Part shown: positions 1-64,000 of the stretch, one piece after another
Numbering within the stretch: the stretch's first letter is position 1
Layout: the number at the start of each line of letters is the position of its first letter
NCBI RefSeq assembly: GCF_900110605.1
Contig: NZ_FOFI01000003.1
Span: 434,001-498,000, forward strand
From: Epilithonimonas lactis
GTDB lineage: Bacteria > Bacteroidota > Bacteroidia > Flavobacteriales > Weeksellaceae
Reading direction: 5' to 3'
DNA: 64,000 nt
Notes under the pieces: model-generated
What the model saw: the letters and a program-made list of their open reading frames with translations, nothing else
Told to the model about the DNA's origin: nothing
Database searches by the model: none
Position numbers and translations under genes: made by a program

Positions 1-115
1 GATAAACTAAAAAAATACAGCGTTTGTGAATTTTGTAGTTTTTAAAACAAATTAAACAAGCTCTTAATCTTGATAAAATTTTGATTTAAAATTATCAACT
101 TGAGGTTTTCATTAA

Positions 116-2143
<2,028 letters not shown>

Positions 2144-2145
2144 AG

Positions 2146-2187
2146 TTTGATTTGGAGAGTTGATGGGTTTTAGAGTTTGAGGGTTGA
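2146..2187 (+). repeat. Word-like GT/purine-rich intergenic repeat
   Basis: The bases after the ligA stop contain repeated words such as GAGTTTGA, GGAGAGTTG and GAGTTTGAGGG. The same vocabulary recurs at 5416-5463 and, on the other strand, at 62956-63003 and inside 63060-63083. It is non-coding, and no function is evident. Confidence 0.4.
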
Positions 2188-2238
2188 AAGAGATTGATTT
2201 AACCTGAAATTTTGCTTAGACCGAGGAAGATTTTAATA

Positions 2239-2604
2239 ATGAACACATTTAAATTGATGAATTTATATTATTGGCTTACGACGGCACTGGTGAGCGGATT
2301 TTTGCTGCTCAGTTCAGGAACCTACTTTTTTCACAAAACCACGATTGATGGTGTGAAAGCCTTGGGTTTTCCACAGTTTTTCATTGTTCAGCTTGCAGTG
2401 CTGAAGATTTTCGCAGCCATCATTTTACTAATTCCAAACATTCCGATGGCGCTGAAAGAATGGGCGTATTGTGGGACAATGCTCTTTTTTTTGACGGCTT
2501 TGGTCGCTCATATTTCGCACAAAGATTCGGTGGGAATTTCCGTGATGCTCGTGATTTTGATGGGAATCCTGTCTGTTTCGTATGTGTTGCTGAAAAAAAT
2601 GTGA
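2239..2604 (+). CDS. DoxX-like four-helix membrane protein
   Basis: A 121-residue protein with four predicted membrane helices (about residues 9-30, 45-66, 72-92 and 98-118) of the DoxX-like type. Members of this loose superfamily are small inner-membrane proteins, mostly of unknown function, some linked to redox or sulfur metabolism. The ATG at 2239 (MNTFKLMNLYYW) is preferred to an upstream in-frame ATG at 2212, which would add a charged nine-residue extension. The gene stands alone between ligA and a repeat element. The family call rests on helix spacing and general resemblance, so it is moderate. Confidence 0.65.
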   Translation: MNTFKLMNLYYWLTTALVSGFLLLSSGTYFFHKTTIDGVKALGFPQFFIVQLAVLKIFAAIILLIPNIPMALKEWAYCGTMLFFLTALVAHISHKDSVGISVMLVILMGILSVSYVLLKKM

Positions 2605-2643
2605 AAATTTCAATTGAAGACTGACTTTCTTTGACAGACTCAA

Positions 2644-2752
2644 CCCTAGCCCCGATGGGAACGGCATCCTTTTTTGTCTTATGCGAAAATTTGATTTTGA
2701 TGACAAAACTTCTGAGACAAAAAAGATACAGTGGACAGCGGGAAACAGCTCC
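2644..2752 (+). repeat. Structured intergenic repeat element, copy A
   Basis: Conserved left arm (AGCCCCGATGGGAACGG then ATCCTTTTTT) and right arm (AAAAAAGAT, then GGACAGCGGGAAACAGCTCC). The centre forms a hairpin: TTTTTTGTCT at 2670-2679 pairs perfectly with AGACAAAAAA at 2715-2724. Related copies lie at 5503, 39858, 42269, 55682 and 63007. Confidence 0.7.
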
Positions 2753-2804
2753 AAATAAGAAATGTCAAGTTGATAATCGACGTAGTCAAACTGCTCCTAA
2801 AAAC

Positions 2805-2838
2805 AAAACTCTCAGATTAGATGTCCGAGAGTTTTTTT
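2805..2838. terminator. Bidirectional intrinsic terminator
   Basis: AAAACTCTC at 2805-2813 and GAGAGTTTT at 2827-2835 form a stem followed by T-runs on both strands. It sits just past the stop of the minus-strand DUF1349 gene and downstream of the plus-strand DoxX-like gene. Confidence 0.7.
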
Positions 2839-2842
2839 ATTT

Positions 2843-3496
2843 CTAATTCTGATTTTTCTTCAGCCATTCCAAACGACGCTGGTCGGGAAGATGTTTGACC
2901 GAGAAGTTTTCGAAAGTAGCCTTGAAGCCGTTTCCATCCGGACTTGCCGCCATAAATCCGACTTGTACAGGTGTGTTGTCCTGCAGATAGGCGTTTCTCA
3001 TCATCACATAATCTTTGTCGTCGAACGAATAGAAAATCTCGACCGCATCGAGTCTTCGTACTGCTTTTATCCATACAAAAGGTGGTGTTTTTTCTAAAAC
3101 GATAACGCTCCAGTCGCTGGTTTTGTGCGTCACGACGGTGCTGAGATTGAATTTCCCGTCCACGAATTCTACGCCGGCTTTGATGTAATTTTGTTCATCG
3201 ATTCTCAGCATCAGTCCCATTTGGTCGAAGCGGGCTTTGTAATCGCCGGTGATTTTCACTTTGGTTTCGAATTCTCCGCCGTAGGTTGAGTAATAAAATG
3301 GCGCATCATCAACAGTGAAACCGTAGTGTGAAATCCGCCAGTAGTCACTTTGTGGCGTGACGTTCATGAACAGTTTTTTATCTTTGATTTCCCACTGAGA
3401 AGGTTCGTTGAACCAAGTCATTTTTTCAAGAGATTGGGCTTTCAGTCCTGAGAACAAATTCAGAAGTATGATGGAGGAAAGTATTATTTTTTTCAT
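2843..3496 (-). CDS. DUF1349 (concanavalin A-like) exported protein
   Basis: A 217-residue protein with an N-terminal signal peptide (MKKIILSSI through a site near KAQS) and a DUF1349 domain filling the rest. This beta-sandwich family is related to concanavalin A-like lectins and to yeast Ree1. Family-type stretches are MTWFNEPSQW near the start, the FETKVKITGDY strand, and DQMGLMLR. The role is unknown; sugar binding or processing is plausible. The start at 3496 is chosen because the signal peptide begins there; further upstream the frame runs into the preceding gene's 3' end. It lies 16 bases downstream of the acetyltransferase gene on the same strand, so the two probably form an operon. 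Confidence 0.8.
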   Translation of the reverse strand: MKKIILSSIILLNLFSGLKAQSLEKMTWFNEPSQWEIKDKKLFMNVTPQSDYWRISHYGFTVDDAPFYYSTYGGEFETKVKITGDYKARFDQMGLMLRIDEQNYIKAGVEFVDGKFNLSTVVTHKTSDWSVIVLEKTPPFVWIKAVRRLDAVEIFYSFDDKDYVMMRNAYLQDNTPVQVGFMAASPDGNGFKATFENFSVKHLPDQRRLEWLKKNQN

Positions 3497-3512
3497 TTTA
3501 ATCTTGATTGAT

Positions 3513-4073
3513 TTATAGTTCGCGGATGACTTTGCACGGATTTCCGACCGCCAAAACATTGGCAGGAATATCTTTTGTCACCACGCTTCCCGCTCCTATC
3601 ACCGTATTGTCTCCAATCGTTACGCCGGGAAGAATGCTACACCCTGCACCAATCCACACATTATTTCCAACGGTAATTGGGTAGGCGTATTCCAACGCTT
3701 TGTTGCGTTGCTCTACATCGAATGGATGACCAGCTGTGTAGAATCCGCAGTTGGGTGCAATCATCACGTTGTCTCCGAAAGTGACTTTTGCACAATCGAG
3801 AATCACGACGTTGACGTTGGTATAGAAGTTCTCGCCAATCTCTATATTGTAGCCGTAATCGCAGTAGAAAGGTTGCTCGATGTGGAACATTTTCCCGGTT
3901 TTGCCGAAGAGTTTTTTGATTAATGCTTTTCTTTCTTTGAGCTTGGAAGGCTGAAGGTGATTGTACTCAAAACAAAGGTCTTTGGCGATATTTCTTTCTT
4001 TGATGAGATGTTTGTCTGACGCGTCATAGATTTCTCCGCTCAGCATTTTTTCTTTTTCGTTCAGATTATTCAT
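3513..4073 (-). CDS. maa: Maltose O-acetyltransferase-type enzyme
   Basis: A left-handed beta-helix acetyltransferase of the Maa/NodL/LacA group, which acetylates sugars using acetyl-CoA in the cytosol. The 186-residue length is typical. The N-terminal Mac domain (MLSGEIYDASDKHL) precedes hexapeptide repeats. The catalytic histidine is in TAGHPFD near residue 116, and the C-terminus has the family signature WIGAGCSILPGVTIGDNTVIGAGSVV (split across helix turns) ending in GNPCKVIREL. The ATG at 4073 begins the Mac domain. It heads a likely two-gene operon with the DUF1349 gene and has a good promoter upstream at 4097-4127. Confidence 0.92.
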   Translation of the reverse strand: MNNLNEKEKMLSGEIYDASDKHLIKERNIAKDLCFEYNHLQPSKLKERKALIKKLFGKTGKMFHIEQPFYCDYGYNIEIGENFYTNVNVVILDCAKVTFGDNVMIAPNCGFYTAGHPFDVEQRNKALEYAYPITVGNNVWIGAGCSILPGVTIGDNTVIGAGSVVTKDIPANVLAVGNPCKVIREL

Positions 4074-4096
4074 TGTATTTTTACTTTGATAATGGG

Positions 4097-4127
4097 CAAA
4101 TTTATGGTGTTTGGCTGTTTTTATCAA
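4097..4127 (-). promoter_or_regulatory. Bacteroidetes promoter of the maa operon
   Basis: On the minus strand TTG (4125-4127) is followed after exactly 20 bases by TAAATTTG (4097-4104). This matches the TTG-N19-21-TAnnTTTG Bacteroidetes consensus, 23 bases before the maa start codon. Confidence 0.75.
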
Positions 4128-4165
4128 TACTGATTTATAACCAATTTGTTACAACTTGTAATTCA

Positions 4166-4654
4166 ATGAAAAATTACATTCTAATATTTTCAATAATTTT
4201 ATTCAATTCCTGTGAAAAGAAAGTTGCAGATAACTTTCCAATTCTATCTGAATTTAATCAAACAAAAAATCAATATCGTGTTGATTCCACAGCGTTAGAA
4301 AATGTTTCAAGTGAAGGTGGAGAAATAATTTGTTATCAGAATAATTCCGACAAACTTGTTTTTGATTTTTTCATATATGGTGAAACAGGAAAATTAAATT
4401 ACACTTATTTTACAGATAAGACTTTAAAGTATCAGTTTGTTGTTAAAAGAAACTATGAATATGATAGACCGATAATTGAAAAAAACGTGAAAATTGATTC
4501 TACAATTAATTACATAAACTACAAACCAAATAAAATTCTTTACGATGAAAATTCAAACGAAATAAAAGACATCAAAAAACTTAACACTACTCTTTCAGAA
4601 ATAGACTCTTTCTTTAAAAATACATTAAAGAATAATGTAACTATCAATAAATGA
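4166..4654 (+). CDS. Small lipoprotein of unknown function
   Basis: I do not recognise this 162-residue protein. It has a short signal sequence ending in a lipobox (ILFNSC, acylated cysteine at residue 16). The mature part is hydrophilic, Asn/Lys/Tyr-rich and low in GC compared with its neighbours. The start at 4166 is chosen because the signal peptide begins there; an upstream in-frame start overlaps the maa promoter. Its stop overlaps the start of the LuxR-type regulator by four bases (ATGA), so the two are probably cotranslated. Confidence 0.7.
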   Translation: MKNYILIFSIILFNSCEKKVADNFPILSEFNQTKNQYRVDSTALENVSSEGGEIICYQNNSDKLVFDFFIYGETGKLNYTYFTDKTLKYQFVVKRNYEYDRPIIEKNVKIDSTINYINYKPNKILYDENSNEIKDIKKLNTTLSEIDSFFKNTLKNNVTINK

Positions 4655-5412
4655 AAACCATCCAATCCGACCTCAACGAAAAACTCCTCCAACAGGAATT
4701 CTCTTCCTCTTTAGAAAGCGAAAATCTACAGCTCCAAAAGTGTCAGGAAATAGCTCAAAATTTTGTGGAATTAGAAAACGGCATTGCAGTTCTCAGCGAC
4801 CTTCAAAATAATAGAAGTTATGTTTACTCGGGCAAATTAGCGGATGCGTTGGACATTTTTCAGGAAGAAAGTAAGCAGGAAATTGAGAGCATTTGGGAGG
4901 AAGAACTTTTTGCGAAATTAAATGCTGAAGATGTTTTGCAGAAGCATTTGCTGGAACTTCAGTTTTTTCAGTTTATCAAGACCATTCCGTTTGAGGAACA
5001 TAAAGATTATTGTGTGGTCAGCAGATTGAGAATTGCTGACAACCCCAATCAGAAAGCGCTTTTGCACAAAATGTTCTACTTCACCAATCCTGATGATAAA
5101 AATGTGGAACTGGCGCTTTGCCTTTATCATTTTGATTTCCTGAATTCTTCTCTTCATCACGGGATGATTATCAATACCGCGAACAGTTCGGTCATTCAGC
5201 AGACAGAGGCCGGGAATTCTGCGTTTCTATCGGGTCGGGAGAAGGAAATTTTGAAGATGATCCAGGATGGGAAACGAAGTAAGGAGATTGCGGAGTTGCT
5301 TTTCATCAGCATCAATACCGTGAATCGGCATCGGCAGAATATTCTGGAGAAACTGCGTGTTGGAAATATGACAGAGGCTTGTGTGATGGCGGCGAAGTTG
5401 CGGTGGATCTGA
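4651..5412 (+). CDS. LuxR-type transcriptional regulator
   Basis: A 253-residue DNA-binding regulator. The C-terminal 191-250 region is a canonical LuxR/GerE helix-turn-helix (LSGREKEILKMI, then KEIAELLFIS, then TVNRHRQNILEKL). The N-terminal 180 residues have no motif I can name; the order of alternating strands and helices could be a PAS-like sensor, which is inference. There is no phospho-acceptor receiver domain. The start overlaps the preceding lipoprotein stop by four bases, suggesting a functional link between a cell-envelope lipoprotein and this regulator. Confidence 0.85.
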   Translation: MKTIQSDLNEKLLQQEFSSSLESENLQLQKCQEIAQNFVELENGIAVLSDLQNNRSYVYSGKLADALDIFQEESKQEIESIWEEELFAKLNAEDVLQKHLLELQFFQFIKTIPFEEHKDYCVVSRLRIADNPNQKALLHKMFYFTNPDDKNVELALCLYHFDFLNSSLHHGMIINTANSSVIQQTEAGNSAFLSGREKEILKMIQDGKRSKEIAELLFISINTVNRHRQNILEKLRVGNMTEACVMAAKLRWI

Positions 5413-5415
5413 TGA

Positions 5416-5463
5416 GTTGGAGGGTTTGGGTGTTGGAGGGTTTGGGTGTTGGAGGGTTTGAGA
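5416..5463 (+). repeat. Three-unit 16-base tandem repeat with G-quadruplex pattern
   Basis: GTTGGAGGGTTTGGGT at 5416-5431 is repeated exactly at 5432-5447, and a third copy (5448-5463) ends in GAGA. GGG tracts lie at 5422, 5428, 5438, 5444 and 5454, separated by 3 and 7 bases, fitting the G3N1-7 quadruplex pattern. It begins four bases after the LuxR-type gene. Confidence 0.8.
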
Positions 5464-5502
5464 GTTCTTTTTGGTTGTAAAAATTGGTTAAAGGTTGAAA
5501 AT

Positions 5503-5602
5503 CCCTAGCCCTGATGGGAACGGCATCCTTTTTCTTGGTAGCCTTGGACTATGCTCAGGCACCGAGAAAAAGATATAGTGGACAGCAGGTTCCCGGCTCC
5601 TG
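5503..5602 (+). repeat. Structured intergenic repeat element, copy B
   Basis: The same arms as copy A (AGCCCTGATGGGAACGGCATCC; AAAAAGATATAGTGGACAGC; GGCTCC). The centre is different but still forms a long hairpin: CTTTTTCTTGGT at 5528-5539 pairs with ACCGAGAAAAAG at 5561-5572 (one G-U pair), extended by GCCT (5541) with AGGC (5557). Confidence 0.7.
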
Positions 5603-5615
5603 ATGATTTAAATCA

Positions 5616-6017
5616 TTACTTTTCGCTTTCCAGTTCTTTGAGGTCGATGTCTTTGATGTTGGCTTCTATCTTCTCGACTTTCAGGCTTTGGCGCAGGTAG
5701 CCGAAGAGACTCATATACCAATTGGCAACCCAAACCAGTGCAAAAAATGCCAGCAGGTAACCGCGCCAATCGTCGTAAAGCAGCTTGTACTGCGTGATGA
5801 CGAGAAATATGAAACTGATGTAATGGCTGAAACAGTACTCGCAGGTGAAGAGGTAGAAGAATTTTCGCTTCGCCAGAGACTTCGTCGTGCCGCAAACATT
5901 CTGGCAATATTCCCTCGGTTCGCGGAAAATTTCCTCGTGAGTGACCGTCCAGGCGACGCAAGCGACGGGAAGTGCGATGACGAACAGATAGATCAATTGA
6001 GAAGCGAGAGGCAGCAT
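5616..6017 (-). CDS. Uncharacterised membrane protein with CxxC motif
   Basis: A 133-residue protein with three or four likely membrane segments (about residues 4-24, 56-73, 80-98). A TCEYCFSHY motif sits at the mouth of a helix, so a metal site or redox pair is possible. No family is assigned with confidence; the cysteine arrangement loosely recalls small DUF1360-like membrane proteins. The ATG at 6017 is preferred to a TTG at 6074, which lies inside the terminator of the upstream MFS gene. A competing frame over 5608-5961 is rejected because it is Arg/His-rich and non-hydrophobic. Confidence 0.65.
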   Translation of the reverse strand: MLPLASQLIYLFVIALPVACVAWTVTHEEIFREPREYCQNVCGTTKSLAKRKFFYLFTCEYCFSHYISFIFLVITQYKLLYDDWRGYLLAFFALVWVANWYMSLFGYLRQSLKVEKIEANIKDIDLKELESEK

Positions 6018-6069
6018 AAGATTTGGTTTTGAGGTGATTGTGCGATAAGCGATCAGCAGAAAAATCAGT

Positions 6070-6108
6070 GCCAAAAAAAACTCAGAACCATTTCTGATCC
6101 TGAGTTTT
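6070..6108 (-). terminator. Terminator of the MFS efflux operon
   Basis: On the minus strand AAACTCAG pairs with CTGAGTTT around a loop, followed by TTTTTTTT. It lies 28 bases past the MFS gene stop and before the CxxC membrane protein gene. Confidence 0.75.
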
Positions 6109-6135
6109 TACACAAATAACTAAAAAAAATAAATA

Positions 6136-7716
6136 TTAATGCGCTGAGCTAAGGTCGATCTTCTCGCCCTTGCCTTTGCGTTCTCTTACGAATAATACGA
6201 ACGGGATACAGATGAGGAACATCAATCCTAAATAAAGGAAAACGTCCATATAAGACAGTACTGTAGCCTGTTTCGTAACGCCATAATCGAGAATCTGATA
6301 GGCCGACTGAAGCGCTTTGTCCGGCGCCATTCCTTTTGCGATGAAACTTGCCTTGAGTCCGGCAACTCTCTGTTGAACATCCAGATCGTTGACATCTAAA
6401 TGGGCGACAAGCGTGCTTCTGTACAATTCACTTTTGTTGGCGATGAAAGTCGTGATCGCTGCAATCCCGAATGAACCACCGAGCTGACGCATCATCCCTG
6501 TAAATGCTGCACCTTGACCGATCTCGGGACCTTTCAAAGTACTTAATGATAATGAGGTGATTGGAATGAATAACAGTCCCAATCCCATTCCACGGACAAT
6601 CAACATCCAGAAGAAGGCGTCTTTGCCTGTGTCTGGTGTGATGATCTTATATCCCCAGAAACTGTAGACGAAGAATATCAATAATCCTAAGGCTACCAAG
6701 ATCTGCTGTTTGACACCTCTTGTCAATAATTGTCCAATGATCGGCATCATAAAGGCGGTCGTCAACGCTGCAGGAATCATCAAAGCTCCGGATTGCAAGG
6801 CTGTCCAGCCGAGAATACTTTGCGTATAAAGTGGCACAATGAACGTGGAACCATACAAACCAAATCCTAAAACGAAGGACATAATGGTTCCGATCCTCAG
6901 GTTTCCGTTCTTCAAAACTCTAAGTTCTACGATCGGATATTTGAAGGTGAGTTCGCGCCAAATGAATAGGATGAATCCTACAACTGCTGTGATGGTTAAG
7001 AAAACGATGGCTTTACTCTCGAACCAATCGTCCTCGTGGCCTCTTTCCAAAATATACTGCAATGAACCTACGAAGGCTGCCAACAATCCAATTCCTGCCC
7101 AATCGACATCGGAAATCGAACGTTTCTCGGAGTATCTCGGACTTTTTACAAACTGTATCGTCAATAATGTGGCGATGATCCCCAAAGGAATATTAATGTA
7201 AAAAATATAAGGCCAGCTGTAATTATCAACAATGTAACCTCCCAAAGGCGGACCTAAAGTTGGCCCGATGATAACACCCAGACCATAGATCGCCTGCGCC
7301 ATACTTCTCTTCTCTACCGGATAGGACTCTGTAATGATCGTCTGCGAAGTCACCAAAAGTGCTCCACCTCCAATTCCCTGCATCAATCGGAAAAATACCA
7401 ATTCCCAAATGTTGGTGGCATTACCACAGAGAAAAGAAAAAATCGTGAATATAATGATGGACGCCGCAAAATAATTTCGTCTTCCGAACTGCTGAGACAA
7501 CCAGCTTGTCATTGGAACGATGATCACGTTACCAATGGCATAAGCGGTGATGACCCAGCCCACTTCGGAGAGTGTGGCGCCAAGATTACCTTTCATTTCA
7601 TTAAGGGCCACATTCACGATCGTGGAATCCACGATCTCCAGAAGGGCGCACATAATGGCGGTGATGGTAATAATGGTTCTGCGGAATCCATATTCTACTA
7701 ATGAATCGTCTTGCAT
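6136..7716 (-). CDS. DHA2-family MFS drug transporter (EmrB/QacA type)
   Basis: A 526-residue inner-membrane proton-driven multidrug exporter. Fourteen hydrophobic segments fit the DHA2 subfamily. Motif D1-like LLEIVDSTIVNVAL lies in TM1, motif A-like SWLSQQFGRRNYF in the TM2-3 loop, and the antiporter motif C region GLGVIIGPTLGPPLGGYI in TM5. It is the last gene of a minus-strand operon TetR-TolC-HlyD-MFS, which would form a complete tripartite pump through both membranes. The 79-base gap to the adaptor gene contains a GGAAGA-rich word repeat. Specificity cannot be told from sequence. Confidence 0.93.
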   Translation of the reverse strand: MQDDSLVEYGFRRTIITITAIMCALLEIVDSTIVNVALNEMKGNLGATLSEVGWVITAYAIGNVIIVPMTSWLSQQFGRRNYFAASIIIFTIFSFLCGNATNIWELVFFRLMQGIGGGALLVTSQTIITESYPVEKRSMAQAIYGLGVIIGPTLGPPLGGYIVDNYSWPYIFYINIPLGIIATLLTIQFVKSPRYSEKRSISDVDWAGIGLLAAFVGSLQYILERGHEDDWFESKAIVFLTITAVVGFILFIWRELTFKYPIVELRVLKNGNLRIGTIMSFVLGFGLYGSTFIVPLYTQSILGWTALQSGALMIPAALTTAFMMPIIGQLLTRGVKQQILVALGLLIFFVYSFWGYKIITPDTGKDAFFWMLIVRGMGLGLLFIPITSLSLSTLKGPEIGQGAAFTGMMRQLGGSFGIAAITTFIANKSELYRSTLVAHLDVNDLDVQQRVAGLKASFIAKGMAPDKALQSAYQILDYGVTKQATVLSYMDVFLYLGLMFLICIPFVLFVRERKGKGEKIDLSSAH

Positions 7717-7723
7717 AATTTCT

Positions 7724-7760
7724 GAGTTGGAAGACAGAGGCTGGAAGATGGAAGTTTAAA
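7724..7760 (+). repeat. GGAAGA-type word repeat
   Basis: Between the MFS and adaptor genes the plus strand reads TTGGAAGACAGAGGCTGGAA, continuing with GATGGAAG. Similar wording recurs at 52538-52570, 54628-54664 and 62876-62905. It is non-coding. Confidence 0.35.
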
Positions 7761-7795
7761 ACTTCGTGTTTCCCTTTTCCGGCTTCCTTATTTTA

Positions 7796-8911
7796 TTATT
7801 TTAATGAAACCGTTGTTTGAACATTCATTCCAACGCGTAGTTTCTTCATAATATCTTCATTAAGATTATCAAACGTGATCTTCACCGGAAGTCTCTGAAC
7901 TACTTTTACGAAGTTTCCACTGGCGTTGTCCGGCGGAAGCAATGCGAATGCAGAACCTGTTGCCGGAGAGAAAGAGCTGATCGTTCCCTGGAATTTCTGA
8001 TCAGGATAAGCATCGATCTCGATCTCTACTTTTTGTCCTTCCAACATTTTTTCAACCTGTGTTTCTTTGAAGTTGGCAACCACCCATTTCTGATTGCTCA
8101 ATACCACACTGAACAATTGAGATCCAGCCTGGATAAACTGTCCTGCCTGAACTGGAATTTTAGAAACATAACCACTTTCTTTCGCCGTGATCACTGTGTA
8201 GGAAAGGTTCAATTTAGCCGTTTCCACTTCCACTTGTCTTTGTTTCAAAGTAGAATTGGCGATGCCGATATTCTGATAAGTTGCATTGGACTGAGAAGTC
8301 ACCACGCCAGTCTGAACATTGGCCTGATTCTTTTGATCTACCAAAACCTGAAGTTGTTTCTGAGCGGTTTGATAAGCTGCAGAAGCTTGCTCGTATTGTT
8401 GTTGCGTGATCGTGTGGTCTTTTACCAATTCAGAATATCTTTTCATATCCTGCTCTGTTCTCCAAACATTAACCTTTGCAGCTTCGATCTGTGCATTGGC
8501 TGTTTGAACGGCTGCTCTGGAATTATTGATGCCTGAAGCTGCTGCCTCTGAACCTGCGTGCGCGGAAGCGACATTACTTTGAGCCGTTCCCAAAGCTGCT
8601 TCTGCCTGAGAAACCGCCATTGTCTGATCTCTGTTATCCAGGATGATCAATGTATCTCCTTTTTTCACGAATTGATTGTCTTTCACTTTAACCTCAGAGA
8701 TGTAACCTGAGATCTTGGAGATCACTGGACTTACGTCTGCTGCGATTTGTGCATCATCGGTCTCTTCGTGAGCCTGTCCGTACTGGTATTGTCTGAAACC
8801 GAAGAAAGCCGCTGCCAAAACTGCAACTGTAAGAACGATGTAGAAAACCGGACTTTTTTTCTTTTTCACAGGAACTTCGCCCTTCTCGAATTTTATATTG
8901 TCTTGTGCCAT
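7796..8911 (-). CDS. HlyD/EmrA-family membrane fusion protein
   Basis: The periplasmic adaptor of the efflux pump, 371 residues. A cytoplasmic start with a Lys-rich patch (KKKKSP) precedes one membrane helix at about 20-38. Then come a lipoyl half-motif (ISEVKVKDNQFVKKGDTLIILD), a long alanine/glutamine-rich coiled-coil hairpin at about 85-215, the second lipoyl half (SGYVSKIPVQAGQFIQAGSQLF), and the beta-barrel domain. It lies between tolC and the MFS gene and would bridge them. Confidence 0.93.
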   Translation of the reverse strand: MAQDNIKFEKGEVPVKKKKSPVFYIVLTVAVLAAAFFGFRQYQYGQAHEETDDAQIAADVSPVISKISGYISEVKVKDNQFVKKGDTLIILDNRDQTMAVSQAEAALGTAQSNVASAHAGSEAAASGINNSRAAVQTANAQIEAAKVNVWRTEQDMKRYSELVKDHTITQQQYEQASAAYQTAQKQLQVLVDQKNQANVQTGVVTSQSNATYQNIGIANSTLKQRQVEVETAKLNLSYTVITAKESGYVSKIPVQAGQFIQAGSQLFSVVLSNQKWVVANFKETQVEKMLEGQKVEIEIDAYPDQKFQGTISSFSPATGSAFALLPPDNASGNFVKVVQRLPVKITFDNLNEDIMKKLRVGMNVQTTVSLK

Positions 8912-8962
8912 TATTTTTTTTATTTAAAGTTTTTTATGTTCTAAGTTTAGAGTTCTTTTTTA

Positions 8963-10273
8963 TCAATTATTATTAATTGTTCCTGTAGTTTGTAATAATT
9001 TTTTGTGAGCCAATGCTGCATCTGCTTTTGAAGTGACAACGTTGACATTCGCTGTAATTTTTGCTGTGTCAGCATCCAAAAGGTTGGTGATGGTTTCCAA
9101 TCCTGCATTGTACTTGTTAAGTGTAATTCTGTAATTTTCCTCTGCCTGCTCCAACGCTCTTTGATAGACATCAATCTTCTTGTGGGCATAAAGATCGTTT
9201 TGATAATCACGTCGCACTTCCAAAGTCACGTTGTCATTAAGCAAATCATTGTTCGCTGCCAATTCCTGTTCTCTAGCTTTCGACTGGATGTAACTGGAAT
9301 TCTTTTTCCAAATGTTGGAAAGATTGTATTGCAAACCAACGCCAACATTTACAGCATTGTAAATCGTTAAAAGTTTCGGAACATCCGCGGCTACATAACC
9401 ACCTGTGAAAGCAATCGAAGGAAGATTTTCCGCTTTTGCAGATTTGCTTCCAAGCGCTGCTGCTTTTCTTTGATAGTCCAAAGCTTTGAGGTCATTTCTG
9501 TTTTCTCTGGCCAAGTTCAAGTAATAATCATCCGGTTTTGTAAGGTCATCTTCTCCGATGTAATTGGAATCCACCTCGATCTCTGTGTTGTCAGGAAGTC
9601 CTAATAGTAGATCCATATTGATGTTGGCGATACTGTAATTGTTCTCAGCTTCCATCAATTGTAATTCGATGTTAGAAGTTTGAAGTTGTGCTTTCAAACG
9701 GTCATTTCTTGCGATCACACCATTGTTTTCCAACTTGATGAAGGATTGATCTCTCTTTTGAGATGAGGTCAAATTTTCCTTCAGAAGTTTTACCACTTCG
9801 TTCGCTTTGAACAAATTGTTGTAGGCTTGAGAAATGTTGTAGGCAATGGCATTCTTATCGTTTTCAGCATTCAGTTTTGAAGCTTCAACCAGATATTCTG
9901 CAGATTTGATCCCGTATTTGATCCTTCCACCAGAATAGATTGGCACTGAGACATTAGCAGAACCGTAAAGCACGTTGCTCACTTTTGGTCCGCCGCCGGC
10001 CATTCCCTGGATCTTCAGGTCCACGTGTGGTTCTAGTGGTAAATACAAATAACTGCCAGAAACCGTCAGTTCCGGTAGTTGTTTGTTCTTCGCTGCCAAA
10101 AGGTTGGCTGTAGATTCTTCGATCTGAGCGCGGTCTATTTTTAGATTTTTGCTGTTCTCGATCCCTAATTTAACCGCTTCTTCCAGACTAATGGTTCGTT
10201 TTTCCTGAGCAGAAAAGAAACCGAAAGTTCCGACAAGAATAATTGCTGTTAAAAATTGATTCATTGTTTGCAT
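8963..10273 (-). CDS. TolC-family outer membrane efflux protein
   Basis: The outer-membrane channel of the tripartite pump, 436 residues. A signal peptide ends near FFSAQ, followed by ISLEEAVKLGIENSKNL, the typical first OEP repeat. A second repeat begins around the LARENRNDLKALDYQRKAA stretch. Long alpha-helical coiled coils and short beta strands fit TolC. ATGs at 10273 and 10264 are both possible starts (MQTMNQFL). It is 25 bases downstream of the TetR gene and 51 bases upstream of the adaptor gene. Confidence 0.93.
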   Translation of the reverse strand: MQTMNQFLTAIILVGTFGFFSAQEKRTISLEEAVKLGIENSKNLKIDRAQIEESTANLLAAKNKQLPELTVSGSYLYLPLEPHVDLKIQGMAGGGPKVSNVLYGSANVSVPIYSGGRIKYGIKSAEYLVEASKLNAENDKNAIAYNISQAYNNLFKANEVVKLLKENLTSSQKRDQSFIKLENNGVIARNDRLKAQLQTSNIELQLMEAENNYSIANINMDLLLGLPDNTEIEVDSNYIGEDDLTKPDDYYLNLARENRNDLKALDYQRKAAALGSKSAKAENLPSIAFTGGYVAADVPKLLTIYNAVNVGVGLQYNLSNIWKKNSSYIQSKAREQELAANNDLLNDNVTLEVRRDYQNDLYAHKKIDVYQRALEQAEENYRITLNKYNAGLETITNLLDADTAKITANVNVVTSKADAALAHKKLLQTTGTINNN

Positions 10274-10298
10274 TATTGTTGATATAATTGAGTGTAGT

Positions 10299-10931
10299 TT
10301 AATTTTCTTGATAACCGATGAGTGCTCTCACAACCGTTTTCACGTGAGCAGCAGCTTCTTGAAAGTACTGGCTTTCGTAAAGTTTTTCGTCAAAATTGGC
10401 GTTGTTCTTTTTCAGATATTCCTTGTACATTTTGATGCCATGCATCGCATTGAAGATGGTTCCGGAAATCGTGCATTGTAATAGGTGGAAAGATGGTCTT
10501 TTGGTAAAAATGCCTTTCTCCAATCCTATTTCTACGATTTTCTGATTAATTTCTATATAATTGATCTTCGAAGCTCTTAGAAAATTCTGAATATTTTTGT
10601 TTTGGCTGATGACCTGCTGTGTGTGGATCAACAAATAAAAATCCCGGAATTTTTGCACACGATTCACAAAATTATCCACAAAGGCGTCAATCTTTTCGAT
10701 CTCTGTAAGGTCATTGTTTTCTACGATATTCTTGGCGAAGTTGAGACCTTCTTCCATTCTCCATTTGAAAAGCTCCTCCATCAGGTTTTCTTTGGACCCG
10801 AAATAGTAAGAGATCATCGAGACATTCACTTTCGCTTTGGCAGCAATATCTCGCACAGAAGTTCCATTGTAACCGTTGGCAGCGAAGAGTTTTTCCGCAA
10901 CCATCATGATATGTTCTTCTTTTGTTGGCAT
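10299..10931 (-). CDS. TetR/AcrR-family regulator of the efflux operon
   Basis: A 210-residue repressor. The N-terminal TetR helix-turn-helix is clear (IMMVAEKLFAANGYNGTSVRDIA, then KVNVSMISYYFGSKENLM). The C-terminal ligand-binding half is variable, as expected. It is the first gene of the TetR-TolC-HlyD-MFS operon. A 20-base palindrome at 10976-10995 overlaps the -33 box of its promoter, so autorepression and repression of the whole pump operon are likely. Inducer unknown. Confidence 0.93.
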   Translation of the reverse strand: MPTKEEHIMMVAEKLFAANGYNGTSVRDIAAKAKVNVSMISYYFGSKENLMEELFKWRMEEGLNFAKNIVENNDLTEIEKIDAFVDNFVNRVQKFRDFYLLIHTQQVISQNKNIQNFLRASKINYIEINQKIVEIGLEKGIFTKRPSFHLLQCTISGTIFNAMHGIKMYKEYLKKNNANFDEKLYESQYFQEAAAHVKTVVRALIGYQEN

Positions 10932-10950
10932 ATTCTTGATTTTAGCGCTG

Positions 10951-10982
10951 CAAAGTTAAATCAAAAAATACATTCAATCAAA
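10951..10982 (-). promoter_or_regulatory. Promoter of the TetR-TolC-HlyD-MFS operon
   Basis: On the minus strand TTTG (10979-10982), exactly 20 bases, then TAACTTTG (10951-10958). This fits the Bacteroidetes TTTG-N19-21-TAnnTTTG consensus very well, 19 bases ahead of the start codon. Confidence 0.8.
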
Positions 10983-10995
10983 CATTTGTTTGATT
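10976..10995. promoter_or_regulatory. TetR operator palindrome
   Basis: AATCAAACA-TT-TGTTTGATT: 9-base perfect inverted arms around a 2-base centre. It covers the -33 box of the TetR operon promoter. Size and position are those of a TetR-family operator. Confidence 0.75.
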
Positions 10996-11087
10996 AATTT
11001 TTTATGAACAAAATTAGAGGCTAAATCTTAGAATTCAGAAGTTAGATTTGATAAAGGTTTGGAGAATTATTGCAGCTCGAATAAAAT

Positions 11088-11576
11088 TTAAAGATTTGAA
11101 TTTCGGTTAGGAGCATAAACTTGATCAACAGCAAGAAATGAGAAAATAACACCAACGAGAAGTACGAAAGACCGCACCCAATTCATAGAGCTCCATTCCG
11201 ATGAAATGGTTTTGAGTGTTTCTGTATCGAGAATCGGTTGGGAAAGATACATCAGATCATTCCGAGGATGGAAATAAGTGAAAGCCAAAATGTCGCCCAA
11301 AATTGAACACAGCAAAGCAATCCCAAGAAACAATCGAACAGACTTTCCTGTCTTCCAAAATAAAATCAAAGATAACAAGGCAAAAACTTGTGTCAGTGGA
11401 GAAAATATCTTGAAGAAATCACCAGGATTTACGGTTTTGAAATACTCTCTCGCGGCTACGATGGAATTTGGAATATCACTTCTTGCAGCATCAGAAATGA
11501 CCAAAGAATTAAAAACATTTGCGAAAAGAATTCCACTCGCCAATGCAACGGAAGTAAAGAGGATCGCTTTTTTCAT
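11088..11576 (-). CDS. DUF1772-like four-helix membrane protein
   Basis: A 162-residue protein with four hydrophobic segments (about 4-24, 56-74, 81-100, 134-152). The arrangement and the C-terminal WSSMNWVRSF motif before the last helix resemble DUF1772 (anthrone oxygenase-like) proteins, whose function in bacteria is mostly unknown. It is the last of three small minus-strand genes and is probably transcribed with the lipoprotein and DoxX-like genes, though an 83-base gap could hold its own promoter. Confidence 0.65.
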   Translation of the reverse strand: MKKAILFTSVALASGILFANVFNSLVISDAARSDIPNSIVAAREYFKTVNPGDFFKIFSPLTQVFALLSLILFWKTGKSVRLFLGIALLCSILGDILAFTYFHPRNDLMYLSQPILDTETLKTISSEWSSMNWVRSFVLLVGVIFSFLAVDQVYAPNRNSNL

Positions 11577-11659
11577 TTTCTTAGTTTTTAGTTTATTTAA
11601 ATTTAATAAAAATCTGTAACAAACAGTAAACTAATGACTTTAAATTTAAAAAATGAAAA

Positions 11660-12085
11660 TCATTTCGTTTGTCCAATATCCAATCTTTCAATTTTTCCTT
11701 CTTGATCGACATGGAAATTGAAGTACGTTCTGAAAGTTCCCCATTGTCCGGCAAAGAAATTTCCTTGCAGATTTTTCCCGTCGTTTTCTACTTTGTCGAT
11801 GCTGAGAAATTTTTCTTTATGATTAAAAGCGTTATCGAAAAATGATTTTAAATTTAGTTCATTTCCGTCGTCGGTGAAAACAGCGTCTTTTGCAAAGTAC
11901 GAATACCAAAGTGTTCTGTCGTTTTCTTGTAACGCTTCGATTGCTTTTTTTACGGTTTCGTTGGTGATTTTATTTAAATCCATAATTTGTTTTTTTTCGG
12001 TTTTTGTGGGTTGAGTTTTGTCGGTTTTTTGTGCGCAGGAAGTGATGCTTATTGAAAGCACTAATATGAAAAACAGGCGTTTCAT
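11660..12085 (-). CDS. SnoaL/NTF2-like lipoprotein
   Basis: A 141-residue lipoprotein with signal peptide and lipobox SITSC (cysteine at 17). A Lys/Thr-rich linker is followed by an NTF2-like domain (TVKKAIEALQENDRTLWYSYFAKDAVFTDDG typical of SnoaL-like folds, read in two parts). The pattern of an acidic DAVFTDDG strand after an N-terminal helix is family-like; the ligand or reaction is unknown. An internal ATG (MDLNKIT) could give a cytosolic form, but the lipobox supports the upstream start. It lies 36 bases after the DoxX-like gene. Confidence 0.7.
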   Translation of the reverse strand: MKRLFFILVLSISITSCAQKTDKTQPTKTEKKQIMDLNKITNETVKKAIEALQENDRTLWYSYFAKDAVFTDDGNELNLKSFFDNAFNHKEKFLSIDKVENDGKNLQGNFFAGQWGTFRTYFNFHVDQEGKIERLDIGQTK

Positions 12086-12121
12086 TAATAACAGTTTAAA
12101 GAATTAATTGTCATTTATCAA

Positions 12122-12472
12122 CTATGCTTTCTGAAGCGGATGTTGTAGATAAATAATCACTAGATTTAATAGTAGAAACGGGATTTCTATCGCCGCTCCT
12201 TTTAAATCTTTGTTTAATAATTGAAGGCAGATAATCATTAAAATCCCGGCTGCCATTAGGAAATTTCCCCAAACAAAGGTTTTTGGAAATAGAATTAAAA
12301 GTGCTGCAATCATCGTGACAGCGCCGTTTATCATGACGGCGGTGTTAGAAAAATTCCACTTGCTGAACATTTCGAGCATTTCTGGTTTTCCGGAAAACAT
12401 GGCGTAACCTTGCTTGAAGCCCATAAAAACAGCAACAAGAATCAGGACGGAATTAATTAATTTCAAGATCAT
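12122..12472 (-). CDS. DoxX-like membrane protein
   Basis: A 116-residue protein with four hydrophobic helices. The MILKLINSVLILVAVFMGFKQGY start and the FPKTFVWGNFLMAAGI segment fit DoxX-like proteins. Function unknown. Short spacing to the downstream lipoprotein gene suggests cotranscription. A terminator (12494-12527) separates it from the upstream SDR gene, so the promoter should lie in that short gap or readthrough is used. Confidence 0.65.
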   Translation of the reverse strand: MILKLINSVLILVAVFMGFKQGYAMFSGKPEMLEMFSKWNFSNTAVMINGAVTMIAALLILFPKTFVWGNFLMAAGILMIICLQLLNKDLKGAAIEIPFLLLNLVIIYLQHPLQKA

Positions 12473-12493
12473 AAAGTGTTTTTTTAATTAAAA

Positions 12494-12527
12494 AAAATGG
12501 ATCATTGAAAAACAATCATCCATTTTA
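12494..12527 (-). terminator. Terminator after the SDR gene
   Basis: AAAATGGAT and ATCCATTTT are perfect 9-base arms around a 15-base loop, with A/T runs outside. It sits between the SDR stop (12548) and the DoxX-like gene. Confidence 0.65.
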
Positions 12528-12547
12528 ATTACGCTAATTTAATAATT

Positions 12548-13303
12548 TTATCTTGTTGTGTAACCACCATTAGCAAAAATAGTTTGTCCAGTGATCCACC
12601 ATCCGTCGGTTACCAAAAACTCCACCAAAGGCGCTATGTCTTTGATATCGGTCAATCCGCCCAAAGCTGAAGCCGACTTGTGATAAGCGACTGCATCTTC
12701 ACCTTCTTGTCCGTAGAAAAATGGTGTATCCATTGGTCCTGGAGCGACTGCGGAAACTGAAATTCCTCTTTCGCCAAATTCTTTAGAGGCCATTCTCGTG
12801 AAATGCTCAACCGGTGCTTTTGCACCTGCGTAAGTGGAATACAAACCTGTGTAAGCGGCTAATAATGAAGTGACTATGGTGTTGATCTTTCCGTTTTCGT
12901 TCAAATGTTTCCCCGCTTCTTGAATGAAAAAATATGCGACTTTTGAATTGATGTCGAACATCGTGTCATAATCAGCTTCTGTGGTTTCCAGGAAAGGTTT
13001 TTTCAAGACCATTCCAACAGTGTTGATGGCGATATCGATACCACCGAATTTTTGTTTTGTAGCTTCGAAAAGTTTGGAAATATTTTCAACTTTGGTCAAA
13101 TCTGCCTGGAAGATAAAGGCCTCTCCTCCTGCGTTGGTAATATCGGCCAATGTTTTTTCGGCATCAGCTTTTGTGCTATCGCTGTTGTAATGAACGGCAA
13201 CTTTTGCTCCTTTAGCTGCAAAGTTACGGCTCAGCAATCCGCCTAAGTTCTTTGCTCCACCTGCGATTAACACTACTTTTCCGTTTAAGTCGTTTCTTGA
13301 CAT
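12548..13303 (-). CDS. Short-chain dehydrogenase/reductase
   Basis: A 251-residue classical SDR oxidoreductase. The nucleotide-binding motif is a variant (IAGGAKNLGG, residues 13-22, where TGxxxGxG is usual). The catalytic Ser is near 146, and Tyr158-x3-Lys162 is intact. The C-terminal PGPMDTPFF and WWITGQTIFANGGY are typical of FabG-like enzymes. The substrate is unknown. It follows a TetR gene on the same strand, and a palindrome upstream (13343-13360) suggests direct control by that regulator. Confidence 0.9.
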   Translation of the reverse strand: MSRNDLNGKVVLIAGGAKNLGGLLSRNFAAKGAKVAVHYNSDSTKADAEKTLADITNAGGEAFIFQADLTKVENISKLFEATKQKFGGIDIAINTVGMVLKKPFLETTEADYDTMFDINSKVAYFFIQEAGKHLNENGKINTIVTSLLAAYTGLYSTYAGAKAPVEHFTRMASKEFGERGISVSAVAPGPMDTPFFYGQEGEDAVAYHKSASALGGLTDIKDIAPLVEFLVTDGWWITGQTIFANGGYTTR

Positions 13304-13329
13304 TTGTGTAATATTTAAAAATTAGTTTG

Positions 13330-13337
13330 CAAAACTA
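13330..13337 (-). promoter_or_regulatory. -7 element of the SDR gene
   Basis: Minus-strand TAGTTTTG matches TAnnTTTG, 26 bases before the SDR start. No clear -33 box; the upstream position is occupied by a palindrome. Confidence 0.5.
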
Positions 13338-13342
13338 AATAT

Positions 13343-13360
13343 ACTGAATGAATATTCAGT
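13343..13360. promoter_or_regulatory. Putative TetR operator upstream of the SDR gene
   Basis: ACTGAAT-GAAT-ATTCAGT: perfect 7-base arms with a 4-base centre, directly upstream of the SDR -7 element and next to a TetR-family gene. Confidence 0.65.
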
Positions 13361-13382
13361 CAGTAAAAAGCCTAAAAAAAAG

Positions 13383-13946
13383 TTAAATTTTTATGGAGTC
13401 CCAAGACATCTTTAGAAACAGCTGAATCGTAGCATCCGTGAATGGAATTTGCTCGTCTTTCGCCCAAAGAATCCAACCGTTGATCGTGCTGAATGTGAAT
13501 AATCTGAGATGATTTGCTTTCAAAGGTTTGAATAGATTTTGCTTTAAACCCTCTTCATAGAGTTCATCAAAAACAAGAAATCTTTTCATTGCAATGCTGT
13601 TTATCTCTTCGGTCAATATATTCGAAGAGGCAAATTGATAAGAAAAATAATATTCAGTAGGATGTTCAATAAAATAGCGAACGACCCTTTCCCAAAGGAA
13701 AAAATACTGCTCCTGCACAGAAAGATCTTCTGCCGAATAATTATTGAAAATGTAATCCGCTTCCTCTTTTTTCTGCCAAATCCAGATCTGTTGTACCAGA
13801 TCCTCTTTGTCTTTGAAATGTTTGTAGAAAGTACCGATTCCCACTTTTGCCTTGGCTGTAATTTCAGCAACGGTAATGGCGTGCAAACCTTTTGAAACAA
13901 GCAGCTCTATGGAAGCGGAAAGGATATTTTCTCTTTTGTCATTCAT
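13383..13946 (-). CDS. TetR/AcrR-family regulator
   Basis: A 187-residue repressor with the TetR helix-turn-helix (NILSASIELLVSKGLHAITVAE, then KVGIGTFYKHFKDKEDLV). The ATG at 13946 (MNDKREN) is chosen over an upstream in-frame start at 14000 because a good promoter (13973-14001) lies between them. The downstream SDR gene starts 79 bases after its stop, with a palindromic site in between, so the SDR gene is the likely target. Confidence 0.9.
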   Translation of the reverse strand: MNDKRENILSASIELLVSKGLHAITVAEITAKAKVGIGTFYKHFKDKEDLVQQIWIWQKKEEADYIFNNYSAEDLSVQEQYFFLWERVVRYFIEHPTEYYFSYQFASSNILTEEINSIAMKRFLVFDELYEEGLKQNLFKPLKANHLRLFTFSTINGWILWAKDEQIPFTDATIQLFLKMSWDSIKI

Positions 13947-13972
13947 TACACATCGGTTGGTAAATTTCGTTT

Positions 13973-14001
13973 CAAAGATAGGGATTGTTTTAAAAGTCAA
14001 A
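13973..14001 (-). promoter_or_regulatory. Promoter of the second TetR gene
   Basis: Minus strand TTTG (13998-14001), 17 bases, then TATCTTTG (13973-13980). It fits the Bacteroidetes consensus and supports the start codon at 13946. Confidence 0.65.
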
Positions 14002-14043
14002 CAACGATCATATTATATGTCTTCGTTCGGATTTTCCTAAAAC

Positions 14044-15150
14044 TTAACTAGAAGCCTTGTGAATATATCTGGTCAGTTTGATTCCCATATCCGTCAAAAC
14101 GATCTTGGAATTGGCATTTCTGGAAATGTGATAAGAAGCATCTGTGATTTCTTCTACGATCGAAACAATATTAGCTCCGTGAATGAACTTCGAGAAAGCA
14201 GACCAGTTGAAGTTGCCTTCGGAGAGTTTCTTATAGACCAGATCGTCATTCCCATAATTTTGAAGCATGGCCAAACGGAAGATCTCGATACAGTAATTTA
14301 GGAATTTCATTTGCTTCTCGCGGTCCCATTCGGAGATTTGGCGTGCCCATTTTACAATCTCTCGGAGAACCTCTGGCTTCTTTTTGGCCTGAAACGCATT
14401 ACGCACCCATTGAATAAATAAAGTCTCAAATTCGGAAGTTCCTAGATTATTCTCAGACAAAAACTTGGCAAGATTCCAGTCACCTTGGGATTGATAGGCA
14501 ATTTCCTTGGCCGTTTCTTTATTCGAAAGACTTTGTAGAATATCTTCGTTATCGATTCTCGGTACATTTACGATTTGACATCTGGACAAAATGGTTGGCA
14601 AGATATCGTTGGCACTTGGCGCACAAAGAATGATGTAGGTATTTTTGGGTGGTTCTTCCAGGAATTTCAGGATCTTGTTGGCTGCAGAATCGTTCATTTT
14701 GTCAGCGCGCCAAATGATGAGGATCTTGCTTCCGCCTTCAAAACTTTTGAGCATAAAACGCTGCCCGATATCCTCGGCCTCGTCTGCAGAGATAAAGAAT
14801 TGCTTGTTCTCTGATTCCAGGAAACTGGTCCAGTCGTCAAAAGATGCATAAGGATTTTCCAAGACCATTTCTCGCCACTGTTCGAAATAGCGTTTGCTTA
14901 GGGAAATATTCTTCTCCGTAAAAACCGGGAAACTGAAATGCAGATCGAGGTGATTCAGATTCTCGACCTTGTGGACAGAGGATGGATTTTCTTTCTCAAA
15001 GATCTCCTGAGCCATCGCCAACGCCAACGGTAAAACGCCGTAGCCTTCTTCTCCTAGGAAAAGCTGCGCGTGCCCAACTCTGGAATTTTGGATGCTGTCT
15101 TGTAAAACATTTTTGAGTGCCTGCTGGCCAATGATCTGTTCCCATTTCAT
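14044..15150 (-). CDS. holB: DNA polymerase III subunit delta prime
   Basis: A 368-residue clamp-loader subunit of the replicase. The start MKWEQIIGQQALKNVLQDSI and GRVGHAQLFLGEEGYG-type region are family hallmarks. The P-loop is degenerate (GEEGYGVLPLAL), as expected for the non-ATPase delta prime. The sensor-like stretch around KILKFLEEPPKNTYIIL and LPTILSRCQIV (SRC motif) is intact. The start codon is only five bases after a TATATTTG element, so the mRNA may be leaderless. Confidence 0.93.
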   Translation of the reverse strand: MKWEQIIGQQALKNVLQDSIQNSRVGHAQLFLGEEGYGVLPLALAMAQEIFEKENPSSVHKVENLNHLDLHFSFPVFTEKNISLSKRYFEQWREMVLENPYASFDDWTSFLESENKQFFISADEAEDIGQRFMLKSFEGGSKILIIWRADKMNDSAANKILKFLEEPPKNTYIILCAPSANDILPTILSRCQIVNVPRIDNEDILQSLSNKETAKEIAYQSQGDWNLAKFLSENNLGTSEFETLFIQWVRNAFQAKKKPEVLREIVKWARQISEWDREKQMKFLNYCIEIFRLAMLQNYGNDDLVYKKLSEGNFNWSAFSKFIHGANIVSIVEEITDASYHISRNANSKIVLTDMGIKLTRYIHKASS

Positions 15151-15155
15151 GACAG

Positions 15156-15163
15156 CAAATATA
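15156..15163 (-). promoter_or_regulatory. -7 element of holB
   Basis: Minus-strand TATATTTG, ending five bases before the holB ATG. A start site a few bases downstream would place the mRNA 5' end at or next to the start codon. Confidence 0.55.
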
Positions 15164-15342
15164 ATATTTTAGTCAGGATGAGAGATGTTGGAAACTGGAA
15201 CTTTTTCAAATTTTGTTGATTTCACCTCTCGTTTTTGATCATATGAATGAGATCTTGAATTCGATCAATCTAACAATATGCACGATCAGTCGCAAAATAA
15301 CCATCATTCATCGAAATTACTTAACAAACTTTAACCGAAATA

Positions 15343-15350
15343 TATTTTTG
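15343..15350 (+). promoter_or_regulatory. -7 element of the beta-barrel/lptC/anmK unit
   Basis: TATTTTTG matches TAnnTTTG. It would give a leader of roughly 130 bases before the ATG at 15484. No canonical -33 box. Confidence 0.45.
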
Positions 15351-15483
15351 CAATTCATTATTAATTAAGATATTTGCGGATTGAAATTTTAAAGGTTAAC
15401 ATCGCCAAAATTCAAGTTATCAAAACACAGATGTTTGAACAGCGGTAGCACATGACCTTTAAAAAAACGATCAATATCTACAT

Positions 15484-16764
15484 ATGAAAAGAATTTTTGT
15501 TTTATCATCATTGGTTGCAGGATATTTCCTGAATGCGCAAAGTATTGGAAACTCACCTTACGGCGCTTATGGGATCGGAGATGTGAAATATGATAATACA
15601 GTTGACATTAATGCAATGGGAGGTATCTCTACAGCGTATGTTTGGGATTTTAACAACAGTTTCAATTTCAAAAACCCGGCTGCAAATACCAATTTGGAAC
15701 TTACGAGCCTCAAAGTAGAAGGCACGAACGAGAACAATTATTACAGATCGGACTTCAACAATCTTAAAAGTGATAAACACTCAACATATCTTTCAAACGT
15801 AAGTATTGCTTTTCCAATTTCCAAAAAAGTGAAATTTGGGATGGGATTCCAGCCATACAGTTCTAAAAGTTACAACATCCAGACAGACAAGACCTTGAAT
15901 CAAACAGAAAGTCTTTTGGAACGTCATAACTTCCGTGGTGAAGGTTCTCTGAACACCATTCAGGCAGCAGTTTCCTATCAGATCACGCCAGCATTTGCTT
16001 TGGGTTTGAGGTCTAATTTTTTCTTCGGAAAGTTATCTGATATTGAAGAAGTTAGTTTTACATCTGCTGAATTGGTAAGTGGCTACGCTAATAGCTACAA
16101 AGTGAAAGCTTTCAACTTCACATTAGGAACCACTTATCAGCACAAATTAGCAAACGACCACAAATTAACAGTAGGTGCAACTTATACCATTGGAAACAGT
16201 GGAAATCTGAAAAACAGTTACACAAACAGTACTTACTACTACACCGTTGGCGAGACAAAAGCTTACGAGACCATCATCGAACAAAACACCAATTTTGATA
16301 AAAAATTCCTACCTCAGGAAGGATCGCTAGGTCTTGGCTATGGTAAGGACACAAAATGGTTCCTAGGTACTCAGTTTGATTATAAAAAAGGCGAAAGTAT
16401 CAACTTCCTTGGTAAGCCATTCTTTTATCAAGATTCTTACAGATACGCAGTGGGAGGTTGGTATCTACCAAACTTCAACAACTTCCGTTCTTACTTCTCA
16501 AGGATCATCTACAGATATGGTGCTTACTATGAGACAGGTGGCCTACAAGTCAATGGAACCAACATCAACAAATATGCGATCACGGCAGGTGTTACACTTC
16601 CTTTCCAAAAAAGTGTGATCAACCGTATGAGCAGTTTGGACCTTGGACTGGAGATCGGAAAAAGAGGAACTTTGGATAATCAATTGATCCGTCAAAATTT
16701 TGTGAACTTGAGAATTGGCGTTAACTTTGCTGATAAATGGTTCAACAAGCGACTTTACAACTAA
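15484..16764 (+). CDS. Outer-membrane beta-barrel protein (FadL-like)
   Basis: A 426-residue protein with a signal peptide (ending near FLNAQS). The mature part begins with GNSPYGAYGIGDVKYD, then a DINAMGGISTAY segment found in Bacteroidetes FadL-like/OmpP1-type barrels. Alternating aromatic strands run to the C-terminus. Its role is unknown; transport of hydrophobic compounds is one possibility by analogy. It is 20 bases upstream of lptC, so it may be part of an envelope-biogenesis operon. Confidence 0.8.
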   Translation: MKRIFVLSSLVAGYFLNAQSIGNSPYGAYGIGDVKYDNTVDINAMGGISTAYVWDFNNSFNFKNPAANTNLELTSLKVEGTNENNYYRSDFNNLKSDKHSTYLSNVSIAFPISKKVKFGMGFQPYSSKSYNIQTDKTLNQTESLLERHNFRGEGSLNTIQAAVSYQITPAFALGLRSNFFFGKLSDIEEVSFTSAELVSGYANSYKVKAFNFTLGTTYQHKLANDHKLTVGATYTIGNSGNLKNSYTNSTYYYTVGETKAYETIIEQNTNFDKKFLPQEGSLGLGYGKDTKWFLGTQFDYKKGESINFLGKPFFYQDSYRYAVGGWYLPNFNNFRSYFSRIIYRYGAYYETGGLQVNGTNINKYAITAGVTLPFQKSVINRMSSLDLGLEIGKRGTLDNQLIRQNFVNLRIGVNFADKWFNKRLYN

Positions 16765-16784
16765 GCAAGGAAGATAAATAATCT

Positions 16785-17381
16785 ATGAAAGATTATTGTT
16801 TCAAAATATTCAACTTAAAAACATCACAACATTTCTTTTTGTTGCTGATGTTTTTTCTTATTCAGTCTTGTGAAGAAGATCTGACAAAGATCAACAGCAA
16901 CAAGAAAACCAATTTTGCCTCACAGATCATCTACGATGCCGACATTCTGCAGAAGGATTCCGGCCGCGTTACAGTAAGATTCAAAGCGCCACTGTTGGAA
17001 AGTTATGAGCTGATAGATTCGCCGTACGTAGAAGCAAAAAAAGGGATCTATCTAGAATTTTTTGATAAGAAGAATCCTAAAGTTCCAGGCAAGATCTGGG
17101 CAAAATATGCGAAGAACAATATCAAAAAGGATTTCTATTTTGCAAAAGGCCGCGTGAAGATCATCACGACGGAAGGGCAAACCTTCGTCACCGAAACCAT
17201 CAACTGGGACAAAAGAAAAAATAAAATGTACACCAAGGACACTGTTTTCGTTTCTGACAAAGACGGCAACATCTTGGTCGGTGCACACGGAATGGTTGCC
17301 AAAGACGACTTCTCCGAGTACACATTCTTCAATAATTCTGGAAGTTTCAACTCTACCAATTTACCGGCAACCAGCAAGTAA
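16785..17381 (+). CDS. lptC: LPS export protein LptC
   Basis: A 198-residue LptC-type protein, which passes lipopolysaccharide from LptB2FG to LptA in the periplasm. It carries an uncleaved-anchor-like N-terminus with a lipobox-like IQSC (cysteine 29), then the LptC fold with FASQIIYDADILQKDSGRV, APLLESYEL and AKYAKNNIKKDFYFAKGRVKI (read as separate strands). Lipoprotein anchoring of LptC is seen in Bacteroidetes. It lies between the beta-barrel gene and anmK. Confidence 0.9.
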   Translation: MKDYCFKIFNLKTSQHFFLLLMFFLIQSCEEDLTKINSNKKTNFASQIIYDADILQKDSGRVTVRFKAPLLESYELIDSPYVEAKKGIYLEFFDKKNPKVPGKIWAKYAKNNIKKDFYFAKGRVKIITTEGQTFVTETINWDKRKNKMYTKDTVFVSDKDGNILVGAHGMVAKDDFSEYTFFNNSGSFNSTNLPATSK

Positions 17382-17435
17382 TCAGCTTTTGGCTATAGGA
17401 TTCTGGCTGTTCGCTTTTAAAATAAAATTTACAAA

Positions 17436-18491
17436 GTGGAAGATCAAAGTTTTTACACCATCGGTCTAATGTCGGGAACCAGCCTTGACGGTCTTGATAT
17501 TTGCTATTCCAAATTTACAAATGATGGCTCTGACTGGGATTTTGAGATCCTGAATTGTGAGACGATCCCCTACTCTTCCGTTTGGGAAAATCAATTGAAA
17601 GATGCGATCCAATTTTCCAGCGAAAAACTTTTGGAACTGAATTCCGAATTTGGTTTTTACCTTGGCGAAAGAACGCAAGAATTCATTACTAAAAATAACA
17701 TCACAGCATTAGATCTGATTTCCTCTCACGGACACACCGTTTTTCATCAACCAAAAAATAAATTCACATTGCAAATTGGTGATGGACGAGCCATCAAGAT
17801 CAAAACCAACAAAACCGTGATCTATGATTTCCGAAGTCAGGACGTTCTTCTTGGCGGGAATGGTGCGCCACTGGTTCCGATTGGTGATGAGTTATTGTTT
17901 TCGGAGTTTGATGCCTGTCTCAATCTTGGTGGATTTTCCAATATCTCCTTGAAGCGAGACGGAAAGCGAATTGCCTTTGACATTTGTCCCGTCAATATCA
18001 TTCTGAATGATCTCGCTCTGAAACTCGGAAAGAAATATGATGAAAATGGCGATCTAGCCAGGTCTGGAAATATTGATTATGAGCATTTGAATGAGTTGGA
18101 TCAGCTACATTTCTATCAAGAAAAAGCACCAAAATCTTTAGGTATCGAATGGATCAACGACCAGATTTCACCATTGATCCGGAATCAAAAAACGGAAGAT
18201 CTTTTGGCGACCTTCACGGAACATGCTGCCGTTCAAATCGCGAAAGTATTAGAAGAATTTGAAATTAAAAATGTGTTGATCACCGGCGGCGGAACTTACA
18301 ACAGCTATCTTATCGAAAAGATAAAAGCAAAGACCAAAACCGACATTCATATTCCAACAAAAGAAATCATTGAATATAAAGAAGCTTTGATCTTCGCTTT
18401 TATGGGTGTTTTGAGATCATTGAATCTCAACAATATTTTGTCATCAGCCACCGGAAGTTCGCATGACCACTCGTCCGGAATCGTGTGCTAA
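17436..18491 (+). CDS. anmK: Anhydro-N-acetylmuramic acid kinase
   Basis: AnmK phosphorylates and opens 1,6-anhydro-MurNAc in peptidoglycan recycling. The 351-residue protein has the N-terminal signature LMSGTSLDGLD (residues 11-21), the SSHGHTVFHQ motif and the GGNGAPLVPIGDELLF segment. The start is GTG at 17436: the next in-frame ATG is inside the signature motif, so GTG is needed. Its stop abuts the stop of the convergent SRPBCC gene with no spacer. Confidence 0.95.
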   Translation: MEDQSFYTIGLMSGTSLDGLDICYSKFTNDGSDWDFEILNCETIPYSSVWENQLKDAIQFSSEKLLELNSEFGFYLGERTQEFITKNNITALDLISSHGHTVFHQPKNKFTLQIGDGRAIKIKTNKTVIYDFRSQDVLLGGNGAPLVPIGDELLFSEFDACLNLGGFSNISLKRDGKRIAFDICPVNIILNDLALKLGKKYDENGDLARSGNIDYEHLNELDQLHFYQEKAPKSLGIEWINDQISPLIRNQKTEDLLATFTEHAAVQIAKVLEEFEIKNVLITGGGTYNSYLIEKIKAKTKTDIHIPTKEIIEYKEALIFAFMGVLRSLNLNNILSSATGSSHDHSSGIVC

Positions 18492-18878
18492 TTAAAGTTG
18501 CTCAATCTTATCTGTCAAAGAATTGATAAAATTCTGAAGCGGTTTCTCTACCATCATTTTGATAAATGGATTGAATTTCCCCTCGAATAACAGCTGAACC
18601 TCGGTTTGTTTTTCGTTCAATGGATTCATAGAACCGGTCAAAGCGAAATCTAGACTTGAGCTTGCAGACCTCAGAACGACTTCTTTATCAGACACATTAT
18701 CGATTTTCAAAGCGATTTCCGGCATTCCCTTCAATCCGAATTTGAAACCATCTTCTCTCGCTTCGAAACTTTGAAGACCTTCTGGCATCAGGTCTTTGTA
18801 ATCCTCAGGATTCTTCAGCATTCCTGCCAATTCTGATGAAGATTTATTTACTATAATTTTTCGTCCTTCTAAATTCAT
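18492..18878 (-). CDS. SRPBCC/START-like fold protein
   Basis: A 128-residue cytosolic protein resembling the SRPBCC (polyketide cyclase/START-like) superfamily. It has an initial strand MNLEGRKIIV, a helix of the SSELAGMLKNPEDYKDLMPEG type, strands, and a long C-terminal helix (PFIKMMVEKPLQNFINSLTDKI). The bound ligand is unknown. It is divergent from the NUDIX gene with a 37-base gap and convergent with anmK with no gap. Confidence 0.8.
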   Translation of the reverse strand: MNLEGRKIIVNKSSSELAGMLKNPEDYKDLMPEGLQSFEAREDGFKFGLKGMPEIALKIDNVSDKEVVLRSASSSLDFALTGSMNPLNEKQTEVQLLFEGKFNPFIKMMVEKPLQNFINSLTDKIEQL

Positions 18879-18884
18879 TTTTTA

Positions 18885-18892
18885 TATTTTTG
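18885..18892 (+). promoter_or_regulatory. -7 element of the NUDIX gene
   Basis: TATTTTTG, matching TAnnTTTG, 23 bases before the NUDIX start, within the short divergent spacer. Confidence 0.5.
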
Positions 18893-18915
18893 TATTAATA
18901 TCAAAAGCCTTACAA

Positions 18916-19527
18916 ATGTATAAAGTTTTTATCAATGAAAAAAAAATAGTTTTGAGTCAGGAGCCTCAGGACAGCCCGAAAACATTGAATTACGATGGAA
19001 CGCATAGCTTTGACTTCGCCATCGATCTGCTTACTAATACACCATCGCAAGGCTTGAATATTTACCATCATGATATCGACCAATTATGGGCAGACTTCAA
19101 AGGCTTTTTCAGAAACATCGAAGCGGCAGGCGGCATTGTCCTTGATCCTGAAAATAAGATCCTCTTCATCCACCGTTTGGGAAAATGGGACCTTCCGAAA
19201 GGCAAAATTGAAAAAGGAGAATCCAAAGAACTCGCTGCTGTGAGAGAAGTGGAGGAAGAATGTGGCATCTTTGATCTGGAACTGAAGGATTTCATCAATT
19301 CCACTTATCATATCTATACCGAAAGAGACGGCCAGAAAGTACTGAAAACAACCTACTGGTTTGAGATGTTCTACGCTGGAACAGGAACGCCAATACCACA
19401 AGTAGAAGAAGGCATCACGGAAGTTGGCTGGAAAAATGAGGCAGAAATCGAAAGCGAGATCTTGCCTTCGACCTTTCAAAATATCAAGTTGATCCTTAAC
19501 GACTTTAAAAATAAAAAACCTCAATGA
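18916..19527 (+). CDS. NUDIX hydrolase
   Basis: A 203-residue NUDIX enzyme hydrolysing a nucleoside diphosphate linked to another moiety. The NUDIX box (Gx5Ex7REUxEExGU) is intact at residues 96-118 (GKIEKGESK, then REVEEECGI). The N-terminal 65 residues are an extra segment beyond the core fold, seen in Bacteroidetes homologues. Substrate unknown. It shares a bidirectional terminator with murF. Confidence 0.93.
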   Translation: MYKVFINEKKIVLSQEPQDSPKTLNYDGTHSFDFAIDLLTNTPSQGLNIYHHDIDQLWADFKGFFRNIEAAGGIVLDPENKILFIHRLGKWDLPKGKIEKGESKELAAVREVEEECGIFDLELKDFINSTYHIYTERDGQKVLKTTYWFEMFYAGTGTPIPQVEEGITEVGWKNEAEIESEILPSTFQNIKLILNDFKNKKPQ

Positions 19528-19542
19528 CAATTGAGGTTTTTC
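19513..19542. terminator. Bidirectional terminator, NUDIX / murF
   Basis: AAAAACCTCAAT and ATTGAGGTTTTT flank a 4-base loop, giving T-runs on both strands between the convergent genes. Confidence 0.85.
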
Positions 19543-19548
19543 TTTATC

Positions 19549-20820
19549 TTATAAAAAATCAATGACCTTTTCTAACGCTATTCCACGCGATGCTTTGAGC
19601 AGGATATTGTCTTTTGTGATTGGAACCAGCTGCAATCTTTCAATCAATTCTGCTGTATTGAGAAATGCATTGACCGATTGATGAACGGCTTTGAAATGTG
19701 GTCCAACCGTGATGATCTCATCAAACCCGCAAGACTTTGCAAAATCGATGATGTTTTGATGTTCTATCGAACTCTCTTCGCCCAACTCCAGCATATCTCC
19801 GATGATGATTGTCTTGCTTCCTTCAAACGATTTGAAATTCTCCAGAGAGACCAACATACTGCTTGGATTGGCGTTGTACGTATCCAAAACCAAAGTTTTT
19901 TCGCCCTTCTTCTGAACCTGTGAACGCATGTTGGAAGGGAAATAATTTTCGATGGCCGATTTTATTTCTTCAATATTTAAATCAAAATAAAGTCCCAAAG
20001 CTACTGCTGCAGAGATATTATCGTAATTATATTTGCCTGTGAGATTGGAGAATATTTTGGCTCCTTGGTACTGAACACCAACAAAATTATCTTTATAAAT
20101 TGGTTCAAAACTGTACTCAGAATTGGAAGTCCCAAATGTTATTTTAGAACTATAATCTTTGGTCTTTTCGTTTTGGATCGGATCATTTTCATTGACCAAG
20201 ATCTTCTGACCATTCTTGATCAAATAGTTGTACAACTCTGATTTACCTTTGATCACGCCTTCGTAACCACCAAAACCTTCCAGATGCGCTTTTCCAAAAT
20301 TGGTGATGTAACCGATATTTGGTTTTGCAATTTCGCAAAGCATCTCGATTTCTTTCTGATGATTGGCGCCCATTTCGATAACCGCGATCTCGTGTTCTTT
20401 GCGGATGGAAAGCAGAGTCAACGGAACACCAATGTGATTATTGAGATTACCAAAAGTAAATTGCGTTTTGAATTTGCTGGACAAAACTGTGCTGATCAAT
20501 TCCTTGGTCGTTGTTTTACCATTGCTTCCCGTGAGACCAATGATCGGAATATTGAGCTGGTCCCGATGCAAAATGGATAAGCGTTGAAGAAATACCAAAG
20601 TGGAAGGCACGTAGAAAATATTACTCTCTGGTTCGTAGTATTTTTCATCTTCTACGATAACTGCCAAAGCGCCTTTTTCTATGGCCTCTTTAGCTTTCTC
20701 TGCCGCGTTGTAACTTTCTCCTGAGAATGCGAAGAAGACACTTCCCGACTCCACATTACGGCTGTCGATCACTACATTCTTGCTTTGTAAATAAATGGGA
20801 TAAAACTCGCTGATATTCAT
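19549..20820 (-). CDS. murF: UDP-MurNAc-tripeptide--D-Ala-D-Ala ligase
   Basis: MurF adds the D-Ala-D-Ala dipeptide to the peptidoglycan precursor in the cytosol. The 423-residue protein has the P-loop IGLTGSNGKTTTKE near residues 94-107, the MGANHQKEIEMLCEIAKP motif, and the DTYNANPSSM motif of Mur ligases. It is convergent with NUDIX and downstream of gldJ on the same strand, with a terminator between. A -7 element ends four bases before its ATG. Confidence 0.95.
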   Translation of the reverse strand: MNISEFYPIYLQSKNVVIDSRNVESGSVFFAFSGESYNAAEKAKEAIEKGALAVIVEDEKYYEPESNIFYVPSTLVFLQRLSILHRDQLNIPIIGLTGSNGKTTTKELISTVLSSKFKTQFTFGNLNNHIGVPLTLLSIRKEHEIAVIEMGANHQKEIEMLCEIAKPNIGYITNFGKAHLEGFGGYEGVIKGKSELYNYLIKNGQKILVNENDPIQNEKTKDYSSKITFGTSNSEYSFEPIYKDNFVGVQYQGAKIFSNLTGKYNYDNISAAVALGLYFDLNIEEIKSAIENYFPSNMRSQVQKKGEKTLVLDTYNANPSSMLVSLENFKSFEGSKTIIIGDMLELGEESSIEHQNIIDFAKSCGFDEIITVGPHFKAVHQSVNAFLNTAELIERLQLVPITKDNILLKASRGIALEKVIDFL

Positions 20821-20824
20821 AATT

Positions 20825-20832
20825 CAAAAATA
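20825..20832 (-). promoter_or_regulatory. -7 element of murF
   Basis: Minus-strand TATTTTTG ends four bases before the murF start codon, so initiation would give an mRNA with almost no leader. Confidence 0.5.
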
Positions 20833-20854
20833 AACAAATGAGACGATCTGAAAT

Positions 20855-20885
20855 AAAAAAAACAGCAGAAAATTCTGCTGTTTTT
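20855..20885. terminator. Terminator downstream of gldJ
   Basis: AAAAACAGCAGAA and TTCTGCTGTTTTT form a nearly loopless strong stem with T-runs on both strands, 21 bases past the gldJ stop. Confidence 0.85.
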
Positions 20886-20905
20886 GATATCGTTGTGATA
20901 ATTAA

Positions 20906-22510
20906 TTATCTTTTTGTACGTCCGGTTTTGCTGTTCTTAGCATCTTGTGCTACACGGAAACCGATCCATCCGTAACCTTTCATTTGGTTTTTGAATCTTC
21001 TTTGTCCCGGATCTAGCCAGTAAGCTGAATCCAACCAAGAACCTCCTTTTACCACTCTACTATAATCATTGATCTGAGAAGTAGCTTTGGTCTTTTCTTT
21101 CTGTAAAACCACGTTTCCGTTTTGATTGACAACGAATTTTGGTTTCACTGAGTTGTACATGTTGAATTCTGTACTATCGCTTGGTGGCGTTCCTCCAGCA
21201 TCCAATGAAGATTGGTAATCACCATCTCTGTAGTTTCTGTTATCCTCTACCACTTTTTTCTCGAACTCCCCAGGAAGACCTTTGTAAACCAAACGGCCAT
21301 CTGCAAGCGTGTCATATTTGATATCTACGTTACCTACTTTTTTGTAAGTTCCATCTGCATTTTTCACAGACTGCACAACCACATTACCTCTGAAATAGTT
21401 GAAATCACTGAATTCCTCATCGATCATTGGTCTGTAGATATCGGCAACCCATTCTGCAACGTTACCATACATTCCGTAGATCCCTAGATCATTGGAAGGA
21501 TATTGCTTAACATCCGCAGTTGTAGGTGATCCATCATTTTTCCAACCAGCAACCCCAGAGTAATCGCCTCGTCCCATTTTGAAGTTTTCAAGGTACATTC
21601 CTCTGTTTCTTCCTTTGGTGCCTTTGATTTTATCTAGCTGAGTATTTTTACCCAAGTAATTGTTGTACTCTCTTTCCTTTTGAAGGCCAAGTGCTGCAAA
21701 TTCCCACTCCACCTCTGTTGGAAGTCTGAATTTTTCTACGATTCCTGAAGCTGCATTTCTATTAGCAGCCGCAATTCTTTCGTTTGCAGTTTTGATACCA
21801 CTTCTTTTTTGAAGTTTTTCTTTGTCAACATAAGCGTCCAGTTCTGCATCATTGGATTTGAACTTGTCCATGTTGAAAGTAGAACCTGCTGTTGCAGCTT
21901 TATCTCCGGAATAGATATCTTTTGAAATCACCCCTTGCTTCATAAGCGCTCTTTCGTTTGCTCTCTCTGTCAACCAGTCACAGTATTTTGTGGCTTGCAA
22001 CCAGGATACACCTACTACCGGATAGTAGTCGTACTCTGGAGATCTGAAATAAGTCTCTGCATAATCGTTACGAGAAAGCTTGTTGTTCCAAACCAATGTA
22101 TCTGGCAAAGAGCCTGTGTAGATATGTTTGAAGCTAGGATCAGAAGAAGGGAACACAAACTTGAGCCAAGTTGTATATTCTCTATATTCAGAATTGGTAA
22201 TTTCTGTATCACCTATGAAGAATGAACTAACCTGCATTCTTCTTGGCGTGTTATTCCAATCATGCATTACGTTGTCCTCTACCAATCCCATGGTAAAAGT
22301 ACCTCCTTCCACATAAACCATTCCTGGCCATCCTTTTTGCTTTTGTTGCTTACCAGAAAAGAACCACCCGTCTTTTTCGTTTGGCTTCCAACCGGTCTTA
22401 CTTACAAAACCTTTTGTACCACCACCTTTTTTCGAGTTTCCTCCTCCACAACTTACCAAAAACATTGTCGTGCTTAGAGTAATTATAGAAAACAGCCTGA
22501 TTTTTTTCAT
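20906..22510 (-). CDS. gldJ: Gliding motility lipoprotein GldJ (T9SS)
   Basis: A 534-residue lipoprotein needed for gliding and for stability of the type IX secretion machinery. The lipobox FLVSC puts the acylated cysteine at residue 21. It has a sulfatase-modifying-factor (FGE/SUMF1-like) fold: GMVYVEGGTFTMG, the TEITNSEYREY motif, VGVSWLQATKYCDWL, LPTEVEWEFAA, and the C-terminal VKGGSWLDSAYWLDPGQR and GWIGFRVA. The start at 22510 (MKKIRLF) is chosen for the signal peptide. It is divergent from porU; the gldJ-porU-porV neighbourhood is conserved in Flavobacteriia. Confidence 0.93.
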   Translation of the reverse strand: MKKIRLFSIITLSTTMFLVSCGGGNSKKGGGTKGFVSKTGWKPNEKDGWFFSGKQQKQKGWPGMVYVEGGTFTMGLVEDNVMHDWNNTPRRMQVSSFFIGDTEITNSEYREYTTWLKFVFPSSDPSFKHIYTGSLPDTLVWNNKLSRNDYAETYFRSPEYDYYPVVGVSWLQATKYCDWLTERANERALMKQGVISKDIYSGDKAATAGSTFNMDKFKSNDAELDAYVDKEKLQKRSGIKTANERIAAANRNAASGIVEKFRLPTEVEWEFAALGLQKEREYNNYLGKNTQLDKIKGTKGRNRGMYLENFKMGRGDYSGVAGWKNDGSPTTADVKQYPSNDLGIYGMYGNVAEWVADIYRPMIDEEFSDFNYFRGNVVVQSVKNADGTYKKVGNVDIKYDTLADGRLVYKGLPGEFEKKVVEDNRNYRDGDYQSSLDAGGTPPSDSTEFNMYNSVKPKFVVNQNGNVVLQKEKTKATSQINDYSRVVKGGSWLDSAYWLDPGQRRFKNQMKGYGWIGFRVAQDAKNSKTGRTKR

Positions 22511-22553
22511 AATAGATATAGAAATTTTCAAAGTACAAAGAAAAAATAAATTC

Positions 22554-22567
22554 TTTGATTAATCAAA
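22554..22567. promoter_or_regulatory. 14-base perfect palindrome between gldJ and porU
   Basis: TTTGATTAATCAAA is its own reverse complement, in the 160-base divergent spacer. A regulator binding site is possible; high AT content makes chance occurrence a real alternative. Confidence 0.4.
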
Positions 22568-22670
22568 TATTGTTTGTCTTTTTTTGATAAAACGCAATTA
22601 AATTAATTTTATTATATACCATTTTTTTAAAAAAATCGTTTATTTTGTAATCTTAATTAAAATAACGTTG

Positions 22671-25600
22671 ATGAAATTCAAAATTTATATTTTAGCTCTT
22701 TGTATTTTCTCTATATTCGGACATGCTCAAAAGATAAATCTTACTTGGGACGGCTACAAAGAAATGGATTACGGCACTGAAAAATTCACCTATCCATTCT
22801 TTAGCAATTATAATTATCAGGTAGATGCAAGCACTATTTTTGCAAATCTAACCATCAAAACAAATAACCAGGTAAAACTGGAACAGTTTGTTTGGGAAGA
22901 ACTGCCAGCAAAGGATATAAAAGACCTGAAGATCAACTCTCTTTCTGGATCCCCAAGAAGTAGCATCAATTATTTCTTTAGCGAAACTGAAAATGCGGAA
23001 AGTGCCAATATCAGCGTTGAGACCATAAAATCTGAGAACGGTAAGATCTACAAATTGGTTTCCTTTACCATCAGCCAGACCAACAAAAAGACAAGCGACC
23101 TTTACAGAAACAACAACAAATTCGGGACTTCTGAAAATCCTTTGAAATCCGGAACTTTTTATAAAATAAAAGTTGATAAGTCGGGAATCTTCAAGATCAC
23201 AAAACAATTTTTACAACAAAACGGGATCAACGTTGCGAGTATCAACCCGAAAAATTTCCGAATCTATGGTAATGGCGGATTGATGCTTCCTGAGGTAAAT
23301 CAGGATACACGCTACGATGCATTGCAACAAGATGCGATACAAGTGATCGGCGAGGAAGATGGCGTTTGGAATGACAACGACTATGCATTGTTCTACGCAC
23401 AAGGGCCAAATGGCTACAATATCTTCGATTTCTCCAATGGAAATGGAAACAAAAAGACAGACTACAGAACAGACAGACCTCAAAATGTGGTGAATATCTA
23501 TGACGACTTTTCTTATTATTTTATAAATTTTGATATTGGTGAAGGTCTGCGAGTACAGTCACTTGATAGCAATCTACCTTCGGAATTGATCACGCGATAT
23601 GACGAATATCAAGTCATTAATGAAGAAAAATTCAATCTTGTAAAACTTGGAAGAAACTGGACGGGAGACGCTATTCCTAATAACAAAGAGATTGTTTTCA
23701 ACACAAAAAGTCCAATAAGAGGGGATGACCCTATCAAATTCAGGACGAGGGTCATTCCTTTCAATGCACAGTCTGGAAAATTTACGACGACTTTCAATGG
23801 CGATGTACAATCGACTTCTATCGCTAGTAATGCGGAAAGCTACCTTAGTAACATTGTTCACGCCAAGACCTTGTTCAACCAAAGTGGTACGACTTTAAAG
23901 TTCAATTACACGACAGACATCAGTGGCAATCCAAATGCTTCCTTTTATTTTGATTATGCAGAGGTGCAGTACAAAGAAGACCTTAGCTTCAACAATACCC
24001 AAATGAACTTTAGAAACTTTGACATTTCGGAAGGTTCTGGCGAATTGTATGGATTCTCTATTGCCAATGCCTCAGGCATCGATCAAGTTTGGGATGTGTC
24101 GGATGTTACCACGCCTAAAAAGATCATCAACAAAAATGGTCAGAATACAGTTTTTAATTTTGGATACACTGCCAATAGCACCAATTTTAACAACGAGTTT
24201 ACAGCCTTTAAAAACAGCTCTGCCTACGACCCTACCTTTGTTGGTAGAATAGACAATCAGGATCTTTCATCTTTGAGTGGTGTAGATTATCTGATCATCA
24301 CTCAGCCAGCTATGATAGGTCAGGCTCAAAGATTGGCAACTTATCATCAATCAAAAAATGGTTACAATGTGCAGGTTGTAGATGTCAACAAGATCTACAA
24401 TGAGTTCAGTAGCGGTAGCAAAGATATTACGGCAATCAGGGATTTTGTGACTAAACTAAATACACCAGCTGGTTCTCTTAAATATGTCCTGTTATTAGGC
24501 GATACTTCCTATGACTTCAAAAACAGGATCGCAAACAACACTGATATCATTCCAAGTTACCAGAGTGAGAATAGTGCAGATGTAAAAGGGTCGTACGTTA
24601 CAGATGATTATTTTGTAATGACAAAAACCCAAACCACCAATGAGATCTATCAGATCCTACCAGACCTACCAATCGGTAGATTACCTGCTGACAATGTACA
24701 GGAAGCAAAAGTTCTGATTGATAAAACCTTGGCTTACTACAATGCATTGCCAGGACAATCCAGTCCTTTCGGCGAATGGAGAATGAAATTGGACTTCGTT
24801 GCAGATGACGATTTTGAAGGCAGCGGACCAAGAATGGCAAACGGACAAGATGTTCTACCACCTTTCCACCATCTTGTGGATTATACCATTAAGCAGAATT
24901 TCGAAGTCAATACAGATAAACCAGAATACAATATCAAGAAGTTATATTTGGATGCATATCCTGCGGTAACTGGTGCTGGTGGACAAAGATTTCCACAGAT
25001 CAATCAGGCCATTACGAATGATATGGGCAACAGTCTTTATCTATTCTACTTCGGCCATGGTGGTATCAATGGTTGGGCACAAGAAAGAGTCCTGAGCTCG
25101 ACAGAAGTACAAGGCTTCAACAATTTCACATCGGTTTACAGTAGATTCCCATTGGTGTCCACTATCACATGTGAGTTTACCCTTTGGGATGAACCAAATA
25201 CCAATTCTGTTGGTGAGCAGCTGATGAAACATACGACTGGTGGTGCAGCAACGATGATCACATCTAGCCGTGCGATTTCTGTAGATTATGGTAGAAAATT
25301 CACTTTGCTTTTTACAGATAATGTTTTCAAATTGGATGCTGATGACTTCCAGAATCTAGGCGATACACATCTGCGTGCAAAGAGAATATACAACAGCATG
25401 TACAATTCCAGCAGTTCGGCCATCGATCACCTTAGAGTTAATTTCTTGGGAGATCCTGCGATGAAGCTGAGCAGACCAAAAAGATTGTTAAAAATCGATA
25501 ATATAGAGCCTGCTGGAAAGATCAGAGCTTTGGATTTTGTGAAGATCACAGGACGTGTTGTGAAAGCTGACGGAACAACAACTGATGATACCTTCAATGG

Positions 25601-26612
25601 TCGTGTGGCAATCAATATCTTTGATAAAAAAATAACCAAAACAACACTTAATAACGACAACGTACCGGAACTCAATGCTAAAATGACCTTCACTGAAGAA
25701 CCAAGTGCGATTGTAAAAGCATCAGGAACTGTGGTCAAAGGACTTTACACAGTGGAATTCTATGTACCAAAAGACATCAATTATGAAGTGGGGAATGGAA
25801 GGATCCTAGCCTACGCTGATAACAAAAGTTTTGACGTTTTCACCAATCAGGTACAATCCGTGGGAGACATCAATCCAGAAGGTATCAATGATAATGAAGC
25901 GCCTGGTGTCAACTTATATATGAATAATACCAACTTCGCAAACGGCGGTATCACGGATCAGAATCCAATGTTGTTGGCTTGCGTTAAAGATAATTTTGGG
26001 ATCAATTCCACAGGTGCAGGGATCGGGCATGACATCACTTTTGTTTTGGATGGAGACATTATCAACACCACTTCTGTGAACGATTACTTCTCTTCCGGAG
26101 ATGGTAACGGTTGTAGTTTTACAGATCTTAAGGACTATCAGAAAGGCTCTGTCACTTTCCCTCTGAAAAGTCTGACTCCGGGCGAACATCAATTGGTCTT
26201 TAAAGTTTGGGATATCAACAATAATTCGACATCATCCACGTTAAACTTTGTAGTAAAAGACGAATCCGAGAAAAAACTGACAGTCAACAGACTTCTCAAC
26301 TGGCCAAATCCTTTTACCAACAAAACCTATGTTCAATTCGAGCATAACTGTGATGATATTTTGGATGTCAACGTTCAGATCTACACCATCACTGGAAAAA
26401 TTGTAAGAACATTGTCAACCAGTATCACGGCAGAACCTTTCCTACAAGGCTTCAGAACACCAAGACAAGCTATCGAATGGGACGGGAAAGATGATTTTGG
26501 TGACACAGTAGCAAAAGGTACATATATTTTTAAGATATTTGCACGCAGCCAAAATCAGGAGAAATGTTCTGGAAGCGCAACAGCAGTTGAAAAAATGGTT
26601 TTATTAAAATAA
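22671..26612 (+). CDS. porU: Type IX secretion sortase PorU
   Basis: PorU is the cell-surface cysteine protease that removes C-terminal sorting domains from T9SS cargo and attaches some cargo to the surface. The 1313-residue protein has a signal peptide (ending near FGHAQ), a long N-terminal beta region, and a gingipain-like C25 peptidase domain at about 540-930. The catalytic pair is His796 in YFGHGG and Cys834 in TITCEF. A C-terminal domain begins near NWPNPFTNKT and resembles a sorting/gliding domain (about 1225-1313). The ATG at 22671 is chosen over an adjacent TTG. porV follows 44 bases later. Confidence 0.95.
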   Translation: MKFKIYILALCIFSIFGHAQKINLTWDGYKEMDYGTEKFTYPFFSNYNYQVDASTIFANLTIKTNNQVKLEQFVWEELPAKDIKDLKINSLSGSPRSSINYFFSETENAESANISVETIKSENGKIYKLVSFTISQTNKKTSDLYRNNNKFGTSENPLKSGTFYKIKVDKSGIFKITKQFLQQNGINVASINPKNFRIYGNGGLMLPEVNQDTRYDALQQDAIQVIGEEDGVWNDNDYALFYAQGPNGYNIFDFSNGNGNKKTDYRTDRPQNVVNIYDDFSYYFINFDIGEGLRVQSLDSNLPSELITRYDEYQVINEEKFNLVKLGRNWTGDAIPNNKEIVFNTKSPIRGDDPIKFRTRVIPFNAQSGKFTTTFNGDVQSTSIASNAESYLSNIVHAKTLFNQSGTTLKFNYTTDISGNPNASFYFDYAEVQYKEDLSFNNTQMNFRNFDISEGSGELYGFSIANASGIDQVWDVSDVTTPKKIINKNGQNTVFNFGYTANSTNFNNEFTAFKNSSAYDPTFVGRIDNQDLSSLSGVDYLIITQPAMIGQAQRLATYHQSKNGYNVQVVDVNKIYNEFSSGSKDITAIRDFVTKLNTPAGSLKYVLLLGDTSYDFKNRIANNTDIIPSYQSENSADVKGSYVTDDYFVMTKTQTTNEIYQILPDLPIGRLPADNVQEAKVLIDKTLAYYNALPGQSSPFGEWRMKLDFVADDDFEGSGPRMANGQDVLPPFHHLVDYTIKQNFEVNTDKPEYNIKKLYLDAYPAVTGAGGQRFPQINQAITNDMGNSLYLFYFGHGGINGWAQERVLSSTEVQGFNNFTSVYSRFPLVSTITCEFTLWDEPNTNSVGEQLMKHTTGGAATMITSSRAISVDYGRKFTLLFTDNVFKLDADDFQNLGDTHLRAKRIYNSMYNSSSSAIDHLRVNFLGDPAMKLSRPKRLLKIDNIEPAGKIRALDFVKITGRVVKADGTTTDDTFNGRVAINIFDKKITKTTLNNDNVPELNAKMTFTEEPSAIVKASGTVVKGLYTVEFYVPKDINYEVGNGRILAYADNKSFDVFTNQVQSVGDINPEGINDNEAPGVNLYMNNTNFANGGITDQNPMLLACVKDNFGINSTGAGIGHDITFVLDGDIINTTSVNDYFSSGDGNGCSFTDLKDYQKGSVTFPLKSLTPGEHQLVFKVWDINNNSTSSTLNFVVKDESEKKLTVNRLLNWPNPFTNKTYVQFEHNCDDILDVNVQIYTITGKIVRTLSTSITAEPFLQGFRTPRQAIEWDGKDDFGDTVAKGTYIFKIFARSQNQEKCSGSATAVEKMVLLK

Positions 26613-26656
26613 CAAGCACATAATATATCGGTAAACTTTACCTTAAAAGAACAAAA

Positions 26657-27787
26657 ATGAATTTAACAAAAAGATTATTTTTAGGATTAGGCATTGGCGC
26701 AAGTGCCCTTGCTTTTTCTCAAAACATTCAGCCGGTGCTTACCGGTGCTCCGTTCCTGAGGATCTCTCCAGATGCTAGATCAGGTGGTATGGGAGATCAG
26801 GGTGTGGTGACATCTACAGATGTTTTCTCTCAATTCTGGAACGCTGCGAAATATCCTTTCGCGAAGGTGTCTTCTGGATTTGGGGTCAATTATACACCTT
26901 ACATGAGTAAATTGACGAGTGATGTCTTCTTACTTTACGGTTCTTACTACACTTTCTTGGGAGATGATGAGCGTTCTACTTTGAGTGCCAGTATCTACTA
27001 CTTCAATATGGGAGACGTGGATTTGACAGATTTCGTAGGGAACGAGGTGATCCAAGGTGGTACTGCAAAACCGAATGAATTCTCCATCGACGTTGCTTAT
27101 GGTTTGAAATTGACAGACAACTACTCCATGGCCGTGACTGGTAGATTCATCAGATCGGACATTGGTGGTGGTTTCAACTCCAACAGTACTTTGAAGCCTG
27201 CTAATACTTTTGCAGTAGATGTTTCCGGTTACTATATGTCTCCAAAACACGAGAGCATCAGTGGCTACGAAGGTAGAGTGAAAGCTGGTTGGGCTGTACA
27301 AAACTTAGGTCCAAGATTGGATTACACAGGTGATGAGGAATCCAGATCTTACCTTCCTACAATGGCAAGATTAGGTCTAGGTTATGACCTATTGATCGAT
27401 GACCAAAACCGTTTTAGTTTAAGTGGTGAGGCTTCCAAAATTTTGGTTCCTGGACCAGATGAGACGACAGGCGATGTACCAAATGTTGGTGTGATCGAAG
27501 GAATCGGTAAATCTTTTGGAAACAAAAAAAGTATCATGTTCAGTGGAGCAGCAGAATATTCTTATGACGAGACTTTCGCCTTGAGAGCTGGTTATTTCAC
27601 AGAAGCGCCAGAGCAAGGAGCTAGACAATACGCAACTGTTGGTGTTGGTTTCAAATATGCTTCTTTTGGGTTGGATCTTTCTTACCTGATCAATACTTCC
27701 AAGATCAACTCTGCTTTGGATAATACCTTGAGATTTGGCTTGACGTGGAACATCGGTAGCGAAACTTATAACGCACAGGATTATTAA
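26657..27787 (+). CDS. porV: Type IX secretion outer membrane protein PorV
   Basis: PorV (LptO) is a 14-strand FadL-like outer-membrane shuttle that carries T9SS cargo from the translocon to PorU. The 376-residue protein has a signal peptide (to FSQN). Diagnostic start PFLRISPDARSGGMGDQGVV is followed by FSQFWNAAKYPFA. The C-terminal strands end with GLTWNIGSE. It lies directly after porU and before a strong terminator, so porU-porV is a transcription unit. Confidence 0.96.
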   Translation: MNLTKRLFLGLGIGASALAFSQNIQPVLTGAPFLRISPDARSGGMGDQGVVTSTDVFSQFWNAAKYPFAKVSSGFGVNYTPYMSKLTSDVFLLYGSYYTFLGDDERSTLSASIYYFNMGDVDLTDFVGNEVIQGGTAKPNEFSIDVAYGLKLTDNYSMAVTGRFIRSDIGGGFNSNSTLKPANTFAVDVSGYYMSPKHESISGYEGRVKAGWAVQNLGPRLDYTGDEESRSYLPTMARLGLGYDLLIDDQNRFSLSGEASKILVPGPDETTGDVPNVGVIEGIGKSFGNKKSIMFSGAAEYSYDETFALRAGYFTEAPEQGARQYATVGVGFKYASFGLDLSYLINTSKINSALDNTLRFGLTWNIGSETYNAQDY

Positions 27788-27823
27788 TCAAAATTGATCT
27801 TATAATCCTTTCAAATAAATTTT

Positions 27824-27853
27824 GCCAGAGCTTTTTGCTTTGGCATTTTTTTT
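27824..27853 (+). terminator. Terminator of porU-porV
   Basis: GCCAGAGC (27824) pairs with GCTTTGGC (27837) over a 5-base loop, followed by ATTTTTTTT. Confidence 0.8.
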
Positions 27854-27888
27854 ATTAATTATTTTAAAATTTTCATCAAACTTAATAT

Positions 27889-27912
27889 ATTGTACTTTTT
27901 ACATGGTACAAT
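27889..27912. promoter_or_regulatory. Inverted repeat upstream of the FUSC gene
   Basis: ATTGTAC (27889-27895) and GTACAAT (27906-27912) are perfect 7-base arms separated by 10 bases. It lies 17 bases upstream of the -7 element, so it overlaps the expected -33 region and could be an operator. Confidence 0.5.
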
Positions 27913-27929
27913 TTCCCTGATACTTTCTG

Positions 27930-27937
27930 TAAATTTG
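27930..27937 (+). promoter_or_regulatory. -7 element of the FUSC gene
   Basis: TAAATTTG ends five bases before the ATG at 27943, implying a leaderless or nearly leaderless transcript. Confidence 0.6.
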
Positions 27938-27942
27938 CAAAT

Positions 27943-30198
27943 ATGAACTACAGTTCCGAACTCAAAAAATTTCTCACCAGCCAATACATCTATTCCGGAG
28001 CAAGGATCGCTTTGGCAATAGTGATTCCAAGCATTATCTTGGCGCAGTTTGGTTTGCTTAAGGAATACTTTCTCTTCCCGCTCGGAACCAGTTTTGTAGG
28101 ATTGACGGATCAGCAAGGTCCATTTATACGTAGAAGAAATACATTAATACTTTCCATTTTTTCTTTCTTTCTCATTGCACTTTTAGCAAGTTTGGTGAAG
28201 GAGTTTCCGATTGCCGTGTATCTGGAGATCATCATTTTCGGATTTTTCTTTTCGATGATCGGCGTTTACGGTCTGAGACTCGCCACCTTCGGATCCATTG
28301 CGCTTGTAGTTCTGAGTATCTTTATTGATGGACATTTGACTGGTGAGGACATTCTCAAAAGCACCTTCATCTTTTTCCTGGGATGCGTGTGGTTTTTTGT
28401 GATTTTTATGATTGTCTCCAAGCTCCAGCCTTACAAGTTGGCAAGTCAGGTCGTAGGGGAAAATTACCTGGAATTAGCAGATTATCTTAGAATTAAAGCT
28501 AAATATTACACGAAAAATCCTGATTTCAACGAGTTATTGAATCAACTGATCACTCAACAGATCAAGATCAAAAACCATCAGGAAGACACGCGAGAGATTG
28601 TTTTCAAAACCAGACAGATTGTGAACGAATCTACTACGCAAAGTAGAATTCTAATGTTGATGTTCCTCAATTCCTTCGATCTGTTTGATAAGCTCTTGAC
28701 TTCCGAAAACGACTACAAAAGGATGACGCAGGTTTTTGGAGACACAACGCTGTTTCACAAGATCCATGATTATCTTTTGGCGATGGCAGATGAGATCACC
28801 AACCTAGGAATTTCACTTCAAAGCGGTTTGACATTTAGACAAATTACTAATTTTGATAATGAGCTGAAGAAGATCTACGACGATTTCTTCGACCATAGAT
28901 CACAAAGATTTTCATCAGAAACCTTGGAAGATTTCATGATGATGCGTCAGGTTTTGATGAGAATCACAGAGATCACAGATGAGGTGAAAACCATTATGAC
29001 GGTACATTCTCAAGATAAAAAACTCGCCAAAAGTTTATCTTCCGGATTGGATTATTCTAAGTTTTTACCGAAAGAGGAAAAGATGAATTTGAAAGTTCTA
29101 TTTTCTAATTTCTCACTTAATTCTGGACATTTCCGTCACGCAATAAGAGTGACGATTGCGTTATTGATCGGTTACATCGTCTCAAGATTTGAGATCCTTG
29201 GAATTGGGCATTCGTATTGGATTTTGATAACAATTATTGCGATTCTTAAACCCGCTTATTCCACCACCAAACACAGGAATCTTCTCCGATTGTTTGGAAC
29301 CATTGCCGGCGGAGTGATTGCTTATATTATTTTATATTTTGTCAAAGATCCAGGCGCTATTTTGGTCATTCTTTTATTAAGTATGATCTTGTGTTTCAGT
29401 TTATTGAAGTCAAAATATTTCTGGGCAGTTTTATTTATGACAATCTACATTTTCTTGTCTTTCAATTTCTTAAGACCTGGAAACGTGAATGTTATTTTTA
29501 AAGATAGAATTCTGGATACTTTAATTGGTGGTGCAGTGACTTTTCTGGTAGCCTACTTTATCTTGCCAGTTTGGGAGCATACGCAGAATTTGGATCTGAT
29601 GAAAAAATCGTCCAAAAGCAATCTCGATTATTTCCGATTGATCATGGATCATTTTATGAAAAAAGAACTGCATGATCAGGATTTCAGGATAAGCAGAAAA
29701 AATGCGATCATCGATCTGGCGAATCTCTCCGACAACTTTCAAAGGATGATATCAGATCCAAAAAATCAGCAAAGAAAATTGGAAACGGTCCACCAGTTCG
29801 TCACAACAACGCATTTGATTACCGCTTACACCGCATCATTATCGCAATATGCAAAGTCTGGCCATGAGTTTCCGGAAATCGATTTTCAAAATTGGAAGAT
29901 CAAGATCTCTGCAGAGTTGTTGCGCACTTCTTCCCTACTCTTCCAGCAAGATCTGGATGAACAGACGAGAACGGAAAGTCACATCAAGCCGGAAGATCAG
30001 GTTTTTGACCTATTGGAAAAACGAAAAGCGGAATTGGAAAACCAAGCGATTTCAAATGAGCGAACGTTTACTGTCAGCCATTTGACCGAGATCAAGAACA
30101 TCAGAGAACTTTTGGCACTGATTTACGACGTTGCGAAAGACCAAAGAAAGATCATCGAGGAATATCGCATCTATCAATCCACAACTGCGAAACAGTAA
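27943..30198 (+). CDS. FUSC-family inner membrane transporter
   Basis: A 751-residue protein of the FUSC/YccS-YhfK family. Two blocks of about six hydrophobic helices (about 15-165 and 405-545) are each followed by a long cytoplasmic helical segment. The second block (FRHAIRVTIALLIGYIVSRF, then SYWILITIIAILKPAYSTTKHR, then RLFGTIAGGVIAYII) is the most typical. Family members are linked to export of aromatic acids and similar compounds; the substrate here is unknown. It is a single gene whose 3' end overlaps the convergent PPTase gene by 25 bases. Confidence 0.9.
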   Translation: MNYSSELKKFLTSQYIYSGARIALAIVIPSIILAQFGLLKEYFLFPLGTSFVGLTDQQGPFIRRRNTLILSIFSFFLIALLASLVKEFPIAVYLEIIIFGFFFSMIGVYGLRLATFGSIALVVLSIFIDGHLTGEDILKSTFIFFLGCVWFFVIFMIVSKLQPYKLASQVVGENYLELADYLRIKAKYYTKNPDFNELLNQLITQQIKIKNHQEDTREIVFKTRQIVNESTTQSRILMLMFLNSFDLFDKLLTSENDYKRMTQVFGDTTLFHKIHDYLLAMADEITNLGISLQSGLTFRQITNFDNELKKIYDDFFDHRSQRFSSETLEDFMMMRQVLMRITEITDEVKTIMTVHSQDKKLAKSLSSGLDYSKFLPKEEKMNLKVLFSNFSLNSGHFRHAIRVTIALLIGYIVSRFEILGIGHSYWILITIIAILKPAYSTTKHRNLLRLFGTIAGGVIAYIILYFVKDPGAILVILLLSMILCFSLLKSKYFWAVLFMTIYIFLSFNFLRPGNVNVIFKDRILDTLIGGAVTFLVAYFILPVWEHTQNLDLMKKSSKSNLDYFRLIMDHFMKKELHDQDFRISRKNAIIDLANLSDNFQRMISDPKNQQRKLETVHQFVTTTHLITAYTASLSQYAKSGHEFPEIDFQNWKIKISAELLRTSSLLFQQDLDEQTRTESHIKPEDQVFDLLEKRKAELENQAISNERTFTVSHLTEIKNIRELLALIYDVAKDQRKIIEEYRIYQSTTAKQ

Positions 30199-30785
30199 TT
30201 ATCAAAGAAATTGATTCTTGCTTTGAAGAAATCTTCATTCTGATCATCATAAACTCTGCATTTTACAGACAGTTCTTCTTTTAGATTGAACGGCAATACA
30301 TCGTAATGCTTTTTCAAAGACCAATGTTTGCTGTGATGGATCTTGTAAAGCGCTTCTTTCACGCACCAGATTGCCGTCAGGAAATCCACTTCCTCTGCGT
30401 CATCGATGAAATTATTTTCGTGAAGGATAAATTTGTGTCGGATATTTTTGATCTTCTCTTTTCGCTTTTCGATATCGATACCGATCTTGTTTTTTGAGAT
30501 CGCCAAACCTGCCAGCGGAAAAGAATGACTCACAGAGATCTGAAGATCATTGGGGAAAAGGTAAGGTTCGCCATCTTCTTTGTAAAGGATCTTGTGATTG
30601 GGAAGCACAGATTTCAGCATTTTTCTCACCATCAGAACCTCAGCGATCTTGTTCGGATGATAGTTCAGGATCTTGTTTTGATTTTCTGGTTCCAGCAAGA
30701 TCTCAGGGTCCAACTCTTCATCCTTATCAAATTCCCAAATGAGAATGGTGGCAACATCGTCGGAAAGATCTTTGTAAAGTGGCAT
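30174..30785 (-). CDS. 4'-phosphopantetheinyl transferase
   Basis: A 203-residue Sfp/AcpT-type PPTase, which attaches the phosphopantetheine arm to acyl- or peptidyl-carrier proteins. The magnesium-binding GIDIEK (Asp104, Glu106) and WCVKEALYK (residues 140-148) motifs are intact, and SVSHS precedes them. The small size is shorter than Sfp. No NRPS or PKS gene is visible in the window, so it could serve the fatty-acid ACP or genes elsewhere. Confidence 0.92.
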   Translation of the reverse strand: MPLYKDLSDDVATILIWEFDKDEELDPEILLEPENQNKILNYHPNKIAEVLMVRKMLKSVLPNHKILYKEDGEPYLFPNDLQISVSHSFPLAGLAISKNKIGIDIEKRKEKIKNIRHKFILHENNFIDDAEEVDFLTAIWCVKEALYKIHHSKHWSLKKHYDVLPFNLKEELSVKCRVYDDQNEDFFKARINFFDNYCFAVVD

Positions 30786-30908
30786 TGGAAATTATTGTTT
30801 TGCTAATTTAATAAAAACAAAATGATCACCAAAAATAAACCAACAATGCGCTCAACTTAAAAATTCCTTAAATTTTTATATTTAAGATGTTGTTAACAAT
30901 TAAGCAAG

Positions 30909-30916
30909 TAAATTTG
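30909..30916 (+). promoter_or_regulatory. -7 element before the small protein at 30927
   Basis: TAAATTTG, 10 bases before the ATG. A TTG at 30890-30892 is 16 bases upstream, slightly short for a -33 element. Confidence 0.5.
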
Positions 30917-30926
30917 CAGTATCAAA

Positions 30927-31304
30927 ATGAGAAATGGTATTATATATTTACTGATGTGCATTTTTCTACTGTTTACGGTAGAGAACAAGCAATCTCTTGA
31001 TTTCCAGCCAGATTTCGGAAGTCAGAATATCTCATCTCAATTTTTTTCATTTGCAAAAAAGCATCGCTCCACTCATTCTTTGGAGAGAACCTCTTTGCAG
31101 CAGATCAATGATTCTTTGGATTCTCCGGAAGAATTTGATCTTGGTCTTTCAAATGCCTTCAATGCCATTGCTGTTCTAACTGTTTTTGGCCTAGGTTACC
31201 TTTTACATCTGTATTTCAAACGTAATAAACAGAAATTCCACGAGCCGGAAACAATTATCTATTCGATAAGAAGGTTCATTCTGCTGCGTTCTATCCGTAT
31301 TTAA
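30927..31304 (+). CDS. Small membrane-associated protein of unknown function
   Basis: I do not recognise this 125-residue protein. It has an N-terminal hydrophobic segment (residues 4-18), a polar Ser/Gln-rich middle, a second clear membrane helix (about 77-96, AIAVLTVFGLGYLLHLYF), and a basic C-terminal tail with several Arg and Ile. It is 152 bases upstream of the RND adaptor gene and has its own -7 element. A role in the adjacent efflux system is only a suggestion from position. Confidence 0.6.
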   Translation: MRNGIIYLLMCIFLLFTVENKQSLDFQPDFGSQNISSQFFSFAKKHRSTHSLERTSLQQINDSLDSPEEFDLGLSNAFNAIAVLTVFGLGYLLHLYFKRNKQKFHEPETIIYSIRRFILLRSIRI

Positions 31305-31456
31305 ACATCACGTTTTCAAAGACCTTATTACCCTTATTCCAAAGTGGTAACATTCCTTGTTGTCTTTGAGATTTCCCGTATTCAACATTTCACTGAATTT
31401 GATGGTCTTATGATCATTGATTCAACATTCAATTAAAAAAATAAAACTTATCAAAA

Positions 31457-32539
31457 ATGAAAAGAGTCACATTTTCTGTTGCTCTCAGCGCCTTGCTGAT
31501 TATCTTTAGCTGTAAAGACAAAAAAGAAGAAAAAGAAGAAAAGGTCGTGTATCCAACTACCACAGCGGTAAAAATGGATACGGTCATCACCAAAGAATTC
31601 GTTTCCCAGATCAGATCGGAAAAGAACATCGAAATCAGAGCCCAGGAAAAAGGCTTTCTGGAAAAAATATATGTGGATGAAGGTCAGCACGTACAGGCCG
31701 GACAAGTCTTGTTCAAAATTATGCCTCAACTTTATCAGGCTGATGTTTTAAAGGCTAAAGCAGAAGTGGCACAGGCCGAGATCGAGTTACAGAATTCCAG
31801 CACGCTAGCCAACAGCAATGTCGTTTCCATCAACGAAAAAAGAATGGCGAAAGCAAAACTGGATGCTGCAAAAGCTGAATTGAATCTTGCTCAGACGCAC
31901 CTATCATTCACCACCATCAGAGCGCCATTTTCCGGGATCATCAACCGTCTTCCACTCAAATTAGGAAGTCTTGTAGATGAAGGTGATTTACTCACAAGCC
32001 TTTCCGACAACGGTGGGATCTACGCTTATTTCAATGTTTCGGAGCCAGAATATATCAATTACCAAACACACTCTGCTGAACGTGGCAACAACCAAGTTTC
32101 CCTGCTAATGGCCAATGGCGAAGCGTTCCCAGACAAAGGTATCATCCAAACCATTGAAGGTGAATTTGATAATGAAACTGGAAACATCGCTTTCCGAGCC
32201 AAATTCCCAAATCCAAATCAGTTATTGAGAAATGGCGAAACGGGAAAGGTACAGATGACAATGCCGTTGAAGAATGCGCTCATCATTCCACAAAAAGCAA
32301 CCTACGAAATTCAAGATCAGATCTATGTTTTCGTGGTGGATAAGAACGGAAAAGTAAGTTCCAAAAACGTGAAGGTGGCTTACAATCTTCCAGATCTTTA
32401 TGTGATCTCCGAAGGTCTTAATGAAAACGATAAGTTCCTGTTGGAAGGTGTCCAAAAAGTGAAGGACGACCAGAAAGTGGAAACCAAATTCCAAGATCCA
32501 AAGAAAGTCTTGAACTCTCTGAAATTACAGGCAAACTAA
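31457..32539 (+). CDS. RND efflux adaptor (MFP) lipoprotein
   Basis: The periplasmic adaptor of an AcrAB-type pump, 360 residues. The signal peptide ends in lipobox IIFSC (cysteine 19), followed by a Lys/Glu-rich linker. The lipoyl halves are KGFLEKIYVDEGQHVQAGQVLFKI and, after the helical hairpin, FTTIRAPFSGIINRLPLKLGSLVDEG (each read as a motif). Beta-barrel and membrane-proximal domains follow. It is the first gene of the adaptor-RND-OMF operon. Confidence 0.94.
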   Translation: MKRVTFSVALSALLIIFSCKDKKEEKEEKVVYPTTTAVKMDTVITKEFVSQIRSEKNIEIRAQEKGFLEKIYVDEGQHVQAGQVLFKIMPQLYQADVLKAKAEVAQAEIELQNSSTLANSNVVSINEKRMAKAKLDAAKAELNLAQTHLSFTTIRAPFSGIINRLPLKLGSLVDEGDLLTSLSDNGGIYAYFNVSEPEYINYQTHSAERGNNQVSLLMANGEAFPDKGIIQTIEGEFDNETGNIAFRAKFPNPNQLLRNGETGKVQMTMPLKNALIIPQKATYEIQDQIYVFVVDKNGKVSSKNVKVAYNLPDLYVISEGLNENDKFLLEGVQKVKDDQKVETKFQDPKKVLNSLKLQAN

Positions 32540-32633
32540 GATAAAAATGATAAATGATGATTGATAAATGATTCCGACTCCTGGTCTAAAATCTTTTTCG
32601 TCTATCATCTATTGTCTAAAAAAATAATTTTTT
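32540..32633 (+). repeat. Word-like spacer (ATGATAAATGAT and GTCTA words)
   Basis: The gap between adaptor and RND genes is made of repeated words: AAATGATAAATGATGATTG, TAAATGATT, then GTCTAAAATC, CGTCTATCATC and TTGTCTAAA. Similar ATGATT wording is found at 53834-53875 and 56945-57006. Confidence 0.4.
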
Positions 32634-35600
32634 ATGTTTAAGAAATTCATTCGCAGACCAGTTCTGTCTATCGTGATCTCTTTGATCATCGTATTTTTAG
32701 GGATTTTATCTTTGGTAAAATTGCCTGTTACCCAGTTTCCATCGATCTCACCGCCGAAAGTCAACATCACGGCAGAATATCCTGGAGCCAACAACGAATT
32801 GCTCATCAAATCCGTCGTTATTCCTCTGGAACGTGGACTCAATGGCGTTCCCGGAATGAAATATATGACTTCCGATGCAGGTAACGATGGCGAGGCTTCC
32901 ATCCAGGTCGTGTTCGATCTGGGAACCGACCCGAATGTTGCAGCAGTCAATGTTCAGAATCGTGTTTCATCGGTTGTCAATAAGCTTCCGCCATTGGTCG
33001 TGCGTGAAGGTGTGAAGATCACCCGTGAGGAACCGAATATGCTAATATACATCAACCTTTACAGTGACGACCCAAAAGCTGATCAGAAATTCCTGTTCAA
33101 TTATGCCGATATCAATGTGATGTCCGAACTCAGAAGGGTGAATGGTGTTGGTAATGCCGATATCCTGGGAACCAGAGAATATGCGATGCGTATTTGGCTG
33201 AAACCTGATCGAATGACAGCCTACGACATTTCGGCTGACGAGGTGATGGAAGCTTTGAATGCGCAAAGTTTGGAAGCATCGCCCGGAAAAACAGGTGAAA
33301 GTTCCGGAAAACGCTCTCAGTCATTTGAATATATCCTGAAATATCCAGGCCGTTTCAACAATGAGAAAGATTATGGGAACATCATCCTGAAAGCCAAAAC
33401 CGATGGCGAATTTGTAAGGCTGAAAGATGTAGCTGATGTAGAATTTGGCTCATCGATGTATGATATCTACTCTACTCTAAACGGAAAACCTTCTGCAGCA
33501 ATTACATTGAAGCAATCTTACGGTTCTAACGCAAGCGATGTTATCAAAAATGTCAAATCATTAATGGCGGATCTTCAGAAAACAAGCTTCCCAAAAGGAA
33601 TGCATTATGAGATCAGTTATGACGTTTCCCGCTTCTTGGACGCATCCATCGAAAAGGTAATTCACACTTTATTTGAAGCGTTTATTCTAGTGGCAATCGT
33701 GGTTTTCCTATTCTTGGGAGATTGGCGTTCTACGTTAATACCGACGATTGCGGTTCCGGTTTCATTGGTAGGAACATTCGCCATTATGTCCGCTTTCGGA
33801 ATCACATTAAATTTAATTTCACTATTTGCCTTGGTAATGGCAATTGGAATCGTGGTCGATGATGCAATTGTCGTCATAGAAGCCGTCCACGCCAAGATGG
33901 AAGAAAAGCATCTCTCGCCGCTCAAGGCAACGGAAGAAGCCATGCACGAGATCAGCGGGGCAATTATTGCAATCACTTTGGTAATGGCTTCGGTGTTCAT
34001 TCCGGTAGCATTTATGTCTGGTCCGGTTGGGGTTTTCTATCGCCAATTTTCCATTACAATGGTTTCCTCAATCATTTTATCAGGCGTTGTGGCTTTAACT
34101 TTAACACCAGCTTTATGTGCTTTGATCCTCAAAAACAACCACGGCAAAGAGAAAAAGAAAACGCCGATCACCAGATTTTTGGATGGTTTTAATAACATCT
34201 TTACTGTTGGAGCAACCAAATATCACGGTTTGCTTAATAAAGTGGTGACCCGAAAAATGGTGACACTTCCACTACTCGTTCTTTTCTGCATCGGAACTTT
34301 CTTTTTGAGTAACAAATTACCAACAGGATTTATCCCAAGTGAAGATCAGGGAATGATCTATGCCATCATCCAAACGCCTCCTGGATTCACGCTCGAAAGA
34401 ACCAATCAGATCGCATTGCAATTGCAGAAAGCTTCCGAAGATATTGATGGGGTTTCGTCTGTTTCATCTTTGGCTGGTTATGAGATCTTGACCGAAGGAA
34501 CTGGATCCAACTCCGGAACGTGTCTGATCAATTTGAAAAGTTGGGACGAGAGAAAAGAATCTTCTACCGAGATCATCGAGCAATTGGAACAAAAAGCAAA
34601 AGAAATTCCCGGAGCAAATATCGAGTTCTTCCAACCGCCGTCAATCCCAGGTTATGGTGCTGCAGGTGGTTTTGAACTGAGACTTTTGGACAAAGCCGGA
34701 AGTGGTGATTATCACAAAATGGAAGAAGTAAGCAACGATTTTGTCAAGGAATTGAAAAAACGTCCGGAACTAGGTTCTGCATTCAGTTTCTACTCCGCGA
34801 GTTTCCCTCAATATATGTTGAAAATCGACAATGATCTGGCCGAACAAAAAGGCGTAACGATTGAAAAAGCAATGGACAATCTATCAACTTTGATCGGTTC
34901 CAATTACGAAACAAGTTTTATCCGATTCGACAGACCTTACAAAGTGATCGTCCAAGCAAGTCCGGAATATCGCGCAATGCCAACAGACATCCTGAAACTC
35001 TATGTGAAAAACGACAAAGACGAGATGGTTCCCTACTCCGATTTTATGCATCTGGAAAAAGTTTATGGACTGTCAGAGATCACGAGACATAATATGTACA
35101 ACTCTTCCGAGGTCAGCGGAACGCCAGCGCCAGGCTACAGTTCTGGAGATGCAATCAAAGCTATCCAGGAAGTGGCGGACAAAACGTTGCCAAGAGGTTT
35201 CGGTATCGATTGGGCGGGAATTTCCAAAGATGAAGTTTCCAGAGGGAATGAAGCGATCTATATTTTCTTAGTTTGTCTGGGATTTGTTTATCTGATCCTT
35301 TCCGCACAATACGAGAGTTTCATTTTGCCTTTGCCAATCATTTTGTCGTTGCCAACGGGGATTTTCGGCGCATTTTTATGCTTAAGTCTTTTCGGATTGG
35401 AGAACAATATCTACGCACAAGTTGCGATGGTGATGCTCATTGGATTACTTGGAAAGAACGCCGTTTTGATCGTAGAATTTGCGGTTCAGAAGAAAGCGGA
35501 AGAAGGACTTTCGACCAAAGAAGCCGCGTTGCAGGGAGCATCTTTGAGATTCCGTCCGATTTTGATGACATCATTCGCATTCATTGCCGGATTGATTCCT

Positions 35601-35828
35601 TTGGCTTTGGCAACTGGACCTGGCGCCGTTGGAAACAGAACGATTGGAACAGCTGCAGCTGGCGGAATGTTGATCGGAACTATTTTCGGATTGATGATCA
35701 TCCCAGGATTATACTACATTTTCGCCAACATTGCTGCGAAGTCCAAACTGACCTATTACGAAGAAGAAAATCCTTTAACAGAACAAACCGAACCTTACCA
35801 ACACGATGGAAAATTTGAAGACCAATAA
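32634..35828 (+). CDS. RND multidrug efflux transporter (AcrB/HAE1 family)
   Basis: The inner-membrane proton-driven pump of the tripartite system, 1064 residues, full length. The N-terminal FIRRPVLSIVISLIIVFLG, the TM4 proton-relay motif VVDDAIVVIEAV (two adjacent Asp), GVVALTLTPALCALIL in TM6, and GKNAVLIVEFA in TM10 are family marks. Two large periplasmic loops are present. The downstream outer-membrane gene overlaps its 3' end by 23 bases, consistent with translational coupling. Confidence 0.97.
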   Translation: MFKKFIRRPVLSIVISLIIVFLGILSLVKLPVTQFPSISPPKVNITAEYPGANNELLIKSVVIPLERGLNGVPGMKYMTSDAGNDGEASIQVVFDLGTDPNVAAVNVQNRVSSVVNKLPPLVVREGVKITREEPNMLIYINLYSDDPKADQKFLFNYADINVMSELRRVNGVGNADILGTREYAMRIWLKPDRMTAYDISADEVMEALNAQSLEASPGKTGESSGKRSQSFEYILKYPGRFNNEKDYGNIILKAKTDGEFVRLKDVADVEFGSSMYDIYSTLNGKPSAAITLKQSYGSNASDVIKNVKSLMADLQKTSFPKGMHYEISYDVSRFLDASIEKVIHTLFEAFILVAIVVFLFLGDWRSTLIPTIAVPVSLVGTFAIMSAFGITLNLISLFALVMAIGIVVDDAIVVIEAVHAKMEEKHLSPLKATEEAMHEISGAIIAITLVMASVFIPVAFMSGPVGVFYRQFSITMVSSIILSGVVALTLTPALCALILKNNHGKEKKKTPITRFLDGFNNIFTVGATKYHGLLNKVVTRKMVTLPLLVLFCIGTFFLSNKLPTGFIPSEDQGMIYAIIQTPPGFTLERTNQIALQLQKASEDIDGVSSVSSLAGYEILTEGTGSNSGTCLINLKSWDERKESSTEIIEQLEQKAKEIPGANIEFFQPPSIPGYGAAGGFELRLLDKAGSGDYHKMEEVSNDFVKELKKRPELGSAFSFYSASFPQYMLKIDNDLAEQKGVTIEKAMDNLSTLIGSNYETSFIRFDRPYKVIVQASPEYRAMPTDILKLYVKNDKDEMVPYSDFMHLEKVYGLSEITRHNMYNSSEVSGTPAPGYSSGDAIKAIQEVADKTLPRGFGIDWAGISKDEVSRGNEAIYIFLVCLGFVYLILSAQYESFILPLPIILSLPTGIFGAFLCLSLFGLENNIYAQVAMVMLIGLLGKNAVLIVEFAVQKKAEEGLSTKEAALQGASLRFRPILMTSFAFIAGLIPLALATGPGAVGNRTIGTAAAGGMLIGTIFGLMIIPGLYYIFANIAAKSKLTYYEEENPLTEQTEPYQHDGKFEDQ

Positions 35829-37251
35829 AAATATAATCGCCACTGCATTTATTTCATTAATGTTAATTGGATGCAAAGCACCGATGGCAACCAAAATTCA
35901 GGATCAGGTGAAAAAAACGATTCCTCAGAATTTTGATGACCAAGATATAGCCGAAAACAATTCCGGGATAACACCTTGGAAACAGTTTTTCACAGATTCG
36001 AATCTCGTCAATCTAATTGATGAAGCTCTGAAAAACAATCAGGAATTGATGATCACATTGCAGGAAATAGAAATCGCAAAAAGCGACGTGATGTACAAAA
36101 ACGGAAAACTGAGTCCAACGCTTGCCGCAAAATTAGGCGCTGGCGTAAGCAAAGCCGGAAGATACACTTCTGAAGGTGCCGGCGACGCGACGACCGAAAT
36201 AGAACCTGGAAGAGAAATGCCGGAGCCATTAGGAAACTTCGAAGGTGGATTGATGGCGAATTGGGAAGTCGATATTTGGGGCAAACTCAGAACTGAGAAA
36301 AAAGCGGCTGTTGCGCATTATCTTTCAACCGTTGAAGGCAAGAATTTCGTGCTGTCAAGTTTGATTTCCGAGGTGGCTGACAATTATTATGAGTTATTGT
36401 CGCTTGATAATCAGCTCGATATCATTCATCAATATATGGAATTGCAGAAAAAAGCATTGGACGTGGCGAAAATTCAAAAGCAAGCGATGGCAGCAACCGA
36501 ATTGGCCGTGAAGAAATTCGAGGCTGAGTTGGCAAAATCCAGCGCGACCGAATACGACCTCAAACAACAAATCACAGAAAAGGAAAATTCAATCAATGCT
36601 TTATTGGGCCGTTATCCGCAACAAATTGTAAGAACGAAGGAAAGTTTTATGTCCATCGTTCCGCAAACGGTTTACACGGGAATTCCGTCCCAGTTGTTGG
36701 CCAATCGTCCCGATATCAAGCAAGCCGAGCTGGAATTGGAAGCGGCAAAACTGGACGTGGATGCAGCGAGAAAAGAATTTTATCCGAGTCTGGAAATCAA
36801 TGCGACACTTGGTCTGGAAGCTTTCAATCCGACCTATTTGGCGAAGTTGCCGGAATCTATTGCATTCAACTTGGTTGGCGAATTGGCTGGTCCGCTTATT
36901 AACAAAACGGCGATTCAATCCAGATTCAAAACCGCGGATGCTAAACAAATCCAGGCTTTGTATGAATATGACAAAACCATTTTGAGTGCTTACATCGATG
37001 TGGCCAATCAAATGTCGAAAATCAAAAACCTTGATAAATACTATGAATTGAAAGCGCAGGAATCAAAAGCGTTGGATGACGGAATCGGCATTGCGAACCA
37101 ATTGTTCCGAAATTCCCGAGCCGATTATCTCGAGGTTTTGATGAATCAACGTGACGCGTTGGACGCCAAAATGGAACTCATCGAAGCTAAAGAAAGACAA
37201 TTGAGTTCAGTTGTCAATATTTACAAAAGCTTGGGTGGCGGCTGGAAGTAA
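35806..37251 (+). CDS. RND outer membrane factor (NodT/OprM-type lipoprotein)
   Basis: The outer-membrane exit duct, 481 residues, with lipobox LMLIGC (cysteine 23). The two TolC-like repeats start near SNLVNLIDEALKNNQELMI and near PSQLLANRPDIKQAELELEAA, the latter a signature of the NodT subfamily. GNFEGGLMANWEVDIWGKLR is also typical. It overlaps the pump gene by 23 bases and is followed by a strong terminator. Confidence 0.96.
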   Translation: MENLKTNKNIIATAFISLMLIGCKAPMATKIQDQVKKTIPQNFDDQDIAENNSGITPWKQFFTDSNLVNLIDEALKNNQELMITLQEIEIAKSDVMYKNGKLSPTLAAKLGAGVSKAGRYTSEGAGDATTEIEPGREMPEPLGNFEGGLMANWEVDIWGKLRTEKKAAVAHYLSTVEGKNFVLSSLISEVADNYYELLSLDNQLDIIHQYMELQKKALDVAKIQKQAMAATELAVKKFEAELAKSSATEYDLKQQITEKENSINALLGRYPQQIVRTKESFMSIVPQTVYTGIPSQLLANRPDIKQAELELEAAKLDVDAARKEFYPSLEINATLGLEAFNPTYLAKLPESIAFNLVGELAGPLINKTAIQSRFKTADAKQIQALYEYDKTILSAYIDVANQMSKIKNLDKYYELKAQESKALDDGIGIANQLFRNSRADYLEVLMNQRDALDAKMELIEAKERQLSSVVNIYKSLGGGWK

Positions 37252-37322
37252 ACCGCTGATGGCTATTTGCTAATTGCATCTAGCTTTGAGTCTAACATCT
37301 AAATTACACTATTTTTTACTTG

Positions 37323-37357
37323 AAATGCTTTCGGAATTTTCCGGGAGCATTTTTTTA
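37323..37357 (+). terminator. Terminator of the RND efflux operon
   Basis: AAATGCT...AGCATTT outer stem with CGGAA/TTCCG inner stem, followed by TTTTTTT. Confidence 0.85.
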
Positions 37358-37381
37358 TCAATTAAAAATAACAAATAAAAT

Positions 37382-37395
37382 ATACCGATTGGTAT
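37382..37395. promoter_or_regulatory. TetR operator, copy 1
   Basis: ATACC-GATT-GGTAT. The identical 14-mer is found at 38048-38061. It covers the -33 region of the TetR gene's promoter, which indicates autoregulation. Confidence 0.8.
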
Positions 37396-37406
37396 TTAAA
37401 ATTATA

Positions 37407-37414
37407 TATATTTG
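37407..37414 (+). promoter_or_regulatory. -7 element of the third TetR gene
   Basis: TATATTTG, 21 bases before the ATG at 37436. The TTG inside the operator is 15 bases upstream. Confidence 0.6.
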
Positions 37415-37435
37415 CAAAGTCAATTCAACTTCAAA

Positions 37436-38029
37436 ATGTCAAAAGCAGAGAAAACCAGACAGTTCATCATCGAAAGTACAGCAGAACTTTTCAACAAGAA
37501 AGGTTATGCTGGAACGTCTCTGGCCGATATTTCCGAAAAAACGGGATTGACGAAAGGAAGCATCTACGGAAACTTTGTGAACAAAGATGAAGTGGCCAAA
37601 GAAGTTTTCCGCTACAATGCAAAACGCCTGTCGTCTGCTATAGAAAATCAATTGAGTGCGACAATGACGACGCGTGAAAAGCTCATCGCATTTTTGGATT
37701 ATTACAGAAATTCCTGGGAGCATAATTTTTCCCGCGGCGGTTGCCCAATGATGAATACAGCGATAGAATCTGACGATACAATGCCTTTTTTGAAGACCGA
37801 GGTCGCCACGAGTTTTGTAAATTGGTCCACCAAAATCACTGGAATTCTAGAAGATGGAAAAACCAAAAACGAAATTATAAATTCTATCAACGCTTCAGAA
37901 TATGCTTATTTGTTCATAATGTTGATAGAAGGTGGCATTCTGCTTTCAAAAACGACCAACAGTCCAAACCACCTATATCAGGCGCTAGACAGAATCATCA
38001 AAATCATCGACACCGAATTAATCAAATAA
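37436..38029 (+). CDS. TetR/AcrR-family regulator
   Basis: A 197-residue repressor. The N-terminal helix-turn-helix is typical (FIIESTAELFNKKGYAGTSL, then GLTKGSIYGNFVNKDEV). The GGCPMMNTAIE motif in the C-terminal half is common in TetR proteins that control oxidoreductases and respond to reactive small molecules. A cysteine in this motif could sense electrophiles, which is inference. The ATG at 37436 follows the promoter; an upstream TTG at 37412 lies within the -7 element. Two identical palindromes flank the gene. Confidence 0.93.
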   Translation: MSKAEKTRQFIIESTAELFNKKGYAGTSLADISEKTGLTKGSIYGNFVNKDEVAKEVFRYNAKRLSSAIENQLSATMTTREKLIAFLDYYRNSWEHNFSRGGCPMMNTAIESDDTMPFLKTEVATSFVNWSTKITGILEDGKTKNEIINSINASEYAYLFIMLIEGGILLSKTTNSPNHLYQALDRIIKIIDTELIK

Positions 38030-38047
38030 AATTTTTTATCACAAAAT

Positions 38048-38061
38048 ATACCGATTGGTAT
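38048..38061. promoter_or_regulatory. TetR operator, copy 2
   Basis: ATACCGATTGGTAT, identical to copy 1, lies 14 bases before the oxidoreductase start codon in the spacer after the TetR gene, so the two-gene oxidoreductase unit is a likely target. Confidence 0.8.
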
Positions 38062-38075
38062 TTTAAAACCAAATT

Positions 38076-39077
38076 ATGAAAGCATTTATCACAAAAAATT
38101 ACAGCAAGACAGACAAATTGGAACTTACCGAAGTTCCCAAACCAAGCATCAAAGTAAACCAGGTTCTGGTAGAGATTCACTCAGCAAGTGTCAATCAACT
38201 CGACAGCAAACTCAAAAGTGGCGAATTTAAAATGATGTTGCCTTACAAATTACCTTTGATTCTTGGACACGACGTTGCAGGAATCGTCATCGAAGTGGGT
38301 TCAAAAGTCAAAAACCTAAAAATCGGCGACGAAGTTTTCTCCCGTGTTCCCGACTTCCAAATTGGCGCATTTGCAGAATACATCGCGATAGATGAAGATT
38401 TTGTGGCTCCAAAACCAAAGAACATTTCGATGGAAGAAGCCGCTTCTATTCCACTCGTTGGCTTGACGGTTTGGCAGGCGTTCATTGAAAAAGCAAATCT
38501 TAGGAAAGGTCAGAAAGTCTTTATCCAAGCTGGCTCAGGTGGCGTTGGGACTTTTGCGATTCAGCTGGCGAAACATTTGGGTGCCTTCGTAGCGACCACA
38601 ACCAGTGAGAAAAATATTGAATTCGTGAAACAATTGGGAGCAGATTTGGTCATCGATTATAAAACTCAGGACTTCGAAAATATCCTGAAAGATTACGATT
38701 TGGTTCTCAACAGCCAAGACCAGAAAACATTGGAAAAGTCCATTAGAATATTGAAACCTGGCGGAAAGGTCATTTCCATCTCAGGGCCGCCGGATGTAGA
38801 TTTTGCAAAGACAATCGGACTGAATTTCCTTTTTAGAACGGTGATGTTCCTATTGAGTTTCAAAACCAAAAAACTAGCGAAAAAGCAAAACGTAGATTAC
38901 GCATTCCTCTTTATGCAAGCCAATGGAAAGCAACTCACAGAAATCTCAAAACTCACAGAATCCGGAATCATCAAACCAACCATCGACAAAATATTTCCTT
39001 TCGAACAGACCAATGACGCAATGAATTACGTGGAAAGCGGACGAGCAAAAGGAAAAGTCGTCATCAAAATAAAATAA
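38076..39077 (+). CDS. NAD(P)-dependent medium-chain dehydrogenase / quinone oxidoreductase
   Basis: A 333-residue MDR-superfamily oxidoreductase. The N-terminal GroES-like domain includes LGHDVAGIVIEVG; the Rossmann domain has FIQAGSGGVGTFAIQLAKHLG (AxxGxxG-type). The cysteine ligands of the zinc-binding alcohol dehydrogenases are missing, so it is probably a zinc-free quinone reductase or enone reductase. It begins 14 bases after a TetR operator, and the SDR gene follows after 10 bases. Confidence 0.93.
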   Translation: MKAFITKNYSKTDKLELTEVPKPSIKVNQVLVEIHSASVNQLDSKLKSGEFKMMLPYKLPLILGHDVAGIVIEVGSKVKNLKIGDEVFSRVPDFQIGAFAEYIAIDEDFVAPKPKNISMEEAASIPLVGLTVWQAFIEKANLRKGQKVFIQAGSGGVGTFAIQLAKHLGAFVATTTSEKNIEFVKQLGADLVIDYKTQDFENILKDYDLVLNSQDQKTLEKSIRILKPGGKVISISGPPDVDFAKTIGLNFLFRTVMFLLSFKTKKLAKKQNVDYAFLFMQANGKQLTEISKLTESGIIKPTIDKIFPFEQTNDAMNYVESGRAKGKVVIKIK

Positions 39078-39087
39078 CAAATCCATT

Positions 39088-39846
39088 ATGAACACAAGCA
39101 ACAACACCATCCTCATCACCGGCGGAAGCGCAGGAATCGGTTTCGAAATCGCAAAATTACTTAGCGAAAAAGGAAACAATGTCATCATCACCGGAAGAAA
39201 TGAAGAACGCCTCCACCAAGCGGCGTCCAGACTTACAAACGTCAAAACCATCGTTTCAGACGCTTCAAAAGCAGACGATGTCGAAAAATTGGTCACTCAA
39301 ATCAAGCAGGAATTTCCCCAACTCAATATCGTCATCAACAACGCTGGACAGGCTTTTGTGTTTGACATCACAGCAGAAAACGCCGGCGGATTCGAAAAAG
39401 CAGAAGCCGAAATGCTGACCAATTATCTCTCCGTCATCCGTCTCAACGAGAAACTTTTACCATTATTGAAAACTCAGGACAACGCTGCGATTGTCAACGT
39501 TTCCTCCATCACAGCCTACGTTCCGAGCGGTTTGGCAACCTATTCCGCGAGCAAGGCCGCACTCCATTCTTACACCCAGGCGTTGCGTTTTGCATTGGAA
39601 AAAGACACATCCATCAAAGTTTTCGAACTCGTACCGCCATTGGTCGACACCGAGTTTTCTGCACCAATTGGCGGAAAAACAGGAATATCTCCCACTATGG
39701 TTGCCGAAGAATTGATTACAGCTCTGGAAACTGACAACTTCGAAATCCGCGTCGGGCAGACCGAAGACATCTACCAACTATCATTAGCCGCTCCAGCAGA
39801 GGCTTTCAAAGTGATGAATCAAACCAGAATCCAGGAAGTTTTGTAA
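39088..39846 (+). CDS. SDR-family oxidoreductase (DltE-like)
   Basis: A 252-residue classical SDR. It has ITGGSAGIGFEIAK (NAD(P) motif, about 10-23), NNAG (84-87), the catalytic Ser140, and Tyr152-x3-Lys156. It resembles the DltE-like group. An Arg after the second strand (GRN) suggests NADP. Ten bases downstream of the MDR gene, it forms a two-gene unit under the TetR regulator. Substrate unknown. Confidence 0.92.
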   Translation: MNTSNNTILITGGSAGIGFEIAKLLSEKGNNVIITGRNEERLHQAASRLTNVKTIVSDASKADDVEKLVTQIKQEFPQLNIVINNAGQAFVFDITAENAGGFEKAEAEMLTNYLSVIRLNEKLLPLLKTQDNAAIVNVSSITAYVPSGLATYSASKAALHSYTQALRFALEKDTSIKVFELVPPLVDTEFSAPIGGKTGISPTMVAEELITALETDNFEIRVGQTEDIYQLSLAAPAEAFKVMNQTRIQEVL

Positions 39847-39857
39847 ATCATTGTAAT

Positions 39858-39947
39858 TTGGGCAGCTTTTCCGCCTTCCACTCCCGCTATTTTTGCCAAA
39901 GCTTTTACCAGCACCAAAAAATGAGCTCCGTTCAAGTCGGGCTGCAG
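39858..39947 (-). repeat. Structured intergenic repeat element, copy C
   Basis: In inverted orientation, near-identical to copy D at 42269 (differences are single-base indels). The arms GCAGCCCGACTTGAACGG and GGAGTGGAAGGCGG...AGCTGCCC bracket a hairpin with ATTTTTG (39889) and CAAAAAAT (39915). Confidence 0.75.
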
Positions 39948-40045
39948 ATTGAAGTATAGAACAAGTTTTGTCAAAAAAATTGGGAATTACCTTTCACAAG
40001 GAACATCCAATCAATTTAAAAACTGAAATTAGAAAATCAAATGCC

Positions 40046-40053
40046 TAAATTTG
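40046..40053 (+). promoter_or_regulatory. -7 element of fabF
   Basis: TAAATTTG, giving a leader of roughly 110 bases before the fabF ATG. No clear -33 box. Confidence 0.5.
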
Positions 40054-40170
40054 CGGATTCTTATTCCTTACATAATAGTTCAGGAACAGAAATAATGGCA
40101 GAAACCTGAGAATATTCTTTTCTCTAAGTTAATCTGCCGACAAAATATTTAAAATTTAAAAATCAGATAA

Positions 40171-41406
40171 ATGAAACGAGTTGTAATCACCGGAATGGGA
40201 GCCGTAACACCTTTGGGAAATGACGTCGAAACCTTTTGGAAAAACAGTTTGGCTGGAGAAAGTGGCGCTGCAACCATCACGCACTTCAATCCGGAAAAAT
40301 TCAAAGTTCAGTTCGCTGCGGAGGTCAAAAACTTCACGCCCGAAAAATATCTGGACAGAAACGAAATCAAACGAAGCGACCTTTTCACACAGTTCGGCAT
40401 CTATGCCGCAGCCGAAGCAATGGAAGATTCCGGTTTGGACCTTGCAACAATCGACCCTTTTGATATTGGTGTGATTTGGGGAACAGGACAAGGCGGAATG
40501 CAAACCTTTGAAGATGATGTGGTCGCCTTTGCTACAGGCAATGGAACACCCAGATTCAGTCCGTTCTTTGTCCCGAAACTGATTGCCAATATGGCTTCTG
40601 GAATGATATCGATGAAATATGGACTTCGCGGAATCAATTACACAACAGTTTCCGCTTGTGCTACTGCAAATACAGCGTTTATGGATGCTTTCAATTACAT
40701 CCGTTGGGGAAAAGCAAAAGTCATCGTTAGCGGTGGTTCGGAAGCTCCGATCACGCAAGCTTCTGTCGGCGGATTTTCATCAATGAAAGCAATGTCGACC
40801 AGAAATGAAGACCCAAAGGCAGCAAGCCGACCTTATGATGTAGAACGTGACGGTTTCATAATGGGAGAAGGCGCAGGCGCATTGATTCTCGAGGAATATG
40901 AACACGCCAAAGCAAGAGGTGCAAAAATCTATGCAGAACTGATTGGTGCTGCAATGACCGCCGACGCGTATCATATGACCGCGCCACATCCGGAAGGAAT
41001 CGGAGCAGCAAAATCTATGGAATTGGCTCTTGAAGACGCCAACATCACTTCCGACCAAGTTGATTATCTGAATCCACACGCTACTTCTACACCACTTGGT
41101 GACTTGGCGGAACTGAACGCCGTTACCAAAGTTTTCAAAGGAAGTTCGAACCTGAACATCAGCGCCACCAAATCTATGACAGGCCATTTGTTGGGAGCAG
41201 CTGGCGCGGTTGAAGCCATCTTATGTATCAAAGCGATTCAAAACAGCATCATTCCGCCGACCATCAATATTTCAAATCTTGATGAGAATATTCCGGAAGG
41301 CATCAATATCGTGACTGAGCCGAAGCAAAAGGAAATCAATATCGCGATGAGCAATGCTTTCGGTTTTGGAGGACACAACTCCACGGTGATTTTTAGGAAG
41401 ATTTAG
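40171..41406 (+). CDS. fabF: 3-oxoacyl-ACP synthase II
   Basis: A 411-residue KAS II condensing enzyme, elongating acyl-ACP with malonyl-ACP in fatty acid synthesis. The triad is Cys163 (SACATAN), His303 (NPHATSTPLGD) and His339 (SMTGHLLGAAG), and the C-terminal NAFGFGGHNSTVIF loop is intact. The usual NAHxTST reads NPHATST here. It is not beside acpP, so a canonical copy elsewhere and a specialised role here are possible. It is convergent with the methylase gene with a 3-base gap. Confidence 0.95.
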   Translation: MKRVVITGMGAVTPLGNDVETFWKNSLAGESGAATITHFNPEKFKVQFAAEVKNFTPEKYLDRNEIKRSDLFTQFGIYAAAEAMEDSGLDLATIDPFDIGVIWGTGQGGMQTFEDDVVAFATGNGTPRFSPFFVPKLIANMASGMISMKYGLRGINYTTVSACATANTAFMDAFNYIRWGKAKVIVSGGSEAPITQASVGGFSSMKAMSTRNEDPKAASRPYDVERDGFIMGEGAGALILEEYEHAKARGAKIYAELIGAAMTADAYHMTAPHPEGIGAAKSMELALEDANITSDQVDYLNPHATSTPLGDLAELNAVTKVFKGSSNLNISATKSMTGHLLGAAGAVEAILCIKAIQNSIIPPTINISNLDENIPEGINIVTEPKQKEINIAMSNAFGFGGHNSTVIFRKI

Positions 41407-41409
41407 ACC

Positions 41410-42108
41410 TTATTTACCAATCAGAAAGACAGCCGGAATTTTATGAAGTTCCGGTTTTTGTTTTTTCCAATCGTTGATGGTCTTGGTTTGGATGAATTCG
41501 TTTTCCGGATCATTGATATTCGCAGCGACGCAGAGTTTTGTATTGGGATTCAGGAACTTGGTCAAGTCTTCGAAAAGAGGATTGTTTCGGTAAGGCGTTT
41601 CCATAAAGATTTGCGTGAATCCCGTTTTCTCGACCAAACTTTCCAACTGTTGAATTTCCTTTTTCTTCTTATCTTTCTCGATTGCCAAATAACCATTGAA
41701 TGAAAATTGCTGTCCATTAAATCCGCTTGCAATCAAAGCCAAAACGAAGGAACTTGGTCCGTTGACTGGAATGACCTTTACGTTATTCTTATGAGACCAA
41801 CCGACGATGATATTTCCCGGATCGCCAATGCAAGGCAAACCAGCTTCTGACAACAATCCGAAATCCACGCCTTCTTTCATCAGTTTTTGCGCTTCTTTCA
41901 GATCCGCCGTTTCGGAATATTTGTCAAGGAGAAATAATTTGAGTTCTGGTTGTTTTTTCTCCGGAGCGAAAAACTTAATGACTTTTCTTGCCGTTTTTTC
42001 ATTTTCCACAAAATAATGGTCGACATTCATAATGATGTCTTTGATCGTTGGGGCGAAATAATCGATTGGAGAATTCTCGGAAAGGTAAGCTGGTAGAAGG
42101 TAAAGCAT
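41410..42108 (-). CDS. RsmI-like SAM-dependent methyltransferase
   Basis: A 232-residue tetrapyrrole-methylase-fold protein, like RsmI, which methylates a 16S rRNA cytidine ribose. The GLLSEAGLPCIGDPG segment and the NGPSSFVLALIASGFNGQQFSFNGYL segment (read as two motifs) are typical. The N-terminus is divergent from classic RsmI (the usual GNxxDIT is absent), so the exact substrate is uncertain. Bacteroidetes often have this second, shorter RsmI paralogue. Confidence 0.88.
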   Translation of the reverse strand: MLYLLPAYLSENSPIDYFAPTIKDIIMNVDHYFVENEKTARKVIKFFAPEKKQPELKLFLLDKYSETADLKEAQKLMKEGVDFGLLSEAGLPCIGDPGNIIVGWSHKNNVKVIPVNGPSSFVLALIASGFNGQQFSFNGYLAIEKDKKKKEIQQLESLVEKTGFTQIFMETPYRNNPLFEDLTKFLNPNTKLCVAANINDPENEFIQTKTINDWKKQKPELHKIPAVFLIGK

Positions 42109-42268
42109 ATTTTTTGTTGTAAAAAGTATAATGTAAAATGTATTTACGAATATTTCTTATTCCGTAGAAATCTCAAGGGTTTAGATTGAATTGGTCGAAC
42201 CACTTCATTTGGTTTCCTATGGAATGACAAAATTACATTTTAATGTTGACACTTGATCTATGTTGGAT

Positions 42269-42360
42269 CTGCAGCCCGACTTGAACGGAGCTCATTTTTT
42301 GGTGCTGGTAAAGCTTTGGCAAAAAATAGCGGGAGTGGAAGGCGGATAAAGCTGCCCAAA
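42269..42360 (+). repeat. Structured intergenic repeat element, copy D
   Basis: GCAGCCCGACTTGAACGG left arm, hairpin ATTTTTTG (42294) with CAAAAAAT (42320), right arm GGGAGTGGAAGGCGG and AGCTGCCC. It is the inverted near-identical partner of copy C, about 2.3 kb away, with fabF and the methylase gene between. Confidence 0.75.
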
Positions 42361-42377
42361 AATTTTTCATTAAAACT

Positions 42378-43655
42378 TCAATTCAAAACATCTTTCAATC
42401 GGTCTTTGTCGAGGCGATTTTCCCAATTGGAAACCACGACTGTTGCAACGGCATTTCCAATGACATTGGTCAATGCGCGACATTCGGACATAAATTTGTC
42501 GATGCCGAGAATCAAGGTCATTCCCGCAATCGGAACTTCGGGAACTACCGCCAAAGTGGCTGCCAACGTGATAAATCCCGCGCCAGAAACGCCCGCCGCA
42601 CCTTTGGAACTCAACATCGCGACCAAAAGCAAACCGAGCTGATGTTCCAAACTCAGATCGATGTTGCAAGCCTGGGCGATGAAAAGCGCTGACAAAGTCA
42701 TATAAATATTGGTGCCGTCGAGGTTGAAGGAGTAGCCAGTGGGAACCACCAGGCCGACAACGCCTTTTTCGCAACCAGCATTTTCGAGTTTTTTCATCAA
42801 TCCTGGAAGTGCTGGTTCTGATGAACTTGTGCCGAGAACCAAGAGGATTTCGTCCTTCAAATATCTTAGGAATTTGAAAATATTGAAACCGTTGTACCAA
42901 GCGACACTTCCTAAAACCAAAATTACGAATAAAGCGGAAGTGGCGTAGAATGTGCCGACGAGCATCGCCAGATTTTTGAGCGATTCCAGACCATATTTCC
43001 CAATCGTGAAAGCCATTGCACCGAAAGCACCAATGGGCGCGAGTTTCATCAGAATTTCAACTATTTTGAAAATCGGGATTGTCATGGTTTGAAGGAAATC
43101 GTAAATAGGATAACTTTTCTCGGAAGTGATCGCCAATGCGACTCCGAATAAAATCGCGACCAACAAAACCTGCAGAATATTGTCGCCCGTCAAAGGACTG
43201 AACAATGTTTCGGGAATGATGTTGAAGATGAAATTCACCATCGAGTTGTGGTGCGCGGCTTTGACATATTGATCAATCTCTGCACTGTTCAAAGTACTTG
43301 GATCGATGTTGAGTCCTTTTCCAGGTTGAACGACATTACTGACAATCAAACCGATGATCAACGCTAACGTGGAAAATGTAAAAAAGTAGATGAAAGCCTT
43401 TCCCGCAACTCGTCCGACTTTCTTGAGGTCGCTCATTCCGGCAATTCCTGTGGAAACGGTGAGGAAGATCACGGGCGCGATGATCATCTTTACCAACTTG
43501 ATGAAGCCGTCGCCCAAAGGTTTCATTTTCTCGCCTACATCTGGATAAAAATAACCGAGTAAAACGCCGAAAATAATGGCAATCAAAACCTGAATATAGA
43601 GATGCTGATAGAATCTTTTGGGCTTTAGCGGTTTTTGTTCAATGTCAAAATTCAT
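42378..43655 (-). CDS. dctA: Dicarboxylate/cation symporter
   Basis: A 425-residue inner-membrane importer of C4-dicarboxylates (or related amino acids) coupled to cations. It has the DAACS family layout of eight helices and two hairpin loops. Signatures are [24 protein letters not shown], the serine-rich [20 protein letters not shown] hairpin, and [19 protein letters not shown]. The DctA-specific call over glutamate transporter is moderately sure. Its promoter is at 43673-43680. Confidence 0.92.
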
Positions 43656-43672
43656 AAGAAAATGTTGTCTTA

Positions 43673-43680
43673 CAAATTTA
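43673..43680 (-). promoter_or_regulatory. -7 element of dctA
   Basis: Minus-strand TAAATTTG, 17 bases before the dctA start codon. No clear -33 box. Confidence 0.5.
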
Positions 43681-43694
43681 GAATTGTTTGCGAG

Positions 43695-44135
43695 TTATAT
43701 GCTATTGTTCTTGATCTTTTCGGCAATTATTTCGCAAGATTCGTCGAGCATATTGTAAACTTTATCAAAACCGTCGATTCCTCCGAAATATGGATCTGGA
43801 ACTTCGAGCTCATTATCCAAGATCAATCTGACCTTATGTTTCTGAGAATCGTCTGCGAGTTTCAGAACGTCTTTGTAATTGTTTTTGTCCATACAAAAGA
43901 TCAAATCGAATTTATCAAAATCTGATTTTGTGATTGGTCTGGATTTTTGGGTAGATATATCGATTCCATTTTTGGTTGCAGTTCTGATGGAGCGTTCGTC
44001 TGGCTGGCTTCCTTCGTGGTAATTGATAGTTCCGGCGCTGTCTACAAAATAATCGTCTCCTAATTTATGTTTCAAAATCCCTTCTGCCAAAGGACTTCTA
44101 CAAATGTTTCCGAGGCAAACCATTAAAATCTTCAT
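43695..44135 (-). CDS. Low-molecular-weight protein tyrosine phosphatase
   Basis: A 146-residue LMW-PTP. The P-loop VCLGNICRSPLAEG supplies the nucleophile Cys7 and Arg13; the general acid Asp is in VPDPYFGG. It dephosphorylates phosphotyrosine or phospho-arginine in the cytosol; the target is unknown. It is 96 bases downstream of dnaA on the same strand, with a terminator between. Confidence 0.94.
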   Translation of the reverse strand: MKILMVCLGNICRSPLAEGILKHKLGDDYFVDSAGTINYHEGSQPDERSIRTATKNGIDISTQKSRPITKSDFDKFDLIFCMDKNNYKDVLKLADDSQKHKVRLILDNELEVPDPYFGGIDGFDKVYNMLDESCEIIAEKIKNNSI

Positions 44136-44189
44136 AATAATAAAACTGTAAAATGTGTATTGTAAAAAGTAAAATGACTTTAAATTTAA

Positions 44190-44225
44190 AAATAAAAAAA
44201 GGATTTAAAAAAATTTAAATCCTTG
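44190..44225 (-). terminator. Terminator of dnaA
   Basis: AAGGATTTAAA (44199) and TTTAAATCCTT (44214) form an AT-rich stem; on the minus strand TTTTTTTATTTTT follows. Confidence 0.75.
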
Positions 44226-44231
44226 TATTTG

Positions 44232-45686
44232 TTATTGAGCGATCTTTTCTTTCAGATCCTTGATGTATTTTTTCAATTCTTTGTCGATCTTCGAAACGTC
44301 TCGAATGGTGTCGCAAGCGTACATCACTGTTGAGTGGTCTTTTCCGCCCATTTCCTCACCAATTTTCGTGAAGGTTGCGTTGGTATATTCTTTTGCGAAA
44401 TACATTGCCAACTGTCTTGGTAACGCGATTTCTCTTTTTCTAGTTTTAGACAATAACTGCTCTCTTTGAATTCCGAAATAATCACAAACAATCTCTTGGA
44501 TGTAAGGAATATTGATGGTTTTCTTCTGAGTAGTCGCTAACTTATTGATGGTGTCTTTTAATAGGTCAAGACTGAAATCAGACTTATAAACTGTAGAGTA
44601 AGCGATCACGGCATTTACAACGCCGATTAGTTCTCTTACGCCGTTTGTCTTAACTTCAGATGCTAGATAATCCAACATATCGTCTGTCAATTCGATTCCG
44701 TCGCGGCTCAACTTGTCAACGATGATCTTTCTTCTCGTATCGAAATTTGGTGATTTGATCTCTGCAGAAAGTCCCCATTTGAAACGGGAAATAATTCGCT
44801 CCTGTGTATCAAGAATATCAGCAGGTGCTTTATCAGAAGTTAGAATGATCTGTTTTCCATTCTGATGTAAATAATCAAAAATATGGAAGAAACTATCTTG
44901 TGTCGCCGCTTTACCAGACAAAAACTGAATATCATCGATGATCAAAACATCGATCATCTGATAATAATGTTGAAAATCTGTCTTGTTCTGAGACTTCGCC
45001 GCTTTCACAAAATCCTGAATGAATTTTTCAGAAGATTGATACAAAACCACTTTCTCCGGATAAGCCGATTTCACTTCCAAACCAATCGCTTGGGCCAAAT
45101 GCGTTTTCCCAACACCGTAACCTCCGTAAACAAACAATGGATTGAAGGCCGTAGAACCTGGTCTCTTCGCAATCGATCTCGCAACGGTTGAAGCAAACTT
45201 GTTACTTTCTCCCTCGATGAAATTATCAAAAGATTGGTCGGCTTTCAGGTTAGAATCAATGTTGATCTTTTTGATGCCTGGCACCGCAAAAGCATTGACA
45301 TTATTTTCTCTAAGAACTGGTCTCGCTTCCTGGATTTTAGGTTGTTGTGTAGAAATCCCTTTTACGTTCATTGTAATTGGTTTTTCCTTCCCAGATGGTT
45401 TGTTTTCCATCACAGAATACCACAATTTCACCCCTTTACCGATATTTTTTTTAAGCGCAGCAGACAGTAAAGACAAGTAATTGTCCTCGATATATTCTTT
45501 GTAAAAATCACTAGGAACAAGCAACGTAAGATTATTGTTCACCAAAGAAATTGGCTGAACTTTATCAAATAACAAGTCGAAAGAGTTTTCTAACTTTTTG
45601 AGGTCTGTGTTGTCCTCCGCTGCGTTTAGATTGTCCCTCATAAATTGGAGACACCTATCCCAGATCAATACTAAATTTTCATTCAT
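44232..45686 (-). CDS. dnaA: Chromosomal replication initiator DnaA
   Basis: DnaA binds oriC and opens it in an ATP-dependent way. The 484-residue protein has domain I (about 1-95), a linker, the AAA+ domain with Walker A GGYGVGKTH (188-196) and Walker B VLIIDDIQFL, and the DNA-binding domain IV with GGKDHSTVMYACDTI. The flanking sequences have no visible DnaA boxes, so the origin is not obviously next to it. It is divergent from the thioesterase gene. Confidence 0.98.
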   Translation of the reverse strand: MNENLVLIWDRCLQFMRDNLNAAEDNTDLKKLENSFDLLFDKVQPISLVNNNLTLLVPSDFYKEYIEDNYLSLLSAALKKNIGKGVKLWYSVMENKPSGKEKPITMNVKGISTQQPKIQEARPVLRENNVNAFAVPGIKKINIDSNLKADQSFDNFIEGESNKFASTVARSIAKRPGSTAFNPLFVYGGYGVGKTHLAQAIGLEVKSAYPEKVVLYQSSEKFIQDFVKAAKSQNKTDFQHYYQMIDVLIIDDIQFLSGKAATQDSFFHIFDYLHQNGKQIILTSDKAPADILDTQERIISRFKWGLSAEIKSPNFDTRRKIIVDKLSRDGIELTDDMLDYLASEVKTNGVRELIGVVNAVIAYSTVYKSDFSLDLLKDTINKLATTQKKTINIPYIQEIVCDYFGIQREQLLSKTRKREIALPRQLAMYFAKEYTNATFTKIGEEMGGKDHSTVMYACDTIRDVSKIDKELKKYIKDLKEKIAQ

Positions 45687-45790
45687 TTTCTGCTGCTATT
45701 TTCTGCGGGATTTTAGTTTTTTTAGAAGACAACAAATATCTAATTATTAATTTTCATAAAAAAATTTTTTCTCTATTGATTATTAAAAAA

Positions 45791-45798
45791 TATATTTG
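45791..45798 (+). promoter_or_regulatory. -7 element before the thioesterase gene
   Basis: TATATTTG, 22 bases before the ATG at 45821. A TTG at 45776-45778 is too close to be a standard -33 box. Confidence 0.5.
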
Positions 45799-45820
45799 TA
45801 TGAATTATTAAGCGCTTCAA

Positions 45821-46237
45821 ATGATACACACAAACACCTCAATACGAGTACGTTACGGAGAAACAGACCCTATGAAATATGTCTATTATGGCAACTATGC
45901 AGAATATTTTGAGGTCGCCAGAGTAGAACTTTTTCGCAGCCTTGGAATGTCTTATGACGAAATAGAAAAAAGGGGAATTTTCTTGCCAGTTTCGGAATAC
46001 AAAATTAAGTATTTGAAACCAGCACTTTATGATCAACTTTTGGAAATCCGGACTTACGTCAGAAAAATTCCGGGAATCAGAATTGAGTTCGACTATGAAA
46101 TTTATAACGAAGAAAATGTAAAAATTACAGAAGCTTCCACCACTTTATTTTTCCTCGATTCACAAACCAATAAGATCGTCAAATGTCCAGATTACCTCAT
46201 GGAATTAATTGAGAAAAAATGGAATCCCGAACTTTAA
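45821..46237 (+). CDS. YbgC/FadM-type acyl-CoA thioesterase
   Basis: A 138-residue hot-dog-fold thioesterase. The signature is RVRYGETDPMKYVYYGNYAEYFEVAR, split around the catalytic Asp16, then LGMSYDEIEKRGIFLPV. It hydrolyses acyl-CoA, chain length unknown. It is 23 bases upstream of the bestrophin gene, so likely cotranscribed, and divergent from dnaA. Confidence 0.92.
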   Translation: MIHTNTSIRVRYGETDPMKYVYYGNYAEYFEVARVELFRSLGMSYDEIEKRGIFLPVSEYKIKYLKPALYDQLLEIRTYVRKIPGIRIEFDYEIYNEENVKITEASTTLFFLDSQTNKIVKCPDYLMELIEKKWNPEL

Positions 46238-46260
46238 AATTAAATTAATAAAAGACACAA

Positions 46261-47265
46261 ATGAACGCATCAAATCGCTACAAAGTTTCCCACTTCATCA
46301 TGTGGAGTCGCGAGAAAATCATCAAAATGCTCATCATCAGCACAATCCCAACATTGCTATTTTACTTTTTGGGCTGGAAATGGCTGGCAATTCCGTGGGT
46401 TCCCATTGCACTTTTGGGAACGGCGACCGCTTTTATTTCCGGATTCAGGAATACACAGACCTATGGCAGACTTTGGGAGGCGAGGCAAATCTATGGCTCC
46501 ATCATCAACAACAGTCGGAGTTTTGGAATCATGGTCAAAGATTTCATCAGACAAAATAATTCTGATGAGGAAAAACGCTTGCACAAAGAATTGTTCTATC
46601 GTCATTTTGCTTGGTTGACCGCTTTGAGGTTTCAATTGCGGGAAGTGAAAGCTTGGGAAAATGTGAAAACACGACCTTACAACAGACGTTATCTTCAATA
46701 TTATAAAGTTCCGGAATGGGAATCTGAACTTGGCGAAGAATTGAAAAATTACATTGATCAAAACGAAATCAATTTCCTCCTTGAAAAGAAAAACCGAGCA
46801 ACACAACTCATTACCTTGCAATCCGAAGCCTTGAGGAAACTGCATGAGTCAGACTTTGTTAATGATTTTAATTACACGGCTTTGGAAAATCAGTTAAGAG
46901 ATTTTTATGACCAACAAGGCAAATGCGAGAGAATCAAGAATTTTCCCTATCCAAGACAGTTTTCCACGATCAATACGTACTTCACAAATCTTTTCTGCAT
47001 CCTCTTACCTTTGGGTTTTCTGAATGAATTTGCAAAATTGGAAAACAATTACATTTGGCTGACGATTCCCTTCAGCATGTTGTTGGGTTGGGTCTTTTTG
47101 GTTTTGGAACAGATCGGCGAAAGTTGCGAAAACCCTTTTGAAGGCGGTGCGAACGATGTTCCGATTTCCCAGATCAGCCGAATGATAGAGATCGATATGC
47201 GTGATATGTTGAATGAGAAAGACCTACCACAAGCAATCCAACCTACAAACGGACTATTGTTGTAA
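46261..47265 (+). CDS. Bestrophin-family chloride channel
   Basis: A 334-residue bestrophin/UPF0187 (YneE-like) inner-membrane anion channel. Family marks are the FISGFRNTQTYGRLWEARQIYGSIINNSR segment after TM2 (read in two parts) and the C-terminal region with GESCENPFEGGANDVPISQISRMIEID. Four hydrophobic segments are visible. The physiological ion is not known. Confidence 0.92.
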   Translation: MNASNRYKVSHFIMWSREKIIKMLIISTIPTLLFYFLGWKWLAIPWVPIALLGTATAFISGFRNTQTYGRLWEARQIYGSIINNSRSFGIMVKDFIRQNNSDEEKRLHKELFYRHFAWLTALRFQLREVKAWENVKTRPYNRRYLQYYKVPEWESELGEELKNYIDQNEINFLLEKKNRATQLITLQSEALRKLHESDFVNDFNYTALENQLRDFYDQQGKCERIKNFPYPRQFSTINTYFTNLFCILLPLGFLNEFAKLENNYIWLTIPFSMLLGWVFLVLEQIGESCENPFEGGANDVPISQISRMIEIDMRDMLNEKDLPQAIQPTNGLLL

Positions 47266-47333
47266 AAGATTTCGATGATTTTAAGAATCAAGTTTCAGCA
47301 TTTTTATATAACTTACAATAAATCTTTTCCTTA

Positions 47334-47852
47334 ATGAAATCTATCCTCTATTTCCTAGTTGCAATCTGCTTGGTTTCCTGTATCAGAAGTGATATGGACC
47401 TCAAAACTTTGCAAAGTCTCATCAGCAAAAACAGCTTTACCAACAAGCTAAATGTCAACGACGAGATGAAATTCTACCGACCAGACGGCGTTCAGGATAT
47501 AGAGTTCGAAGATTTCTTGAGTGACAATGAGGTCGTCGCAATTGACCAAGGCGATTTCAATCAAGATGGCGAGGAAGATTACATAGCCAATGTCGTCAAC
47601 AATTTTAACCGAAGCTCTGTTGCACCGCCAGAATTCTTCCCTATTGTGATTACACTGAAAAACGGAAAATACTTCATCTACAAATTAGACAAGTTCTACG
47701 ACGCAAAATCTGCAGGTAAAAAACTGACGATAGACGACAAAGATTACGTCCTCTTTTTCCATCGAGAGCCAGAGGAAAATATGAAAATCAAACAGGATAC
47801 TTTCAGATTCGTCAATAATATTTTGGAACAATACAGTAAAATTCAAGAATAA
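47334..47852 (+). CDS. Lipoprotein with acidic EF-hand/FG-GAP-like motif
   Basis: A 172-residue lipoprotein of unknown function with lipobox LVSC (cysteine 16). A DQGDFNQDGEEDYIANV stretch resembles the calcium-binding loop of FG-GAP/VCBS or dockerin-type motifs. No other domain is recognised. It lies 7 bases upstream of the GH43 gene, so the two are almost surely cotranscribed. Confidence 0.7.
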   Translation: MKSILYFLVAICLVSCIRSDMDLKTLQSLISKNSFTNKLNVNDEMKFYRPDGVQDIEFEDFLSDNEVVAIDQGDFNQDGEEDYIANVVNNFNRSSVAPPEFFPIVITLKNGKYFIYKLDKFYDAKSAGKKLTIDDKDYVLFFHREPEENMKIKQDTFRFVNNILEQYSKIQE

Positions 47853-47859
47853 AATTCAA

Positions 47860-49620
47860 ATGAAATTAAAAACAATTTTTACGTTCGTAATCTTACTTTT
47901 CATTGGTCAGATTTCTGCGCAACAAAAAACCTATTGCAATCCCATCAACATCGATTATGGCTACACGCCTTTCGAAGTTTTCTCAAGACAAGGGAAACAC
48001 CGCGCAACGGCCGACCCGGTGATTGTCAATTTTCAGAAAAAGCTTTTCTTATTTTCCACGAATCAGGAAGGCTATTGGCATTCTGATGATATGCTGAATT
48101 GGAAATTCGTTCACAGAAAATTCCTTCTCGATAACAAATACACCCACGATTTGAACGCACCCGCAGTTTGGGCGATGAAAGATACTTTGTACGTTTTCGG
48201 TTCCACTTGGGAACAGGATTTTCCGATTTGGAAAAGCACCAATCCAACCAAAGACGATTGGAAAATCGCTGTCGATACTTTGAAGGTTGGTGCTTGGGAC
48301 CCAGCTTTTCATTATGATGAGGACAAAAACAAATTGTATTTATACTGGGGTTCGAGCAACGAATGGCCACTTCTAGGAACCGAAATCAAAACCAAAACAA
48401 TGCAATCGGAAGGTTTCGTAAAACCGATTTTAAGATTGAAACCAGAAGACCACGGCTGGGAAAGATTTGGCGAATACAATGACAATGTTTTCCTTCAACC
48501 GTTTGTAGAAGGTGCCTGGATGACGAAGTACAAAGACAAATACTATATGCAATATGGCGCGCCAGCTACAGAATTCAGTGGATATTCTGACGGTGTTTAC
48601 GTTTCTAAAAATCCATTGGAAGGTTTTGAATATCAACAACATAATCCATTTTCGTACAAACCCGGTGGATTTGCAAGAGGCGCTGGCCACGGTGCAACTT
48701 TCGAAGATAATTTTGGGAATTGGTGGCACGTTTCCACGATTTTCATTTCGACCAAAAACAATTTTGAAAGACGTTTGGGAATCTGGCCAACTGGCTTCGA
48801 CAAGGACGACGTGATGTACACCAACACAGCTTACGGCGATTATCCGACTTTGCTTCCGCAATATGCGCAAGGAAAAGATTTTACCAAAGGATTGTTCCCA
48901 GGTTGGATGCTTTTGAATTACAACAAACCCGTTCAGGTTTCCTCAACTTTGGGCGGTTATCAGGCCAATCTTGCGGTCGATGAAGATATTAAAACCTATT
49001 GGAGCGCTAAAACCGGAAATTCCGGTGAATGGTTTCAAACTGATTTGGGCGAAGTTTCCACGATTAATGCTATCCAGGTGAATTATGCTGACCAAGATGC
49101 TGAGTTTATGGGAAAAACGCTTGGCAAAATGCACCAATACAAAATCTATGGTTCCAATGACGGCAAAAAATGGACGGTGATTGTCGATAAATCAAAAAAC
49201 CAAACCGACGTTCCACACGATTACATCGAACTTGAAAAACATGCAAAAGCAAGATTCCTGAAAATGGAAAACCTGAAAATGCCGACAGGAAAATTTGCAT
49301 TGAGCGGATTCCGAGTTTTTGGAAAAGGCGCCGGAGCAAAACCTGCGAAAGTTCAAAACTTCGTTCCACTGCGCGCTGACCCGAAAAAATATGGTGAAAG
49401 AAGAAGCATTTGGTTCAAATGGCAACAGAATTCTGACGCTGACGGCTACGTTATCTATTGGGGAAAATCGCCAGACAAATTGTACGGAAGCATTATGGTT
49501 TACGGTAAAAATGAATACTTTTTCAATGGAGCCGACAGAACCGATTCCTATTATTTCCAAATCGAAGCTTTCAATGCCAACGGAATCTCTGAAAGAACAG
49601 AGGTTGTAAAATCGGAATAA
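47860..49620 (+). CDS. Secreted GH43-family glycosidase with discoidin and Fn3 domains
   Basis: A 586-residue exported glycosidase-like protein. A signal peptide ends near QISAQ. The five-bladed propeller region (about 45-340) has candidate catalytic residues Asp52 (TADPVIV), Asp147 (GAWDPAF) and Glu217 (FVEGAW), consistent with GH43. An F5/8 type C (discoidin) domain follows (about 352-485, with the DEDIKTYWSAK and WFQTDLGE marks), then a C-terminal fibronectin type III-like domain (about 495-586). There is no T9SS sorting domain. Likely action is on arabinose-, xylose- or galactose-containing glycans. Confidence 0.88.
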   Translation: MKLKTIFTFVILLFIGQISAQQKTYCNPINIDYGYTPFEVFSRQGKHRATADPVIVNFQKKLFLFSTNQEGYWHSDDMLNWKFVHRKFLLDNKYTHDLNAPAVWAMKDTLYVFGSTWEQDFPIWKSTNPTKDDWKIAVDTLKVGAWDPAFHYDEDKNKLYLYWGSSNEWPLLGTEIKTKTMQSEGFVKPILRLKPEDHGWERFGEYNDNVFLQPFVEGAWMTKYKDKYYMQYGAPATEFSGYSDGVYVSKNPLEGFEYQQHNPFSYKPGGFARGAGHGATFEDNFGNWWHVSTIFISTKNNFERRLGIWPTGFDKDDVMYTNTAYGDYPTLLPQYAQGKDFTKGLFPGWMLLNYNKPVQVSSTLGGYQANLAVDEDIKTYWSAKTGNSGEWFQTDLGEVSTINAIQVNYADQDAEFMGKTLGKMHQYKIYGSNDGKKWTVIVDKSKNQTDVPHDYIELEKHAKARFLKMENLKMPTGKFALSGFRVFGKGAGAKPAKVQNFVPLRADPKKYGERRSIWFKWQQNSDADGYVIYWGKSPDKLYGSIMVYGKNEYFFNGADRTDSYYFQIEAFNANGISERTEVVKSE

Positions 49621-49647
49621 ATTTTTAACTTTTTTAATCAAAAATTC

Positions 49648-49685
49648 AAGCTTTCGGAGTCATTCTTCGAAAGCTTTTTTATTTT
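49648..49685 (+). terminator. Terminator after the GH43 gene
   Basis: AAGCTTTCG (49648) pairs with CGAAAGCTT (49668), followed by a T-run. It separates the GH43 unit from the amidoligase cluster. Confidence 0.85.
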
Positions 49686-49853
49686 TATTAATATGATTTC
49701 GAAATATTAAATTTTCATTAATTCAATGATTTTTAATTTTAGATTAATATTCAATAATAAACCGATATTTTTAAAGAAAAAAACTCAACATTATTCGATT
49801 AATAGAAATAATTTTATAAATTTATAACTCATTAAAGAGAATTAAAAATAAGA

Positions 49854-50978
49854 ATGGAGTTTTTTCTGAAGTCAGAAGACAATGATGACCGAGCGATTTT
49901 CATTACCGGAAATTTTAACAAGTGGAATCCGCGCGATTCCAAATTTGAATTGGAAAAATTGGATGATAGCAATTATTACATCCACATTCCCGATGAACAA
50001 CTGAGTGATGAGATAGAATTTAAATTTACAAAAGGCGGTTGGGAAAATGTAGAAATAGACAAATATGACAGCATTACGCCCAATAGAAAAGCAAGAAAAG
50101 AGGACAAAAAAGTCCAGGTCAATATAGAAAAATGGCGACTGAACTGGGGACCTTTCAAGAAGGAATTTTTCCCGACGGTGGAATTGGTAGATGAGGCGTT
50201 TTACATTCCTCAGCTCGATAAGACCAGGAAAGTTTGGGCGCTTTTGCCTTTTGATTATCACAAATCTGAGAAAACTTATCCTGTGCTTTACCTTCAGGAT
50301 GCGCAGAATTTGTTTAATGAAGGCTCGGCTTATGGCAATTGGGAAATTGATAAAAAGTTAGCGCTTCTGGCAGAATACGGACGAGGCGAACTCATCGTCA
50401 TCGCCGTAGAACACGGGAACAACGACAGAATCAAGGAATATATTTTTGACAATGATGCCGTCACAAAAGATGCGGAAGGCAAAAAATATCTCAGGTTCAT
50501 CACAGACACGTTGAAACCTTGGATTGACAGAAATTACAGAACCAAAAAAGACCGTGAAAATACGGGAATCGGCGGAAGTTCTTTGGGTGGTTTGATTAGT
50601 ATTTATGGTGGATTTCTCTATCCGGAAGTCTATTCAAAATTGTTGATTTTTTCACCGTCGCTTTGGGTGGAACCAGAGAATGACTTTCCGATGATTAGCT
50701 TCAGTAATCCTTATAAAATCAAGGTTTATCTGTACGGCGGACGGCAAGAAGGCTCCAGAATGGTCGGAAGAATCAGGCTTTTCGAGAAATCTTTGAAACG
50801 ACTGAATGCTCAGAAATTGTTTGATTTTGAAGTGAAAACCAATATCAACGAGCAAGGAACGCACCAGGAATTCTATTGGTCCCAGGAATTCCCAAGAGCT
50901 GTAGAATGGCTGTTCATCGACAGTTTGGAAAGTCCAGTGAAAGCAAAAGATGAATTAGGAAATGACATCAAAAACTAA
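49854..50978 (+). CDS. E-set/CBM48-like esterase (enterochelin esterase type)
   Basis: First gene of the cluster, 374 residues, no signal peptide. An N-terminal immunoglobulin-like E-set domain (about 1-85, with FITGNFNKWNP as in glycogen-binding domains) is followed by an alpha/beta hydrolase of the esterase D/Fes group. The nucleophile is Ser243 in GGSSLGG. A histidine in EQGTHQEFYW completes the likely triad. Such enzymes hydrolyse esters in oligomeric conjugates. In this context it may release a finished or recycled product. It is 84 bases upstream of the M17 gene. Confidence 0.88.
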   Translation: MEFFLKSEDNDDRAIFITGNFNKWNPRDSKFELEKLDDSNYYIHIPDEQLSDEIEFKFTKGGWENVEIDKYDSITPNRKARKEDKKVQVNIEKWRLNWGPFKKEFFPTVELVDEAFYIPQLDKTRKVWALLPFDYHKSEKTYPVLYLQDAQNLFNEGSAYGNWEIDKKLALLAEYGRGELIVIAVEHGNNDRIKEYIFDNDAVTKDAEGKKYLRFITDTLKPWIDRNYRTKKDRENTGIGGSSLGGLISIYGGFLYPEVYSKLLIFSPSLWVEPENDFPMISFSNPYKIKVYLYGGRQEGSRMVGRIRLFEKSLKRLNAQKLFDFEVKTNINEQGTHQEFYWSQEFPRAVEWLFIDSLESPVKAKDELGNDIKN

Positions 50979-50988
50979 AACCCTACAA

Positions 50989-51035
50989 GTCCCATCGGGA
51001 CGAAAAATTTTTTAGCATAGGAATTTATTCCTATG
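50989..51035. repeat. Double hairpin between esterase and peptidase genes
   Basis: GTCCC-ATC-GGGAC at 50989-51001, then A/T-rich bases, then CATAGGAA-TTTA-TTCCTATG at 51016-51035. Both stems are perfect. It could act as an mRNA element or attenuator between cluster genes. Confidence 0.6.
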
Positions 51036-51062
51036 GATTTAATGTGAAATGATGAAGTAATT

Positions 51063-52469
51063 ATGATTAAAATCTACAATAAAAAAGAAACAACCACACA
51101 AAATATATTCCTGTTCAGCGAAGACGATTGGGAGCAGGAAAAATCGAATTACCCGAATACGGAACATTTCTTCAATGGAAAAAAAAGCGAGGTTTTCATA
51201 AAAACGGATTCCAACGAAATCAATTTTTTCATTGGAATCGGGAAAGATTCAAAAGGTTTTGAAATCCAGGCTGTAGCGAACAAATTTGCGAACAATTATA
51301 AAAAAAATCTGCAAGCTGTTCCGACTTCTGTTCATTCAAAATTAGGATTTCATTTGATTGAAGAATTTGTAAAAGGTCTGTTCTTGGGAACTTACCTCTA
51401 CCCTTTTGAAAAATCGCATCCATTTTGGCAAGAAAATTTTGAACTTCATTTTGAAAATATTTCGGAAGAAGAAGCCAAAAATTTAGCCTTAAAAACCGAA
51501 GCCCTTTGCAACGGACAATTTGCCGGAATGGAATGGCTGAACAAACCTGCGAACCACAAAAAGGTCGACCAAATCTCAGAATTTCTGAAATCTACCGCAG
51601 AAAAATATGGTTTGAATTACAAATCATTGAACCGAGAAGCATCCATCAAAGAAGGTTTGGGCGCGTTTGTATCAGTCAATCAGGGAAGTTCGCAGGAAGC
51701 TTCTTTTACGATTTTGGAATATAAATCTGAAAAAGAGAACGCCAAAACCATTGGTTTGGTTGGAAAATGCGTCTTGTTCGACACGGGCGGAATTTCCATC
51801 AAAGGTTCTGCAAATCTGCATTATATGAAAAGTGATATGGGCGGAGCGAGCGCTGTGATTGGTTCTTTGATTACAGCTTCGGAACTCAAACTTCCCGTGA
51901 ATATCATTGCAATCCTGCCGATTACGGACAATGCGGTTTCGGAAAAAGCGTATTTACCAAGCGACGTGATTACGGCTTACAATGGAAAAACGATTGAAGT
52001 CTTGGACACCGATGCGGAAGGCAGAATGACGCTTGCAGACGGACTTTCGTACTTGTCAAAGAATTATGAAACCGATGTTCTGATTGATTTGGCAACCTTG
52101 ACTGGAAGTTCCGTTCGAATGTTCGGTTACACTTGTGGCGCCTACTTTTCCAACAATGACGATTTGAAAAAATCATTGGAAAAGTCTGCAGATAAAACCA
52201 ATCAGAGGATTTGGAATTTGCCACTTTGGGATGTCTGGAAAGACGATTTCACTTCGGATGTTGCAGATTATAAGAACATTTCGATGAAGCCTTTTGGGGA
52301 TTGCATTGTTGCTGCAAAATTTTTGGAGCAATTTATAGAAGGTCATCAGAATTGGGCGCATCTCGATATTGCTGGCGTCGCTTTTGGAAATGTTGGTTAT
52401 GCGAAAGATAAGGCAGCGACAGGTTATGGCGTGCAATTGCTTTTGGATTTTATTGAGAATTATAATTAG
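51063..52469 (+). CDS. M17 leucyl aminopeptidase
   Basis: A 468-residue dinuclear metal aminopeptidase, cytosolic. Metal and catalytic residues of PepA are preserved: Lys235 and Asp240 (VGKCVLFDTGGISIKGS), Lys247, Asp258 (SDMGG), and Asp317, Glu319, Arg321 in DTDAEGRM. The first residue of the usual NTDAEGR is Asp here. The enzyme cleaves N-terminal residues from peptides, so it could trim or recycle the product of the neighbouring ligases. Confidence 0.95.
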   Translation: MIKIYNKKETTTQNIFLFSEDDWEQEKSNYPNTEHFFNGKKSEVFIKTDSNEINFFIGIGKDSKGFEIQAVANKFANNYKKNLQAVPTSVHSKLGFHLIEEFVKGLFLGTYLYPFEKSHPFWQENFELHFENISEEEAKNLALKTEALCNGQFAGMEWLNKPANHKKVDQISEFLKSTAEKYGLNYKSLNREASIKEGLGAFVSVNQGSSQEASFTILEYKSEKENAKTIGLVGKCVLFDTGGISIKGSANLHYMKSDMGGASAVIGSLITASELKLPVNIIAILPITDNAVSEKAYLPSDVITAYNGKTIEVLDTDAEGRMTLADGLSYLSKNYETDVLIDLATLTGSSVRMFGYTCGAYFSNNDDLKKSLEKSADKTNQRIWNLPLWDVWKDDFTSDVADYKNISMKPFGDCIVAAKFLEQFIEGHQNWAHLDIAGVAFGNVGYAKDKAATGYGVQLLLDFIENYN

Positions 52470-52537
52470 CAAAATGCGATTAGCTTATTGCGTTTTGCTT
52501 TTAACTAAATTAAAAACTAATCACAAATAAGAATATC

Positions 52538-52571
52538 AGACTTCGGACATCCGACTTCTGACTTCCGACAA
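52538..52571 (+). repeat. CTTCGGACATCCGACTTCTG-type word repeat
   Basis: The spacer before the first ATP-grasp gene is made of repeated GACTTC/GGACATCC/GACTTCC words. A similar stretch with CAGATTTCCAACATCGG lies at 54628-54664. Confidence 0.4.
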
Positions 52572-52584
52572 AAAATAAACGAAT

Positions 52585-53790
52585 ATGGAAAAAACAATTG
52601 TCTGCATCTCCTGCTATTACAAAGGTTACGACTTTATGGACGAGTGCAAAAAGCTTGGAAACAAAGTTATTCTCATCACATCAGAAAACCTGAAAGAAAA
52701 AAACTGGCCTTGGCACGCGATAGACGAGGTTTATTATATGCCGGAAATAGAAGCTTCGGTTTGGAATCTGGACCATCTGGTACAAGGTTTCGCATATTTG
52801 ATGAAAAATCATCAGATAGATGCAGTGATTGCTTTGGATGATTTTGATGTGGAAAAAGCGGCGATGATTCGTGAAACCTACCGTATTCCGGGAATGGGAC
52901 AAACGACGCACCGTTATTTCCGAGACAAGCTGGCAATGCGCCAACAGGCAAAGGACAACGGGATTTCCGTACCCGAATTTTCATCGATTTTCAATGATGC
53001 AAAATTGCATAAGTTCACGCAGGATGTTCCCGGACCTTGGGTTTTGAAACCACGTTCCGAAGCTTCTGCCAGTGGCATTATCAAAATAAATTCTGCCGAA
53101 GAACTTTGGCCAGCGGTGGAAAATCTGGGCGACGAGCGTTTCAAATTTTTGCTGGAAGCGTTCAAACCTGGCGATGTCTACCACGTGGATTGTTTGGTTT
53201 ACAACAAAGAAATCGTGTTTTCCTGCTTCTCAAAATACCTTTCTCCACCGATGAAAGTGTCACACGAAGGTGGTGTTTTCCGAACCAAAACTTTGGATAA
53301 AAAATCTGAAGAAGCGATTGGTTTAGAAAAAATCAACAAAGAGGTTTTGGATAAATTCGGGATTCAAAATGGGGCAACACACAGCGAATATATCCGAGGA
53401 ACTGATGGTCAATACTACTTTTTGGAAACTTCATCCAGAGTGGGTGGCGCGCACATTCCCGATATGGTGGAAGCAGCAACTGGTGTCAACATTTGGAGAG
53501 AATGGGCAAAATTGGAAAATGCATTATTGGACGGCGAAAAATACACGGTTGAAGAAACTCAGAAATTATATTCCGGATTGATTGTTTCGCTTGCCAAAGA
53601 AAAACACTCGAACACGGATGATTTGAATAATGAGCACGTGGAAAAATTCTTGCCAATCGACTATCACATCGGAATTGTTTACAAGGCCAAAACAGCTGAT
53701 ATCATTGAAGAAAGATTGGACGAAGCGGCCTTAATCGTCACCGAGCAAATTTTGAATATTCTGCCTCCCAAAGACAAACCAACGAATTAA
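52585..53790 (+). CDS. ATP-grasp ligase, carboxylase-like
   Basis: A 401-residue ATP-grasp enzyme, which joins a carboxylate to an amine via an acyl phosphate. The N-terminal Rossmann-like domain (1-90) is followed by an ATP-grasp core (about 105-320) with Lys155 in GPWVLKPRSEAS. The metal site has Glu268 and Glu281, but the motif ETSSRVGGAH has Ser283 where Asn is usual. No family name is assigned with confidence; overall it is PurK/biotin-carboxylase-like. It is the first of three ATP-grasp genes in the cluster. Confidence 0.88.
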   Translation: MEKTIVCISCYYKGYDFMDECKKLGNKVILITSENLKEKNWPWHAIDEVYYMPEIEASVWNLDHLVQGFAYLMKNHQIDAVIALDDFDVEKAAMIRETYRIPGMGQTTHRYFRDKLAMRQQAKDNGISVPEFSSIFNDAKLHKFTQDVPGPWVLKPRSEASASGIIKINSAEELWPAVENLGDERFKFLLEAFKPGDVYHVDCLVYNKEIVFSCFSKYLSPPMKVSHEGGVFRTKTLDKKSEEAIGLEKINKEVLDKFGIQNGATHSEYIRGTDGQYYFLETSSRVGGAHIPDMVEAATGVNIWREWAKLENALLDGEKYTVEETQKLYSGLIVSLAKEKHSNTDDLNNEHVEKFLPIDYHIGIVYKAKTADIIEERLDEAALIVTEQILNILPPKDKPTN

Positions 53791-53833
53791 AATTTCAGTT
53801 AAGGCTTCGAGAACCTCAGCCTGACAGCAGGTT

Positions 53834-53875
53834 TAATTAATCATTCATCAATTATCATTCATCATTTATAAATAA
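53834..53875 (+). repeat. ATCATTCATC-type word repeat
   Basis: The spacer between ATP-grasp 1 and esterase 2 consists of AATCATTCATC, AATTATCATTCATC and ATTTATAAATAA words, like those at 32547 and 56948. Confidence 0.4.
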
Positions 53876-53878
53876 GGT

Positions 53879-54592
53879 ATGCCTCAAATTACACATACAG
53901 ATTACTACTCACATATTCTTGGGATGAGCCTCCAGGTGGAAGTTACCGGACATTTTGGAACTCCGGTGATTATGTTCCCGACTTCACAGGGTTCTTACAC
54001 TCAGAATGCGGATTTCCATCTCAACGGAAGCATTTCTCATTTTACAGACAATGGAATTTTGAAATTATTCAATATCCAAACCATCGACAAATTCAGTTTT
54101 TACGACAAAGGGATTTCACCTTACGAAAGAATCCGGAATTACGAAATGTACGTTCAGTTCTTGGTTCAGGAGTTCATTCCGTACATTCAGAGAACGCATA
54201 ATACGCATCGTGTAGTGGTGGCTGGCGCAAGTTTCGGTGGTTATCACGCCGCCAATTTCGCATTCAGGTTTCCAGATTTGGTTTCTCACCTTTTCTGTCT
54301 GTCTGGCGCATTTTCTATCAGAAGTTTTATGGATGGTTACGACGACCAACTTATCTATTTCAATTGCCCAGACGAATTTATCAAGAATGATGAAGCTTGG
54401 AAGTACAAACACATGCACATCGTCCTCAGCACTTCCGACCGTGATATTTGCTTGGAACCAACGAGAAAGATGGCGGGAATACTGACCTCAAAAGGCATCA
54501 ACCATTGGTACGACGAACAAAAATGGATAGACCACGATTGGGTGCTTTGGCGAATGGTTTTCCCGAAATTCATTGGAAGATTTTTCGGATAG
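53879..54592 (+). CDS. Alpha/beta-hydrolase esterase
   Basis: A 237-residue cytosolic esterase of the esterase D family. The nucleophile is Ser118 in AGASFGGYHA. A later WIDHDWVLWR stretch holds the likely catalytic histidine. It is shorter than the first esterase and lacks the E-set domain. Its place between two ATP-grasp genes suggests action on an ester or activated intermediate of the pathway; this is inference. Confidence 0.88.
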   Translation: MPQITHTDYYSHILGMSLQVEVTGHFGTPVIMFPTSQGSYTQNADFHLNGSISHFTDNGILKLFNIQTIDKFSFYDKGISPYERIRNYEMYVQFLVQEFIPYIQRTHNTHRVVVAGASFGGYHAANFAFRFPDLVSHLFCLSGAFSIRSFMDGYDDQLIYFNCPDEFIKNDEAWKYKHMHIVLSTSDRDICLEPTRKMAGILTSKGINHWYDEQKWIDHDWVLWRMVFPKFIGRFFG

Positions 54593-54682
54593 TCAAAACT
54601 CAAATCAAATTTAAAATAACAACAAATCACAATAACTTCAGATTTCCAACATCGGATTTCTGACAATCAAAAAACAAAAATT

Positions 54683-55633
54683 ATGGCAAAAAAAATTGGA
54701 ATTTTATTCGGAATGGAAGACACTTTTCCGTGGGCATTCATTGATAAAGTTAATGAGCTTGGCAAAGGCGAATATATCGCAGAACCCGTTCAAATCGACA
54801 AATTGGAACAAGGCGCAGATTATGGCTACGCTGTGATTATCGACAGAATTTCGCAAGACGTTCCGTTCTACAGAGCTTATTTGAAAAACGCGGCAGTGAG
54901 CGGAACTTACGTCATCAACAATCCATTTTGGTGGAGCGCAGATGAGAAATTCTTCAACAATGCCTTGATGCTGAAAATCGGAATTCCATTGCCAAAAACG
55001 GTGTTGCTCCCTTCTTATGAAAGACCGACTAACACTTCGGAAACTTCATTCAGAAACTTGAAATTCCCGCACGATTGGGAATATATTTTCGATTACGTTG
55101 GATTTCCAGCTTATATGAAACCGCACGATGGTGGCGGCTGGAGAAATGTTTACCGAGTTGAAAGTCCGGAAGATATGTGGGCAAAACACGCTGAGACAGA
55201 ACAATTGGTAATGATGGTGCAGGAAGAAATCGTTTTCGAGGATTACTATCGTGTTTATTGCTTAGGCAGAAAATACGTTCACATTATGCCTTACGAGCCG
55301 AGAAATCCACACCATTTGAGATATGCAACCACGCATCAAACCGAAGGCGCTGCAAGAGAAAAATTGCTTAAAACCATCACAGATTACACTTTGAAAATGA
55401 ATGAAGCTTTAGGCTACGATTTCAACACCGTGGAATTTGCTGTGAGAGACGGCATTCCTTACGCGATTGACTTCTGTAATCCAGCGCCGGATGCTGACAA
55501 AAATTCTGTGGGAGAAGAGAACTTTGCTTGGATTGTAGAACATTCTGCAAAATTGGCGATTGAAAAAGCAAAAGATTACAAACCAGGAAAAGTAAATATC
55601 AACTGGGGAAAATTTGTGACCAATAAACTTTAA
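54683..55633 (+). CDS. RimK-like ATP-grasp ligase
   Basis: A 316-residue ATP-grasp enzyme. The ATP-binding lysine 146 is in YMKPHDGGGW, and the metal-binding residues are Glu251 (NTVEFAVRDG), Asp263 and Asn266 in AIDFCNPAPDAD. The GIPYAIDF-NPAPDAD pattern is characteristic of an uncharacterised ATP-grasp group I associate with amidoligase clusters. It probably forms an amide or peptide bond with an amine donor. A 211-base gap with a repeat element separates it from the YbdK-like gene. Confidence 0.88.
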   Translation: MAKKIGILFGMEDTFPWAFIDKVNELGKGEYIAEPVQIDKLEQGADYGYAVIIDRISQDVPFYRAYLKNAAVSGTYVINNPFWWSADEKFFNNALMLKIGIPLPKTVLLPSYERPTNTSETSFRNLKFPHDWEYIFDYVGFPAYMKPHDGGGWRNVYRVESPEDMWAKHAETEQLVMMVQEEIVFEDYYRVYCLGRKYVHIMPYEPRNPHHLRYATTHQTEGAAREKLLKTITDYTLKMNEALGYDFNTVEFAVRDGIPYAIDFCNPAPDADKNSVGEENFAWIVEHSAKLAIEKAKDYKPGKVNINWGKFVTNKL

Positions 55634-55681
55634 AACTGAACTAACTAATATTTAGTGACACAATTTGGAACGCCGAATCGT

Positions 55682-55788
55682 CGCAGCCCGACTTGAGCGG
55701 AAATCCTTTTTTGCGTGTACTCAAGTTCTATTTAGAAGGAAATCTTGGGCAAAAAAGATTGGGAGCGGAAGGCGGAAAAGCTGCCCAA
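55682..55788 (+). repeat. Structured intergenic repeat element, copy E
   Basis: GCAGCCCGACTTGAGCGG and GGGAGCGGAAGGCGG...AGCTGCCC arms. The centre holds ATCCTTTTTTGC (55703) pairing with GCAAAAAAGAT (55749). Outside, ACAATTTGG and CCAAATTGT add a 9-base outer stem. It lies between two cluster genes on the same strand. Confidence 0.75.
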
Positions 55789-55844
55789 ATTGTATCATTA
55801 ATAAAGTAACGACTAACTAACTTTAACTAACAAACACAAATAAT

Positions 55845-56948
55845 ATGCACAGATTTACGATAGGTGTAGAAGAAGAATATCAAATTATAGACGCCGAAAC
55901 GCGGGATTTGGTCTCGCACGTTTCAAAAATCATCGAAGGAGGAAAAGCCGTTCTAAGTGAAAACTTAAAACACGAAATGCACGAATCTGTGGTGGAAATG
56001 GAAACTGGAATTTGTGAAAATATCCAGCAAGCGCGCCAGGAACTTACCGACCTGAGAAGACATCTTGTAAAAACCGCTCACGACCAAGGTTTGCGCGTTT
56101 CTGGTGGCGGAACTCACCCATTTTCGCACTGGAAAGACAACGTCATCACAAAAGATGCGCGTTACGACAAAATCGTGAGTGATATGGGCGATGTGGCGAG
56201 GTCCAACCTGATTTTTGGACTGCACGTTCACATCGGAATTCCAGACCGTGAAGAAGGGATTAGGATTCAAAATGTGATGCGCTACTTTTTGCCGCACGTT
56301 TACGCTTTGTCCACAAATTCCCCTTTTTGGGTTGGCAGATTGACGGGTTTCAAATCTTACAGACAAGAAGTCTTTGCTAAATTTCCAAGAACTGGATTGC
56401 CAAGTTACTTCGGAAGCGTTGCCGAATTTGATGCTTATGTGAATCTGATGGTAAAAACCGGAACGATTGACAATGCCAAAAAAATCTGGTGGGATTTAAG
56501 AGTGCATCCCTTCTACCCGACTATCGAATTCAGGATTTGTGATATGCCAATGACGATTGACGAAACTGTTTGTCTTGCGGCGATCATGCAGTCTTTGGTT
56601 GCAAAAATCTACAAAATGCACCAGCAAAATACGAGTTACAGAAGTTACAGAAGATTATTATTGACCGAAAACAAATGGCGCGCTTCTAAGGACGGAATCG
56701 ATGCACATCTGATCGACTTCGGGAAAGAAGCGAGCGTTCCTTACCGTGACCTTTTGGAAGAATTATTGGCATTCATTGATGATGTTGTTGACGATTTGGG
56801 TTGCAGAAAAGAAGTTGAATACGCGAGAGAAATTTGCAAAATGGGAACTGGCGCAGACCGACAATTGAAAGTCTTCAACGAAAGTGGCGGTGACCTTAAA
56901 AAAGTCGTGGATTATATGATCTATGAAACTGAGAAAGGATTGATTTAA
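55845..56948 (+). CDS. GCS2/YbdK-family carboxylate-amine ligase
   Basis: A 367-residue member of the glutamate-cysteine ligase 2 fold (COG2170). Marks are FTIGVEEEYQIID near the N-terminus, then HEMHESVVEMETGICENI, SGGGTHPFSHW and HVHIGIPDREEGI (read as separate motifs), and RIFDMPMT-like FRICDMPMTIDET. Members ligate an amine to a glutamate-type gamma-carboxylate or related acid. The substrate here is unknown. It is between the RimK-like ligase and the GATase genes. Confidence 0.93.
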   Translation: MHRFTIGVEEEYQIIDAETRDLVSHVSKIIEGGKAVLSENLKHEMHESVVEMETGICENIQQARQELTDLRRHLVKTAHDQGLRVSGGGTHPFSHWKDNVITKDARYDKIVSDMGDVARSNLIFGLHVHIGIPDREEGIRIQNVMRYFLPHVYALSTNSPFWVGRLTGFKSYRQEVFAKFPRTGLPSYFGSVAEFDAYVNLMVKTGTIDNAKKIWWDLRVHPFYPTIEFRICDMPMTIDETVCLAAIMQSLVAKIYKMHQQNTSYRSYRRLLLTENKWRASKDGIDAHLIDFGKEASVPYRDLLEELLAFIDDVVDDLGCRKEVEYAREICKMGTGADRQLKVFNESGGDLKKVVDYMIYETEKGLI

Positions 56949-56959
56949 TTATAAATGAT

Positions 56960-57000
56960 GAATGATTAATAATAAATGATTTTGGTATCATTAATCATTC
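56960..57000. other. Intra-cluster stem-loop
   Basis: GAATGATTAAT (56960-56970) and ATTAATCATTC (56990-57000) are 11-base perfect arms with a 19-base loop in the gap between the YbdK-like and GATase genes. There is no T-run, so it is not a typical terminator. Confidence 0.55.
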
Positions 57001-57025
57001 AAAATTAACTCAAATTTAAAATTCT

Positions 57026-57033
57026 TAATTTTG
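57026..57033 (+). promoter_or_regulatory. -7 element before the GATase gene
   Basis: TAATTTTG, 10 bases before the ATG at 57044, suggesting an internal promoter in the cluster. Confidence 0.5.
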
Positions 57034-57043
57034 TAGAAAATTT

Positions 57044-57886
57044 ATGAATATGAGTAAGAATGATGTAAGAATTGCGCTTTTGGATATGAATAACAACCAT
57101 CCGAATCAAGGGATGCGCAATATCAGAGAATTATCTCAAGCTTTTCAGGAGCAATCTGATGATCATGTTTCGGTAGAGATCTTCGACGTTCGTTACAAAA
57201 ACGAAATGCCAGATATTAATGATTTTGATATATTTCTATCTTCCGGAGGACCAGGAAATCCGCACCGTGAAGGCTATGAATGGGAAAACAAATACGCTGA
57301 TTTCCTAGACCAGATTTGGAATCACAACAAGAAAAGTGAACAGAAAAAATATGCATTTCTAATTTGTCATTCTTTCCAGTTGGCAGTGATCCATTTTGGA
57401 ATTGCGAATGTTTGCAAGAGAAAATCCTATTCTTTCGGTGTGATGCCCATCCACAAATCTGAAGAAGGCGAGAAAGAATTCCTGTTCAAAAATCTCCCCG
57501 ACCCTTTCTACGCTGTAGATTCCAGAGGTTACCAATGTATCGAACCCAATCAGGAAAAAATAGATGAGCTCGGAATGAAAGTCGTGGCTTTAGAAAAGTA
57601 CCGTCCGACAGTTCATTTGGAAAGAGCATTGATGGCGGTTCGTTTTTCTGATGAGATCTTCGGAACTCAATTTCACCCGGAAGCAGATCCAACTGGGTTT
57701 GTGAAGAATCTTGAAGACGCCAAAAATAAAACAGCAATGATAGAAACCTTCGGAATGGAAAAATATCTTGAAACCATCGATAGAATGAATGATGATGACA
57801 AGATTGTTCTGACACAAGCGCAGATCGTTCCAAGATTCTTGAAATTTGCATCTGAGCAGATCGCAAAAAATTTAGCTTACAGTTAG
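57044..57886 (+). CDS. Class I glutamine amidotransferase
   Basis: A 280-residue type 1 GATase. The triad is Cys108 (LICHSFQ), His211 and Glu213 (QFHPEAD). The usual GxCxGxQ nucleophile elbow is a variant (ICHSFQLAV), so the substrate may not be glutamine itself. Possible roles are release of ammonia for a partner ligase or hydrolysis of a gamma-glutamyl intermediate. An alternative start is the ATG at 57050. Confidence 0.88.
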   Translation: MNMSKNDVRIALLDMNNNHPNQGMRNIRELSQAFQEQSDDHVSVEIFDVRYKNEMPDINDFDIFLSSGGPGNPHREGYEWENKYADFLDQIWNHNKKSEQKKYAFLICHSFQLAVIHFGIANVCKRKSYSFGVMPIHKSEEGEKEFLFKNLPDPFYAVDSRGYQCIEPNQEKIDELGMKVVALEKYRPTVHLERALMAVRFSDEIFGTQFHPEADPTGFVKNLEDAKNKTAMIETFGMEKYLETIDRMNDDDKIVLTQAQIVPRFLKFASEQIAKNLAYS

Positions 57887-57929
57887 ATTTTAACGCAAAG
57901 TCGCAAATGTTTTTTTAAATAATAGTGAA

Positions 57930-57968
57930 GAAAGTCGCGAAGCAAAGCTCTGAAAATTTGCGACTTTC
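57930..57968. repeat. Hairpin and GCAAAGTCGC words before the last ligase
   Basis: GAAAGTCGC (57930) and GCGACTTTC (57960) are perfect 9-base arms. Nearby CGCAAAGTCGCAAATG and GCCTTTGCGAT extend a repeat family of GCAAAG/GTCGC words. It lies in the gap before the permuted ATP-grasp gene. Confidence 0.55.
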
Positions 57969-58028
57969 AACAACATACTAAATAATATTTTTCCGCCTTT
58001 GCGATAATTTAAAAATATACTTAAAACT

Positions 58029-59210
58029 ATGATTCCAAAATACAGAACTCAATTCAACAAAGAATTTTCTCAGGAAAAATATCAGAAAACAAATGAGCTA
58101 ATCATAGAGAAATGCGGTCAGGAAGCCGCGTTTCGTCTTTCTGAAAGTCCGATTTTCCTCACTAATGATTTTTGGAACAAGCTGGATGACGCTTCACAAT
58201 CCATCATTTCGCAGATCAAAAATATGTCTGATGAAGAATTAAGCAAAGCGATTCCCGACAATTGCAAAGTTCCGAATGACACTCAAAAACCACATTTCCT
58301 GGCGATAGATTTTGGGATATGTCAAGATGAAAATGGCGAGATCATTCCGCAATTGATAGAGCTGCAAGCGTTTCCAAGTTTGTTTGGATTTCAAAGGTTG
58401 TTCGAGGAAGTGATCACAGAAGTTTATCCTTTTCTTAATGATTTGAAGAAGTCACTTTCACAGGAAGAGTTTATAGAAAAATTGAAAGCTGTGATTGTGG
58501 GAGACGAGAATCCAGAGAATGTGATTTTGCTGGAAATCTATCCTGAAAAGCAAAAAACAGCTGTTGATTTTGTATTGACAGAACAACTGTTGGGAATCAA
58601 AACGGTTTGTCTGACGAAAGTTAAAAAAGAAGGCAAAAAATTATTCTACGAACAAGATGGAAAATTAATTCCGATCAATCGTATTTACAATCGAGTGATC
58701 TTTGATGAATTGGATAAGATCGAAGGATTGGAAACAGAATTTGATTTTCGTGAAGATGTAGATGTGGAATGGATCACGCATCCGAATTGGTTCTTCAAAG
58801 TTTCAAAATATATTCTTCCAAAATTGAAACACGCGTTCGTTCCGAAAAGCTATTTCCTGTCTGATTTTCCAGAAAATGAAATGCTTGAAAATTTTGTATT
58901 AAAACCACTGTTTTCTTTCGCAGGAAGCGGTGTCAATCTGAATCCTACTCAGGAGATCATTGACCAAATTGAAGACAAAGAAAATTACATCCTTCAAAGA
59001 AAAGTGACCTACGCACCACTTTTCGAAGACATCAACGGCGAATTTTCCAAAGCGGAGATCCGTTTGCTTTTTGGTTGGGATCCGAAAAAAGAAGATCCGG
59101 AGTTGTTGGTCAATCTTGTGAGAATGACGAAAGCAGCGATGGTGAATGTGGATTTTAATAAGAAAGATGCGATTTGGATCGGGAGTTCTATGGCGTTCTT
59201 TGGGAATTAA
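58029..59210 (+). CDS. ATP-grasp protein, probably circularly permuted
   Basis: A 393-residue protein. The metal-binding-like segment IELQAFPSLFGFQ (about 110-122) comes before the ATP-lysine segment FVLKPLFSFAGSGVNL (Lys292), the reverse of the standard ATP-grasp order but as in glutathionylspermidine-synthetase-like permuted enzymes. LQRKVTYAPLFEDINGEFSKAEIRLLFGW (read in parts) lies near the end of the core. It is the fourth candidate amidoligase in the cluster. The permutation is my reading of motif order. Confidence 0.78.
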   Translation: MIPKYRTQFNKEFSQEKYQKTNELIIEKCGQEAAFRLSESPIFLTNDFWNKLDDASQSIISQIKNMSDEELSKAIPDNCKVPNDTQKPHFLAIDFGICQDENGEIIPQLIELQAFPSLFGFQRLFEEVITEVYPFLNDLKKSLSQEEFIEKLKAVIVGDENPENVILLEIYPEKQKTAVDFVLTEQLLGIKTVCLTKVKKEGKKLFYEQDGKLIPINRIYNRVIFDELDKIEGLETEFDFREDVDVEWITHPNWFFKVSKYILPKLKHAFVPKSYFLSDFPENEMLENFVLKPLFSFAGSGVNLNPTQEIIDQIEDKENYILQRKVTYAPLFEDINGEFSKAEIRLLFGWDPKKEDPELLVNLVRMTKAAMVNVDFNKKDAIWIGSSMAFFGN

Positions 59211-59293
59211 TTAAATAGTTTTTATGATTGAATGATACTAAAACTATCAATTCCCCTCTGGCGTATTTTTTGACATAGCTTCTCAAAAAAACT

Positions 59294-59998
59294 ATGTTGC
59301 TAGCCAGCGATTCATTCGACCTTAAACAAATTTTACTCGGTTCCGAAGAATGGAGTTTTCTTTTGGAGACTGTTCTGAGAACGAGTATCATGTTCTTCAT
59401 CATCATCTTTGGGCTTCGACTTTTGGGGAAACGAGGTGTGAAACAACTATCTGTTTTTGAATTGGTCGTCGTGATCGGATTAGGTTCTGCGGCCGGAGAT
59501 CCAATGTTTTACAAAGATGTTGGAATCATGCCAGCCTTAGTGGTTTTCACAATGATCATCAGTCTTTACAGCATTATTACGTACATCATCAGCAAAAGTA
59601 AAAAATTCGAAAAACTGGTTGAAGGAAAGCCAATTTGTTTAATAGACCAAGGCGTTTTCTGCATACAGGATTTTAAAAAAGAAGCACTCGGCGAGGATGA
59701 ATTTTTCGCAGAATTACGACTGAAAGGTGTTTCCCATCTTGGTCAAATTGAAAAAGCAATCGAGGAAATCTCGGGTGAGATCAGCGTATTTTATTATGAG
59801 GACAAGGACGTCAAATATGGTTTGCCTATCATGCCAGATTCTTTGGACAAAGCCTTCACGATCTTTGACAGAAATTCACATTATTCCTGCACATTCTGTG
59901 GCTACACGCAGGAATTTTTAACGCACGAAAAAAGCACCTGCAAAGTGTGTGGCAAAGATGAATGGGTAAAATCTTCTAACAAAAAGAGAATTTCTTAA
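59294..59998 (+). CDS. DUF421 (YetF-like) membrane protein with zinc ribbon
   Basis: A 234-residue protein. Three N-terminal membrane helices (about 22-42, 50-70, 76-100) precede a DUF421 cytoplasmic domain (QGVFCIQDF, then FFAELRLKGV). After about residue 195 it has a C-terminal four-cysteine knuckle, CTFCGY and CKVCGK (Cys199, 202, 216, 219). The cysteine ribbon is not part of the usual DUF421 family. Role unknown. Its stop overlaps the convergent HAD gene by 4 bases. Confidence 0.88.
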   Translation: MLLASDSFDLKQILLGSEEWSFLLETVLRTSIMFFIIIFGLRLLGKRGVKQLSVFELVVVIGLGSAAGDPMFYKDVGIMPALVVFTMIISLYSIITYIISKSKKFEKLVEGKPICLIDQGVFCIQDFKKEALGEDEFFAELRLKGVSHLGQIEKAIEEISGEISVFYYEDKDVKYGLPIMPDSLDKAFTIFDRNSHYSCTFCGYTQEFLTHEKSTCKVCGKDEWVKSSNKKRIS

Positions 59999-60648
59999 AG
60001 TAGCTTCAATTGGTCAACATCCAATTCATTAAAATGATGGATGACCAAGTCTGCAGTTTCGTAATTTTGATTTTTGCTGTTGGCACTTTTGTAACCGACA
60101 CAATATATTTCTGCGCCGTTGGCCGCTAAGATTCCGTTTGTACTGTCTTCTATCACGATGCAATTGGATTTATCATTTCCTGAAAGTCGTTGCGCTTCTA
60201 TGAAAATCGCAGGATGTGGTTTCGACTCCGGGAAATCCTCACCACTTACAAGATATGAGAAGAACGGAAATAGGTCAAATCGTTTGAAAACCCTGTCAAT
60301 CGTCGTTTTAGCGGCAGACGACGCCAAGATCAATTGAAAATTCTGAGAATGAAGTTCATTGATTAAAACCTCTACACCATCCAACAATTGAAGTGCTGGA
60401 TCTGTATCGAAAAGGTCGTAAAATATGGTTCTTTTTCTTTGGATCAATTCTTCAGTTTCAGTGTCAATCCCGAAAATATCTTTGACCATTTGATAGACAT
60501 TGCGCGTAGATTTGCCAGTGAATTGGGAGAATAATTCTGCATCAACTGCAATGTTCAATTCTGCGAAATGTTGGTAGTAGGCTTTTTTGTGAAGCGGTTC
60601 TGTGTCCACTATCACACCATCCATATCAAAAATAACCGTATTTTTCAT
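59995..60648 (-). CDS. HAD-superfamily phosphatase (beta-phosphoglucomutase-like)
   Basis: A 217-residue HAD enzyme of the phosphoglycolate phosphatase/beta-PGM group. Motif I is FDMDGVIVDTEP; motif II is ILASSAA; motif III is the Lys in SKPHPAIF; motif IV is VIEDSTNG. The ATG at 60648 is preferred over a TTG two codons upstream. The substrate cannot be told. It overlaps the 3' end of the DUF421 gene by 4 bases. Confidence 0.92.
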   Translation of the reverse strand: MKNTVIFDMDGVIVDTEPLHKKAYYQHFAELNIAVDAELFSQFTGKSTRNVYQMVKDIFGIDTETEELIQRKRTIFYDLFDTDPALQLLDGVEVLINELHSQNFQLILASSAAKTTIDRVFKRFDLFPFFSYLVSGEDFPESKPHPAIFIEAQRLSGNDKSNCIVIEDSTNGILAANGAEIYCVGYKSANSKNQNYETADLVIHHFNELDVDQLKLL

Positions 60649-60749
60649 CTGCAAACTTCATTTAAAATTCGGTGCAAAAGTATGGATTCTAAAAGTTTGG
60701 TCAAATTAAAGCGCAACTAAATTCATTAATGAAAAGAGAATCAAAGAAA

Positions 60750-60777
60750 AAGGCCTAGTAAAAACTAAGCCTTTCAT
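60750..60777 (-). terminator. Terminator of the HugZ-like gene
   Basis: AAAGGCCTAGT pairs with ACTAAGCCTTT around an AAAA loop (one mismatch), just past the stop of the minus-strand gene. Confidence 0.7.
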
Positions 60778-60780
60778 TAT

Positions 60781-61311
60781 TTATTTTGTCTGGTGATTTT
60801 GGTCATTTCTATGTTCCATGATCTCAAGATTGGCATCTACAAAATAAGCACTTCCGAAACCATTCACGTACGCACCTTTCACAGGGTGAAGTGCCACTAA
60901 GATGAAATCTGTCATTTCGTTCAAAACATCTACGATTTTTCCGTGTCTCTCTTTCAATTGTCCTACCACGTTGGTCCACTCGGCAGAATCTCTTTCGATC
61001 TGAGAAGTAGAAACCTCAACAGTCAGTCTTTCTCTTGCATAAACTTGCTTTGTAGCAGACTCATCCTCGATGAACATTGCAGAAACTTTTCTACCTTCCG
61101 AAAGATTCTTCGTGTGTTTTGCCATAAAAGAAACCAGGATATAGAATTTGTTGTCAATCTCCACAAACGGCGCGTAGCTCGCATTCGGCGTTCCTTCTGC
61201 ATCTACTGTTGCCAAAGTAACGCTTAATGTTTTAGCAATTAATTCTTTTACTTTTGGTGCAACTGGTTTTGCTTGTCTTTGGGCATCTTGCGTGTGTGTA
61301 CTTTCACTCAT
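60781..61311 (-). CDS. HugZ/PNPOx-fold heme-utilisation-type protein
   Basis: A 176-residue split-barrel protein resembling HugZ heme oxygenases and pyridoxamine phosphate oxidase-like proteins. VKELIAKTLSVTLATVDAEGTPNASYAPFVE and NGFGSAYFV are matching segments (read in two parts). HugZ releases iron from heme; whether this protein degrades heme is unproven. A -7 element at 61405-61412 precedes it. Confidence 0.85.
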   Translation of the reverse strand: MSESTHTQDAQRQAKPVAPKVKELIAKTLSVTLATVDAEGTPNASYAPFVEIDNKFYILVSFMAKHTKNLSEGRKVSAMFIEDESATKQVYARERLTVEVSTSQIERDSAEWTNVVGQLKERHGKIVDVLNEMTDFILVALHPVKGAYVNGFGSAYFVDANLEIMEHRNDQNHQTK

Positions 61312-61404
61312 AATGTAAATTATTTTTAATAGATATTAATTTTAATGTTGATGAAAATCGATTAAGAAAGATAAGTTCAGTGTTTATCAGTCCTAACTAC
61401 TTTG

Positions 61405-61412
61405 CAAAAGTA
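61405..61412 (-). promoter_or_regulatory. -7 element of the HugZ-like gene
   Basis: Minus-strand TACTTTTG, giving a leader of about 90 bases. No -33 box is clear. Confidence 0.45.
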
Positions 61413-61504
61413 ACTATTTAGAATTAGAATAAATAATTTTTACTAATGTATAATTTCATATAATGGTTCCGGTTTCTTAATTTTTATATCTTAATTATAT
61501 ATTG

Positions 61505-61512
61505 TAATTTTG
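61505..61512 (+). promoter_or_regulatory. -7 element of ahcY
   Basis: TAATTTTG, 46 bases before the ahcY ATG. Confidence 0.55.
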
Positions 61513-61558
61513 CGCTTTAGTTTAAAGAACTGATTTTTAAATTTATTTCATTATAAAT

Positions 61559-62872
61559 ATGAGTACAACAACACAATACGTTCCTTATAAAGTTAAGGAT
61601 ATTTCCTTAGCAGAATGGGGAAGAAAAGAAATCACTTTGGCAGAAGCTGAGATGCCAGGTTTGATGTCTATCCGTGAAGAATTCGGACCATCTCAACCAC
61701 TTAAAGGGGCAAGAATCGCAGGATGTCTTCACATGACGATCCAGACTGCAGTTTTGATCGAGACTTTGGTAGCATTAGGAGCTGAAGTGACTTGGTCTTC
61801 TTGCAACATCTTCTCTACTCAGGACCACGCTGCTGCGGCAATCGCTGCTGCTGGAATCCCGGTTTACGCTTGGAAAGGTCTTAACGAAGAAGATTTTGAC
61901 TGGTGTATCGAGCAGACTCTTTTCTTTGGTGAAGACAGAAAACCATTGAATATGATCCTTGATGACGGTGGAGATTTGACCAATATGGTTTTTGACAGAT
62001 ACCCAGAATTCACAAAAGATATCAAAGGACTTTCTGAAGAAACCACAACTGGCGTTCACAGATTGTACGAAAGAATGAAAAACGGAACTTTGGTAATGCC
62101 TGCGATCAACGTGAATGATTCTGTTACCAAATCTAAATTTGATAACAAATATGGTTGTAAAGAATCTGCAGTAGATGCTGTAAGAAGAGCGACAGACCTT
62201 ATGCTAGCTGGAAAAAGAGTTGTAGTTTGCGGCTACGGAGACGTTGGAAAAGGAACTGCAGCTTCTTTCAGAGGTGCCGGTTCTATCGTAACTGTTACGG
62301 AAATTGATCCAATCTGTGCACTACAAGCAGCAATGGACGGATATGAAGTTAAAAGATTGGACACTGTTGTTGACAATGCTGATATCATTATCACGACAAC
62401 TGGAAACTTCAATATCGTAAAAGGAAACCATTTCCTTAAAATGAAAGATAAAGCGGTAGTTTGTAACATCGGTCACTTCGACAACGAGATTGATATGGCT
62501 TGGTTGAACGAAAACTACGGTCACACAAAATCTGAAGTGAAGCCTCAAGTTGACATCTACACCATCGAAGGTAAAGAAGTCATCATCCTTGCAGAAGGAA
62601 GATTGGTAAACCTTGGTTGCGCAACTGGCCACCCAAGTTTTGTAATGTCTAACTCATTCAGTAACCAGACTTTGGCTCAGATCGAACTTTGGACCAACTC
62701 TGCAGCTTACGGAAACGAAGTTTATATGTTGCCAAAACATTTGGACGAAAAAGTAGCAGAATTGCACCTTAAGAAATTAAGCGTAGAATTGGAAACCCTT
62801 ACACCAGAACAAGCAGATTACATCGGCGTTGACGTGAAAGGACCTTTCAAACCAGAATATTACAGATATTAA
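61559..62872 (+). CDS. ahcY: Adenosylhomocysteinase
   Basis: Converts S-adenosylhomocysteine to homocysteine and adenosine, keeping methylation reactions going. The 437-residue protein has [21 protein letters not shown], the NAD-binding [13 protein letters not shown] near residues 224-236, and the C-terminal [11 protein letters not shown] ending. The family is complete. It is a single gene with its own promoter and terminator. Confidence 0.98.
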
Positions 62873-62916
62873 ATGCTGGAAGTCAGATATCGGAAGATGG
62901 ATGACGAAAATATACT

Positions 62917-62951
62917 AAAAACGCTTCAGAATTTTCTGGAGCGTTTTTTTA
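62917..62951 (+). terminator. Terminator of ahcY
   Basis: AAAAACGCTTCAGAA pairs with TTCTGGAGCGTTTTT, then a T-run. Confidence 0.85.
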
Positions 62952-63006
62952 TCCCCAAAACTCACAAACCATCAAACCCTCAAACTCTCCAACTCTAAAA
63001 CTCAAT

Positions 63007-63120
63007 CAGGAGCTATTTCCCGCTATCCGCTATTACTCCTCGCGCCACCGCTCTCCATCCCCAAACCCTCCAATTCTCCAACCCAACTGTGGGGTAACCG
63101 CTACTATCGGGGCTATGGGT
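63007..63120 (-). repeat. Structured intergenic repeat element, copy F
   Basis: Minus-strand arms AGCCCCGATAGTAGCGG and AGCGGATAGCGGGAAA...AGCTCC. The centre is longer and holds GT/purine-rich words; GTGGGGTAA (63089) can pair with TTACTCC and CCAC (63033-63048), with a bulge. Confidence 0.6.
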
Positions 63121-63167
63121 TTTCTCTTTTGATAGAAATTTTTCTCAACAAATTCCAACGACTTCAA

Positions 63168-63195
63168 TTGATTTATCAAAAAAAGAATATATTTG
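63168..63195 (+). promoter_or_regulatory. Promoter of yiaA
   Basis: TTG (63168-63170), 17 bases, then TATATTTG (63188-63195), 31 bases before the ATG. Confidence 0.65.
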
Positions 63196-63226
63196 ATATT
63201 ATAAAATCATTAAAAAACAAAAACTA

Positions 63227-63619
63227 ATGGCAAAACAAAAAGTATCAAACGCCTTCGTCGCGGCATCTTGGGTAGCCTTGGGCGCAGGAATGATTGGTTT
63301 CATCGTAGGACTTGCACGCGCCGAGATGGAACTGAACGAGAAAGGCTACTACTTCACCATCCTACTCTACGGCTTGTTCGCAGTCGTTTCTTTGCAGAAA
63401 GCCGTTCGTGACAAGATGGAAAATATCAAAGTGACCGACATCTATTACGGACTTTGTTGGTTCGCCACATTATCATCGATTGTTCTACTCGTGATTGGAC
63501 TGTGGAACGCCACGATTCTTCCAAGTGAAAAAGGATTTTATGCCTTTGCATTTTTGCTCGCCCTTTTCGGAGCGATTGCCGTCCAGAAAAATACGCGTGA
63601 TAATATGCTGGAAGATTAA
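63227..63619 (+). CDS. yiaA: YiaA/B two-helix-domain inner membrane protein
   Basis: A 130-residue inner-membrane protein made of two YiaAB two-helix domains, each with a hairpin of hydrophobic helices (about 10-30 and 40-58; 75-95 and 103-120). AASWVALGAGMIGFIVGL and LNEKGYYFTILLYGLFAVVSLQKAVRD are typical (read in two parts). Function is unknown. It ends before a strong bidirectional terminator. Confidence 0.9.
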   Translation: MAKQKVSNAFVAASWVALGAGMIGFIVGLARAEMELNEKGYYFTILLYGLFAVVSLQKAVRDKMENIKVTDIYYGLCWFATLSSIVLLVIGLWNATILPSEKGFYAFAFLLALFGAIAVQKNTRDNMLED

Positions 63620-63650
63620 ATTCTAATTATTCTCATCAAACTTCAGAAAT

Positions 63651-63687
63651 AATTAAAGCCTTCAAAATTGAAGGCTTTAATTATTTA
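63651..63687. terminator. Bidirectional terminator, yiaA / T9SS cargo
   Basis: AATTAAAGCCTTC and GAAGGCTTTAATT flank AAAATT, with A/T runs on both sides between the convergent genes. Confidence 0.85.
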
Positions 63688-63706
63688 AATTATCGAAAAG
63701 GAAAAT

Positions 63707-64000
63707 TTAATCCTTGATGATCTTCACAGTTTTAGCACCATCTTTTGTGGCAACTCGCATCATATAAACACCTTTTGTCAACTTAGAAACATCCAGTTTT
63801 ACATTTTTGGTGTTCGGTTTTGCATTCAAAACGTTCTTTCCAGACAGGTCGTAAACCGTAATATCTGTTACCTCTTTTGCATGATCTACATTCAGGATGG
63901 TCTTAGCAGGATTGGGATAGAAAGAAAGCGTTGATGCATTAGCGCCAGAAGTTGACAGCAAGCTTTGTTCGATTTTGATATTATCCAAACTCAAATAAAA
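63707..64000 (-). CDS. T9SS type A sorting-domain protein (3' end only)
   Basis: The frame stays open to the window edge, so only the C-terminal ~97 residues are seen. The last ~70 residues form a type A sorting domain: LSFYPNPAKTILNVD, then ITVYDLSGKNVL, and the final GVYMMRVATKDGAKTVKIIKD (read as motifs). This domain directs export by the type IX system and is cut by PorU. The upstream SLDNIKIEQ stretch fits the end of an adhesin/MAM-like domain. Confidence 0.9.
   Translation of the reverse strand, partial: FYLSLDNIKIEQSLLSTSGANASTLSFYPNPAKTILNVDHAKEVTDITVYDLSGKNVLNAKPNTKNVKLDVSKLTKGVYMMRVATKDGAKTVKIIKD

What the first reader, a model, noticed from the sequence alone, without database searches (positions are those of the whole stretch)
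49854..59210. Eight-gene amidoligase cluster with no obvious carrier or precursor
Seen: consecutive plus-strand genes for an E-set esterase, an M17 aminopeptidase, an ATP-grasp ligase, a second esterase, a RimK-like ATP-grasp ligase, a YbdK/GCS2 ligase, a class I amidotransferase and a probable permuted ATP-grasp protein. Known: ATP-grasp and GCS2 enzymes make amide or peptide bonds through acyl phosphates, and surveys of amidoligases have described neighbourhoods mixing such enzymes. Inference: this encodes assembly and turnover of a small peptide-like or amidated metabolite. No NRPS, carrier protein, transporter or peptide precursor is in the region.
Basis: partly seen in the sequence, partly recalled or inferred. 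Interest (0 to 1): 0.85.

Follow-up and report, generated by a model that had tools for sequence, protein, structure and literature searches.

The report
Conserved multi-ligase peptide gene cluster
A run of eight bacterial genes encodes several different enzymes of the kinds that join building blocks with amide bonds, and its core is kept in about a third of the sampled genomes of one bacterial phylum, so these bacteria probably make a small peptide-like compound that remains to be identified.

Summary
In detail: eight same-strand genes at 49854-59210 are intact and under purifying selection. They form two modules: a core (esterase E2, RimK-like ligase RIM, YbdK/GCS2 ligase YBD, class-I amidotransferase GAT, permuted ATP-grasp GSP) and an accessory set (esterase E1, M17 aminopeptidase, L-amino-acid-ligase-like AG3). 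Of 296 Bacteroidota genomes, 108 have RIM; 104 of these also have GSP (89) or an alternative permuted ligase, c8 (15); one further GSP genome carries a divergent c8 relative. GAT occurs in 70, each with GSP or c8. GSP had no family match; its model (pLDDT 90) matches glutathione synthetases and GspS/YgiC/YjfC. In one genus GSP is fused to a sodium:solute symporter. Best reading: a cytosolic, carrier-free, stepwise amide-ligase pathway with glutathione-like logic, making an unidentified small peptide or peptide amide. The genome has BshC and no GshB over cut-off, so the product is probably additional to bacillithiol. In four loci of a sister genus cyanophycin genes follow the cluster, but cyanophycin synthetase is hardly commoner in RIM genomes (3 of 26 against 4 of 54). 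Product, substrates and role are unknown, and the 2009 amidoligase survey could not be read.

The parts
49648..49686 (+). intrinsic-terminator-like hairpin before the cluster (12 bp stem, T run); the cluster may start a new transcription unit
   Evidence: pattern match; 13 such sites in the region against 11.9 expected in shuffles, so weak as statistics; sequence seen
49854..50978 (+). E1: PF00756 esterase with an extra N-terminal ~110 aa (E-set-like by eye only); accessory module
   Evidence: 1.7e-24; putative nucleophile S243 and H337 in 24 of 24 aligned family members
51063..52469 (+). M17 leucyl-type aminopeptidase, the only M17 found in the genome; accessory module
   Evidence: (3.3e-100)
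52585..53790 (+). AG3: ATP-grasp ligase closest to L-amino-acid (dipeptide) ligases; accessory module
   Evidence: (4wd3 8.7e-15, 3vot 1e-11)
53879..54592 (+). E2: small PF00756-type alpha/beta hydrolase, no evident signal peptide by eye; core module
   Evidence: putative triad S118 (38 of 40), D189 (40 of 40), H219 (39 of 40)
54683..55633 (+). RIM: RimK-like ATP-grasp amide ligase; core
   Evidence: best solved match D-Ala-D-Ala ligase 9.4e-4; K146, E251, D263, N266 at >=97% of 89
55845..56948 (+). YBD: GCS2/YbdK-type carboxylate-amine ligase; core
   Evidence: 532.9 bits, cut-off 371; E. coli YbdK structure 1r8g, 1.2e-65
57044..57886 (+). GAT: free-standing class-I glutamine amidotransferase-type protein; core
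   Evidence: C108, H211, E213 at >=97% of 43
58029..59210 (+). GSP: permuted ATP-grasp of the glutathione-synthetase/GspS fold with no family match; core (replaced by c8 in some lineages)
   Evidence: no hit; pLDDT 90.0, pTM 0.89; 8fbz 6.5e-14, 1m0w 9.3e-14, 3n6x 1.2e-13

Best explanation
The cluster encodes a cytosolic, carrier-free, stepwise amide-ligase pathway that builds a small, probably gamma-glutamyl-type, oligopeptide or peptide amide, by the same logic as glutathione synthesis: a GCS2-type ligase (YBD) and a glutathione-synthetase/GspS-type permuted ATP-grasp (GSP) each form one amide bond through an acyl phosphate, the RimK-like RIM forms another, and AG3 makes or feeds a dipeptide where present. 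GAT most likely hands glutamine-derived ammonia to the permuted ligase, so that one bond is a carboxamide. The esterases and the aminopeptidase process adducts or recycle the compound. Shown: intact genes, conserved residues typical of these active sites, conserved order, near-obligate co-occurrence of RIM with a permuted ligase, two permuted ligases that replace each other, the predicted fold of GSP. Inferred: that the enzymes act in one pathway, the order of steps, the ammonia hand-over, the gamma-glutamyl character, the product and its intracellular role.
For: RIM and (GSP or c8) occur together in 104 of 108 RIM genomes and 104 of 107 GSP/c8 genomes out of 296 (phi 0.949), against phi 0.11-0.19 of RIM, GSP, YBD and GAT with the unrelated gene KatG, which is commoner (193 of 296) and so an imperfect control (data). 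No genome has both GSP and one of the 15 close c8 proteins (three weaker c8 hits dropped, see the Against line). All 70 GAT genomes have GSP or c8; GAT lies beside the permuted ligase in 55 of 70, in 8 of these without RIM nearby (one, G154, has no RIM at all), and in none beside RIM without the permuted ligase. Co-occurrence holds also where genes lie far apart (coordinates; neighbourhoods). GSP and YBD belong to the two fold classes of glutathione synthesis. AG3 resembles dipeptide ligases and sits by the core in different arrangements: upstream in Weeksellaceae; downstream inverted with M17 and E1 in L196, L209 and L215; downstream inverted alone in L188 and L191; downstream with inverted M17 in L203 and L207. 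An M29-type aminopeptidase family lies between YBD and GSP in five other loci (one member scanned). Of the neighbour families found in five or more loci, one representative each scanned, none is an NRPS or carrier.
Against: No substrate or product is known. YBD is missing in 13 of 107 GSP/c8 genomes and GAT in 37 of 107, so the scheme is not fixed. Co-occurrence was not corrected for phylogeny. Mutual exclusion depends on a cut: G137 has GSP and a divergent full-length c8 relative (372 bits against 674 or more for the 15), and G288 has GSP and a 43-bit hit. GSP is far from every solved relative (TM 0.45-0.62 on the query, 10-17% identity). M17 is the only one of the genome. PF00756 esterases say little. 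In L104 and L106 an AMP-binding (adenylate-forming) enzyme lies next to RIM, and in four loci of a sister genus cyanophycin genes lie next to the cluster, so other readings of 'amide metabolism' stay open. Neighbour families in fewer than five loci were mostly not annotated.
Confidence: 0.55

Rival explanations
1. A protein- or peptide-tagging system: RIM and GSP add amino acids to a protein or cell-wall precursor, as RimK does to ribosomal protein S6, and GAT, M17 and the esterases remove or trim the tag.
For: RIM is RimK-like; amidoligase systems with permuted ATP-grasps have been proposed as tagging systems (recalled from the abstract of Iyer et al. 2009, not read here; one search shows that it is not held).
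Against: No conserved small target gene was seen between the core genes; RIM is far below the rimK_fam cut-off; GCS2, L-amino-acid-ligase and glutathione-synthetase-type enzymes act on small molecules in their studied members (general knowledge). An unlinked target cannot be excluded.
Confidence: 0.13
2. A glutathione-like low-molecular-weight thiol besides bacillithiol: YBD makes gamma-glutamyl-cysteine, GSP adds the next residue, the esterases act like S-formyl-thiol hydrolases and M17 recycles Cys-X.
For: GCS2-type plus glutathione-synthetase-type pairing; M17- and M29-type aminopeptidases by the core; no GshB over cut-off in 20 of 20 genomes searched, the window genome included (five had sub-threshold matches, the best 246 bits against 299, and the window genome's 27-bit match lies inside its cyanophycin synthetase gene).
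Against: BshC is present in 18 of 20 of the same genomes; passages of PMC6282198 report N-methyl-bacillithiol by HPLC in one Bacteroidetes strain, Polaribacter MED152, and bacillithiol genes in others, so another thiol is not needed; the Arg that binds gamma-Glu-Cys in human glutathione synthetase (recalled) is not evident in GSP by hand alignment.
Confidence: 0.1
3. An amine-utilisation or detoxification route of the Puu kind: YBD or RIM gamma-glutamylates amines and GAT is a gamma-glutamyl hydrolase.
For: PuuD is also of the class-I amidotransferase fold (general knowledge); an SSF symporter is fused to GSP in one genus, which suggests uptake of a substrate.
Against: GAT matches PF00117, with no PF07722 hit reported; no amine oxidase or aldehyde dehydrogenase is among the scanned neighbour families found in five or more loci.
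Confidence: 0.09
4. A side branch of cyanophycin or reserve metabolism: the ligases and peptidases work on beta-aspartyl-arginine or related dipeptides, or build a second reserve polyamide.
For: In four loci of a sister genus (L042, L043, L045, L046) a cyanophycin-synthetase family gene (L042 member 1267.8 bits, cut-off 850) and a cyanophycinase family gene follow the cluster, with an Asparaginase_2-type gene behind them in three, and glycogen genes precede it; in L067 a cyanophycinase and an Asparaginase_2-type gene lie near E1, and in L114 and L135 an Asparaginase_2-type gene lies beside AG3. The window genome has one cyanophycin synthetase, on another contig.
Against: Cyanophycin synthetase is in only 3 of 26 RIM genomes and 4 of 54 without RIM among 80 searched, so the core does not depend on it; the Asparaginase_2-type proteins score below the beta-aspartyl-peptidase cut-off.
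Confidence: 0.06
5. Genes of separate function that merely lie together.
For: M17 and AG3 are detected beside only 6 and 9 of 94 core loci, and M17 is the only one of its genome.
Against: Core co-occurrence also where unlinked, and replacement of GSP by c8, are not expected from chance co-location.
Confidence: 0.07

Closest known systems
Glutathione biosynthesis, GCS2-type glutamate-cysteine ligase plus eukaryotic-type glutathione synthetase
   Same: A GCS2-family ligase and a permuted ATP-grasp of the glutathione-synthetase fold stand side by side
   Different: GSP is only 10-16% identical to the glutathione synthetases it matches; it comes with a RimK-like ligase, an amidotransferase and esterases; lineages without YBD exist; no thiol evidence
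E. coli YbdK (1r8g)
   Same: YBD's family profile matches it over nearly its whole length (1.2e-65), and YBD passes the NF010039 cut-off
   Different: YBD lies in a conserved multi-ligase cluster
GspS-like ligases YgiC, YjfC and Mfla_0391 (7uka, 7uk6, 3n6x)
   Same: Fold of GSP; the c8 profile matches 3n6x by sequence at 1.8e-8
   Different: No sequence-family membership for GSP
L-amino-acid ligases (4wd3, BL00235/3vot, DdaF)
   Same: AG3 is related by sequence (DdaF weakly)
   Different: Over Pfam's general ATP-grasp cut-offs but below every NCBIfam cut-off it matched; linked to a multi-ligase core
Amidoligase neighbourhoods of Iyer et al. 2009
   Different: Could not be read; whether this cluster is listed there is unknown

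Membership tests
RimK family alpha-L-glutamate ligases (TIGR00768) | score above the curated cut-off | tested here: not met
   31.7 bits against 143.4
RimK family alpha-L-glutamate ligases (TIGR00768) | ATP-grasp residues (Lys, acidic metal ligands, Asn) conserved | tested here: met
   K146, E251, D263, N266 at >=97% of 89 sequences; roles assigned by analogy
YbdK/GCS2 carboxylate-amine ligases | score above the cut-offs of NF010039 and PF04107 | tested here: met
   532.9 against 371; 227.8 against 21
Eukaryotic-type glutathione synthetase / GspS permuted ATP-grasps | permuted ATP-grasp fold | tested here: met
   on a predicted model: of 392 matches, 19 reach E<=0.001; 18 are glutathione-synthetase, GspS, YgiC/YjfC or GSS-effector entries and one is 'Ligase Cp1B'
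Eukaryotic-type glutathione synthetase / GspS permuted ATP-grasps | sequence match to a curated family | tested here: not met
   no hit in Pfam or NCBIfam at E<=0.001; best solved sequence match YgiC at 0.043
Glutathione biosynthesis | makes gamma-Glu-Cys-Gly | not testable with these tools
   needs an enzyme assay or metabolite profile
Glutathione biosynthesis | canonical GshB in the genome | tested here: not met
   0 of 20 genomes over the TIGR01380 cut-off
Class-I glutamine amidotransferases | PF00117 match and Cys-His-Glu triad | tested here: met
   48 bits, cut-off 22.8; C108, H211, E213 at >=97% of 43
Graspetides (ribosomal peptides made by ATP-grasp ligases) | precursor peptide gene next to the ligase | tested here: not met
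   only ORFs of 51 aa or less in the 211 bp gap; median gap 29.5 bp in 50 loci
NRPS or carrier-dependent peptide synthesis | adenylation or carrier domain among the eight proteins | tested here: not met
Cyanophycin metabolism | cyanophycin synthetase goes with the system | tested here: not met
   3 of 26 RIM genomes against 4 of 54 others; adjacent in four loci of one genus
Anti-phage defence systems | match to PADLOC models | tested here: not met
   0 of 8 proteins

The most novel reading that the evidence does not exclude
Roughly a third of Bacteroidota (104 of 296 sampled genomes) make a still undescribed small gamma-glutamyl-type peptide or peptide amide with glutathione-like logic, in at least some lineages alongside bacillithiol, using a near-obligate pair of a RimK-like ligase and one of two interchangeable permuted ATP-grasps; it would be a phylum-level core metabolite that has escaped notice.
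Probability: 0.35. Interest if true: 0.85.

Novelty: new variant of a known kind. Interest (0 to 1): 0.62.

Why it matters
If right, a widespread, mostly single-copy pathway of Bacteroidota is missing from current maps: RIM occurs in 78 of 140 sampled genera, and GSP matched no Pfam or NCBIfam model. The set gives a concrete test bed (three or four ligases and one amidotransferase) for finding a new small peptide, and two dissimilar permuted ATP-grasps replace one another between genomes almost without overlap, which points to one shared reaction.

Tried and rejected
Considered and rejected: graspetide (no precursor); NRPS (no domains in the eight); defence island; plasmid-borne trait (tblastn of GSP and of RIM against 72,556 plasmid records: no match). 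HutH 13 bp after RIM in L102 (also directly after RIM in L099 and L111; the family is in 6 loci; one member scanned) and an amidohydrolase beside GSP in 4 loci were looked at as substrate hints and judged too lineage-bound. Cyanophycin genes beside the cluster in four loci were tested for general co-occurrence and did not show it; I keep this as a minor rival. Single-sequence PDB searches with RIM and GSP gave nothing significant. The model of the alternative ligase c8 was poor (pLDDT 58.9) and was not used for a fold search; its link to GspS-like 3n6x rests on sequence, and the profile comparison of GSP with c8 was weak (probability 5%, E 0.008). A Bacteroidetes-type promoter pattern (recalled) gave sites only at 47029 and 60481 between 47000 and 60500, none just upstream of the cluster. 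Literature: searches brought no paper on this gene set; searches returned none, one search listed 30 of 65 and 15 of 26. Only listings and abstract starts were seen, plus passages of PMC4431377 and PMC8939145 and PMC6282198. Iyer et al. 2009 is not held, so absence from print is not shown. On rechecking I found that I had not annotated the recurring neighbour families; searches did that, which corrected an earlier 'no regulator or transporter recurs' and added the cyanophycin rival; I moved 0.03 of confidence from the best explanation and 0.01 each from three rivals to it for that reason.

Full report
What is there. The eight + strand ORFs at 49854-59210 are real. Pfam and NCBIfam name six of them (E1, E2 PF00756; M17 PF00883; AG3 ATP-grasp_4; YBD GCS2; GAT PF00117); RIM has only a sub-threshold RimK match, and GSP has no match. 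A terminator-like hairpin at 49648-49686 precedes the cluster (such sites are no more frequent than in shuffles). All eight evolve under strong purifying selection: dN/dS 0.012-0.064 against Epilithonimonas arachidiradicis and E. bovis where defined (13 of 16 pairs; each gene has at least one value), with dS of 1 or more; two more distant species gave 3 of 16 values, 0.057-0.110. The host is a relative of Epilithonimonas (RIM 94-97% identical in L137-L139, 100% in the metagenome-assembled L136). RIM is found in 23 of 23 genomes of the genus.

Two modules. In three loci (Polaribacter L196, Flavobacterium L215, MAG L209) AG3, M17 and E1 lie downstream and inverted; L188 and L191 carry only AG3 there; L203 and L207 carry AG3 with an inverted M17. 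Of the 108 RIM genomes of the unnamed sample I fetched 94 loci; best-hit counts were YBD 52, E2 43, GSP 43, GAT 40, E1 14, AG3 9, M17 6. Short median gaps (GAT-GSP 16 bp in 32 loci, RIM-YBD 29.5 bp in 50) fit co-transcription.

Co-occurrence. In the same 296 genomes RIM was found in 108, GSP in 92, YBD in 104 (this includes a doubtful E=8.7e-4 hit in G198 and divergent relatives), GAT in 70. Nineteen RIM genomes lack GSP: fifteen carry another permuted ATP-grasp family, c8, beside RIM, and four (G007, G087, G160, G287) have RIM relatives of only 34-41% identity. Of 18 c8 hits I kept 15 (674 bits or more) and dropped G137 (372 bits, full length), G206 (68) and G288 (43); G137 and G288 also have GSP. 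RIM with (GSP or c8): 104 both, 4 and 3 alone, 185 neither, phi 0.949; GSP with kept c8: 0 shared; GAT inside the GSP/c8 set: 70 of 70; RIM with YBD phi 0.78, with GAT 0.72. The control gene KatG (193 of 296) gives phi 0.11-0.19 with RIM, GSP, YBD and GAT. These figures are not corrected for phylogeny. Genomes with a permuted ligase and no RIM are G144, G154 and G220; the G154 locus was read and shows YBD-GAT-GSP without RIM beside it. In several families RIM, YBD and GSP lie far apart or on different contigs yet co-occur.

Which parts pair. GAT is adjacent to the permuted ligase in 55 of 70 genomes, in 8 of them away from RIM (G154 has none), in none adjacent to RIM alone; in 15 it stands apart. 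YBD is missing from 13 of 107 GSP/c8 genomes and GAT from 37, so RIM plus permuted ligase is the nearly invariant pair. In two genomes of one genus GSP is joined to a sodium:solute symporter domain: one 867-aa frame in L258 (SSF 32-414, 2.4e-36; GSP 475-866) and an interrupted counterpart in L259; in L221, another genus of that family, the symporter gene ends 18 bp before GSP. This is a lineage-specific hint that something the system uses or makes crosses the membrane.

The permuted ligase. The AlphaFold model of GSP is confident (mean pLDDT 90.0, pTM 0.89, 18-sequence alignment). Foldseek against the PDB gives 19 matches at E<=0.001: human and yeast glutathione synthetase first (6.5e-14, 9.3e-14), then among others the GspS-like 3n6x, homoglutathione synthetase, YjfC, YgiC, nematode GSS effectors, E. 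coli GspS and one 'Ligase Cp1B', at query TM-scores of 0.45-0.62 and 10-17% identity. The c8 profile matches 3n6x by sequence at 1.8e-8. So both alternatives link to the glutathione-synthetase/GspS class, though their own profiles compare weakly. Conserved GSP residues (E111, Q113, K260, K292, E343, R345 and others at >=97% of 65) lie where such ligases keep ATP and metal ligands, by hand alignment and recall.

The other enzymes. The YBD profile is closest among solved structures to E. coli YbdK (1.2e-65). AG3 is closest to L-amino-acid ligases (4wd3 8.7e-15). GAT keeps C108, H211 and E213, E2 a Ser-Asp-His set (S118 38 of 40, D189 40 of 40, H219 39 of 40). M17 is the sole M17 found in the genome, which weakens it as a dedicated pathway enzyme; an M29-type aminopeptidase family lies between YBD and GSP in five other loci (one member scanned).

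Neighbours. Families found in five or more of the 95 neighbourhoods (94 plus the window) were annotated by one representative each: an ABC-transporter ATPase (9 loci, 2 to 9 genes from RIM), a second PF00756 esterase (7), Asparaginase_2 (6), an alpha-amylase-family protein (6), histidine ammonia-lyase (6), a metallophosphoesterase (6), an RsmB/F methyltransferase (6), an ECF sigma factor (6), glycogen synthase, peptidase S51, MutS, ketopantoate hydroxymethyltransferase, a HAD phosphatase and a cytidylyltransferase (5 each), and two without a hit. The ABC ATPase and the sigma factor are large general families and were not followed up. Rarer neighbours were mostly not annotated; one of them, in L104 and L106, is an AMP-binding enzyme beside RIM. 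In four loci of one sister genus (L042, L043, L045, L046) the cluster is followed by a cyanophycin synthetase family gene and a cyanophycinase (both families over cut-off in L042), with an Asparaginase_2-type gene behind in three, and preceded by glycogen genes; L067 has a cyanophycinase and an Asparaginase_2-type gene near its core, and L114 and L135 an Asparaginase_2-type gene beside AG3. Among 80 genomes searched (G000-G079 of the 296), cyanophycin synthetase is in 3 of 26 with RIM and 4 of 54 without; the window genome has one on another contig. The core therefore does not depend on cyanophycin.

How it most likely works. These ligase classes act through acyl phosphates without carriers (general knowledge). 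With a GCS2-type and a glutathione-synthetase-type ligase side by side, the simplest scheme is stepwise building of a small gamma-glutamyl-type peptide: YBD forms one bond, RIM another, GSP with ammonia from GAT a third, and AG3 supplies or extends a dipeptide in lineages that have it; esterases and aminopeptidase trim or recycle. The genome keeps BshC and has no GshB over cut-off, so the product is probably additional to bacillithiol. All steps of chemistry are inference.

Novelty. No held paper on this gene set was found, but the 2009 amidoligase survey, the likeliest place for it, could not be read. I therefore class it as a new variant of a known kind.

Noticed in passing
L258:637-3240 and L221:9290-11869: GSP fused to, or 18 bp behind, a sodium:solute symporter (PF00474) in one family of Bacteroidota.
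   Followed up: partly
L042:13785-18465 and the like in L043, L045, L046: Cyanophycin synthetase and cyanophycinase family genes directly after the eight-gene cluster, glycogen genes before it.
   Followed up: partly
L102:9547-12031; also L099, L111: RIM directly followed (13 bp in L102) by a histidine ammonia-lyase gene in one group.
   Followed up: partly
L118:8229-9653 and alignment A5: c8, an ATP-grasp-like family with no NCBIfam hit and only sub-threshold Pfam matches (CP_ATPgrasp), found almost only in genomes without GSP.
   Followed up: partly
L104:4574-6412 and L106:7665-9503: An AMP-binding (adenylate-forming) enzyme directly after RIM in two related genomes.
   Followed up: no
L065, L089, L101, L108, L110, L127: An ECF sigma factor within a few genes of RIM in six loci.
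   Followed up: no
window 2644-2749 and 5503-5596: Two Flavo-1 RNA copies on the + strand.
   Followed up: no
window 22668-26612: 1314-aa protein with a peptidase C25 domain.
   Followed up: no
window 47860-49620: 586-aa protein with an F5/8 type C domain just upstream of the cluster; its first half looks like a glycoside hydrolase by eye.
   Followed up: no
window 59294-59998: YetF/DUF421 membrane protein 83 bp after GSP, detected only in L136-L138 among the 80 named loci.
   Followed up: partly
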